Positions 1 through 37,453 of a DNA stretch of 37,453 bases are shown in pieces; position 1 is the stretch's first letter, and each line of letters opens with the position of its first letter. Under the pieces are notes generated by a model. The model was not told where the DNA came from. It ran no database searches and worked only from the letters and a program-made list of their open reading frames with translations. This DNA comes from Porphyrobacter sp. GTDB lineage: Bacteria; Pseudomonadota; Alphaproteobacteria; Sphingomonadales; Sphingomonadaceae. A program made the translations under genes and the position numbers. The DNA lies in contig JACESM010000005.1 in the NCBI GenBank assembly GCA_013911835.1, forward strand, positions 1 to 37,453, written 5' to 3'.

Positions 1-484
1 TCCTGAGCAGCATGCGCTTGCTGTCGATATCGCGCACCTTGAGCGCCGCGACCTCGCCGACGCGCAGACCCGCACCATAGGCGACCGACAATGCGGCCTG
101 ATGCTTGAGGCTGGTGGTCGCATCGAGCAGCCGCTTCACCTCGCTCTGGGTCAGCACCACCGGGATCTTGCGGGCGTGCGCGGTGCGGACCAGCTTGCGT
201 GCAAGATCGGGCCGGTCGAGGGTGTGGGTGAAGAGGAACCGCAGCGCCGCCACGATGCCGTTCATGGTCGGCGCCGGCACCCCGGCTTCCCGTTGCTCAA
301 TCTGGAACCGGCGGACATCCTCGGCGGTCGCAGTATGCGGCGAGCGCCCCAGCCAGGTCGCGAACCGCCCGACATCGCGCTGGTAGTTACGCTGCGTGTC
401 CGGTCCGAACCGGCGGATGGTCATATCCTCAATCAGCCGCTGGCGAAGCGGGCTGATCGGCCCAATCGCAATAATCTCGTTCAT
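1..484 (-). CDS. Tyrosine site-specific integrase, N-terminal part (cut by window edge)
   Basis: The reverse strand is open from an ATG at 484 to the window edge, giving about 161 residues with no stop. It begins MNEIIAIGPISPLRQRLIED and continues with MTIRRFGPDTQRNYQRDV, the SAM-like core-binding domain of phage-type tyrosine recombinases. It then enters the start of the catalytic domain with KIPVVLTQSEVKRLLDA and AALSVAYGAGLRVGEVAALK, which holds the first catalytic Arg (GLRVGE). The style is that of the small XerC/D-like integrases found beside IS91-family transposases in alphaproteobacteria. The remaining catalytic residues (HxxR, Tyr) lie outside the window. An alternative ATG at 424 would start at MTIRRF. 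Family is confident; the IS91 link is from memory. Confidence 0.88.
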   Translation of the reverse strand, partial: MNEIIAIGPISPLRQRLIEDMTIRRFGPDTQRNYQRDVGRFATWLGRSPHTATAEDVRRFQIEQREAGVPAPTMNGIVAALRFLFTHTLDRPDLARKLVRTAHARKIPVVLTQSEVKRLLDATTSLKHQAALSVAYGAGLRVGEVAALKVRDIDSKRMLLR

Positions 485-842
485 CGTTCGACTCCTTGGT
501 TGAAGGAGCCACAATCGTCTGCCTCTCTCGGATCAGGCGCTACGCCTGTCGTTCTACATCACCCTCGCCGCCAGCGACACTCCCGCGAAGCGGGTTCGTG
601 CATCGGCCCTGTTTCACCCATGATCCGCCGCGTGAATCTATGTCCGGTTTCAACGGTTGGTTCTGAGACCGGGAACGACGGCTCTGTTGGCGGCAGCAGC
701 CTGCCAAACCCTAACCGCAGCTATTGCAATTGGCATCCCGGAACCGGATTTTCCGGACACAAGCCAAAAGCGGTCACATTAACATAGCTTTGAATTATAT
801 TGTGATAGACCCTCGAAAATTCCAGCCTTGGCGAAGGTTGAA
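485..842. other. Intergenic stretch, probable end of the integrase-bearing element
   Basis: No convincing gene. The stretch holds short inverted repeats such as AGGCG-CTA-CGCCT near 535-547 and CCCGCGAAGCGGG near 582-594. These could belong to the terminus of the element carrying the integrase. Reading frames across it have no recognisable protein signature. The true element boundary cannot be placed without a second copy. Confidence 0.4.
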
Positions 843-1742
843 ATGTCCTCAAAGGCAAGAAGGCGATCATTCCTAACGTGGCGAACACGATTGGGCTGTA
901 TGGGGATGCTGGCTTTGATTGCCGGACTTACCGGCATCTGGGTTGTTGGTTCGGCAATGACTGGCGCGACCAACGCGTCGGTTGAACCTGCCCCCGCGCC
1001 CGCCACCGAAATCCGGTTGACGACATCGGATCAGGTCGAGATCGCTGCGAGTTACTGGAAGGCTGACGATTCCACCGCCCCGGCCATTCTCTTGTTGCAC
1101 GGCAACGGCGGCAATCGGCGAGATATGCTCGATATGGCAACGTGGTTGGCAGGCGAAGGCTATTCCGTGCTGTCCATCGATATGCGCGGACATGGCCAAT
1201 CCAGTCCACAAAGCAAAAGTTTCGGCTATCTTGAAGCCCGTGATGCCCATGCCGCACTCGCGTGGCTCAGGCAGCAGCACCCCGCGAGCAAGCTGGGGGC
1301 AATCGGTTTCTCTCTGGGCGGTGCGGCCAGCGTTCTTGGCGACAGAGGCCCTCTCGACGTCGACGCTCTTGTGATGATGTCGGTCTACCCTGACATTCGC
1401 ACGGCCATTTTCAATCGCATCGAAGCCGCCGTCGGGACCCTGCCGGCAGTGGCAATCGAACCGATGCTGAGCTATCAGTCCATTCCACGCTATGGAGTTG
1501 GACCGGATAAATTGTCTCCCCTCGCAGCCATGAACAAGGTTCGCGTTCCGGTCATGGTGGTTGGGGGAGAGCTCGACGCATACACTCCTCCCGCTGAGAT
1601 TGAAGCCATGTACCGGGCAGCACCGCCAGGAAGCGAGTGGTGGATACTGGAGGGCTTGGGACACGATGAAGTGGTTCGCGCTAATGACCCTGCGTTTCGT
1701 AAGAAGCTCGAGACCTATCTTGTTCGCAGTCTAGCACGATGA
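843..1742 (+). CDS. Alpha/beta hydrolase with N-terminal membrane anchor
   Basis: A 299-residue protein from ATG 843; a TTG at 828 would add five residues. Residues about 18-41 are hydrophobic after a basic N-terminus (KARRR), so the enzyme is probably tethered to the inner membrane with its domain outside, or carries an uncleaved signal. The hydrolase fold is shown by the oxyanion segment LLHGNGG, DMRGHGQS after strand 4, the nucleophile elbow GFSLGG (Ser157), the acid in GGELDAYTPP (Asp245) and the terminal His in GLGHDE (His274). This order and spacing fit the serine hydrolase triad of the BAAT/prolyl-oligopeptidase-like group. Substrate cannot be told. It stands alone between the integrase and higBA, so it may be cargo of the mobile element. 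Confidence 0.88.
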   Translation: MSSKARRRSFLTWRTRLGCMGMLALIAGLTGIWVVGSAMTGATNASVEPAPAPATEIRLTTSDQVEIAASYWKADDSTAPAILLLHGNGGNRRDMLDMATWLAGEGYSVLSIDMRGHGQSSPQSKSFGYLEARDAHAALAWLRQQHPASKLGAIGFSLGGAASVLGDRGPLDVDALVMMSVYPDIRTAIFNRIEAAVGTLPAVAIEPMLSYQSIPRYGVGPDKLSPLAAMNKVRVPVMVVGGELDAYTPPAEIEAMYRAAPPGSEWWILEGLGHDEVVRANDPAFRKKLETYLVRSLAR

Positions 1743-2045
1743 AGCGCGAGATGGTTGGGCTGGGTCCGCCCCTAGGGCGAAGGCACTGGGCATTGCGTAA
1801 GTCCTGATGACTCGTCCTCGCCGCGGGATGCACTGCATCACCTACGTACGGCCATGCCAATCGACGAGGTTGGCCCGGTGCGCGTAAGTCGGCTCTTGTC
1901 GAAAACCGACGTTTTGGCGATGCGGGGAGGAATAACGGCTTCGTCCCCAAGATCGGTTGTTGGTGCCGATGTTGTAGTTTGATGAACGAACGGAGGGTTT
2001 CAGGGGGCAGGTAATTGCCATTGAATGTCGGTTATGTTGGCGATG
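1743..2045. other. Intergenic stretch without a supported gene
   Basis: About 300 bases between the hydrolase and higA. Short open frames exist on both strands, but none shows a family motif, a good ribosome-binding site or codon bias like the neighbours. Nothing functional is called here. Confidence 0.5.
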
Positions 2046-2348
2046 TCAGGCAGCTGTTGCGAGTTTCTCGACCTTTATATCCTGCTCGTGCTTGCGAGCC
2101 TGGGCCAGTTCATAGGTCGTCTGCATCCGCAACAGCGTGTCGGCCTTGATGCCAAAGGCCTTCTCAAACCGGATAGCCATATCGGCAGACAGGTTCGAAT
2201 TGCCATTCAGCAAGGTGCTCAATGCCTGCCTCGATACACCAAAATGCTCGGCCAAAGCCGTCACGCTGACCTGCGCGGGCTCCACGATTTCCGTCTTCAG
2301 CCAGTCCCCCACGTGGACCGCGAGCGACGGGTGCATCTTAAGCGCCAT
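2046..2348 (-). CDS. higA: HigA-type antitoxin, XRE helix-turn-helix
   Basis: A 100-residue protein beginning MALKMHPSLAVHVGDWLKTE, the usual HigA opening (HPG/HPS then a short helix). A helix-turn-helix follows at residues about 28-54 (VTALAEHFGVSRQALSTLLN). The C-terminal helix LRMQTTYELAQARK is the normal HigA tail. It binds and neutralises the upstream HigB ribonuclease and represses the operon. The start overlaps the end of the toxin gene by 11 bases, so toxin-first order and translational coupling are clear, as expected for higBA. Confidence 0.92.
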   Translation of the reverse strand: MALKMHPSLAVHVGDWLKTEIVEPAQVSVTALAEHFGVSRQALSTLLNGNSNLSADMAIRFEKAFGIKADTLLRMQTTYELAQARKHEQDIKVEKLATAA

Positions 2349-2631
2349 GATAATCCTCCAGATCCATATCGATCAGCGCGCCTTCGTCATTCAAACCGAA
2401 GGTCATCCGCCAGTTTCTCGTAACCGTCATCGACCAGATCCCCTTCCGATCGCCTGTCAGCTCATGCAATCCGAAGTTCGGAGGCACCGACAGCTCCTCG
2501 AAGCTTTCCGCAGCGTCGATGAAGGCGAGCATCTTGCGCAGTCGCCCCGCATCTCCAACCAGGCCTTTGGCGTTACCCGTCTCGAAGAAGCGGCGCAGGC
2601 CCTTGTGCCTGATGCTCTCTATTTCCATCAT
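2338..2631 (-). CDS. higB: HigB-type toxin, RelE/ParE-superfamily mRNA interferase
   Basis: A 97-residue protein (MMEIESIRHKGLRRFFETGN). It carries RLRKMLAFIDAA and the HigB signature LHELTGDRKGIWSMTVTRNW followed by RMTFGLNDEGA, the beta-strand core that holds the ribosome-dependent RNase site. Two ATG codons lie in tandem (2631 and 2628); the second may be used. The antitoxin gene follows with an 11-base overlap. The pair probably stabilises the replicon. Length and order match the family exactly. Confidence 0.92.
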   Translation of the reverse strand: MMEIESIRHKGLRRFFETGNAKGLVGDAGRLRKMLAFIDAAESFEELSVPPNFGLHELTGDRKGIWSMTVTRNWRMTFGLNDEGALIDMDLEDYHGA

Positions 2632-2634
2632 GCG

Positions 2635-2682
2635 GGCTTAGCCCGGTGCCGCAGGACTGTCAAGTGTCGCGCGACACATGTC
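2635..2682 (-). promoter_or_regulatory. Candidate higBA promoter and palindromic operator
   Basis: A perfect 14-bp palindrome GTGTCGCGCGACAC lies at 2664-2677 directly upstream of higB. Next to it, on the reverse strand, a consensus -35 hexamer TTGACA occurs at 2663-2658. Seventeen bases on is a weak -10-like TAAGCC (2640-2635), which would place the transcript start almost on the toxin ATG. A HigA operator overlapping the promoter is the normal arrangement; the exact -10 is uncertain. Confidence 0.5.
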
Positions 2683-2742
2683 AAAGGTGAGAGGCGATGG
2701 GTCTATACTCGCGCTGGCCATTCCGGCCATCGGAGAACCATC

Positions 2743-2877
2743 ATGGGACATTCAGACCTCGACCCCGCTATTCATGATCGGAGCCCCTGGAACGCTGGGG
2801 AAAAAGTTGGTCCGAACATGCCTGTCTTGTCGACGAGTGATGTTCCCGCTGGTCAACGCATAGAGCAAGGCTGCACT
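2743..2877 (+). pseudogene. Possible remnant of a plasmid tyrosine-integrase N-terminus
   Basis: An ATG at 2743 opens a reading frame containing DRSPWNAGEKVGPNMPVL. This resembles the PWNxGxxVGxxxxL opening of a small integrase family common on proteobacterial plasmids. The similarity stops at once, and the frame runs into the antisense of the relaxase gene without the rest of the integrase. This is weak evidence from one short motif and could be chance. Confidence 0.25.
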
Positions 2878-2878
2878 T

Positions 2879-5833
2879 TCACATCTCCATCTCGAAGTCG
2901 TCGCCGATGTCGGGCTCCTCGCGTTCCACCTCATTCTCCCGCTGGGGCTCACGTTCCTTTTCAGGAGCGGGAAATTCCCTCGCCATCGCCTTTTCGAACA
3001 GTTCGGCCGGGCTTGGCGCATCGCGGACCGGGTTCTCCAGCAACTCGCCTGTTTTAGGGTCGAACGCCTCCCCGTCAGCGTCACTCAGTTCGGGCGCGAG
3101 ATCCATCGCGTGCGGGACACTGCCGCGGTGGCCCTCGATGCTGTCTCGAAGCGCGGCCTTGTCGTCGGTCACAAGAGTAAGCTCCTCTCGCGCCCGCGTC
3201 TCCAGAACATAGTGGAGGCTTTCGCTGTTGAGGAGCCGGTCACCGCTCGACATCACCGCGATAGCGCGATCGACCGTGATCCCCTGAGCACGGTGCATGT
3301 TGAGCACCGCCGCATGACCAATGTGCTCCCGCGCCGGATCGTCCGGGCCAAGAGCATATTGCCGCTCGCCATTCGCCAGGTGAAGCGTCTCTCCTTCGAT
3401 CGCAGTCACCACTGCCCGCGTCCCGTTGACGACACCGAGATCCTTGTCGGGCGTGGTGAACATCAGCCGGTCCCCTTCCCTCACCTCCGTCCGCCCGGGT
3501 ACAGCCAGGCTGACACCTGAGCCAGATGGAGGAAGCCCGCGCGGATCGAGCCAATATTCTTCGCCTCCCGACGTCAGCTGCACAAGATTGTCTTCAGGCG
3601 AGACGATGCCGATCTTGTACGAACCGCGATTGAGGCCCGCCTGATCCCGATACACCTCCAGCCTCATGCCTTCGGCCCAACTGCGGATGTTGCGCAATTC
3701 CTCCCGCGTGAGGTTCAGCCGGTCCAGCGTTTCGATGGAAAGCACCTGCGAGCCGAGTTCGCCGCGCGCTAGCAAGCCGTCGCGGACATGGTCGAGCACG
3801 GCTTCCCGCAGCACATGCCCCGATGTCAGCAACGCCGTCCGGTCCCGTTCATGTGGCGACAGGGACAGGTACAAGGCGGCCGCCGCTGCAGCCGGGTCTG
3901 CCCGTTCGATAACGCGCTCGCCCAGCACATCGAAGGTCTTGCCGAGATCCCCTTTCCGCGCATGTTCTACTGCTTCGCGTAGCGCAGGATCGAGCTGACG
4001 GCGATTTTCGGTCAAGGTCTCGGTCGGCACGCCGTGCTGTTGCATCAGGCTGAATGCGCGTCCTGCCTGGACCGGGTCGATCTGCCTTTCGTCCCCTACA
4101 AAGGCAAGCTTCAGCGCGCCTGCCTTGTCGGCCAGCTCGATCAACAGTGCTGCCTCGCGGGTCGAGACCATGGACGCCTCCTCGACGATGACGAGGCGGT
4201 CCTCAAAAAGCGCCCTTCCCCGCTCGCCTGGCGACATGCGCCCCGCCCTGTCGGCATGCGCGACCAGCACCGAGGCAAGCGTATGCGCATCGAGGCCGCT
4301 TTCGCGCATTTCGGCGACGAGCGAGGCCTGCGACGTAAGGAACAAGGGCGCGCGACCAACTTGTGCCGTGATCGCGGCCGCAAAGCTGAACAGGGTCGAC
4401 TTGCCGGTACCTGCATCGCCCTGAATGACCTGAATAGCATTATTACCGGATACCAGAGCCAGGATCGCGCCCTTCTGCTCGTCACTAAGCGCGAAACCGC
4501 GCTGCTGTTCCAGTGCGACAATCGCCTCTGTTGCCATGGTCCTATCGAGAAGCGCCACGCCGTTTCCAGCTCCTTCTCGAGCTGCCCGGATGATTGTTTG
4601 TTCGGTCTTGAGGAGATCTCGGGTGGTCAGCCGGTCGGCATGCTCGGTACCGGAACGGCCCCCAATCAGCACGCCTTCCCCAACCAGCGTATCGACCCGC
4701 CTTTCGATCTCACGAACGGTAGCCCCTTTTTCCGCGAACCCGAGCGCCGCCTTGAGGACATCCATCCGCTCAAAACTGGCCGACCGCTCGGCCAGATGCC
4801 GCACTCCAGCAGCTGTCGAGTAGGCAGCAGCCAGGTTGGCTCCAGTCCGTTGCCCGGAAGCGCCGACCATCAACGGTTCGGGCCGGGGTCCTAAGGCGCG
4901 GGTGATGCGCTCGATAAGCGCCTCACCCCATTCGCGCACGGCTGCGAGGATGGAGCGAGGTTGCGTCCGTTCCATGGCCTCCTTGATGACATCGGCAATC
5001 TCTGCACGAAACGGACCCTCCTTCTCCGCCCACTTCTGTCGGGCTGCATCACCAGAGCCGTGTTGCTTGGCATCGCGGGTGCGAACAGCGATGGCCTCCA
5101 TCGCCTTCGGCGAGGTTACGCCGAGTTCGTCCGCCTTTGCCTGGATGTGGGCCCTGCGTTCGCTGAATGCCTCAATGGCCGCGCGCGAAATGCCGGCAAT
5201 TTCGAACGATCCGTGCTTGCCTGTGATGCGCGTTTCGTATCCCAGTTGCGCCAGATTTGCCCTCAACTGGGCGTGATAAGCCGCCCCGATCACCGGTGCG
5301 TGCTGCCACAGTTTCACATTGTGCAATGCCCGCCATTCACCGTCCGCGCGCTGCGTCATATTGGCGACTGCGACGTGACTGTGCAGCTGCGGATCAAGGC
5401 TGCGGCTGAGGTCATGGTGGAAGCTTGCATGGACAAGATTGCCAGTCGCAATCTGCTCCGCGCCGCCCCTTCCCGCGCGGGCGAGAGCGAATCGTTCCTC
5501 CGCCCAGTTCATGGTGTCGCGAACCGCGTTTCGATGCGCCTCAATGACGCGCTCGTCGCCGCCGACAAGTGCTACAAGGGAAACCGATTTCGGCGCGCTG
5601 AAAGTGAGATCGGTACCCATGTTGCGCGCCCCGTCGGCTCCGCGTGCAAGCACATCGCCATTGGGCAAGATGCCGTCCACGACCCGCGCGAATGTCCCTG
5701 CCTCGACGGCACCCGCAAGACCAAGCGTGCCAGCGCCTTTGCCGCCCCATTCGGAGGGGCCTTCGTCCTGCGTATAGTAGTTATCCTGGGCGTAATATTC
5801 GGCGCTGGAGATCGCGGCGGGTGAGACGGTCAT
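2879..5833 (-). CDS. traA: MobF-type conjugative relaxase-helicase (TrwC/TraA-like)
   Basis: A 984-residue protein. The N-terminal relaxase domain (about 1-300) has the tyrosine cluster EYYAQDNYYTQ (residues 12-22) for DNA nicking. It also has the metal-binding three-His motif HHDLSRSLDPQLHSH (His140, His151, His153), and SAPKSVSL near residue 79. A RecD-like SF1 helicase domain follows with Walker A GDAGTGKST near residue 471 and Walker B-like VIVEEASM further on. The tail (about 930-984) is highly charged. The protein nicks oriT, stays bound to the 5' end and unwinds the plasmid for transfer. It is third in an overlapping three-gene operon (4-base ATGA overlap with the gene before). No coupling protein or type IV secretion gene is in this window, so self-transfer cannot be judged. 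Confidence 0.93.
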   Translation of the reverse strand: MTVSPAAISSAEYYAQDNYYTQDEGPSEWGGKGAGTLGLAGAVEAGTFARVVDGILPNGDVLARGADGARNMGTDLTFSAPKSVSLVALVGGDERVIEAHRNAVRDTMNWAEERFALARAGRGGAEQIATGNLVHASFHHDLSRSLDPQLHSHVAVANMTQRADGEWRALHNVKLWQHAPVIGAAYHAQLRANLAQLGYETRITGKHGSFEIAGISRAAIEAFSERRAHIQAKADELGVTSPKAMEAIAVRTRDAKQHGSGDAARQKWAEKEGPFRAEIADVIKEAMERTQPRSILAAVREWGEALIERITRALGPRPEPLMVGASGQRTGANLAAAYSTAAGVRHLAERSASFERMDVLKAALGFAEKGATVREIERRVDTLVGEGVLIGGRSGTEHADRLTTRDLLKTEQTIIRAAREGAGNGVALLDRTMATEAIVALEQQRGFALSDEQKGAILALVSGNNAIQVIQGDAGTGKSTLFSFAAAITAQVGRAPLFLTSQASLVAEMRESGLDAHTLASVLVAHADRAGRMSPGERGRALFEDRLVIVEEASMVSTREAALLIELADKAGALKLAFVGDERQIDPVQAGRAFSLMQQHGVPTETLTENRRQLDPALREAVEHARKGDLGKTFDVLGERVIERADPAAAAAALYLSLSPHERDRTALLTSGHVLREAVLDHVRDGLLARGELGSQVLSIETLDRLNLTREELRNIRSWAEGMRLEVYRDQAGLNRGSYKIGIVSPEDNLVQLTSGGEEYWLDPRGLPPSGSGVSLAVPGRTEVREGDRLMFTTPDKDLGVVNGTRAVVTAIEGETLHLANGERQYALGPDDPAREHIGHAAVLNMHRAQGITVDRAIAVMSSGDRLLNSESLHYVLETRAREELTLVTDDKAALRDSIEGHRGSVPHAMDLAPELSDADGEAFDPKTGELLENPVRDAPSPAELFEKAMAREFPAPEKEREPQRENEVEREEPDIGDDFEMEM

Positions 5834-6639
5834 TGCGCTGAATTCGCCGCGCTTATTGCGGCCGGATCATAGGTCAGCCGGCAGCTCGCAGGCTCGCTGG
5901 CGCGCGCCAGACGGTCGACACATGCGCTGAAGTTCCGAGTGAATTCTTCGCTCGATCCTAACAGGATTCTGGTCTGCAAAAGCGGGCGCCGAACGACCTC
6001 GTATTCAGAAGACAACTTGATCCCGGCGGGCAGCGCCGAGCTTTCGCCCACCAGTCGCGTCGCGACCCAGCGCGAAGGCGCGGTATCCGCAAACAGGAAT
6101 GCCAAGGCAGCAAGGGTCAAAAAGCAGCCCAACGCACCCGCTCCAACCATCCAGCGGTCGCGCAATTTGCCGCGTTGCAATTGACCGATCGCTGCCCGCG
6201 TAACACGATGCTCCGCGCCCTGATCGACGGCGCTTTCAAGCTTGGAAAAACGCGCATTCTGACGTGTCTCGAAGTCAGCGATCAGCTGCTTCAGAAGGTC
6301 GCGCAAATGGGCCGTGCCGCCAGTATTCGTGATCGTGGTTTTGAGGCCGTCGAACTCCTTCTTGAGCTGCCTCGGAATCGCCTGCGCGGTGGTGTTCAGC
6401 AGATGATTGAACTGACCGATGAAGCGGTCGAGCTCGCCGAAAAAATTATCGATCCGGTCGAGCGTGCGATCAGCCTTCAATCCCACCGCCCGCTCCGCGC
6501 GTCCGATGTTGGTTTTCAGCTCTTTTCGGACCGCCGCTTCGATCCATTCGGAAGCCGAAATTCCGCGCATTTTTGCCGCGCGCTCGATGTCATTTCGCAG
6601 GTCAGCGGACAGCCTTGGCCGGAAGTCGATTGTGCTCAT
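5830..6639 (-). CDS. Ribbon-helix-helix membrane protein of the mobilisation operon
   Basis: A 269-residue protein. Residues 1-45 look like an RHH DNA-binding segment (FRPRLSADLRNDIERAAKMRG, then ISASEWIEAAVRKEL). Residues about 50-160 are mostly helical and charged, likely coiled coil. Residues about 164-184 form one membrane span (WMVGAGALGCFLTLAALAFL), and the last 85 residues would lie in the periplasm with two Cys. It overlaps the relaxase gene by 4 bases and the preceding RHH gene by 4 bases. It probably links the oriT complex to the membrane. It recalls proteins seen next to traA on alphaproteobacterial plasmids (DUF6118-like), but that name is not certain. Confidence 0.78.
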   Translation of the reverse strand: MSTIDFRPRLSADLRNDIERAAKMRGISASEWIEAAVRKELKTNIGRAERAVGLKADRTLDRIDNFFGELDRFIGQFNHLLNTTAQAIPRQLKKEFDGLKTTITNTGGTAHLRDLLKQLIADFETRQNARFSKLESAVDQGAEHRVTRAAIGQLQRGKLRDRWMVGAGALGCFLTLAALAFLFADTAPSRWVATRLVGESSALPAGIKLSSEYEVVRRPLLQTRILLGSSEEFTRNFSACVDRLARASEPASCRLTYDPAAISAANSAQ

Positions 6640-6947
6640 TTGCCGGTCCTCGATTTGGCTTCGACAAGCATGCGTTCGGCCAGTTCGAACGACGCCTTCT
6701 GGACGTCGTGAAGCGACGTGCTTTTTGCCACCTTCGCAACGAGCTTGAGGACCTGCTCCTGGTTCGCGCGGACCTTGATCAACTGGTCCAGCAGTATCTC
6801 GTCGAATGGTTCAAGCTCTCCATGAAGTGCGCGCAGCAGTGTCTGCGAGACCCAGGCGCTACGCGACTCTCCGACGACAGATGCTTGGTGCTCGATTTTC
6901 GCCAATTGCTCGGTGGTGAGATAAATCGTGATCGGTACTTTTGCCAT
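6636..6947 (-). CDS. Small ribbon-helix-helix protein, oriT accessory factor (TrwA/MobC-like role)
   Basis: A 103-residue protein. The N-terminus KVPITIYLTTEQLAKIEHQA followed by SRSAWVSQTLLRAL is a typical RHH fold: a short strand, then two helices. The rest is amphipathic helix. It is the first gene of the relaxase operon and lies next to the inverted repeats proposed as oriT, so it probably binds oriT to help nicking and represses the operon, as TrwA does in R388. The fold is well supported; the role comes from context. Confidence 0.8.
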   Translation of the reverse strand: MAKVPITIYLTTEQLAKIEHQASVVGESRSAWVSQTLLRALHGELEPFDEILLDQLIKVRANQEQVLKLVAKVAKSTSLHDVQKASFELAERMLVEAKSRTGK

Positions 6948-7012
6948 CCAGTCCTCCTTTCAGGAGCGTAATGGAAAGGCAAAGCGTCACAAGCAAAATA
7001 CGCAGAGGGGGC

Positions 7013-7024
7013 GAGACTAGTCTC
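7013..7024. promoter_or_regulatory. Palindrome GAGACTAGTCTC upstream of the mobilisation operon
   Basis: A perfect 12-bp palindrome lies 65 bases upstream of the first mobilisation gene. Ten of its bases (GACTAGTCTC) recur at 15928-15937 beside the iterons. A shared plasmid regulator binding both the transfer and replication regions is a plausible reading. Confidence 0.4.
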
Positions 7025-7044
7025 ATGTTTTTATTGGTCTTTTT

Positions 7045-7124
7045 GCTCTGTGGACCACCTTGGACCACGCGGACCTGCACAGAGCAATGCGTGGTCCAGA
7101 TGCGTAAATAGCTGTAATAGCCCA
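7045..7124. other. Candidate origin of transfer (oriT)
   Basis: Two interleaved perfect inverted repeats lie just upstream of the relaxase operon. One is GCTCTGTG (7045-7052) with CACAGAGC (7078-7085). The other is TGGACCACGC (7061-7070) with GCGTGGTCCA (7089-7098). A further partial copy, TGGACCACC, sits at 7051-7059. Directly after them come TGCGTA (7101-7106) and ATAGCCCA (7117-7124), words that recall the nic region of R388, the MobF type plasmid, though with a different spacing. Position and repeats fit a MobF oriT; the nick site itself is not established. Confidence 0.5.
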
Positions 7125-7321
7125 ATTTTCCCCGCACCGGCGGGTGCATCGGGTGTGGAACTCAAACTGATCCCACCATTGTATATGTCGGAACCGAAGA
7201 TTTCCGTGCTTTCAGGTTGTAGGGCATTCCAGATGGGGCGACCCGCCGAAGGCGGCGCGGCAGAAAAGGGCCGTCTTTATTCGACGCTGCCGAGTGATTC
7301 GCGCAGCGGGGCCGCGGCTTA

Positions 7322-7663
7322 TCAGCTGTATTTGCACTCGCTCTGGAACAGGCTGGCAATCATTGCGAGCTGCTGGCGGCGGGCTTCCATGGAAGCTATG
7401 GCGCTTCTGCTGACATTTCCGTGATGCTTGTTGCGAACATCGTCGAACACAATGTCGGCTTGTCGAAATCTGATTGGCTCAAGCCACGAGCGCGATTGTA
7501 CGCGCTCTTGCAAATGCGCAATGAAATGCGGCCTTTCCTGTCCGGCGGCGGCGTTCAGGTCAGCGGGAAAATCGTCGCGCCGGGATCGACGATCCACTGC
7601 CCAAAGCATAGGGGAAATCTTTGCCCAAGCGACGATCTCCGGAAGGCCGACCACGAGGGTCAC
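7322..7663 (-). CDS. Small hypothetical protein, possibly secreted
   Basis: A 113-residue reading frame from a GTG at 7663. The open frame extends upstream without ATG and encodes KKLLLLVTLVVGLPEIVAWA, which looks like a signal peptide ending in an A-x-A-like cleavage region. The true start may therefore be further upstream at a rare codon, or the start may be broken. The mature part is mixed and charged with one Cys near the end. No family is recognised. It lies in the transfer region, where small exported proteins are common. Existence is uncertain. Confidence 0.35.
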   Translation of the reverse strand: MTLVVGLPEIVAWAKISPMLWAVDRRSRRDDFPADLNAAAGQERPHFIAHLQERVQSRSWLEPIRFRQADIVFDDVRNKHHGNVSRSAIASMEARRQQLAMIASLFQSECKYS

Positions 7664-8322
7664 GAGCAGCAGGAGTTTCTTGGTTGGCTGACCCGCCTCG
7701 AAAGCGACGATTTTTGCGGCCCCCCGCGCTAAACAAGAGCGCCAGAATCATCGAAGCCTGAACGATTTGACCCCAAAAAAAGGCGGCGCGCGCGACACCA
7801 ACCCTGCCCAACGAAGGGCGATCAAAGCGTCACCTGATTGCGCTTCCGCATTGTCCTGCGGAGGCTCCATGCCGGGGGGGCCTTACGCCAATAGGAGTTG
7901 AAGCGAAATTCAGCGCAATTCTTGAAGAATATCTTGCCTGCGGTCGCGTCACGGACAGGTTCCGGTCCACCTTGAAATTGCGCCACAATTGTTTGCCGTC
8001 TGTGGTGACAATTCAACGCTCCGCAAGGCGCCTCCAGATGTGTCTGGTCATATTCGCGAGACAGATCGCAATAAGGGGTTGGGGCTCCGCAATCTGTAAC
8101 GATTTCGGGACCGTTTGGTCGCCGCAGTTTGCCAGATCATGCATGGCTATATTGATCACGCAGGCATGCACATCCTGGATTAGGAAATCGGCAGAAAACG
8201 GACGGCTCCAAGCGGGCAATCCAGTCCCCCGCAAGGCTCGCTGCGTGTTCCTGAAGTGCCGCTCGACGGCGGTGCGGAGCGGGTCGCCAGTCCTTGCACC
8301 AAGGTCTAAAAATCTGGTGAGG
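7664..8322. other. Gene-poor stretch
   Basis: No supported gene. Several overlapping frames on both strands are open for 60-119 codons, but none has a known motif and none is clearly favoured. The region may be a decayed gene, given the broken signal-peptide-like frame at its left edge. Part of it (about 7990-8200) is less GC-rich than the surroundings. Confidence 0.45.
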
Positions 8323-8613
8323 TCACCCTGAAGCCAGCACGATGTTCTTCACGAAACGATAGGTCACCCCGATCCGCTTTTTCGCACTCTTCCTGCGCGC
8401 TTTGATGGCTGCCAGATGCCGGAGTGACTGGCGGCGCTCCCGGAACGCCTCGACCCGCCCCTGCCCCGCCGTTCCAATGCGACCCCAGTGTCGCTCGATG
8501 ACGTACCAACCGAACAGATCGCGCGACAGACTAAGCGTGTATTCGCGCGCGATATTGCGGTCGGAATCGATGGCCTGCCAGTGCCAGTTTTGGTCGAAGT
8601 TTTGCCGTGACAT
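8323..8613 (-). CDS. WGR-domain protein, stand-alone
   Basis: A 96-residue protein from ATG 8613 (MSRQNFDQNWHWQAID); upstream in-frame ATGs exist but their extension shows no similarity. It is almost entirely one WGR domain: EYTLSLSRDLFGWYVIERHW, then GRIGTAGQGRVEAF, with the name-giving W-G-R. A basic tail RRKSAKKRIG follows. WGR domains bind nucleic acid ends in PARPs and occur as small bacterial proteins of unknown role. The gene runs divergently from the nuclease gene at 8762, about 150 bases away. Confidence 0.8.
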   Translation of the reverse strand: MSRQNFDQNWHWQAIDSDRNIAREYTLSLSRDLFGWYVIERHWGRIGTAGQGRVEAFRERRQSLRHLAAIKARRKSAKKRIGVTYRFVKNIVLASG

Positions 8614-8761
8614 GTGCTGAGATTCGCGCATGCGCAGCATGCGGTCCAACGCGTTTCTTGAATCAGTGCAACGCCTGTGATTCACACTATCGATCAAAGG
8701 TTTTGTGCGACGAAAAATCGTGCACGACCGGAATTGTCGCAGCACGGGAGATAATGACTGA

Positions 8762-9715
8762 ATGAGCAAGTTCATCAGACGATTCGAAGCCCGCGATTGG
8801 GACGCTTTCCCGGTTGTCCGCACCCTCCTCGATTGCTGGAAGCTGCCCGGCGAAGCATCGGATTCGGATGGCCTCCGCCTCGCCTTGCGCAACGGCTACG
8901 CCAACTTCTACCGCAAGGGCCAGTCGGTCGCCAAACTGCATTCGACGGCCACTCAGGTGAAGCTCGAAATCCACAAGGCCTATGTCGCTCGCCGCCGCAA
9001 GCCGGAGAGCCGGGGAGAGGCGCTGGTTGGCTATGATCGCTTCGACGAAGCCTGGCTTTCGGACCCCGCGAATTGCGCTCACGTGGCCGACTGGATCGAT
9101 ACCGCCGGTTCCTATGCCGGATCGGAAAAATCAATCGTCGACGAGCTGATCGCCGCCAACCCCGGCACGATCGACATCGAGATGGGTCTGCCCGCCTATG
9201 ACGGCGAGAAGTCCGCCCCGCGCATGGACCTGGTGTTGGTGGAAGGCGGCAACCGGATTGCCTTCTGGGAAGCCAAATGCACCGACAACGCCGAAATCCG
9301 CGCTCGCGCCGAGCCGCACGTGGTGCAGCAGGTTCCGACCTACGAAGAGTGGATGGCGAAGCCGGGCCGTGCTGCGGATGTCGTGGCAGCCTATCGCGAT
9401 GCCGCGGCGATCATGGTCGAGCTGGCGACCGCAGCAGGCAAGCCAGACAGCTCGGCGCTGGCCAGCTGGCGCGCTTTACGTGATGCCGGGGAAGCGATGG
9501 CAATCGGTCGCCCGGGCGTGGTGATCGGAGGATATTGCCCGGACGGCTTCACGGGGCGCGGGGCCGAACTGATCGCCGCTAGGGCACAATCGTTCGAAGC
9601 GCGGGGCCATCGGTCGCGGCTCGTTGAAAAGTTCGGCCTGACCCTGGCCTGCTATGCCAGCGCAGACGAGGTCAAGGCACGGCCCCTTCCCCCACTCGCC
9701 GGAGCCGCGCGCTGA
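8762..9715 (+). CDS. PD-(D/E)XK nuclease-like protein
   Basis: A 317-residue protein from ATG 8762, with GGGAG 11 bases upstream. The nuclease core runs about residues 120-175: SIVDELIAANPGTIDIE supplies the first acid, RMDLVLVEGG has Asp156, and FWEAKC has Glu170 and Lys172, a textbook D-x(n)-E-x-K site. The N-terminal 110 residues are helical and basic. The C-terminal part is helical up to IGRPGVVIGGYCPDGF. It is not assigned to a named family. It overlaps the metallo-beta-lactamase gene that follows, so the two are co-translated and probably act together on nucleic acid. Confidence 0.8.
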   Translation: MSKFIRRFEARDWDAFPVVRTLLDCWKLPGEASDSDGLRLALRNGYANFYRKGQSVAKLHSTATQVKLEIHKAYVARRRKPESRGEALVGYDRFDEAWLSDPANCAHVADWIDTAGSYAGSEKSIVDELIAANPGTIDIEMGLPAYDGEKSAPRMDLVLVEGGNRIAFWEAKCTDNAEIRARAEPHVVQQVPTYEEWMAKPGRAADVVAAYRDAAAIMVELATAAGKPDSSALASWRALRDAGEAMAIGRPGVVIGGYCPDGFTGRGAELIAARAQSFEARGHRSRLVEKFGLTLACYASADEVKARPLPPLAGAAR

Positions 9716-10980
9716 CCCTCCACCTCACGGTCCATCGCGGAACCGAGCAGATCGGCGGTAGCTGCATCGAACTCGAAGCTGCAGATGGCGCGCGCTTGAT
9801 CCTCGATGCCGGACGGCCGCTCGATGCGCCACGCGAGGCAGGCGGGCTGCTGCCAGCCACGCTCGACATTTCGCGGCCCGCGCACGTCGTGTTCAGCCAT
9901 CCCCACATGGATCACTGGGGTCTGGTCAGCGAGCTGCCTGCCAGTTGGCCGCTGTCGACCGGTGAGAAATCTGCCGCGCTGATGCGGCTGACGCTGGGGG
10001 TGTTCGGCGAGTCCATCGAGCGGCCCATCAGCACCTGGCACAGTCGGCAGGGCGCGCTCGACATCGGCGGGTTCCGGGTCACCCCCTTCCTCACCGATCA
10101 CTCGGCGCTCGATGCCTACATGCTGCTGATCGAGCGCGACGAGGTGCGGGTGCTCTACACCGGCGACTTCCGCACCCACGGACGCAAGGCCGCGCTGGTC
10201 GAAGGCATGATCGCCCGCCCGCCGCGGGACATCGACGTACTGCTGATGGAAGGCACCAACCTGTGCAGCGACAAGCCGGTAGTGACCGAGAGCGACCTCG
10301 AGGCGCGCTTCCTTGAACTGGCACAGGCGGTGCCGGGTCACCTGTTTGTCGACTGGTCGGCGCAGAACTTCGATCGCACGGTCACGCTGTTCCGCACCGC
10401 GCGACGTTCCGGGCGCGACCTAGTGCTCGATCTCTACGCCGCCGACGCGCTGTTGCAAATTGCCGAGGGGACGGGCCTGCCCTGCCCCGGCGATCCCCGG
10501 TTCCCCGAGCTGAAGGTGATCATCACCCCGAAGATGAAGTGGCTCTACCAGCGGATGGGCCGCGCCGGGTTCGTGGAGGAGGTAATCCGCCGCGGCTGCG
10601 CGACTTCGCGCCAGCGGGTGGCAGCAAGGCCGGCAATCGTCATGGCGCGCAAATCGCTGGTCATGGACTACGAGGATCGCGCCAGCCTGCCGATGACAGG
10701 CGCGGATTGCTTCGTGCATTCCAGCTGGAGGGGATATCTCGATGCGAGCGACGCTGCCTCTGGCTGGGCCGTGGCGGCTCGCGCAGGTGCCCGGCGCGAA
10801 CTGGTCCACACCAGCGGCCACGCCAGCGCCGCCGATCTCTCGCGCTTCGCCCGCGCAATCGATCCGCGCGTACTGGTGCCGGTCCACGGCGTCGAATGGG
10901 ACGCGCCGGGCATTGCCCTTCCCCCGGTGCAACGCCTGCGCGATGGCGAGCGCTGGACGATTGGGCGACACGGCGGGTAG
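9712..10980 (+). CDS. Metallo-beta-lactamase-fold nuclease (RNase J/beta-CASP-like)
   Basis: The MBL motifs are clear: FSHPHMDHWG (HxHxDH), YTGDFRTHG (Asp), LMEGT, then the beta-CASP-style LVHTSGHAS and VLVPVHG. About 422 residues if started at the CTG at 9712, whose frame reads LTLHLTVHRGTEQIGGSCIE, the normal first strands of the fold. No ATG, GTG or TTG precedes that segment in frame. A TTG at 9796 would delete these strands, so the CTG start is preferred. The CTG overlaps the stop of the nuclease gene as CTGA. Members of this fold are RNases or DNA exonucleases. The pair with the PD-(D/E)XK gene suggests a two-nuclease module, possibly defensive; that is inference. Confidence 0.85.
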   Translation: MTLHLTVHRGTEQIGGSCIELEAADGARLILDAGRPLDAPREAGGLLPATLDISRPAHVVFSHPHMDHWGLVSELPASWPLSTGEKSAALMRLTLGVFGESIERPISTWHSRQGALDIGGFRVTPFLTDHSALDAYMLLIERDEVRVLYTGDFRTHGRKAALVEGMIARPPRDIDVLLMEGTNLCSDKPVVTESDLEARFLELAQAVPGHLFVDWSAQNFDRTVTLFRTARRSGRDLVLDLYAADALLQIAEGTGLPCPGDPRFPELKVIITPKMKWLYQRMGRAGFVEEVIRRGCATSRQRVAARPAIVMARKSLVMDYEDRASLPMTGADCFVHSSWRGYLDASDAASGWAVAARAGARRELVHTSGHASAADLSRFARAIDPRVLVPVHGVEWDAPGIALPPVQRLRDGERWTIGRHGG

Positions 10981-10997
10981 GCACAGTCGTCGAGGCG

Positions 10998-12293
10998 CTA
11001 ACCCCCGAAGAAATGTTTTCGGCGTGCCTCAAGAGCGTCGGCGATCGGGGTGTTGCTATGCTCGACCCCGGCGGCTTCAGCCCACCCGCGCCAGTCGACT
11101 ATCGCCGCGCTGACCTCCTCCACGATTTCGGCGATCCGCGCACGCTTGATGCCGTGCCGCGCGCCCAGTTCCTTGACGTGGTCGAACGTCACGTCCCTCC
11201 CCTCGCCCATGACGGCCATGTAATGCTCGCCGCCGGGGCCGTGGGAAAAGGTGAGGTCGAAGGCGGGCGCAAGGTGCCATTCGCCGCGTTCGTCCATCAG
11301 GAAGGCGTGCTGGCGGACGTGGTCGTCGCGGTTGTGGGCCAGCACGTTGAAGGCCATGCGGCGGAAGGCCTGTTCCAGCTGGCGCACATCGCGAGTGATC
11401 GTCAGCACCGCGCGCAGGAAGCCGTCGTAATCGAGGCTGGGCATGTGCGGCGAGGCCTCCAGCGCGCCGCCGAGGCTGACCATGTGCACGCGCCTGCCCG
11501 GCCCCGGCCGGTCGAACCGGCGGGTGGCAAAGTGGCCCCTGCCCTCGGCTGATGCGATGAGGCGCGTCTCGGCCATGGCGATCCCCGCCGCGCGGGCCAT
11601 GCGGGCGTAGGCCTCCTCTACCGGACCGATGTCGGCGGGGTCGGTGAGCGCAGGGAACTTGACGATCCACTGCTCTGGCCATTCTTCGGGCCATTCTGCG
11701 GCAGCTGGAGCACCCCCCTCCCCCGCGCCCTCGTCACCGGCCCTCAGGGTGCCGTCGGCAGCGATGGCGACATGGACCTTGGGCCGCGCCCCGCCCGATC
11801 CGCCGCCCAGCCTTGCCAGCAACGCGTCGAGCTCGGCCTCCTCGCCCAGCAGCACGCGCTGCGCCTCATTGGCCAGCGCATCGAGGTCGATCCCGGCAGC
11901 GCCCTCGCCCGCCTGCAGCGTGGCCGGGCGGAAGGCCAGTGCCCCCCTGCCCCGGTTGCCGACCAGCGCGAGCCGGTCGACCGCGTTCAGTTCCTCCCAG
12001 CGATGGCCGAGCCGTTGCAGCCGTCGCCGCAGCAGCAGCGTGCCCCAGGCATCGGGCAGGCTGTCAGCCAGGAACCCGTGCAGGCCGCCGAATTCGCGTG
12101 ATCGGGCCGCGTGCAGCCCGCTTTCGAGCGGATAATGCAGCGGCGACAGCGCGTGACCCGTTGCCAGCACCTCCTCCGACCATTCGAGCTGTGCCACCCC
12201 GCCCGCCATGGCCAGCCTGCCGACCTTATCCGGCTCTGCGCGTTCGTCGGTCAGCAGCAACAGATCGAGCGGGGTGCCCGGTGCCAGCCTCAC
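10998..12293 (-). CDS. hipA: HipA-type serine/threonine kinase toxin
   Basis: A 431-residue protein from a GTG at 12293 that overlaps the antitoxin stop as GTGA. It has the HipA N-subdomain (LDLLLLTDERAEPDKVGRLA), the couple GFLADSLPDAWG, the nucleotide loop GGARPKVHVAI with EQWIVKFP, the catalytic loop HNRDDHVRQHAFL near residue 320 and the metal-site FDLTFS near residue 345. Kinase toxins of this class phosphorylate aminoacyl-tRNA synthetases (GltX in E. coli) and cause growth arrest. An insertion rich in Gly, Ala and Glu lies between about 180 and 205. All active-site elements seem intact. Confidence 0.92.
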   Translation of the reverse strand: MRLAPGTPLDLLLLTDERAEPDKVGRLAMAGGVAQLEWSEEVLATGHALSPLHYPLESGLHAARSREFGGLHGFLADSLPDAWGTLLLRRRLQRLGHRWEELNAVDRLALVGNRGRGALAFRPATLQAGEGAAGIDLDALANEAQRVLLGEEAELDALLARLGGGSGGARPKVHVAIAADGTLRAGDEGAGEGGAPAAAEWPEEWPEQWIVKFPALTDPADIGPVEEAYARMARAAGIAMAETRLIASAEGRGHFATRRFDRPGPGRRVHMVSLGGALEASPHMPSLDYDGFLRAVLTITRDVRQLEQAFRRMAFNVLAHNRDDHVRQHAFLMDERGEWHLAPAFDLTFSHGPGGEHYMAVMGEGRDVTFDHVKELGARHGIKRARIAEIVEEVSAAIVDWRGWAEAAGVEHSNTPIADALEARRKHFFGG

Positions 12294-12601
12294 AACCGCG
12301 CCCTCCGCCCGCGCTGGCGCTTCGTCGCAGCGGCTTGGCGCTGGCGTTCGAGCAGTTCGTCCATGCTGGCAGCGGCTGGCTCGGGAAACAGCTGCGCCAG
12401 ATCGTTCTCGCAACGCAGGGCCACCGCAGCGCGGACCAAATCCTCGATCGAGGCCTTGCCCTCCCCTTCCATCCGCCGCCAGGTGCGATAGGCGACACCG
12501 GATCGCTCGGCGGCAGCCTGCTGGGTGAGGTCCAGAGCGAGGCGCCGCGCTCTGATGCGCTGTCCAAGGGTGGACAATTGATCGGGTATTGGGGACGACA
12601 T
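12290..12601 (-). CDS. hipB: HipB-type antitoxin, XRE helix-turn-helix
   Basis: A 103-residue protein (MSSPIPDQLSTLGQRIRARR) with the XRE helix-turn-helix LDLTQQAAAERSGVAYRTWRR and a basic tail KRQRGRRARL. It lies directly before hipA with a 4-base overlap, the standard antitoxin-first order. It should neutralise HipA and repress the pair. Operator candidates are TGTCCA-AGGG-TGGACA at 12561-12576, just inside the gene, and GGCC-TTATAT-GGCC at 12603-12616, just upstream. Confidence 0.9.
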   Translation of the reverse strand: MSSPIPDQLSTLGQRIRARRLALDLTQQAAAERSGVAYRTWRRMEGEGKASIEDLVRAAVALRCENDLAQLFPEPAAASMDELLERQRQAAATKRQRGRRARL

Positions 12602-12726
12602 TGGCCTTATATGGCCTATAGGTGACGCTTATGCAAGTGAACTGACCAAATGTGGACAGAAAGCCTGACAACTCAGGTGTTCAGAGCGCGGATGACAATC
12701 GCAACGGCCACTCGTATTCGGCAACC

Positions 12727-13197
12727 ATGACCGCAACAGGGGAAATCCGGCGGGCCAAAGTCGAGGATGCTCGCCAGATTCGTGCGCTCACCCTGAAGTC
12801 CTATGCCAAGTGGGTTGGCGTTACGCCGCGCAAGCCCCGCCCCATGACGGCTGACTATGACACCGCCATACGAGAGAACAGGTTTGATTGTCTCCATATC
12901 GATGGGGTCATGGTGGGACTCATCGAAACCGTTCCGCAAGGCGATCAACTCATGATCGTGAACGTCGCCGTCGATCCAGATCGGCAGCACTGCGGCTACG
13001 GTGTACGATTGATGCGGCATGCCGAAAAACTTGCCCGCGATGCAGGACTGGACGCCACCCGCCTCTATACGAACAAGCTGATGGTGGAGAATATCGAGCT
13101 CTACGAACGGCTAGGGTATTGTTTCGAGAAGGAAACGTTCCACGATCACGGAACGGTCGCAGTGCATATGGTTCGTTCGCTCCGAGGCTCCACCTAG
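12727..13197 (+). CDS. GNAT-family N-acetyltransferase
   Basis: A 156-residue protein from ATG 12727. It is a single GNAT domain: IRRAKVEDARQIRALTL at the start, MIVNVAVDPDRQHCGYG with the acetyl-CoA loop Q87-H-C-G-Y-G92, GLDATRLYTNKLMVENIELY and ERLGYCFEKE as the last strand-helix. The acceptor is not known. It lies divergent from hipBA and upstream of a toxin-antitoxin pair, but it is not a GNAT toxin: it has no DUF1778 partner and its motif order is that of ordinary small-molecule acetyltransferases. Confidence 0.88.
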   Translation: MTATGEIRRAKVEDARQIRALTLKSYAKWVGVTPRKPRPMTADYDTAIRENRFDCLHIDGVMVGLIETVPQGDQLMIVNVAVDPDRQHCGYGVRLMRHAEKLARDAGLDATRLYTNKLMVENIELYERLGYCFEKETFHDHGTVAVHMVRSLRGST

Positions 13198-13232
13198 TGC
13201 TAAGTCCCGATCCTGCAGCCCAGTTCGGACCG

Positions 13233-13322
13233 CCTACCGCAGTGCCGCCAGGAAACTCGTCGGCGTCAGGTCGATATGCGCCTCCAAGAGCGGACGCTGT
13301 CCGAAGGCGCGTGGGTTGCGGG
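13233..13322. repeat. Decayed duplicate of the 3' end of the DUF3883 gene
   Basis: These 90 bases match 14046-14135 with 8 differences (about 91%), counted by eye. The copy at 14046 is the last 30 codons of the DUF3883 gene, including its stop. Here the matching stop triplet is kept at 13234-13236, but the rest of the gene is missing. The two copies flank the Phd/ParE-type pair in direct orientation, so that pair probably arrived by insertion or recombination at this gene's end. Confidence 0.85.
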
Positions 13323-13388
13323 CATCGGGTAGCAATTGAGCTGTGAGCGGAATTCACCGCGCTTGCAAGACGTCCGTCAATGGGCCAT

Positions 13389-13401
13389 ATTCAGTCTGAA
13401 T
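13389..13401. promoter_or_regulatory. Palindromic operator candidate for the Phd/ParE-type pair
   Basis: ATTCAG-T-CTGAAT forms a perfect 6-bp dyad 14 bases upstream of the antitoxin ATG. Antitoxins of this kind bind such dyads to repress their own operon. The promoter itself is not identified. Confidence 0.45.
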
Positions 13402-13414
13402 AAGGACCAGTTCC

Positions 13415-13681
13415 ATGACCATGCAGAACCGCATTAAGCCGATATCCTACCTTAAGGCCAACAGCGCGGACATCATCCGCGAGCTGGGCGAAGGCGCCGC
13501 GCCGCTTGTCGTCACACAAAATGGCGAAGCCAAGGCCGTGTTGCAGGACATCGGCAGCTATGAGGCGACGCAGGAAGCACTCGCCCTGCTCAAGCTGCTC
13601 GCGCTCGGGCGCGCAGATGTGGCCGCAGGGCGCACTGCCCCCGCGAAAGGTCTGACTGATCGTATTCGCGCCCGGAACTGA
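13415..13681 (+). CDS. Phd/YefM-type antitoxin
   Basis: An 88-residue protein (MTMQNRIKPISYLKANSADI; the second Met at 13421 is also possible). The Phd/YefM fold is seen in PISYLKANSADIIRELGEG, then PLVVTQNGEAKAVLQDIGSY, the conserved strand pair that dimerises and binds DNA. The C-terminal part (from about residue 55) is the toxin-binding helix. It is followed by the toxin gene after 6 bases. Expected role: neutralise the toxin and repress the operon. Confidence 0.9.
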   Translation: MTMQNRIKPISYLKANSADIIRELGEGAAPLVVTQNGEAKAVLQDIGSYEATQEALALLKLLALGRADVAAGRTAPAKGLTDRIRARN

Positions 13682-13687
13682 CGGGGC

Positions 13688-14029
13688 ATGCCATCGGCCA
13701 GGTTCGAAGTCCGCATCGCTGCAGGCGCAGAGCGCGATCTCGAAGGCATTTACCGACGCCGGAAAGCACAAAGGGGCGAAGATGGCCCTGATGGTGCCGA
13801 CACATTGCTAAATGAACTGGTGGGGGCGGTCGAAAGTCTTGCCGGCCACCCTGCCAAAGGGCCAGTCGTCCCCGAACTCGCGGAACTGGGCATAGCCGAC
13901 TACCGGCAGCTATCGCGCGCGCCATTCCGGATCATCTACATGCTCGATGCCGACTGCGTGACGGTTCTGATCGTGGCCGACGCGCGGCGGGATTTTCGAA
14001 CCCTGCTGGCGGAGCGCGTGCTGGGTTAG
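13688..14029 (+). CDS. RelE/ParE-superfamily toxin
   Basis: A 113-residue protein. FEVRIAAGAERDLEGIYRRR is the first strand and helix of the ParE/RelE fold, and ADYRQLSRAPFRIIYMLDAD followed by VTVLIVADARRDFRTLL is the core sheet with its conserved Arg residues. It lies 6 bases after a Phd-type antitoxin. Whether it attacks mRNA (RelE-like) or gyrase (ParE-like) cannot be told from sequence alone. The DARRDF ending looks more ParE-like. Confidence 0.88.
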   Translation: MPSARFEVRIAAGAERDLEGIYRRRKAQRGEDGPDGADTLLNELVGAVESLAGHPAKGPVVPELAELGIADYRQLSRAPFRIIYMLDADCVTVLIVADARRDFRTLLAERVLG

Positions 14030-14046
14030 GCAGCTGGTAAAGCCCC

Positions 14047-14904
14047 CTACCGCAGCGCCGCCAGGAAACTCGTCGGCGTCAGGTCGATATGCGCCTCCAG
14101 CGGCGGACGCAGTTCGAAGGCGCGCGGGGTGCGGGTGAAGTTCCAGACGCGCACCAGGTGCCAGTGGTCGCGGCGTTCGCCTGCCACCGCGATCTCGTTG
14201 CGGCTGAGGTGGAAAGGCGTGCGCTCCCAGCCATTGGTGGTTTTCACTTCCAGCAGGCGATCGGCCCCGTCCGGCTCGAAGCTGGCGATGTCGTAACCAT
14301 AGCCGTCGCCATCTTCGACCGAGGTCCAGCGGATCTTGCGCGCGAGGTCCGCCCTCCCCGCCTGCGTCAGCCGCGCGCGTTCGTGCGCCATGACGCGCTC
14401 CTCGCCCGCCTTGCCCAGCGCACGGTTGCGGGCATCGCGTTCGGCGACATCATACTTCAGGCCGATTTTCGCCATGAATTCAGGATCAACCGGCGGCGGC
14501 TCGTTGCGCTGCGAAGGCACCGGCCCCAGTTCGAGCAAGGCCGAAACTTCTGGCCCGCTCCAGCCCCCTCCCCTCGCCTCGCGGACCGCGCTCACGCCCG
14601 TCCTGGGAGCCAGCCAATCGTCGCGCGCATCAAGCCAGCGGAGCACCCCGTCAACCAGCGCGTTCTGGAAATTCGCGGCAGGCTTGTAGCCGGGGATCCA
14701 CGGCTGCCCCAGACCGAGCATGACGGCGGAGATATTCTGGTGCTTGAATTCGATCGATCCCCGGCTGCGCCCGGTCCTTTCCTGCAGAGCGCGGTTGTGC
14801 GCCGCCTTGTTGTAGGAGAGGCCTGCGAGGTCGTCGGTGAGCATGGCGAAATAGTCCGCCACGGCCGCGTTGATCTCGATGTCGGACCAGTCCTCGCCAG
14901 CCAC
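14047..14904 (-). CDS. DUF3883-domain protein, nuclease-like
   Basis: From a GTG at 14904 (AGEDWSDIEINAAVADYFAM), about 285 residues; longer starts would run into the preceding HEPN gene. The N-terminal 110 residues look like a helical module with HNRALQERTGRSRGSIEFKH, often met in restriction-linked proteins. The C-terminal half has GKAGEERVMAHERARL, then YGYDIASFEPDGADRLLEVK, the DUF3883 domain, whose D-x(n)-E-x-K pattern resembles PD-(D/E)XK nucleases. The gene starts 5 bases after the HEPN gene, so the two form one operon. A 91%-identical copy of its last 90 bases lies at 13233-13322. Confidence 0.82.
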   Translation of the reverse strand: MAGEDWSDIEINAAVADYFAMLTDDLAGLSYNKAAHNRALQERTGRSRGSIEFKHQNISAVMLGLGQPWIPGYKPAANFQNALVDGVLRWLDARDDWLAPRTGVSAVREARGGGWSGPEVSALLELGPVPSQRNEPPPVDPEFMAKIGLKYDVAERDARNRALGKAGEERVMAHERARLTQAGRADLARKIRWTSVEDGDGYGYDIASFEPDGADRLLEVKTTNGWERTPFHLSRNEIAVAGERRDHWHLVRVWNFTRTPRAFELRPPLEAHIDLTPTSFLAALR

Positions 14905-14909
14905 GCCCC

Positions 14910-15611
14910 TTACCCTTCCACCACCGGATACATCGGCATGGCCCACTCGGCGTCAGGATGATCCATCATCAGGTCGATGAACACCGGCAGCAGGCACCCC
15001 AGTAGCGCCGCCCCGTCGCGCACCTGGTTGCGGTTGGCGCTGCTGTCCCATGTTGCGCCACCGTGGATCACCTGGTTCCTGAGGACATACAGCCGGTCAA
15101 ACAGGATCGAGAGCACGACGGCGGTGTTCTTTTCCGCCAGCGCGCGGTTGGCAGCCTTCTTCGCGCTATCGAAGCTGATCTCCCAACCCGCCCCGCCGAA
15201 CTCGCCCGCCTGGTGCCGCCAGAACGGCGCGAAGACGAACTTGTTGTCGAGCAGCAGACGGATTTCGTGGGCGAACCGCTGCCAGATCGCGTCGTAGATA
15301 CGGTTGGAGCTGTCCATGCCGACCAATGCGGCAAAGAACTGGTCGAACCGCTCGCGCTCGTTGCCCGCGTGCCCTCCCCCGCCGTCCAGCGCTCGGTCGA
15401 GGTCGCCGGCATAGGCCGCGTTGAAGCCGATCCACAGCAGGATGAAACGTACGTCGAGATCCTCATGCTCGTCTTCCGCGCGGCGGAGCCAGCTGAGCGA
15501 ACGATGGACACGCAGGGTGAGCGGCAGCGGGAAGCCGTCCCGCAGGCGGCGTTGTTTGGCCTTCAGCTGCTCGGGATGGAGCGGGTCGTCGGGGGCGTAG
15601 CGATGCGGCAT
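14910..15611 (-). CDS. HEPN-domain protein (Apea-like)
   Basis: A 233-residue protein. RSLSWLRRAEDEHEDLDVRF, then ILLWIGFNAAYAGD opens an Apea/HEPN fold, and VLSILFDRLYVLRNQVIHG gives the R-x4-H motif (Arg178, His183), the RNase signature of HEPN proteins. An Asn follows the Arg, as is common. It pairs with the downstream DUF3883 gene 5 bases away. HEPN proteins often act as RNA-cutting effectors in defence or toxin-antitoxin systems; here the trigger or antidote could be the DUF3883 partner. That link is inference. Confidence 0.82.
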   Translation of the reverse strand: MPHRYAPDDPLHPEQLKAKQRRLRDGFPLPLTLRVHRSLSWLRRAEDEHEDLDVRFILLWIGFNAAYAGDLDRALDGGGGHAGNERERFDQFFAALVGMDSSNRIYDAIWQRFAHEIRLLLDNKFVFAPFWRHQAGEFGGAGWEISFDSAKKAANRALAEKNTAVVLSILFDRLYVLRNQVIHGGATWDSSANRNQVRDGAALLGCLLPVFIDLMMDHPDAEWAMPMYPVVEG

Positions 15612-15810
15612 GTTGGGGCAGACTAGCGCGATTAGCGAGGCTGGCCAGCGGTTTCACTACTTGCAGGACCCATTGTCCGAGCACCTTCCCCATTTCATCC
15701 AAAACCAAAAACTTCTTGTGGGTTAGAGGGGTTATGAGTCTGTTAGATTGGTTAAGCGCGGCGAAGGTTGCCGTTTCTGGCGGAATCGCACGAGTCGCGG
15801 ACAAGAGCTG

Positions 15811-16047
15811 TTCCGGAAGTGTCGGCGAAGCGTTCCTGATGGGTCGTCTGCGTTGTTCCCGATGTGTCGGCGCAGCGTTCCCGGAGGAGCGTTGGGCGTT
15901 CCCGAAGGGTCGAGACTTTCGGGCGGGGACTAGTCTCGCACTGCAATTTGAATCAAATCCTGTCAGCTGCTCGCGAAACTCGTTCAATTCATCGAAAGGC
16001 TCGGCTGATCGATCTCCGGTAGGTCCACCAACGCGACACTTCGGGAA
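15811..16047. other. Iteron cluster, candidate replication origin
   Basis: Five tandem degenerate direct repeats start at 15811, 15833, 15856, 15878 and 15899, spaced 21-23 bases. Each opens TTCC(c/g/t)G(a/g)(a/t/g)G, and the best-conserved word is TTCCCGAwGkGTCG. An inverted copy, CGACACTTCGGGAA, lies at 16034-16047. A further copy is at 19054 between parA and parB. Repeats of about one helical double turn next to an initiator gene are the hallmark of an iteron origin. An imperfect dyad CGAGACT/AGTCTCG sits at 15911-15938. The rest of 15612-16098 holds no gene. Confidence 0.7.
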
Positions 16048-16098
16048 CGGGCGAAGGCATTTACTACCCGTCAACGGCCTGCTTCCTACACTGCTCGA

Positions 16099-16563
16099 AT
16101 GCCTCAATGTGGCGAAACTTGTGCGCACCCCTATCCTGCCCCGGCCTTTGTCCGGGCGCTGAAAGTGCCCTGCGCGCGGTATGGTGAGTGGCTTGAGAAG
16201 CAGGCGCAAAGCTGCCGCCTGCGCGACAAGCGTGAGGGCAAGCCGGGGATCGAGGAATACCGCAAGCGCATTCACCAGGCAGTGCTCGCCAGTGAAGGCC
16301 GCGACTTCTACACCGGCGAACCGCTCGAATGGAACCGGCTCAACCACGTGCTGCCGCTGAGCGGCGGGCGCAAGCGTCATTTGCAGCGCGGGCACTATCC
16401 CAGCGTCGATCATTACACCGGCACCAGTTGCCTCGACTTTCGTCTGTGCAGCGCGCTGGTGAACCATGCCAAGGGTCCGCTGTCGCACCAGCAGTTCCTC
16501 GAGCTGTGCCAGAAGGTCGTCAGCCAGCGACAACGGCGTGAGGCGGCAAAGCGCGCGGCCTAG
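16099..16563 (+). CDS. HNH-like endonuclease-fold protein next to the origin
   Basis: A 154-residue protein. It has VPCARYGEWLEKQAQSCRLR, then EGRDFYTGEPLEW, and the late motif PSVDHYTGTSCLDFRLCSAL followed by VNHAKGPLSHQQFLELC. The VDH ... N ... AK pattern is that of a family of short HNH proteins seen in sphingomonads. The classical second metal-binding His is not obvious. It faces repA convergently and their stops overlap. It might act on plasmid DNA or be an orphan homing-type enzyme; the function is unknown. Confidence 0.65.
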   Translation: MPQCGETCAHPYPAPAFVRALKVPCARYGEWLEKQAQSCRLRDKREGKPGIEEYRKRIHQAVLASEGRDFYTGEPLEWNRLNHVLPLSGGRKRHLQRGHYPSVDHYTGTSCLDFRLCSALVNHAKGPLSHQQFLELCQKVVSQRQRREAAKRAA

Positions 16564-17864
16564 CCCCGCAGTTCGTGGCGGTGCTTGTCGTGGTGCCGCT
16601 TCACCCATCCGATGAAGGCCTTTTGCCAGTTGGCGGGGGTGCGTTCGGGGGATGCGGCGACCCAGCGTTCGAACTCGGCGTGGAGCGCGTAGAGATCCCA
16701 GCCCGGGCACTTTTCACGCAGGTGTTCGATGGTCTCGTCGGTCATGAAGCCGCGGGTGGCCTTGTCGCTCAGCCCAGCGACAGCCGAGCGGACCAGGCTG
16801 CGCGCGTCGAAGGTCTCGGCATCCGGAGTAGTGCCAGCCTCGGCGCGACGGCCTGCGCGCGCTGCCGGCTGTCCTTCTTCGCGGGACTGCGCTTCGCTCC
16901 GTTTCCCCGAGGAAACGCGCTCTACGGCCTCTGAGGCGGCCTGGGCGCCCTCCCCTGCTGCCTTGTCGCCTACGCCACCCTTTGCCGCAATCGCCGCCTT
17001 TGGCAGTCCCTCTTCCGCGCCATCCTTGCCGTCCACCCGCGTCATGCGGAGCATGGGCTCGCCATCACGCTGGGCGGTCTCCACCGCCAGAGCATAGCCC
17101 GGCAGCGCGTTCTTCTCGGCCAATTTGAGCATCTCGAACTTGAAGCGGCGGTACTGCCCCTCTGCGCCCGATTTTTCGAACAGCACGGGCATGGAAATGG
17201 CAAAGCCGGCTTCCCCGGCCCCGCCAGCATGTTTGCGCGCCACGCGGTAAAGCCAGCGTTCGCGCCCGCCGGTAATGTCGAAATAGGCGCGATCGATGCT
17301 GAGCACCCCGCCCTGCATCATCACGCCTTCCCAGAACCAGTTGGAGAGTTCGAGCGTCATCCCGCGGCTGCGTTCAGTCTTCTCATCGACCAGCTGGGTC
17401 CAGCCATCGAGCCAGCTGAAGGTCGCCTCGCGCCGGTTCTCTGCGCGGATATTGGTCTTGATGGTGGTCGAGACGAGCCGGTCCAGCGCCTGCCCCAGCA
17501 GCTCGTAGGCGCGCCCGGTTGTCGGACGCCCTATGGCGCGCAGCAGGTCGTAGGGCATGATGTGCAGCTTGCGCGGCACATCGTTGACCCCGCGCCGCGC
17601 CATGTCGGCGAGCTGGCTGGCGCAATAAATCAGGATGTCCGCATCCCAGATCGTCGCCATGCCGTAATCGGGGTTGGCGCTGACGTGGACCCACAGCTTG
17701 CCATCGGGGCTGGTATAGTCGATCGGCTTGACCCGCTTGGATTTGGCCAGGCTGAAGAAGGGCCGTTCCATCATCTCGCGCTGATCGCGCAGGGGCAGGT
17801 CCGCCAGATAGGGCAGGAACAGGTCGAACTGTTCGGACACGGACTGGCGGCGAGCGCGGCTCAC
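16560..17864 (-). CDS. repA: Plasmid replication initiator, RPA family
   Basis: About 434 residues from a GTG at 17864; an upstream ATG at 17951 would translate through the two palindromes and is less likely, and a GTG at 17839 is another option. The RPA core reads LPLRDQREMMERPFFSLAKS, then RVKPIDYTSPDGKLWVHV, YGMATIWDADILIYCASQL and LHIMPYDLLRAIGRPTTGRA, with winged-helix elements up to about residue 250. A linker rich in Ala, Gly and Glu precedes a C-terminal helical part (GWDLYALHAEFERWV). It binds the iterons to start replication. It follows parA and parB on the same strand, the common parA-parB-repA order of sphingomonad plasmids. Confidence 0.9.
   Translation of the reverse strand: MSRARRQSVSEQFDLFLPYLADLPLRDQREMMERPFFSLAKSKRVKPIDYTSPDGKLWVHVSANPDYGMATIWDADILIYCASQLADMARRGVNDVPRKLHIMPYDLLRAIGRPTTGRAYELLGQALDRLVSTTIKTNIRAENRREATFSWLDGWTQLVDEKTERSRGMTLELSNWFWEGVMMQGGVLSIDRAYFDITGGRERWLYRVARKHAGGAGEAGFAISMPVLFEKSGAEGQYRRFKFEMLKLAEKNALPGYALAVETAQRDGEPMLRMTRVDGKDGAEEGLPKAAIAAKGGVGDKAAGEGAQAASEAVERVSSGKRSEAQSREEGQPAARAGRRAEAGTTPDAETFDARSLVRSAVAGLSDKATRGFMTDETIEHLREKCPGWDLYALHAEFERWVAASPERTPANWQKAFIGWVKRHHDKHRHELRG
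16901..16916. promoter_or_regulatory. ParB-site-like palindrome inside repA
   Basis: GTTTCC-CCGA-GGAAAC lies within the linker-coding part of repA. It is related to the two palindromes upstream of repA and is preceded by the same words (ACTGCGCTtCGCTCC). It may be a third binding site or a copied segment. Confidence 0.4.
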
Positions 17865-17898
17865 GACCGCTTCGCTTCGCGGTACTGCGCTGCGCTCC

Positions 17899-17949
17899 GT
17901 TTCCCTGGGGAAACATCTTCTGTGGGCCGCGACGTTTCCCCAGGGAAAC
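17899..17949. promoter_or_regulatory. Paired ParB-site-like palindromes upstream of repA
   Basis: GTTTCCCTGGGGAAAC (17899-17914) and GTTTCCCCAGGGAAAC (17934-17949) are exact reverse complements of each other, each with 7-bp arms, 35 bases apart. They lie between parB and repA. This is what a partition centromere or a repA operator looks like. Binding by the neighbouring ParB is the simplest reading. Confidence 0.55.
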
Positions 17950-17979
17950 AATTCAGGGCAGGGGAGGGCACCTGGGCAG

Positions 17980-19032
17980 TCACCGCTGCAACCCGCGCCC
18001 CTGTTCGTCGAGCGTCATCAGCGCATCCTGCACCCGCACGATCAGTTCCTGCTCGGAGAGGCCGTGCCCGGCGTGGAGCCGCAGCGTCACGCCCTGACGG
18101 TTGCATGTCTGCACCGTGACAGCAGGGCGACCATGCGCACCGGAGATCACCAGCGGCTCGGGCTTGCCACGCTCATGCCCGGCGGCGAGCAGCCGCGCGA
18201 TGACTTCGGCGGAGGGGAGGGGACTCTCACCGCTCGCGCGCAGCTCTGCCTGCTCCTTCGCCAGGCCGCCCGCAGCCCGGCGGATAGCGGCGGCGCGATC
18301 CTTGTCGTCCAGCGCCTGCGCCAGCGGGTAGGCGGGCTTCAGCTGCACGTCTGCGGGGGAGGCGAAGGCGGCCACCACGGCATCGGGCAGGCTTGCCACC
18401 TTGAGCATCTTCGACAGCCAGCCCTTCGACAGCTTCAGTCGTTCGGCCATGCGCGTCAGGTGGTTGCCGTAATGCGCCTTCAGCGCGGCGGCGTAATTGC
18501 GCGCGCGCTCAAGATCGGACACGTCCTTGCGCGCTCGGTTTTCCAGATCGGCGAGGCGGAAGGCGGCCTCGTCGTCGAGGTCCGCCACCTGCGCCACGAA
18601 TTTCATATCAGGGTAGGAGTTGGCGCGCAGCCAGCGGATCGACCAGTGCCGCCGGGTGCCCGCGATCACCTCGTAATCGTGGGCCGGATCGCCTTCCACC
18701 CGGCGCACCACGGCAGGCACTTTCTGCCCGCCCTCGGCAATGATGGAATCGATCAGCTCGCGGCAGCTGTCCTCGGTCAGGTGTTCGTAGGAACGGGCGT
18801 TGCCCGGCCACACGCGCACCCGCGCCGGATCGAGCAGCAATTGCGTGACCTGCCGCACCTCGCCGGTGGCGACACGGGCGAGCGCGCTCTCGCGGCCCAG
18901 CAGCGTGGTGCCGCGCGCGCGGTCTGCCGGGGCAGGGGAGGGGGGTGACGCCTCGGCTGCGGGCGAGGTAAGCGCCTCCGCCTCGTCGTCGGCCAGCAGG
19001 TCCGCGAGATAATCCTTCTGCTTCCTAGCCAT
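17980..19032 (-). CDS. parB: Plasmid partition protein ParB
   Basis: A 350-residue protein. After a low-complexity acidic/Ala-Pro N-terminus (1-60) comes the ParB/Sulfiredoxin-like domain with VWPGNARSYEHLTEDSCREL and the CTP-binding signature VIAGTRRHWSIRWL (GTRRHW at 125-130). Then comes the DNA-binding helix-turn-helix NHLTRMAERLKLSKGWLSKM. The C-terminus (VTVQTCNRQGVTLRLHAGHG) is an unusual strand-rich tail rather than the short dimerisation zipper. It acts with ParA from the gene just upstream and should bind the palindromes near repA. Confidence 0.92.
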   Translation of the reverse strand: MARKQKDYLADLLADDEAEALTSPAAEASPPSPAPADRARGTTLLGRESALARVATGEVRQVTQLLLDPARVRVWPGNARSYEHLTEDSCRELIDSIIAEGGQKVPAVVRRVEGDPAHDYEVIAGTRRHWSIRWLRANSYPDMKFVAQVADLDDEAAFRLADLENRARKDVSDLERARNYAAALKAHYGNHLTRMAERLKLSKGWLSKMLKVASLPDAVVAAFASPADVQLKPAYPLAQALDDKDRAAAIRRAAGGLAKEQAELRASGESPLPSAEVIARLLAAGHERGKPEPLVISGAHGRPAVTVQTCNRQGVTLRLHAGHGLSEQELIVRVQDALMTLDEQGRGLQR

Positions 19033-19053
19033 GCGGCCATGCCTCCATGTGTG

Positions 19054-19073
19054 TTCCCGAAAGGTCGAAGACC
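19054..19073 (+). repeat. Iteron-like copy between parA and parB
   Basis: TTCCCGAAAGGTCGAAGACC closely resembles the fifth origin iteron at 15899 (TTCCCGAAGGGTCGAGACTT). It lies upstream of the parB start. The initiator or another iteron-binding factor could act here to tune partition genes or pair plasmid copies. Confidence 0.5.
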
Positions 19074-19109
19074 CTGTGCAGGCAGGCGGGCTGCAGGAAA
19101 GGGCAATTG

Positions 19110-20312
19110 TCAGCCATTGACCACCAGCTCCTCGTCCACCCGGTCAACCCGGCCCCAGCCATGGCGCACCAGCTGCTCGATCTGGCCGAGCGCCTCGTCG
19201 AGATTGGCCTTACAGCGCTTGTGCGTGCGCGGGGTGCCGATGGGCTTTTCCAGCTCGTAGACGGTCATCATCCGTAGCGCCGCATGGCTGATCTCCGCAC
19301 TTTCGAGGATCGGCACCGGCAGCAGGGCAGGGCCAAAGCTCTGCTCCATGATCGCACGCACCATCTCGTGGCTGGGATCGTTGCTGTCGAACTTGGAACA
19401 CAGCAGCCGCACGAACTGGTAATCGACGGCGATCCCCGCCTCGATCAGCTGTTCGAGCACCTGATCCATCATCGAGAGGAACTGCACCGTCGAGCAGAAA
19501 TCCGGCGTCGTCGCGGCGAGCGGCACCAGCAGCGCATTGGCCGCCTGCATGACCGCCAGGCTGATCGTGCCCAGCGCCGGGGGCGGATCGAGAATGACCA
19601 CGTCGTAGTCGCGGGCAAGGTCGGTAAGGCCTTGTTTCAGCTTGCGAAACCGGGCGGCAAGCACGCTCTGCCCGTCAGCTCCGGCGGCGGCGAGTTCGTA
19701 CTCCACATCGAACAGTTCGAGGTTCGACGGGATCAGATCGACATTGGGCCAGGGCGTATTCTTCACCGCGTAAAGCAGGTCGGCCTGCGTCGGGTCGATC
19801 GAGAGATAGGGGTAGAGCGTTTCCTCGCGCGTGATATTGAAATGCGGGTTGAAGCCGAACAGCGTGGTGGTGGTGGCCTGGCTGTCGCAATCGACCACCA
19901 GCACCCGGTAGCCCTGCACCGCGAAATAGTGCGCGAGGTGGGTGGTGACGGTCGACTTGCCGACGCCGCCCTTGAAGTTCTGCACCGCGATCATCGCCGG
20001 CACATCCAGCGGCGCACGCCGCGGCGAGGCGCCCAGCACCTCGCGCATGTTGAGCAGCTCCTCGACCGTATAGCCAAGCCGCCGCCCGTTATCGCCAGCG
20101 GGGGGAGGGGGGAGCCGCCCGTCGTCCTCCGCCATGCGGATGCGGTTGGTCGAACAGCCGAGCAATTGCGCCGCCTCGGCAATCCCGAACCGCAGGTTGA
20201 GCCCCTTGCGGCTTTCGGGCAGGAAGGCCTTGCGCCGCAGTCGCTCGATCATTCGCTCACCCGATTGAGCAAGATCGCCTATTTGCGACACGATTGAATG
20301 CGGATCGGGCAT
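19110..20312 (-). CDS. parA: Plasmid partition ATPase ParA
   Basis: A 400-residue protein. Residues about 40-95 form a MerR-like helix-turn-helix (RFGIAEAAQLLGCSTNRIRM) used for autoregulation in type Ia ParA. The deviant Walker A KGGVGKST lies at 114-121, followed by RVLVVDCDSQATTTTLFG and VVILDPPPALGTISLAV. ATP-bound ParA coats the nucleoid and moves ParB-bound plasmids. It is the first gene of parA-parB-repA. The inverted repeat upstream is its probable operator. Confidence 0.93.
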   Translation of the reverse strand: MPDPHSIVSQIGDLAQSGERMIERLRRKAFLPESRKGLNLRFGIAEAAQLLGCSTNRIRMAEDDGRLPPPPAGDNGRRLGYTVEELLNMREVLGASPRRAPLDVPAMIAVQNFKGGVGKSTVTTHLAHYFAVQGYRVLVVDCDSQATTTTLFGFNPHFNITREETLYPYLSIDPTQADLLYAVKNTPWPNVDLIPSNLELFDVEYELAAAGADGQSVLAARFRKLKQGLTDLARDYDVVILDPPPALGTISLAVMQAANALLVPLAATTPDFCSTVQFLSMMDQVLEQLIEAGIAVDYQFVRLLCSKFDSNDPSHEMVRAIMEQSFGPALLPVPILESAEISHAALRMMTVYELEKPIGTPRTHKRCKANLDEALGQIEQLVRHGWGRVDRVDEELVVNG

Positions 20313-20376
20313 GAATCGCCACCTTGAAGCTGTTTGGGTGTGGGATTAGGAGAAGAGGTTCAAAAGGGCAAGAGGG

Positions 20377-20444
20377 GCAAGATCGGGTGATCATCAAAGT
20401 TGATGAAGTCTTTACTTGCACGGCCCGACCCGACCTGATCTTGC
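20377..20444. promoter_or_regulatory. Inverted repeat upstream of parA
   Basis: GCAAGATCGGGT (20377-20388) and ACCTGATCTTGC (20433-20444) are inverted copies with one mismatch in the divergent region between parA and the gene at 20481. The N-terminal HTH of ParA could bind here. Confidence 0.45.
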
Positions 20445-20480
20445 AGGGCGAAACGCTCGAGTATTGTTGGAGATGTGGCA

Positions 20481-21164
20481 ATGAGCCTTTTGCAGTTTCT
20501 GAATTCACCGGAAAACAGCGTCGCTCGAGAGCGCATGGTACATATGAAAGCGGCACTGCAAATGAAATTGGCTGCGGCGAGCGGCGGATATCAGCTTCAA
20601 ATGACAGAACCGGAAATCGATAACGCTGGTTTCGATTTCACTGCCGCTCACCGCTACGACCTTTTGCACCTTCAAAACAAGTCGACGCTTGATAGCGTGG
20701 GGGTAAATTCGTGGGACTTTCATCCGCTGTTGTTCCAAGTTCCCTTCTTGGAGAGGGATATTTCTCCCAAAATAGATGGGGTTCCTATCGGAGGGCTTGA
20801 TGGAGCAATGGGAGGCGCGCTACTCCATGTGATTTCGTCGGAAGCCGCAAGAGAGGATCGCTTAGAGGTTACATATTTCTACTCGGACATTTTCTTTCTG
20901 TCCGCCGTTGAGCAAGGCATCTATGATCAGAAAGACTTTTCCGTTGAAGAAGCGAGAGACCTTCTAAGGAAAATTCGATACGGAGAGTGGGGAAAGCGCA
21001 TCAAGCTGCCCAAACGAGCATTCCTCCAGATCAAATCACCAGCAGCGATCGTGGCTTTTCGTTTCCACATTCCCAGTCCGTCGAACTGGGTCAGTCTCGG
21101 GCATTCTTGTCCAGAGGGGCTTGCCACGCTGTGGTCAGGTGAAGTCAACAAATGGTTGCCCTAG
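20481..21164 (+). CDS. Uncharacterised protein with a QxK nuclease-like motif
   Basis: About 227 residues from ATG 20481, with GGAG 9 bases upstream; a GTG at 20475 adds two residues. No family is recognised with certainty. EPEIDNAGFDFTAAHRYDLL, then HLQNKST, has Asp52 and Gln65-x-Lys67, spaced like the D-x(n)-(E/Q)-x-K core of Holliday-resolvase-like and DUF4365-type nucleases. The rest alternates strands and helices and ends in LGHSCPEGLATLWSG. Base composition is visibly lower in G+C than parA and the helicase gene, so it was probably acquired separately. It runs divergently from parA. Confidence 0.7.
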   Translation: MSLLQFLNSPENSVARERMVHMKAALQMKLAAASGGYQLQMTEPEIDNAGFDFTAAHRYDLLHLQNKSTLDSVGVNSWDFHPLLFQVPFLERDISPKIDGVPIGGLDGAMGGALLHVISSEAAREDRLEVTYFYSDIFFLSAVEQGIYDQKDFSVEEARDLLRKIRYGEWGKRIKLPKRAFLQIKSPAAIVAFRFHIPSPSNWVSLGHSCPEGLATLWSGEVNKWLP

Positions 21165-21236
21165 GAGCGCAATAGCACAGGGCGCACTTGCTTCATGCGT
21201 AGCATTGCCAGAGGCGCAGCTATGTATGATCTATTG

Positions 21237-21258
21237 GTTCTAGGAAATTCCCTAGAAC
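21237..21258. promoter_or_regulatory. Perfect dyad upstream of the helicase-mcrBC operon
   Basis: GTTCTAGG (21237-21244) and CCTAGAAC (21251-21258) form a perfect 8-bp inverted repeat with a 6-base AT-rich centre, 75 bases before the first gene of the island. A regulator site is likely. It is unlike the 18-bp element flanking the WYL gene. Confidence 0.45.
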
Positions 21259-21332
21259 GCTGCAAAATCCCTACAAACGACCGTTTCTGTCGTGGCACTT
21301 GCACATAACTGGTCCATCAGGAGATTCGCCTT

Positions 21333-24300
21333 ATGCGCCAGTATGATAGCCACATCCTCTATGCGCCATCGGACCTCGTCCGTTACCTCGGCTGTGCCCA
21401 CGCCACCGCGCTCGATCTGGCGAAGCTTCGTGATCCAGAGGCCGCGCCCGAGCAGGCCGAAGACGATGCCATGGGCGAGCTGGTCCAGCAGGCGGGCCTC
21501 GCCCATGAGGAGGATTACCGCGCGCAGCTGGCGGGGGAGGGCGGTCTGGTCGAGATCCCGACCCACGGCTCGCTCGAAACCCGCGCCCGGCTGACGCGCG
21601 AAGCGATGGTGGGCGGGGCGCAGGCGATCTTCCAGGCTGCCTTCCTGCAACCGCCGTGGAGCGGGTTTGCCGATTTCCTGATCCGGGTGGAGGAGCCGTC
21701 CGATCTCGGCGTATGGTCCTATGAGCCGGTCGATACCAAGCTGGCGCGCTCGGCCAAGGCCAGCCATGTCGTGCAGCTGGGGCTGTATGCACGGATGATT
21801 GCCGCGATCCAGGGGCGGAGCCCGCGCCGGGTGCATGTGCAGCTGGGCAATGGTCAGCGCGAGAGCCTGCGTCTGGTCGAGTTCGCCAAGGTGCTGGACT
21901 CGGCCACCACGCGCTTCCTCGCCTTCGTCGAGGGCGTGGCGCCGGGCACCGCGCCCGAACCCTGCGGCGCCTGTCCGCTGTGCCCGTGGCGCGACCATTG
22001 CTCCGAAGTGTGGGAAACCGAGGACCACCTCTCGCGCGTCTGCGGCCTCGGCAAGCCGCAGGCGGAAAAGCTCCGCGCCGCCGGCATCGCCACGGTCGCC
22101 GATCTCGCCGCGCTGCCCGAAGACGCACGGGTGCCGCGCATAGCCCCGGCAACGCTGGCCAAATTGCGCGCGCAGGCGCAGTTGCAGCAGGCACGCTGGC
22201 AGGGCGGCGCGCCGGTGGTCGAACAGTTGCCCCCCGAAGAGGGCAGGGGCTTCGCAAATCTCCCGGAGCCCGATCCGGCTGACCTGTTCTTCGATCTGGA
22301 GGGCGATCCGCTGGAGGAAGGCGGGCTCGATTACCTGTGGGGCGTGCATTACCGCGACGGTTCGCGGCCTGAGTTCCGCTTCCACTGGGGCCACAACCAT
22401 GCCGACGAACGCGCTGCCTTCGAAAGCACACTGGACTGGATGGCTGCGCATCTGGAAGCCAATCCCGGGGCGCATGTCTATCACTATGCGCCTTACGAGA
22501 TCACCGCGCTGCGCCGCCTCTCAACGCTCCATGCGAGCCGGGAAGAGATGCTCGACAACCTGCTGCGCCAGCGGCGTTTCGTCGATCTCTACGCCGTGTT
22601 GCGGCAGGCGATCCGCACCAGCGAGGACAACCTTTCGCTCAAGACGATGGAGGTGTTTTTCGCCAAAGCGCGGCAGGGCGAGGTGACCAAGGCTGACCAG
22701 TCGGTGGTCGAGTACAAGAGCTGGCAGGCGAGCGGCGACCAGACGATCCTCGACGGCATCCTCGATTACAACAAGGTCGATTGCGAAAACACCGAGGCGC
22801 TGCGTGACTGGCTGGTGGAGCTGCGGATGGACGATCTGCCGTGGCGCCCGGTTGGCCCAGTTACTGCCGTACCCGACGAGAAGGCCGAGGCCCGTGCCGA
22901 AGCGGAGGAACGCTCCGCGCGGCTGCTGGCGGCCATCGCCGAAGGTCCGCTGCCGGAGAGTGAGGAGGGCAGGGCGCTCGTCGGCCATCTCACCCAGTTC
23001 CACCGCCGCGCCGACAAGCCCGCCTTCTGGGCCATGTTCGACCGCTGCGAGCGCGAGCCGGATGAGCTGGCCGAGGATCACGAATGCATCGGAGGCATCG
23101 TGCCCGATCCCGACGGCGACGGCGTGTGGCAGCGGCCCGAAAAGCGCAGCACCATCAGCAGCTATCGCTTCCCGCCGCAGGAAACCAAGCTGCGCGAGGG
23201 ATCGACGGTGCTCCATGCGCCCAGCCTCGCCAAGGTCGGCACCATTGTTGCGCTCGATTGCGAGGCGGGCACGGTGGAGATCAAGCGCGGCAATGCGGCC
23301 AAGGGCATGTGGCCGGCGGAAGGTTCGCTGATCCCCGAGCCGACCGTGCCCAACCAGATACTGGTGGCAGCGGTGCGCCGCGTGGCGCTGACCTGGGCGG
23401 GGATGAACGAGGACCAGTGGCTTTACGGGGAAACCGATCCCGATGGCCTCGAAACCTGGTCTTGTGGCCTGACCGACGAGGAGCCCTACCGCGCACTGCT
23501 CGATCTAATCGAACGCCGCCCGCCGCGCCTGCGCGACTGGTCCGGCGGCGCGCTGGTGCGCGAGGGCGAAAGTCTGGTCGAGGCTGCCACGCTGCGCTGT
23601 CTGGCGATGGACGGCACAACGCTTTTCATCCAGGGGCCGCCGGGGACCGGCAAGACCCACACCAGCGCGCACGTGATCTGCTCTCTGATCGCGGCGGGCA
23701 AGCGCGTCGGCGTCTCCAGCAACAGCCACAAGGCGATCAACAACCTGCTCGCCAAGGTGGAGGAGGTAGCGGAGGAAACCGGGCTCGTTTTCTCCGGCGT
23801 AAAGAAATGCAGCCGCGGCAATGACGAGCAACGCCTCAACGGCCGGATCATCACCGATGTCGAGAATGCCTCCGACGTCCACGAACACGCACCCGACCTT
23901 GTCGGCGGCACCGCCTGGCTGTTCGCCGACGAGAATTTCGATCAGGAGTTCGACTACCTCTTCGTCGATGAAGCTGGGCAGGTCTCGCTCGGGCACCTGC
24001 TGGCGATGGGATCGGCGGCGCGGAACATCGTGCTGGTGGGCGACCAGATGCAGCTCGCCCAGCCCATTCAGGGCGCGCATCCGGGCGAGAGCGGGCTATC
24101 CGCGCTCGACTACCTGCTGCAGGGCGAGGCGACCGTCGCGCCAGATCGCGGCATCCTACTTGACACCAGCTGGCGGATGCATCCGTCGATCTGCGAGTTC
24201 ATTTCGGACGCGGTCTATGACGGGCGGCTGCAGGCCCACCCCGATTGCGCCAACCAGCGGCTGCACCTCAAGCCGGGCCATGATCCGGCACTCGCGGAAA

Positions 24301-24773
24301 ACGGCATCCGCTTTGTGGCGATGGACCACACTGGCTGCGGCCAGCGCTGCGATGCCGAGGTGGCGCGCGCGAAGGCGCTGGCCGAGGGGTTGATCGGGAC
24401 CGCATTTACCGACCGCCAGGGCAGGCCGGGCAAGATCGGGTGGCAGAACATCCTGATCGTCGCGCCCTACAACATGCAGGTGAACGCGCTCGCCGCTGCG
24501 CTGCCGTCAGCTGCTCGGGTGGGCACGGTGGACAAGTTCCAGGGGCAGGAGGCCGAGGTGGTGATCGTGTCGCTGGCGACCTCCACCCCCGACGACCTGC
24601 CGCGCCACGTGGAATTCTTCTATTCGAAGAACCGCATCAACGTCGCCATCAGCCGCGCCCGCACGCTGGCGCTGGTGCTGGCCAACCCGAAGCTGCTGGA
24701 ACTGGACGCAAAAAGCGTCGATCACCTGCGGCTCGTGAACACACTCGCCTGGGTGGCAGAGGAGGGGAAGTGA
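21333..24773 (+). CDS. RecB-like nuclease / RNase H-like exonuclease / SF1 helicase fusion (TM0106 family)
   Basis: A 1146-residue protein in three parts. The N-terminal RecB-type nuclease (1-300) has GFADFLIR, then EPVDTKLA as the D...D-x-K site and a Cys cluster CGACPLCPWRDHC (Cys211, 214, 217, 223), likely an iron-sulphur site. A DEDD/RNase H-like exonuclease (about 315-510) has LFFDLEGDP (Asp321, Glu323) and DYNKVDCENTEALRDWL. An SF1 helicase (about 740-1146) has Walker A GPPGTGKT (768-775), LFVDEAGQ, LVGDQMQLAQPIQGA, TVDKFQGQEAEVVIVSL and NVAISRART. It should unwind and degrade DNA. Its stop overlaps the mcrB start as GTGA, so it belongs to the McrBC operon and may process cut invader DNA. 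Confidence 0.92.
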   Translation: MRQYDSHILYAPSDLVRYLGCAHATALDLAKLRDPEAAPEQAEDDAMGELVQQAGLAHEEDYRAQLAGEGGLVEIPTHGSLETRARLTREAMVGGAQAIFQAAFLQPPWSGFADFLIRVEEPSDLGVWSYEPVDTKLARSAKASHVVQLGLYARMIAAIQGRSPRRVHVQLGNGQRESLRLVEFAKVLDSATTRFLAFVEGVAPGTAPEPCGACPLCPWRDHCSEVWETEDHLSRVCGLGKPQAEKLRAAGIATVADLAALPEDARVPRIAPATLAKLRAQAQLQQARWQGGAPVVEQLPPEEGRGFANLPEPDPADLFFDLEGDPLEEGGLDYLWGVHYRDGSRPEFRFHWGHNHADERAAFESTLDWMAAHLEANPGAHVYHYAPYEITALRRLSTLHASREEMLDNLLRQRRFVDLYAVLRQAIRTSEDNLSLKTMEVFFAKARQGEVTKADQSVVEYKSWQASGDQTILDGILDYNKVDCENTEALRDWLVELRMDDLPWRPVGPVTAVPDEKAEARAEAEERSARLLAAIAEGPLPESEEGRALVGHLTQFHRRADKPAFWAMFDRCEREPDELAEDHECIGGIVPDPDGDGVWQRPEKRSTISSYRFPPQETKLREGSTVLHAPSLAKVGTIVALDCEAGTVEIKRGNAAKGMWPAEGSLIPEPTVPNQILVAAVRRVALTWAGMNEDQWLYGETDPDGLETWSCGLTDEEPYRALLDLIERRPPRLRDWSGGALVREGESLVEAATLRCLAMDGTTLFIQGPPGTGKTHTSAHVICSLIAAGKRVGVSSNSHKAINNLLAKVEEVAEETGLVFSGVKKCSRGNDEQRLNGRIITDVENASDVHEHAPDLVGGTAWLFADENFDQEFDYLFVDEAGQVSLGHLLAMGSAARNIVLVGDQMQLAQPIQGAHPGESGLSALDYLLQGEATVAPDRGILLDTSWRMHPSICEFISDAVYDGRLQAHPDCANQRLHLKPGHDPALAENGIRFVAMDHTGCGQRCDAEVARAKALAEGLIGTAFTDRQGRPGKIGWQNILIVAPYNMQVNALAAALPSAARVGTVDKFQGQEAEVVIVSLATSTPDDLPRHVEFFYSKNRINVAISRARTLALVLANPKLLELDAKSVDHLRLVNTLAWVAEEGK

Positions 24774-27571
24774 GGGATACCGAATACCGGGCCTGGCTCG
24801 AAACGCAGGAATTGGCCAAGCGCAGCATCGGGACCAAGATGTCCGACGCCCGGCGGGTCGATCAGGAGCACGGTGATCTCGACGCCCATTTCGAGGAGGA
24901 CCGGATGGTGTCTCTGCTCGACACATTCGCCTACTCCAAGGCTGACGAAGCTGCGGGGCGCGCCAACCCTACCAAGCTGAACATCGATGGGAATCTCTAC
25001 AACAATCTGGCGTCATATCGTGCCGCCCTGACCACCTACCGCAGCTTTTGCGAGGCGAGGGTTCATCCAGAAGGCCGCCTCTCAGGCCTCGACCGCCAAG
25101 CGATTCTGGACGCCATTGCCGCATGCGAAGCTGCCGGATCGGTGCAGGCCTTTATCGGCCAGATGGACGACCGCGGCGCTCCGCACAAATTCTGGCTGCT
25201 GCACGAGGGGAAGCGTTACCCGAGCAAGGCCATTGTCCATTGGGCGATGCGCGAACGCGGTATTGACGCGACCGCCGGTGGCAGCCTGTGCAAATCGACA
25301 CTTGACGACCTTGGCTTCGCAGTCGTCGACTGGCCCGAGCTGCAACGGGCGCAGGAGGAGTTCTTGCGCCAGATGCCCGACTTCAGCGATTTTCGCGCTA
25401 ACCGAGGCACCTATTGGGATGTCGAGCGGCGTTACAAGAATGCCCTGATCGAACAGGCCCGCACCATTGCCGCTGGCGACGGCGATGATCGCGCGGCGGG
25501 CGAGGGCATCTACCGCATCCTTATTGGCGGGCAGCAGGGCGTCCCCCTGAACTGGCGGACCTTGCCCGAGGTGCAGGCTACCGAACCGGTGCTGCGCGAT
25601 CGCTTCTACGCCGCGCTCGGCGCGCTGGCACGCAGCGATGCCCCACTGGAGGAAGCCATACCCGCCGCTGCACGCGAGCTGGAGGCACTGCGCGATGCCG
25701 GCATAACGGGCCTGCGGCGCGGCGAAATCCTGTCGATCCCGATCACCGTCTGGGCCACGCTTCACCCCGAGGAGGCGAGCTGGTTCAAGATCGCCAGGAT
25801 CGAGGAAATGGGCAAGCGCTACTTCGGTCGCAACCTCTTCCCCGCCAGCGATTTCCGCTTCCGAGAGCAGGACCTCGGCGAATGGCTGCAACTGATGCGC
25901 GCCCTGTTCGGCCTGCTGGAAACAGAAGTCGGATGGCACCCGCAGGACCTGTTCGACGTGCAGGGCTTCGTCTGGGTCGCGCTCGGCGGAAACGACAGCG
26001 CCGAAGACGATGGGAACATTGATGAGGCAGCAGAGATGACAATCTCTCTGGATGACGGCCCGTACTGGTTTCTTGGCGCGGCATTCGGGCGAACAGAAGA
26101 TCAGCTGGAGCGCTTCCTCGCCGAGGGTATCTGGGAGATAAGCGAACCGAGTGACCGGCATCGCGCGCAGGTGTTGAGTATGCAGCCCGGTCAGCACATC
26201 GCGATCAAATCGACCTATACAAGAAAGCAAGGCCTCCCCTTTGATAACATGGGGCGTGTTGTCTCAGTCATGGGGATCAAGGCGACAGGTACGATCACGC
26301 AAAACCCTGGCACGGGCGAAACTGTTTCGGTTGCGTGGGACCCGCCCTTCGAGGCACGCGAATGGTATCACTACACCTACCAGCCAACCGTTTGGGAAGT
26401 TTACCCTACCAAGGAGATGGCACGGCGTCTGATCGCTTTCGCTTTTCATGGCGCAGCGCAGGACTACGACTGGTTTCACGCCAATCTGAAGAACTGGAGC
26501 CAGTTACCGGATGAGCCGGAAGAGGAAGTGGACGACGAACTTGCGGCAGACGCGCGCCAAAGCGATCCGCAGAATATCATCCTCTATGGCCCACCTGGCA
26601 CTGGCAAAACCTACCGTACAATGGCGGATGCAGTCAGGCATTGTCTGGAACTGGACAAGAAAGATCCGTTGCTTTGCGATGCTGCCCGTCGCGAGGAGTT
26701 GCGGGGGGAATATGAAGCCTTGCGGACCAACGGTCAGATCGCATTCGTCACCTTCCACCAGAATTTTGGCTATGAGGACTTTGTCGAGGGCTTGCGCCCC
26801 AAGACCATCGAAGGCTCTGCCGGCTTCGTGTTGAAAGAAGAGCCGGGGATTTTCCGCAATATGGCTGAGAAGGCTGAAGGCAGTCCGGAACAGCATGTGC
26901 TAGTCATTGATGAGATTAATCGGGCGAATGTCTCGAAGGTATTCGGCGAACTCATTACCCTGATCGAGCCGGACAAGCGCCTCGGCAAGGAAGAAGCCTT
27001 GCGCCTTCGCCTACCATATTCGCGCAAAATGTTCGGAGTCCCCGCAAACCTCCACATCATCGGCACCATGAACACGGCCGACCGCTCTATCGCCTTGCTC
27101 GATACCGCCCTGCGCCGACGGTTCCGGTTCGAGGAGATGGCGCCCGATACCTCGGTGCCAGCCTTCCAGCAGGCAGAAACCGACACCGGCCTGCCGCTCG
27201 CCAAGGTGCTCGACAGCATGAACCGGCGGATCGAGTATCTCGTCGATCGCGACCACCGGATCGGCCACGCCTTCTTCATCGGCTGCGACAACAAGCGCCA
27301 GGTCGACGCCGTCATGCGCGACAAGGTCATCCCGCTGTTGCAGGAATACTTCTTCGATGACTGGAGCCGCCTCGCCGCGGTGCTGGGGGAAAAGGACAAG
27401 GGCGGTAACTTCCTTTCCTGCGAGACCATCGAGGATCCGCTGGGCGAGGGCGATCCGATGAAATCGTGGCGGGTTCGCAAGGAGTTTGACGAGGGCGCTT
27501 ACCACCGCCTCGTGTCGGGCAAGGCCGCTCCCACGCCGGATGCCGCCGATCCGGAGGCTGACCCGGCGTGA
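24770..27571 (+). CDS. mcrB: McrB-type GTPase subunit of a modification-dependent restriction system
   Basis: A 933-residue protein from a GTG at 24770 in a GTGA overlap with the helicase gene, with GAGGAGGGG just upstream. The C-terminal AAA+ domain has GPPGTGKT (607-614), VTFHQNFGYEDFVEGLRPK, LVIDEINRANVSKVFGEL and the McrB signature MNTADRS (767-773), then DTALRRRFRF. The N-terminal 600 residues are much longer than in E. coli McrB and look modular: a helical segment 1-100, FWLLHEGKRYPSKAIVHWAM near 140 as in some ScoMcrA-like readers, and an EVE/PUA-like stretch GPYWFLGAAFGRTEDQLERF with GIWEIS near 430-500. These parts probably recognise modified DNA. Confidence 0.92.
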   Translation: MRDTEYRAWLETQELAKRSIGTKMSDARRVDQEHGDLDAHFEEDRMVSLLDTFAYSKADEAAGRANPTKLNIDGNLYNNLASYRAALTTYRSFCEARVHPEGRLSGLDRQAILDAIAACEAAGSVQAFIGQMDDRGAPHKFWLLHEGKRYPSKAIVHWAMRERGIDATAGGSLCKSTLDDLGFAVVDWPELQRAQEEFLRQMPDFSDFRANRGTYWDVERRYKNALIEQARTIAAGDGDDRAAGEGIYRILIGGQQGVPLNWRTLPEVQATEPVLRDRFYAALGALARSDAPLEEAIPAAARELEALRDAGITGLRRGEILSIPITVWATLHPEEASWFKIARIEEMGKRYFGRNLFPASDFRFREQDLGEWLQLMRALFGLLETEVGWHPQDLFDVQGFVWVALGGNDSAEDDGNIDEAAEMTISLDDGPYWFLGAAFGRTEDQLERFLAEGIWEISEPSDRHRAQVLSMQPGQHIAIKSTYTRKQGLPFDNMGRVVSVMGIKATGTITQNPGTGETVSVAWDPPFEAREWYHYTYQPTVWEVYPTKEMARRLIAFAFHGAAQDYDWFHANLKNWSQLPDEPEEEVDDELAADARQSDPQNIILYGPPGTGKTYRTMADAVRHCLELDKKDPLLCDAARREELRGEYEALRTNGQIAFVTFHQNFGYEDFVEGLRPKTIEGSAGFVLKEEPGIFRNMAEKAEGSPEQHVLVIDEINRANVSKVFGELITLIEPDKRLGKEEALRLRLPYSRKMFGVPANLHIIGTMNTADRSIALLDTALRRRFRFEEMAPDTSVPAFQQAETDTGLPLAKVLDSMNRRIEYLVDRDHRIGHAFFIGCDNKRQVDAVMRDKVIPLLQEYFFDDWSRLAAVLGEKDKGGNFLSCETIEDPLGEGDPMKSWRVRKEFDEGAYHRLVSGKAAPTPDAADPEADPA

Positions 27572-28887
27572 GCCATTTCACCGTCCGCGAATGGGGCCAT
27601 GTGAAGCTGGGGGAGGGCGGGTTTGCGCGCGCGCAGGCCGATGCCCTGCACGCCGCCGCCTGCGGCCACCCGCTTGCCCATCGCGACGGGACCAACGTGC
27701 TCGTCTATCGCCGTGACCGGATCGTGGCGCGGCAGATGGTCGGCATGGTGGCGGCCAAGGGGTGCAGCCTCGAAATCCTGCCCAAGGTCGATCCCGACGC
27801 AGCCGAAGACGAGCAAGCCGACTCAGTCCGCCGCCGCCTGGTGCGGATGCTCGATGTCGCGCTCGGGCTCGATCTGGACCTCGGCGGCGAGGCGGCGATC
27901 CACCGGCAAAGCAATACCCTGCTCGAAGTGCTGATCCGCGCCTTTGCCGACAAGCTGCTGGCCGAGGTGCGGCGCGGCCTGCCGCGGCTCTACCGCCAGC
28001 ACGAGGACGATCTGCCCGCGCTGCGCGGGCGGCTCGACGTGACCCGCCAGTTCACCCGCAACGCTGTGCGGCCTGACCGGCTCGCCTGCCGTTTCGACCA
28101 GCTCGACGCCGATACGCCGCTGATGCGGGTGATGGCGGCGGCGGTGGTCTACCTCGGGAAGCACGCGCGCTCGCCCGCGACCCGCCGCATGCTCGACGAA
28201 CTGCGCCACGTGCTGGCCGACATCCCGCTCGTGCCTGTCAATCGCCTGCCGTGGAAGGAGGTGCGGATCGACCGTACCAATCGCCGCTGGGAAAGCCTGT
28301 TCCGCCTCGCGCAACTGCTGCTGCGGCGTGACTGGCAAGCCACCCACCATGCGGCGCGCTCGCCCGAGGGCGTGACCCTGCTGTTCCCGATGAACGACCT
28401 GTTTGAAAAATATGTCGCGGCACTGCTGCGCAAAGCGCTGGCGGGCAGCGAGGTGGAGGTCGTGGACCAGGGCGGCCACCGTGCCTGCCTGGGCATGTTT
28501 ACCGGAGAGCACCTCGAAACCGGCGACACCTTCCGCACTAGACCCGACATCATGCTGCGCCGGGGCGGCGACATTCTCGCCATCATCGATACCAAGTGGA
28601 AGAAGCTCGCCCGCGATCTGCTCGACCGCAAGCACGGGGTCAGCCAGGCCGATGTCTACCAGCTGATGGCCTATGCCCGGCTTTATCCGACGCGCGAGTT
28701 GATGCTGCTCTACCCCGGCGTTCCGGGCGAACCCTGCGGCGAGCGGGCGCCGTTCGGCATGGCCGGAGGCAGCGAGCGCCTCGCCGTGGCCACCATCGAC
28801 ACTGCGCAGGCAGAAGGCGAAGTCGTGCGGCGTCTGGCAAGACTTTGCGAACGATTCCACACCGTATCGGATGTTCCTGTGACTTAA
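27568..28887 (+). CDS. mcrC: McrC-type nuclease subunit
   Basis: A 439-residue protein from a GTG at 27568 overlapping the mcrB stop. The N-terminal beta-rich part starts FTVREWGHVKL and has LEILPKVDP. The middle is helical with RGRLDVTRQF. The C-terminal PD-(D/E)XK nuclease has RPDIMLRRGGDILAIIDTKW, with Asp327 and the variant Asp341-x-Lys343, then SQADVYQLMAYA. McrC joins the McrB hexamer, stimulates GTP hydrolysis and cuts modified DNA. All landmarks are intact. Confidence 0.93.
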   Translation: MSHFTVREWGHVKLGEGGFARAQADALHAAACGHPLAHRDGTNVLVYRRDRIVARQMVGMVAAKGCSLEILPKVDPDAAEDEQADSVRRRLVRMLDVALGLDLDLGGEAAIHRQSNTLLEVLIRAFADKLLAEVRRGLPRLYRQHEDDLPALRGRLDVTRQFTRNAVRPDRLACRFDQLDADTPLMRVMAAAVVYLGKHARSPATRRMLDELRHVLADIPLVPVNRLPWKEVRIDRTNRRWESLFRLAQLLLRRDWQATHHAARSPEGVTLLFPMNDLFEKYVAALLRKALAGSEVEVVDQGGHRACLGMFTGEHLETGDTFRTRPDIMLRRGGDILAIIDTKWKKLARDLLDRKHGVSQADVYQLMAYARLYPTRELMLLYPGVPGEPCGERAPFGMAGGSERLAVATIDTAQAEGEVVRRLARLCERFHTVSDVPVT

Positions 28888-28919
28888 GGCTTTTCTTGCA
28901 CCCGACAAACGTGCACCGT

Positions 28920-28937
28920 GCGTCAGTTCCGGTCGCA
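28920..28937. promoter_or_regulatory. Copy 1 of an 18-bp element upstream of the WYL gene
   Basis: GCGTCAGTTCCGGTCGCA lies 28 bases before the WYL start. Its reverse complement, with one change, recurs at 29948-29965 just before the next gene. A dyad TGCACC / GGTGCA (28912-28945 area) brackets this copy. Confidence 0.5.
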
Positions 28938-28965
28938 ATGGGTGCACGGTTTGGGGGAGGGCGCA

Positions 28966-29988
28966 GTGGCCAGGATGGCAAAGCTGGACCGGCTGCTGAC
29001 GCTGGTTAACGCCCTCCACGATACCTCCGACGGATTGACGCTCGACGAGATGGCCGAGGCGATCGGGGCCGACCGTCGCACCGCGGAACGGCTGCGCGAC
29101 GTGATCCGCCTGCACTTCGACCTCGAGGAACTGCCCGACGACCGCCGCAAGCGCTTCCGCATCGTTGGCAGCCTGCGCCGCGTGTTCACCCGCCCCAACG
29201 CCGCCGAGATTGCCGCCGTGCAGGAAGCCGCCGCTGCCGCGCGCCGTTCGGGCGCTGCACAGGCTCCGCTGCTGGAAAGCTTGGCCGAGAAGGTGAAGGG
29301 CGCGCTCGATGATCGCGAGAAGCGCCGCCTCGATCCCGATCTCGAACCGCTGGCGCGGCTGCAACGCCACCACGTCCCCGCTGGCCCCGCGCTCACCGTT
29401 TCGCACGAGGTTCTGGCGCAGGTGCAGGGTGCGATCATGGCGGGCGCCTGCGTCGAATTTGATTACCTGCGCGACGGCGCGAGCGAGGCCAGCTGGCGGC
29501 GCGTGATCCCGGTGGGGCTGATCCACGGGCCGGTCACCTACCTGATCGGCCAGCTGCCCGGCAGCGAGCGCGAACCGGTGCCCTACCGCCTCGACCGGAT
29601 GAGCGCAGTGCGCATCAGCAACCAGCCCGGTTGCGCGGCGGAAGACTGGGACCTCGACGCGTGGATGAGCCGCAGCTTCGGGATCTGGCGCGAAGAGGGG
29701 CATGATATCGTCTTACGCGTTTGTCCCGAAGCCGCGCCGCGCGCCCGCGCATGGCGCTTTCATCCGGCGCAGCAAATGGAGGAGGGCGAGGGCGGCGAGA
29801 TGTTCGTCCGCTTCCACTCCGGCGGCCTGCGCGAACTTGCCGAGCACCTGTTCACATGGGGCGGGGCTGTTGCCATCGTCGCACCGGAGGAACTGCGCGA
29901 GGTGATGCAGGAAAGGCTGACAGCGGTGCAGGGGGCATTGGGGGACATGCGACCGGAATTGACGCAAACGCAGAGTAGGCCAGGTTGA
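28966..29988 (+). CDS. WYL-domain transcriptional regulator
   Basis: About 340 residues from a GTG at 28966 (VARMAKLDRLL), with GGGGGAGG 7 bases upstream; ATG 28975 is also possible. The N-terminal winged helix-turn-helix is KLDRLLTLVNALHDTSDGLT, then DEMAEAIGADRRTAERLRDV. The WYL domain is CVEFDYLRDGASEASWRRVI, then PVGLIHGPVTYLIGQLPG and the C-terminal WCX-like half with LFTWGGAVAIVAPEELRE. WYL regulators often control phage-defence islands and sense nucleic acid ligands. It sits after mcrC and overlaps the next gene by one base, and the 18-bp elements on both sides suggest autoregulation. Confidence 0.9.
   Translation: MARMAKLDRLLTLVNALHDTSDGLTLDEMAEAIGADRRTAERLRDVIRLHFDLEELPDDRRKRFRIVGSLRRVFTRPNAAEIAAVQEAAAAARRSGAAQAPLLESLAEKVKGALDDREKRRLDPDLEPLARLQRHHVPAGPALTVSHEVLAQVQGAIMAGACVEFDYLRDGASEASWRRVIPVGLIHGPVTYLIGQLPGSEREPVPYRLDRMSAVRISNQPGCAAEDWDLDAWMSRSFGIWREEGHDIVLRVCPEAAPRARAWRFHPAQQMEEGEGGEMFVRFHSGGLRELAEHLFTWGGAVAIVAPEELREVMQERLTAVQGALGDMRPELTQTQSRPG
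29948..29965. promoter_or_regulatory. Copy 2 of the 18-bp element, inverted
   Basis: TGCGACCGGAATTGACGC is the reverse complement of copy 1 at 28920 with 17 of 18 bases kept. It lies in the last codons of the WYL gene, 22 bases before the start of the PD-(D/E)XK gene. Each copy thus stands the same short distance ahead of a start codon. Confidence 0.5.
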
Positions 29989-30785
29989 TGGATGTCAATA
30001 TTGCTCTTGATCGTGCAAGACTAGCCGCATTTTTTTATGCCTGCAGGGAGCGGAAGCACTCCGCAAATCACACTGCAAATCTGCCGCCCTTCCTGAATGC
30101 GTTGCGGACTTCGGGTTTGGGTAATCTGCCGGACACTGCGGGTAAGCGCGATGTTTTTGCAAAACCTGATCAGGATTTGCTGGCGCAGTTCTTCGGCGCA
30201 TCCATGCCAATGTTCGAGACGTTGAATAACCGTTTCCGGCACAATCCTTGGCAAATGGCGGGGATTGGCCGCTATGAAACGCGGAATTCCGCCGTTCTCG
30301 GTCAGTTATTCGACAGCACCGTCTCGCCTGTTGCCGGGCCGAGATTCCTCGCCAGCTACTTCGATTGCGTGAGAACGTCCAACGACACTCGTTCGGCACT
30401 CCCCACTCTGGCAGACCTTGAATCGGGGTATCGTATTGGAATTGAACACTGCCCGACTGGTAGTCAGTCCGAGCGTGTTGACCTCACCGTTGAGGGTAAC
30501 GATTTCGTCATCGGTATCGAGATCAAGATCGACGCAGGCGAGGGGCCGGAGCAGCTTGAGCGATACAAGCAGGTGATCAGACATCGTGCAGAAGCGCGTC
30601 AATGCAACCTCAACAGTGTGATCTATCTTTCTCCTCGACCAACCGCGACGTTGGACGTCCTGCAATCTAGTTGGCGTCATATCTCACGAGCCGCTGATAA
30701 GACTTCTCAAGAGGTAGCTGCGACCAATTCGCGGGTTGCCTGGCTCCTGGCTTGTTTCGCCGATCATGTCCGTAATTTCTACTGA
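29988..30785 (+). CDS. PD-(D/E)XK nuclease-superfamily protein
   Basis: A 265-residue protein whose ATG at 29988 overlaps the WYL stop by one base (TGATG). The nuclease core is RIGIEHCPTGSQSERVDLTV, then DFVIGIEIKIDAGEGPEQLE, giving D-x(n)-E-x-K (ERVDLTV; EIKID), followed by QLERYKQVIRH, as in the PDDEXK_4-like group. The N-terminal half is helical (FFYACRERKHSANHTA). Sequence composition is less G+C-rich than mcrBC. It is the first of two genes after the regulator and may be the effector of a small separate system. Confidence 0.8.
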   Translation: MDVNIALDRARLAAFFYACRERKHSANHTANLPPFLNALRTSGLGNLPDTAGKRDVFAKPDQDLLAQFFGASMPMFETLNNRFRHNPWQMAGIGRYETRNSAVLGQLFDSTVSPVAGPRFLASYFDCVRTSNDTRSALPTLADLESGYRIGIEHCPTGSQSERVDLTVEGNDFVIGIEIKIDAGEGPEQLERYKQVIRHRAEARQCNLNSVIYLSPRPTATLDVLQSSWRHISRAADKTSQEVAATNSRVAWLLACFADHVRNFY

Positions 30786-30794
30786 AAGAGCACG

Positions 30795-31400
30795 ATGGAA
30801 AACGATAACCAATTGGCGGGCCTTATCATTCGCAACATTGCGGAACTGGAGGGCGCGCTGAAATATCTGGAAGAACGGGTAACCCCGCGCCTCGCCGAGG
30901 CAATATTTGAAATTGTCGAGAGCAGTGCCGGAGCCTCAGACTGGTATTTTTCCGATTCATCCGACCCTGGAGGCTGGTTCTGTCTCAAAGATTGGCTGAT
31001 CGCCGGACAATCCAAAGCCGACGCCAATATGTGGCTCCAGATCGAGACCCCGGGTGATGATCTTTCGGAGACCTGGGAGGGGTCATTTGCAGGCGGGCTG
31101 GCGGCGGAGCACACGGCGGCGCTAGTTGTGCGCTATGCCCGTGTTGGAAAGCGACAGTGGGCAGAATTGAGGGCCGGTCTTCCCGATGCAATGGATAGCA
31201 TTCGTGCGGCCGGATTTGTGGTCGATGGAGACCAGATCTACTTTTCCTTGCCGCTTGACCGCGAAGCGCTGGCCGAAGCATTCGAGCAGGGAGATATTTC
31301 CACCGCGCTTGGCAGGATCGAAGAGATGGCGCTTGCGCTGGCAAGGGCGATACCTGCACTCAATGCGATCCATCAGGCGCTGACACGTATGATTGATTGA
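30795..31400 (+). CDS. Uncharacterised partner of the PD-(D/E)XK gene
   Basis: A 201-residue protein starting 9 bases after the nuclease gene, with AAAGAGC just upstream of the ATG. It is acidic. Helical ends (LAGLIIRNIAELEGALKYLE and LARAIPALNAIHQALTRM) frame a strand-rich centre with WYFSDSSDPGGWFCLKDWL and MWLQIETPGDDLSETWEGSF. No family is recognised. The tight link to the nuclease suggests an inhibitor, sensor or targeting subunit. This is inference only. Confidence 0.72.
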   Translation: MENDNQLAGLIIRNIAELEGALKYLEERVTPRLAEAIFEIVESSAGASDWYFSDSSDPGGWFCLKDWLIAGQSKADANMWLQIETPGDDLSETWEGSFAGGLAAEHTAALVVRYARVGKRQWAELRAGLPDAMDSIRAAGFVVDGDQIYFSLPLDREALAEAFEQGDISTALGRIEEMALALARAIPALNAIHQALTRMID

Positions 31401-31486
31401 CCCATGAAAAAGCCATGCACCACCAAAGCCCCGGAAGATCTCGGTCGGAGTCGTCCAATTCATGGAGAAAACGTGAAGGAGCCGCA

Positions 31487-31511
31487 ATAAAAACGGGGGC
31501 CGTAGCCCCCG
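31487..31511 (-). terminator. Rho-independent terminator of the tracrRNA
   Basis: Read on the reverse strand, a perfect 7-bp GC stem (CGGGGGC/GCCCCCG) is closed by UACG, a UNCG-class very stable tetraloop, and followed by TTTTTATT. In the other direction no T-run follows, so the terminator works on the reverse strand. It ends the tracrRNA rather than the operon at 29988-31400. Confidence 0.85.
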
Positions 31512-31566
31512 CCTTATTTGGTGCAGTCAAGCTGCTTGTTCACAACCAGACCTGCGATTTCTGAAG
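31487..31566 (-). ncRNA. tracrRNA, short form
   Basis: The anti-repeat at 31568-31538 can pair with the first 26 nt of the crRNA repeat (GUUGCAGCUGGACC...), using G-U pairs and two single-base bulges, with TTCAGAAATCGC as the perfect core. It is followed by a nexus hairpin GCAG-CUUGA-CUGC (31535-31523), AAAUAAGGC and the terminator. The transcript would be about 80 nt. A consensus -35 TTGACA (31600-31595) stands at the right distance for a start near 31565. This orientation fits an array transcribed on the reverse strand. The 5' end is an estimate. Confidence 0.82.
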
Positions 31567-31571
31567 ACGAG

Positions 31572-31600
31572 AAATTCGTTCATTTTGGCCCTGTTGTCAA
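31572..31600 (-). promoter_or_regulatory. Candidate promoter of short tracrRNA
   Basis: TTGACA at 31600-31595, then 17 bases, then a weak -10 GAATTT (31577-31572). The start would fall about 31565, at the 5' edge of the anti-repeat. The -10 is poor, so this is a suggestion from position. Confidence 0.4.
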
Positions 31601-31660
31601 CAGCGTTTCAGAAACCGTGGTCCGGCCGCAACATCTCATATCCATCATGAGTTCAGGCTA

Positions 31661-31691
31661 TGCATATCGCGAGTGGTTGGCTGAATGTCAA
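31661..31691 (-). promoter_or_regulatory. Candidate promoter of long tracrRNA
   Basis: TTGACA at 31691-31686. The possible -10 words are GATATG (31668-31663, 17-base spacer) or TATGCA (31666-31661). Either would start transcription near 31655, leaving a guide of about 22-25 nt before the pseudo-repeat, the usual Cas9 guide length. Confidence 0.45.
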
Positions 31692-31693
31692 AT

Positions 31694-31717
31694 ATGGATA
31701 TGAGATAGGAATTGACT
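31694..31717 (+). promoter_or_regulatory. Seed-matched target of the built-in guide, in the cas9 promoter region
   Basis: ATGGATATGAGAT (31694-31706) equals the PAM-proximal 13 nt of the guide; the next guide bases do not match, so binding without cutting is expected. The 3' flank AGGAATTG (31707-31714) would be the PAM. A Cas9 bound here would cover about 31683-31714: the -35 of the long tracr promoter (31686-31691) and the edge of a TTGACT word (31712-31717) that may be the cas9 -35 box. Confidence 0.55.
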
Positions 31718-31742
31718 TCAAGCCTTGTTTGCCCTGAAAAGG

Positions 31743-31826
31743 GCCAGCCCGAGAGAAGGATATCCCAAGGGCTGGCTCCCCGGAGGGTGGTTGTCGTTTC
31801 CGTTTGACCACAGGGCGGCAACCACC
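31743..31826 (+). promoter_or_regulatory. Two strong hairpins in the cas9 leader
   Basis: GCCAGCCC (31743-31750) pairs with GGGCTGGC (31769-31776). GGTGGTTGTCG (31786-31796) pairs with CGGCAACCACC (31816-31826), with one G-U. Both lie between the promoter region and the cas9 ATG. No T-run follows, so they are not simple terminators. They may control cas9 mRNA stability or translation. Confidence 0.55.
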
Positions 31827-31855
31827 TTTGGTGGATCAGGATAGAGGATTCTGCA

Positions 31856-34800
31856 ATGACCACAAGACTTGGTCTCGACATCGGCACCAACTCGATCGGG
31901 TGGTGTTTGTTTGACGGCGACACGATCCGCGATATCGGCGTGCGCATCTTTTCCGATGGCCGCGATCCCAAGTCCGGGGCCAGTCTGGCGGTGGACCGGC
32001 GCGATGCGCGGGCGATGCGGCGGCGGCGGGATCGCTACCTTGGCCGGCGCTCGGCACTTGTCGAAGTGCTGGTTACGCACGGGCTGCTGCCCGCGGACAA
32101 GTCTGCTGGCCAAAAGCTGCACGGTGAAGACCCCTATGCGCTGCGTGTTCGCGCACTCGATGAGAAGCTGACCCCGCACCAGATCGGGCGGGCGCTGTTC
32201 CACCTGAACCAGCGGCGCGGTTTCAAGTCCAACCGCAAGGCGGACCGTGTTTCCAAAGACAATGAGGACGGCAAGATCGCCAGCGGCACCAAGGCACTGG
32301 ATCAAGCCATCGCCGAATCCGGCGCGCGCACGCTGGGCGAGTACCTGCATCGGCAGGATGTGAAACGCGTACGGATGCGGCCTGATGCCGATGGCTATGA
32401 TTTCTACCCCGACCGCAGGCATTACGAATATGAATTTGAGCAAATCTGGGCCGCGCAGGCACCACATCACCCTTCGCTGCTGACGGACGAGGCGAAAGCC
32501 GCGATCCACCGAGTGATCTTCTTCCAGCGCCCGCTGAAGGCGCAGGTGGTAGGCAAGTGCAGCTTCGCCGGGTGGTACGGCATTCCCGAAGACGAAAAGC
32601 GCCTGCCCAAGGCGCATCCGCTGTTCCAGCAGCGCCGGCTTTATGAAGAGGTCAATCAGCTGGAGGTTGTTTCCGCCGGTGCCCCCTCGCGCAAGTTGAC
32701 AAAGGACGAGCGCGACAAACTGATCCTGAAATTGCAGGACAAGAAGAAGGTCACCTTCAAGACACTCGGCGGGATCATCAAGCTGCAGGAAGGGGAACGC
32801 TTCAACAAGGAAAGCGAGAACCGCAAGGATCTGATCGGCGACGAGGTCCGCGCCGAGATGATGCACAAGGACCGCTTTGGCCCGGACTGGACGACCTTCT
32901 CCGCCGCGAAGCAGTCGGAGATCATCGACCGGCTGCTGGAAGAGGAAAACACTGAAAAGCTGCTCTCCTGGCTGCAATCGGAACACGGTGTTAATCGCGA
33001 GACTGCGGAAAATATCGCCAATGCCCACTTGCCCGACGGGCATGGCCGCTTCGGCCTGACTGCCACCACCGCGCTGCTCGAACAGCTCAAGGCCGATGTC
33101 ATTACGTATGCCCAAGCAGCGGAGCGAGCAGGATACCATCATAGCGATCATCGCACTGGCGAGTGCCTTGATGAACTGCCCTATTACGGCGAAATCCTCG
33201 CCCGCGAAATCGCGCCGGGCAAGGAAGATTATGGTGACGAGTTAGAACGCCAGTGGGGCAAGATCACCAACCCTACCGTGCATATCGGCCTGAACCAGCT
33301 GCGCAGGTTGGTGAACGCGATTGTGCGTAAATACGGTCGACCGGAATATATCTATGTCGAATTGGCGCGCGAGCTCAAGCTCAACGAAAAGCAGAAGGCC
33401 GAGCATACCCGGCGCATCAAGCAGACCACCGATGCAGCGGCTGAACGCAGCAGGAAGCTGGAAGAGATCGGCCAGCGCGATTCAGGCGGCAACCGCATGC
33501 TGCTGCGCATCTGGGAACAGCTCAATCCCGCCAATCCGCTTGATCGCAAGTGTCCTTACTGCGGGGAAGGCATCGGCATAGAAGCGCTTATGAACGGATC
33601 GGCCGATATCGATCACATCATCCCCTACTCGAAGTGCCTGGATGACAGTGTGGGCAACAAGATCGTCAGCCACACCCATTGTAACCGGCAAAAGGGCGAC
33701 AAGACTCCGTGGGAACGGTGGGGCGAAACCGACCGCTGGCCGATCATTCAGGATCAGGTGGCGCGGCTGCACAAGTCCAAACAGTGGCGCTTTGGCCCCG
33801 ATGCGATGGAGCGCATAGAGCGTGACGGCGGGTTCATCGCCCGGCAGCTAACCGATACGCAATATCTCTCACGCATCGCGGGCAAATATCTCTCCAGCCT
33901 CTACACCCCGGACGAGGGGCGCCGGGTCTATGCCGTTACCGGGCGGATGACCGCCATGCTGCGCCGCCTGTGGGGCCTCAATGATATCCTGCCCGACCAT
34001 AACTGGGTGGAGAATGAGCATTCCAATGCGCCCAAGAACCGGCTCGACCATCGCCATCATGCGATTGACGCTGCGGTGGTCGGTGCAACTGATGCGGGAA
34101 TGATCCAGAAAATTGCAACCGCAGCAGGGCGCGCAGAAGAACAGGATCTGGACCGTCAGTTTGTCGACCTGCCAAAACCGTGGGAGGGTTTCCGTGAGGA
34201 TCTGCGCGAAAAACTCTATGCCACTACCGTCAGCTTCAAGCCCGATCACGGGCGCAACGGCAAACTGCGCAAGGATCGCGATGTCACTTCAGGCCGGTTG
34301 CACAATGATACCGCCTATGGCCTTACCGGCCGAACCAACGCCAAGGGCGTACCGATCGTCGTCACGCGCAAACCATTGCTCAGCCTCAAACCTGGCGATC
34401 TGACCGACCCGGAGCGGATGCCTGATCACGATCTGCAAGAGGCGCTTTACTCAGCCACCCGCGGCACCAGCGGCAAGGAGTTCGAGAAGGCTTTGCGCGA
34501 ATTCGCCAGACGCGACGGCCCCTTCAAGGATATCCGACGCGTCCGCCTGACCGAACCGCTCAACGTCATCCCGATCAGCGACAAGGGTGGCCGTGCCTAC
34601 AAGGCGGTGAAAGGCGATGCCAATGCCCGCTTTGACGTCTGGCGCCTGCCAGATGGCAAATGGGTGACGAAGTGGAAGGATCGCGAGGACAATGAACAGT
34701 CCAGCATCATCTCCATGTTCGATGCCCATCAGCGCGATTTTGCCGAGGCGCGCCCGCATCCCGCAGCGAAAAAGGTGCTCAGCCTGCGGCAGAACGATCT

Positions 34801-35041
34801 GCTGGCGGTGGAACGCGATGGCGGTGAGCGGGAGATCATGCGGGTGGTGAAGTTCGGCGGGAACGGCCAGGTATTTCTCGCCGCGCATAACGAAGCCGGA
34901 CCATTGAAGGCACGCGATTCGGACGGTGGCGATCCGTTCAAATATGTAAGTGCGATGGCTGGGTCTCTGAAAAAGATAAAAGCCCGACAAATCCGTATCG
35001 ACGAACTCGGCCATATTCATGATCCCGGCCCACGTGATTGA
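31856..35041 (+). CDS. cas9: Cas9 endonuclease, type II-C
   Basis: A 1061-residue protein, the compact size of type II-C. RuvC-I is RLGLDIGTNSIGW (Asp8). The arginine bridge helix is RRDARAMRRRRDRYLGRRSA (48-67). RuvC-II is YIYVELARELK (Glu502). A single CPYC pair precedes HNH, which is SADIDHIIPYSKCLDD (His587) with HCNRQKGDKTPWE. RuvC-III is RLDHRHHAIDAAVV (His735, Asp738). The C-terminal part (about 800-1061) is the wedge/PAM-interacting region. All catalytic residues are present. The start has AGAGGA 9-10 bases upstream. It cuts DNA with crRNA and tracrRNA; the upstream layout suggests it also represses its own promoter. Confidence 0.97.
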   Translation: MTTRLGLDIGTNSIGWCLFDGDTIRDIGVRIFSDGRDPKSGASLAVDRRDARAMRRRRDRYLGRRSALVEVLVTHGLLPADKSAGQKLHGEDPYALRVRALDEKLTPHQIGRALFHLNQRRGFKSNRKADRVSKDNEDGKIASGTKALDQAIAESGARTLGEYLHRQDVKRVRMRPDADGYDFYPDRRHYEYEFEQIWAAQAPHHPSLLTDEAKAAIHRVIFFQRPLKAQVVGKCSFAGWYGIPEDEKRLPKAHPLFQQRRLYEEVNQLEVVSAGAPSRKLTKDERDKLILKLQDKKKVTFKTLGGIIKLQEGERFNKESENRKDLIGDEVRAEMMHKDRFGPDWTTFSAAKQSEIIDRLLEEENTEKLLSWLQSEHGVNRETAENIANAHLPDGHGRFGLTATTALLEQLKADVITYAQAAERAGYHHSDHRTGECLDELPYYGEILAREIAPGKEDYGDELERQWGKITNPTVHIGLNQLRRLVNAIVRKYGRPEYIYVELARELKLNEKQKAEHTRRIKQTTDAAAERSRKLEEIGQRDSGGNRMLLRIWEQLNPANPLDRKCPYCGEGIGIEALMNGSADIDHIIPYSKCLDDSVGNKIVSHTHCNRQKGDKTPWERWGETDRWPIIQDQVARLHKSKQWRFGPDAMERIERDGGFIARQLTDTQYLSRIAGKYLSSLYTPDEGRRVYAVTGRMTAMLRRLWGLNDILPDHNWVENEHSNAPKNRLDHRHHAIDAAVVGATDAGMIQKIATAAGRAEEQDLDRQFVDLPKPWEGFREDLREKLYATTVSFKPDHGRNGKLRKDRDVTSGRLHNDTAYGLTGRTNAKGVPIVVTRKPLLSLKPGDLTDPERMPDHDLQEALYSATRGTSGKEFEKALREFARRDGPFKDIRRVRLTEPLNVIPISDKGGRAYKAVKGDANARFDVWRLPDGKWVTKWKDREDNEQSSIISMFDAHQRDFAEARPHPAAKKVLSLRQNDLLAVERDGGEREIMRVVKFGGNGQVFLAAHNEAGPLKARDSDGGDPFKYVSAMAGSLKKIKARQIRIDELGHIHDPGPRD

Positions 35042-35120
35042 AACGATAACCAATTAACCACGTCCTTACTTCGATCTGTCAGACATTGCTTCAGCTTATG
35101 CTGGAGGTCTCTCGTCAGGC

Positions 35121-36059
35121 ATGGATCGGATTGTCGATATCGCGACGGACAAGGTGCATTTGTCTGCCCATCGCGGCCTGTTGCTCGTCACGCTCGATGG
35201 CGAGGAAATGGGCCGAGTGGCGCTCGACGATATCGCCGCCGTCATCGTGCATGCCCACGGCGTAACCTGGACCACCAATCTCGTCGTCAAGCTGGCAGAA
35301 CGCGGCGCAATGATGGTGCTGTGCGCCGCTAATCATGGGCCCGTCGCCATGATGGTTCCGCTTGAAGGACACCACGCCCAGAATGCCCGGTTTCGTGCGC
35401 AATGGGATACCGGCCTTCCGTTTCGAAAACGCGCATGGCAGGCCGTAGTGCAGGCGAAGATCCGTAATCAGGGAAGTCTGCTTTCCGCACTCGGCCAGGA
35501 GGAGGGACAGGCCCTCCTGCTGATGGCCGAAAGGGTCAAATCCGGCGACACCGCCAATGCAGAGGCTCAGGCAGCACGCCGATACTGGCCCGCGCTGATG
35601 GGCAGGGATTTCCGGCGGGATCGGGATGCAGACGGCGCCAATGCTCTGCTCAATTATGGCTACACCGTCATGCGCGCTGCCGTGGCGCGTGCGGTTATCG
35701 CCGCCGGGCTTCATCCCACGATCGGGCTCCATCACGCCAACCGGTTGAATGCCTTTGCCCTGGCTGACGATCTGGTCGAGCCTTTTCGCCCGCTGGTCGA
35801 TGCGGCCGTTCACCGGATGGTGGAAGGGGACGTGGACGAGTTGGATGGTCCGGCCAAGGCCCGGTTGGCATCGCTGCTGTCGGCCGATCTGGACCTGCAA
35901 GGTTCGACGACGCCCGCCAGCGTGGCAATCCAGCGCCTGGCCCAATCACTCGCGGCCAGTTTTGAACAGGGGCGGGTGGAGCTGGCGTTGTTCCAGACTC
36001 CGGCGCCGCTCGCCTGGAACGCCATCGCTCGCCATGCCCCTGACGGCGAAATGCGGTGA
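35121..36059 (+). CDS. cas1: Cas1 integrase of the CRISPR adaptation complex
   Basis: A 312-residue protein of the type II Cas1 branch. The N-terminal beta domain is MDRIVDIATDKVHLSAHRGL. The helical catalytic domain has NAEAQAARRYWPALMG (Glu148), GLHHANRLNAFALADDLVEP (His204/205, Asp216-Glu220). These acids and His bind the metal used to join new spacers. It begins 79 bases after cas9 and overlaps cas2 by 4 bases. No csn2 or cas4 is found, so the locus is II-C. Confidence 0.97.
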   Translation: MDRIVDIATDKVHLSAHRGLLLVTLDGEEMGRVALDDIAAVIVHAHGVTWTTNLVVKLAERGAMMVLCAANHGPVAMMVPLEGHHAQNARFRAQWDTGLPFRKRAWQAVVQAKIRNQGSLLSALGQEEGQALLLMAERVKSGDTANAEAQAARRYWPALMGRDFRRDRDADGANALLNYGYTVMRAAVARAVIAAGLHPTIGLHHANRLNAFALADDLVEPFRPLVDAAVHRMVEGDVDELDGPAKARLASLLSADLDLQGSTTPASVAIQRLAQSLAASFEQGRVELALFQTPAPLAWNAIARHAPDGEMR

Positions 36060-36403
36060 AGGGCGATGGTGACACCCATCTTAGCGGATATCGGTTGATG
36101 TGGATTCTGGTGATGTTCGACCTGCCTGTGGGCACCAAGGAGGAAAGTCGGGCTGCGACCAAGTTCCGCGAGTATTTACTCGATGAAGGCTTTGAAATGA
36201 GCCAGTTTTCGATCTATGCTCGGTTCTGTTCCGGCAAGGAACAATACGAGGCCTATGTGAGGCGGATCGAACGCAATTTGCCGGACAAGGGCGACGTCCA
36301 CATTCTTGGATTCACGGACCGACAATATGAGAACATCATCCGCTTTAACGGCCAGTCACGCCGCCGCCAGCGCAAAAATCCTGGCCAGCTTGCCCTGTTC
36401 TGA
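36056..36403 (+). CDS. cas2: Cas2 of the CRISPR adaptation complex
   Basis: Up to 115 residues from a GTG at 36056 in a GTGA overlap with cas1; an ATG at 36098 gives MWILVMFDLPVGTKEE, the normal Cas2 opening, and may be the real start. The ferredoxin-like fold has VMFDLP with its conserved Asp, FEMSQFSIYARFC, DVHILGFTDRQYENI and the tail GQLALF typical of type II Cas2. It bridges Cas1 dimers during spacer insertion. Confidence 0.95.
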   Translation: MKGDGDTHLSGYRLMWILVMFDLPVGTKEESRAATKFREYLLDEGFEMSQFSIYARFCSGKEQYEAYVRRIERNLPDKGDVHILGFTDRQYENIIRFNGQSRRRQRKNPGQLALF

Positions 36404-36478
36404 CGTTGCGGCAGGAGGGTTTTGCTGTCCCCGACGCCCCTCAAATACGTTTTCATTCAACGGCTTGAGAGAGCATCC

Positions 36479-36910
36479 AGGATAGCAGTTCAGAAATCGC
36501 GGTCCAGCTGCAACTATGAATGGGTTGTGATTGCCTATCGTGAAAGGATAGCAGTTCAGAAATCGCGGTCCAGCTGCAACTGCGTCCCGCGTCGGCACAG
36601 GCTTGCCCCAAGGATAGCAGTTCAGAAATCGCGGTCCAGCTGCAACACCCGTCGGGGCGTCCAAGTCGTAATCCCCAGGATAGCAGTTCAGAAATCGCGG
36701 TCCAGCTGCAACTAAGGCAACAGCGGCGACTATATGACGAGGAGGATAGCAGTTCAGAAATCGCGGTCCAGCTGCAACGCCACGGCAGCAATGCAGTTGC
36801 CTCCGGAGAGGGTAGCAGTTCAGAAATCGCGGTCCAGCTGCAACTGCGATCATCGACAAGGCGGGGATTGAGCGAGGATAGCAGTTCAGAAATCGCGGTC
36901 CAGCTGCAAC
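36479..36910 (-). CRISPR. CRISPR array, 7 repeats of 36 bp and 6 spacers of 30 bp
   Basis: Repeats start at 36479, 36545, 36611, 36677, 36743, 36809 and 36875 with an exact 66-base period. In crRNA sense (reverse strand) they begin GTTGCAGCTGGACCGCGATT and end TCTGAACTGCTATCCT. All are identical except the one at 36809, which has G for A at its fourth forward base. Reverse-strand transcription follows from the type II 5'-GUUG end, the tracrRNA orientation and the AT-rich leader on the right. The six spacers are all different; no match was noticed within the window. The array begins 75 bases after cas2. Confidence 0.98.
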
Positions 36911-36977
36911 AGCGCGGTCAGATATGCGCAGATAATTAACATAACTATTATTATCCGTTTGTAATTTCTGTAGGCGC
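36911..36977 (-). promoter_or_regulatory. AT-rich CRISPR leader
   Basis: The 67 bases to the right of the last repeat are the most AT-rich in the area (AATTAACATAACTATTATTA within 36930-36955). Read on the reverse strand this lies upstream of the first repeat, where a leader and promoter are expected. A TTACAA word followed by TTAATTAT could be promoter elements, but no clear call is possible. Confidence 0.6.
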
Positions 36978-37138
36978 TAAATAGAAATGACACCCCTCTG
37001 CTAGATAGAGATGACACCCTCGGGCGTCTACCAGCAGAGCAACGGTGGCATGGTTCTCCCGACGGATGGGAGAACGCTTCTATGACGGTGCTGGCAATGA
37101 GCCATGGCGAGCAGGACACCCGCAAGAGGCCGGACTGA
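36978..37138 (+). mobile_element. Insertion-sequence remnant beside the CRISPR leader
   Basis: Two direct repeats, TAAATAGAAATGACACCC (36978-36995) and TAGATAGAGATGACACCC (37002-37019), match at 16 of 18 bases and look like repeated IS terminal motifs. An ATG at 37081 then gives MTVLAMSHGE, like the first residues of ISNCY/IS1202-type transposases. It is followed at once by unrelated sequence and a stop at 37138. A transposase gene cut after its start is the likely reading. The family name is tentative. Confidence 0.4.
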
Positions 37139-37453
37139 TTGCAGCTCAGTCCTTTGCCGCGCACACGGTGAAGCAGCTTTGGGCCGAATTGGCCGCAACA
37201 ATATCCTTCACCTGAGGCCTGACTTCAGTTAACAAAAATGTGCCCGTCGGTCAGTCCCGCGGGTGAGGCATAGGAACCTCTGTCGTTGCTACCGGTCGAA
37301 CCAGTTTCGGCCGGGTGGCCGTCTTCTGTCCAGGGCTCGTCCTAAAATGGCGGCGCCTTGTGGGGGTCGGTACACAGAACGGACCCAGATATACGCTAAG
37401 GTTTTGCCGTGCCTTCGACGGCGCGCATCTGGCGAAGCGGTCTGAGCGCGGTG
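37139..37453. other. Right end of window, no supported gene
   Basis: Short frames exist on both strands but none shows a family motif. On the reverse strand a frame containing GKTLAYIWVRSVYRPPQG enters from the right edge and stops; it faintly recalls IS66-type transposases but is too short to call. Confidence 0.4.

What the first reader, a model, noticed from the sequence alone, without database searches (positions are those of the whole stretch)
31487..31720. A natural single-guide tracrRNA that may make Cas9 repress its own locus in a type II-C system
Seen: on the reverse strand, in order, are a -35 TTGACA (31691-31686), 24 nt (31656-31633), a degenerate crRNA-sense repeat (31632-31603), a loop, the anti-repeat (31568-31538), a nexus hairpin and a terminator. 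The 13 nt directly before the pseudo-repeat (ATGGATATGAGAT) recur exactly at 31694-31706, between the long-tracr promoter and cas9. Beyond 13 nt the match ends, as expected for binding without cleavage. A given 13-mer turning up by chance in either orientation within this 200-base region has odds of about 1 in 10^5. Known: S. pyogenes (II-A) tracr-L uses a short guide match in this way to repress the cas operon. Inferred: the same control, perhaps evolved separately, in a compact plasmid-borne II-C system, with one bound Cas9 covering both the tracr-L promoter and the cas9 promoter edge.
Basis: partly seen in the sequence, partly recalled or inferred. Interest (0 to 1): 0.95.

Follow-up and report, generated by a model that had tools for sequence, protein, structure and literature searches.

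The report
Self-repressing Cas9 guide RNA, type II-C
Just upstream of cas9 on a plasmid-like piece of bacterial DNA, the tracrRNA gene has a predicted long form that would fold into a natural single guide RNA whose last 13 letters also stand at the predicted cas9 promoter; many related loci keep such a match with different letters each time, so Cas9 likely turns down its own gene, a kind of control shown before for a Streptococcus Cas9.

Summary
Guide, degenerate repeat, anti-repeat, nexus and terminator lie on the minus strand upstream of a type II-C cas9 and fold as one single guide (z -5.1). The 13 nt before the pseudo-repeat recur once in the window, at 31694-31706, followed by AGG. In 26 of 36 the 11 nt abutting it recur upstream of cas9 with at most one mismatch (16 exactly), against 13 of 1260 with swapped guides. 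The 26 eleven-mers all differ, matching falls to chance beyond 11 nt, and PAM position 2 is G in 25 of 26: guide and target co-vary. EHCas9, a II-C Cas9 with alphaproteobacterial kin, has a measured NGG PAM. A DNA-level repressor guide is the best reading; transcription, binding and repression are untested. The module is patchy: the closest fetched relative (87%) lacks it, and 10 of 36 candidates have no such match. The principle is known (S. pyogenes tracr-L, II-A); the II-C form, both target orientations and a version with a hairpin-bearing leader look new.

The parts
31686..31691 (-). -35 (TTGACA) of the predicted long-tracrRNA (tracr-L) promoter; weak -10 candidates at 31668-31663 (GATATG) or 31666-31661 (TATGCA)
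   Evidence: prediction only
31633..31656 (-). predicted 24-nt guide of tracr-L; its 3' 13 nt (31645-31633, ATGGATATGAGAT) match the target
31603..31632 (-). pseudo-repeat (degenerate copy of the crRNA-sense CRISPR repeat; 2 mismatches in its first 14 nt)
   Evidence: paired to the anti-repeat in the fold
31595..31600 (-). TTGACA, predicted -35 of the short tracrRNA promoter
   Evidence: prediction only
31537..31565 (-). anti-repeat (paired region)
   Evidence: fold
31523..31535 (-). nexus hairpin
   Evidence: fold
31487..31515 (-). terminator hairpin with T run
31694..31706 (+). 13-nt target (11 nt the likely functional part, by comparison with relatives)
31707..31714 (+). PAM side, AGGAATTG (NGG)
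   Evidence: G at position 2 in 25 of 26 targets
31712..31717 (+). TTGACT, predicted -35 of cas9, overlapping the PAM side
   Evidence: prediction only
31856..35041 (+). cas9, 1061 aa
   Evidence: TIGR01865 E 9.1e-184
35121..36059 (+). cas1 (type II)
   Evidence: TIGR03639
36056..36403 (+). cas2
   Evidence: TIGR01573
36479..36910 (-). CRISPR array, 7 repeats of 36 nt and 6 spacers of 30 nt; crRNA sense inferred to be the minus strand

Best explanation
[quoted passage not shown] Shown: the parts, the computed fold, the match, and in relatives the co-variation of guide and target, the 11-nt limit and the NGG-like PAM side. Inferred: that transcription starts near 31656, that Cas9 binds this RNA and site, that 11-13 nt allow binding but not cleavage (as reported for S. 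pyogenes), and that binding blocks RNA polymerase, because the protospacer covers the tracr-L -35 and the PAM side overlaps the cas9 -35. The result would be a negative feedback loop that keeps Cas9 low until crRNAs or an inhibitor draw Cas9 away.
For: Single-guide fold, z -5.07. Of 156 distinct loci, 36 have candidate pseudo-repeats; exact anchored match of at least 10 nt in 17 of 36 against 2 of 1260 swaps; at most 1 mismatch in 11 nt in 26 of 36 against 13 of 1260 swaps and 51 of 1336 random positions in the same regions. Identity by position in the 16 cases with 10 or more exact nt: 16/16 at positions 1-10, 15/16 at 11, then 46 of 169 (27%, chance) at 12-22. Anchors 3 nt or more off the pseudo-repeat boundary give 1-3 of 36. 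PAM side of the 26: G at position 2 in 25, G at 3 in 20, purine at 5 in 21, T at 6 in 20; GG background 7%. Targets 13 on each strand, 26 different 11-mers, mean Hamming distance 7.4. In the '+' orientation the RNA cannot pair with cas9 mRNA. Own pseudo-repeat with own anti-repeat -19.1 against -14.7 kcal/mol swapped; mean rank 7.0 of 28, 14.5 expected. EHCas9, a type II-C Cas9 whose closest homologues are alphaproteobacterial, has a measured NGG PAM (PMC10281378, passages). The site is unique in the held genome.
Against: No transcript, binding or expression data. 10 of 36 candidates have no anchored match with at most one mismatch (L009, L011, L014, L021, L040, L058, L065, L071, L093, L158): L021, L058 and L071 look like false pseudo-repeats by eye, but L011, L014, L065 and L093 may be real counter-examples; L040 has only 8 nt and L009 an 18-nt match that misses the two bases next to the boundary and has no NGG. 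54 of 156 loci have the anti-repeat within 150 nt of cas9 and no pseudo-repeat, among them the closest fetched relative (L002, 87%); the next (L003, 85%) has a match with one indel and one mismatch. In 10 of the 28 loci folded, fewer than 9 bases of the pseudo-repeat pair with the anti-repeat in the minimum-energy fold. Apart from the two TTGACA the window's promoter elements are weak. The 6 window spacers gave no protospacer in viral contigs, so the PAM of this Cas9 is unmeasured. How close EHCas9 is to this Cas9 was not computed.
Confidence: 0.83

Rival explanations
1. The match is kept by mutation, not function: guide and target are inverted repeats and are copied into each other by template switching.
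For: L009 (18 nt) and L003 (20 of 21 guide positions identical, plus 1 indel) show long copies that look recent. Random positions in these regions also have partners more often than swaps do (51 of 1336 against 13 of 1260).
Against: 13 of 26 targets are direct, not inverted, repeats; the match starts at the pseudo-repeat boundary, ends at 11 nt and is flanked by NGG, which copying alone does not predict. Copying may still be how new guide/target pairs arise.
Confidence: 0.05
2. The long RNA is an antisense RNA acting on cas9 mRNA rather than a DNA-targeting guide.
For: 13 of 26 targets are on the tracr strand and could pair with a cas9 5' leader.
Against: In the window and 12 other loci the guide has the sense of the cas9 strand and cannot pair with cas9 mRNA; an NGG beside the match has no role in RNA pairing.
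Confidence: 0.03
3. The main controlled promoter is that of tracr-L, and cas9 is affected little: a self-limiting guide.
For: The predicted tracr-L -35 lies inside the window's protospacer; in several loci with tracr-strand targets the PAM-side TTGA box faces away from cas9.
Against: In 8 of the 13 loci with '+' targets listed the PAM side runs into ATTGAC, ATTGAT, GTTGAC or ATTGTT facing cas9.
Confidence: 0.07
4. The pseudo-repeat and guide are a decayed CRISPR unit without function.
For: Patchy distribution, 17 changes on the tree; 10 of 36 without such a match.
Against: 26 of 36 co-varying matches; own duplex better than swapped.
Confidence: 0.02

Closest known systems
tracr-L of Streptococcus pyogenes, type II-A (Workman et al. 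2021: not held, recalled; passages about it in PMC8616872, PMC8730458 and PMC11417352)
   Same: Long tracrRNA that acts as a natural single guide; short match beside a PAM at the cas promoter (11 nt in PMC8616872; 9 bp in PMC8730458); a short tracrRNA from a second promoter
   Different: Type II-C Cas9, relatives mostly of Alphaproteobacteria; targets on either strand; relatives with 133-239 nt between target and guide end carrying conserved hairpins; experiment exists only for II-A
sgRNA-like RNA predicted in Listeria monocytogenes II-A (Guzina et al. 2018, PMC6199352; abstract and sections 15, 16, 17, 20 read)
   Same: Two repeat-like segments that pair within one RNA upstream of cas genes
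   Different: II-A; no cas-promoter target proposed in the sections read; its II-C cases there are separate scaRNA and tracrRNA
CreR guides (types I-B, I-E and V-A in PMC13131331; type I and V-A in PMC12737573; passages)
   Same: Effector turned on its own cas promoter by partial complementarity
   Different: crRNA-like RNA, no tracrRNA, other effectors
scaRNA of Francisella novicida (II-B; passage in PMC8730458) and Neisseria meningitidis (II-C; PMC13431127, passages)
   Same: Small RNA tied to a type II locus, with repeat-like or sgRNA-like parts
   Different: Separate RNA that controls other genes; the meningococcal one acts on mRNA

Membership tests
Type II-C CRISPR-Cas | cas9-cas1-cas2 without csn2 or cas4 | tested here: met
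   Cas9, Cas1 (type II model), Cas2 in a row; the three ORFs upstream (28918-31400) match no NCBIfam model; about 75 bases between cas2 and the array. The definition is recalled.
Type II-C CRISPR-Cas | array crRNA sense opposite to the cas genes | tested here: met
   repeat reads GTTGCAGCTGG... on the minus strand, and a copy of that sense pairs with the anti-repeat; direction inferred from pairing, no RNA data
tracr-L natural single guide | guide, pseudo-repeat, anti-repeat, nexus and terminator that fold as a single guide | tested here: met
   (z -5.07); that they are one transcript is inferred
tracr-L natural single guide | about 11 nt of the guide match the cas promoter region beside a PAM | tested here: met
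   13 nt and AGG in the window; 11 nt and NGG-like in relatives
tracr-L natural single guide | match conserved by co-variation in related loci | tested here: met
   26 of 36 candidates; 10 of 36 not
tracr-L natural single guide | long and short transcripts from two promoters | not testable with these tools
   two TTGACA boxes at 31691-31686 and 31600-31595; no RNA data
tracr-L natural single guide | Cas9-dependent repression of the cas genes without cleavage | not testable with these tools
   needs reporter and binding assays
tracr-L natural single guide | type II-A system, as described in the papers read (a matter of record, not of mechanism) | tested here: not met
   II-C here; PMC8616872 says tracr-L is not found in other subtypes. 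So: works like tracr-L, not a II-A tracr-L.

The most novel reading that the evidence does not exclude
Type II-C systems of Alphaproteobacteria carry a widespread, rewritable self-repressor: guide and promoter target are replaced together again and again under an 11-nt limit, with new pairs born by copying promoter DNA next to the pseudo-repeat. A second form has a long structured leader with an unknown GUCCACA-loop hairpin that could gate the guide in response to a signal.
Probability: 0.4. Interest if true: 0.9.

Novelty: new variant of a known kind. Interest (0 to 1): 0.77.

Why it matters
Type II-C is the subtype of many compact genome-editing Cas9s (recalled), and how its expression is held in check is little known. 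A built-in guide that limits Cas9 would help explain how such systems move on plasmids without harming new hosts, and would give a natural 11-nt rule for binding without cutting in II-C Cas9s. It also makes the origin of tracr-L testable, because presence and absence alternate among close relatives.

Tried and rejected
PAM from spacers: 6 of 6 window spacers (19-20 nt PAM-proximal parts) had no exact match in viral contigs, so the PAM rests on the co-varying targets and on EHCas9. Rfam: no match at 31000-32500 (E up to 1) nor in 9 relatives at gathering score. tRNA origin of the leader: ARAGORN on 12 loci found one tRNA-Thr, in L035 at 5282-5357, outside the leader (not followed up). Literature: ten searches; I saw the listings (20 of 76, 20 of 33 and 20 of 75 papers) and opened twelve papers in part; none of what I saw describes a tracr-L in type II-C. 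Preprints and most subscription journals are not in the library, Workman et al. 2021 among them. Antisense action and pure mutational copying were considered and set aside (see rivals). A II-A locus as positive control was not fetched. No protein structure was predicted, since Cas9 membership was not in doubt; one search of solved structures matched Cas9 chains only and was not used further.

Filters: searches used looser or other cut-offs. L045 and L077, candidates, fell out (stricter anti-repeat score or repeat start): L045 has a 10-of-11 match beside AGGAATTGAT, L077 7 exact nt beside AGGCATAATA. L005 was also missed by the filter.

Full report
What is there. On the minus strand upstream of cas9 (31856-35041, 1061 aa, TIGR01865; cas1 and cas2 follow) the sequence reads guide, pseudo-repeat, a stretch with a second TTGACA, anti-repeat, nexus, terminator. 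The 170-nt RNA folds with the pseudo-repeat on the anti-repeat at -68.7 kcal/mol, z -5.07, none of 200 shuffles as low. The 13 nt ahead of the pseudo-repeat recur only at 31694-31706 in the window, followed by AGGAATTG. The contig is plasmid-like: RepA-type initiator (16560-17951), ParA, ParB, TrwC relaxase, with HipA and McrBC genes.

Test by relatives. 177 loci had cas9's start and at least 300 nt upstream; 156 were distinct. Classes: 36 with a candidate pseudo-repeat (at most 4 mismatches in 14) between cas9 and the anti-repeat on the tracr strand; 54 with the anti-repeat under 150 nt from cas9 and no pseudo-repeat; 21 with it further away and none found; 45 with no anti-repeat found, of which 36 are under 44% identical to the window's Cas9. 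The last group was not examined further.

Result. The 11 nt abutting the pseudo-repeat recur in the upstream region (700 nt where available) exactly in 16 of 36 and with at most one mismatch in 26 of 36. Guides swapped between loci give 2 and 13 of 1260; random positions in the same regions give 9 and 51 of 1336. In the 16 cases identity is complete for 10 nt, 15 of 16 at the 11th, then 46 of 169 over positions 12-22, the chance level. So the functional length is likely 11, and the window's 13 nt fit 11 plus two chance matches. Shifting the anchor shows that the match ends at the pseudo-repeat boundary, or one base into it (11 of 36 exact at offset +1), where the repeat's first G equals the first PAM-side base. 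On the PAM side G stands at position 2 in 25 of 26 and at 3 in 20 of 26; GG background is 7%. With NGG required as well, 19 of 36 loci match against 2 of 1260 swaps. The 26 eleven-mers are all different (mean Hamming distance 7.4, smallest 2). Guide and target have therefore changed together many times. One close pair shows a single step: L068 and L005 differ at position 9 in both guide and target; at position 3 both changed in L005 but no longer match.

Against. 10 of 36 candidates show no such match: L009, L011, L014, L021, L040, L058, L065, L071, L093, L158. L040 has 8 exact nt beside AGGTGTTGAC; L009 has 18 nt that stop two bases short of the boundary, with no NGG; L021, L058 and L071 look like false pseudo-repeats by eye. 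Cut-offs were set after a first look. In 10 of 28 folded loci the minimum-energy fold does not form the duplex (fewer than 9 bases paired), though own pairs are stronger than swapped ones (-19.1 against -14.7 kcal/mol). On the tree (94 of the 156 Cas9s: rows without an anti-repeat, under 43% identity, with more than 2 stops or under 900 aa were left out; L003 and L096 were labelled pseudo-repeat only) the guide-and-target state, 20 rows, needs 17 changes, about as many as shuffled labels (mean 18.5; 108 of 500 as low). Such scatter means frequent gain, loss or transfer; it does not tell one origin from several. The window's two nearest fetched relatives are one without the module (L002) and one with an imperfect copy (L003). 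Protein hits up to 95% identical exist whose loci I could not fetch.

How it likely works. In the window the protospacer (31687-31706 for 20 nt) covers the predicted tracr-L -35 and the PAM side overlaps TTGACT, the predicted cas9 -35; bound Cas9 would shut both. The guide RNA has the sense of the cas9 strand here, so pairing with cas9 mRNA is impossible; 13 of 26 loci are like this and 13 the other way. Short matches that bind without cutting are reported for S. pyogenes tracr-L (11 nt, PMC8616872 passage; PMC8730458 says 9 bp); for II-C this is inferred. NGG is the measured PAM of EHCas9, a II-C Cas9 whose closest homologues are alphaproteobacterial (PMC10281378, passages).

Two architectures. 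In 8 of 14 loci examined, the window among them, a TTG-box lies 55-59 nt before the guide's end, which would put the start about where a 20-24-nt guide begins (the box test was loose, TTGA, TTGC or TTGT; 5 of 14 had none at 45-66 nt and one had it at 64). In a leadered form 133-239 nt lie between target and guide end (16 loci listed). In 8 of these 16, and in L065 and L144, a hairpin with the loop GUCCACA stands 50-73 nt before the guide end. Of 16 GTCCACA occurrences on the tracr strand I aligned 13 and left out 3 (L028, L057, L149) that lie outside a recognised tracr-L; three of the 13 (L021, L069, L101) have no assigned guide either. Over 8 positions the 13 form 80.8% standard pairs (shuffles 50.9%; slid at most 51.0%), with 34 double-sided changes against 13.2, none of 500 shuffles as high; the count of pairs with any double-sided change (7 against 6.2) is not above chance. 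A longer hairpin with a loop such as TCCAAAC or TTCAAAC stands further upstream in several. No Rfam family matches. Its function is unknown.

What is known. The papers seen in part describe tracr-L for type II-A only; PMC8616872 states that it is not found in other subtypes. Guzina et al. 2018 predicted an sgRNA-like RNA in Listeria II-A. CreR guides are reported to do similar work in types I-B, I-E and V-A (PMC13131331). Ten searches showed me no II-C case, but the library lacks preprints and most subscription journals. I therefore call this a new variant of a known kind.

Noticed in passing
L003, L009, L035, L050, L065, L089, L096, L100, L102, L144, tracr strand, 50-73 nt before the guide end: Hairpin with loop GUCCACA and strongly co-varying stem in a long leader of tracr-L, plus a longer hairpin with a TYCAAAC-like loop upstream in several; no Rfam match.
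   Followed up: partly
L009 and L003, upstream of cas9: Long near-copies (18 nt; 20 of 21 guide positions identical plus one indel) between guide and the cas9 upstream region, as if the guide had been copied from there recently.
   Followed up: partly
L108 11038-11057, minus strand: A spacer in one of this locus's two arrays shares AAAATTGTAGTTAGTT with the end of the tracr-L guide and the start of the pseudo-repeat of the same locus, as if aimed at a relative of the tracr-L gene.
   Followed up: partly
window 31741-31776: The predicted cas9 5' leader holds an inverted repeat (GGGCCAGCCC / GGGCTGGC); some compact relatives share CTGGTGG in the same place (by eye).
   Followed up: no
L015/L083 and L021, upstream of cas9: Two strong anti-repeat-like stretches (scores 22 and 19; about 100 nt apart in L015/L083, about 300 nt in L021), perhaps a duplicated tracrRNA.
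   Followed up: no
window 24440-30785: AAA and McrBC genes, a WYL-domain regulator and a PD-(D/E)XK nuclease beside the CRISPR system on the plasmid-like contig: a small defence cluster.
   Followed up: no
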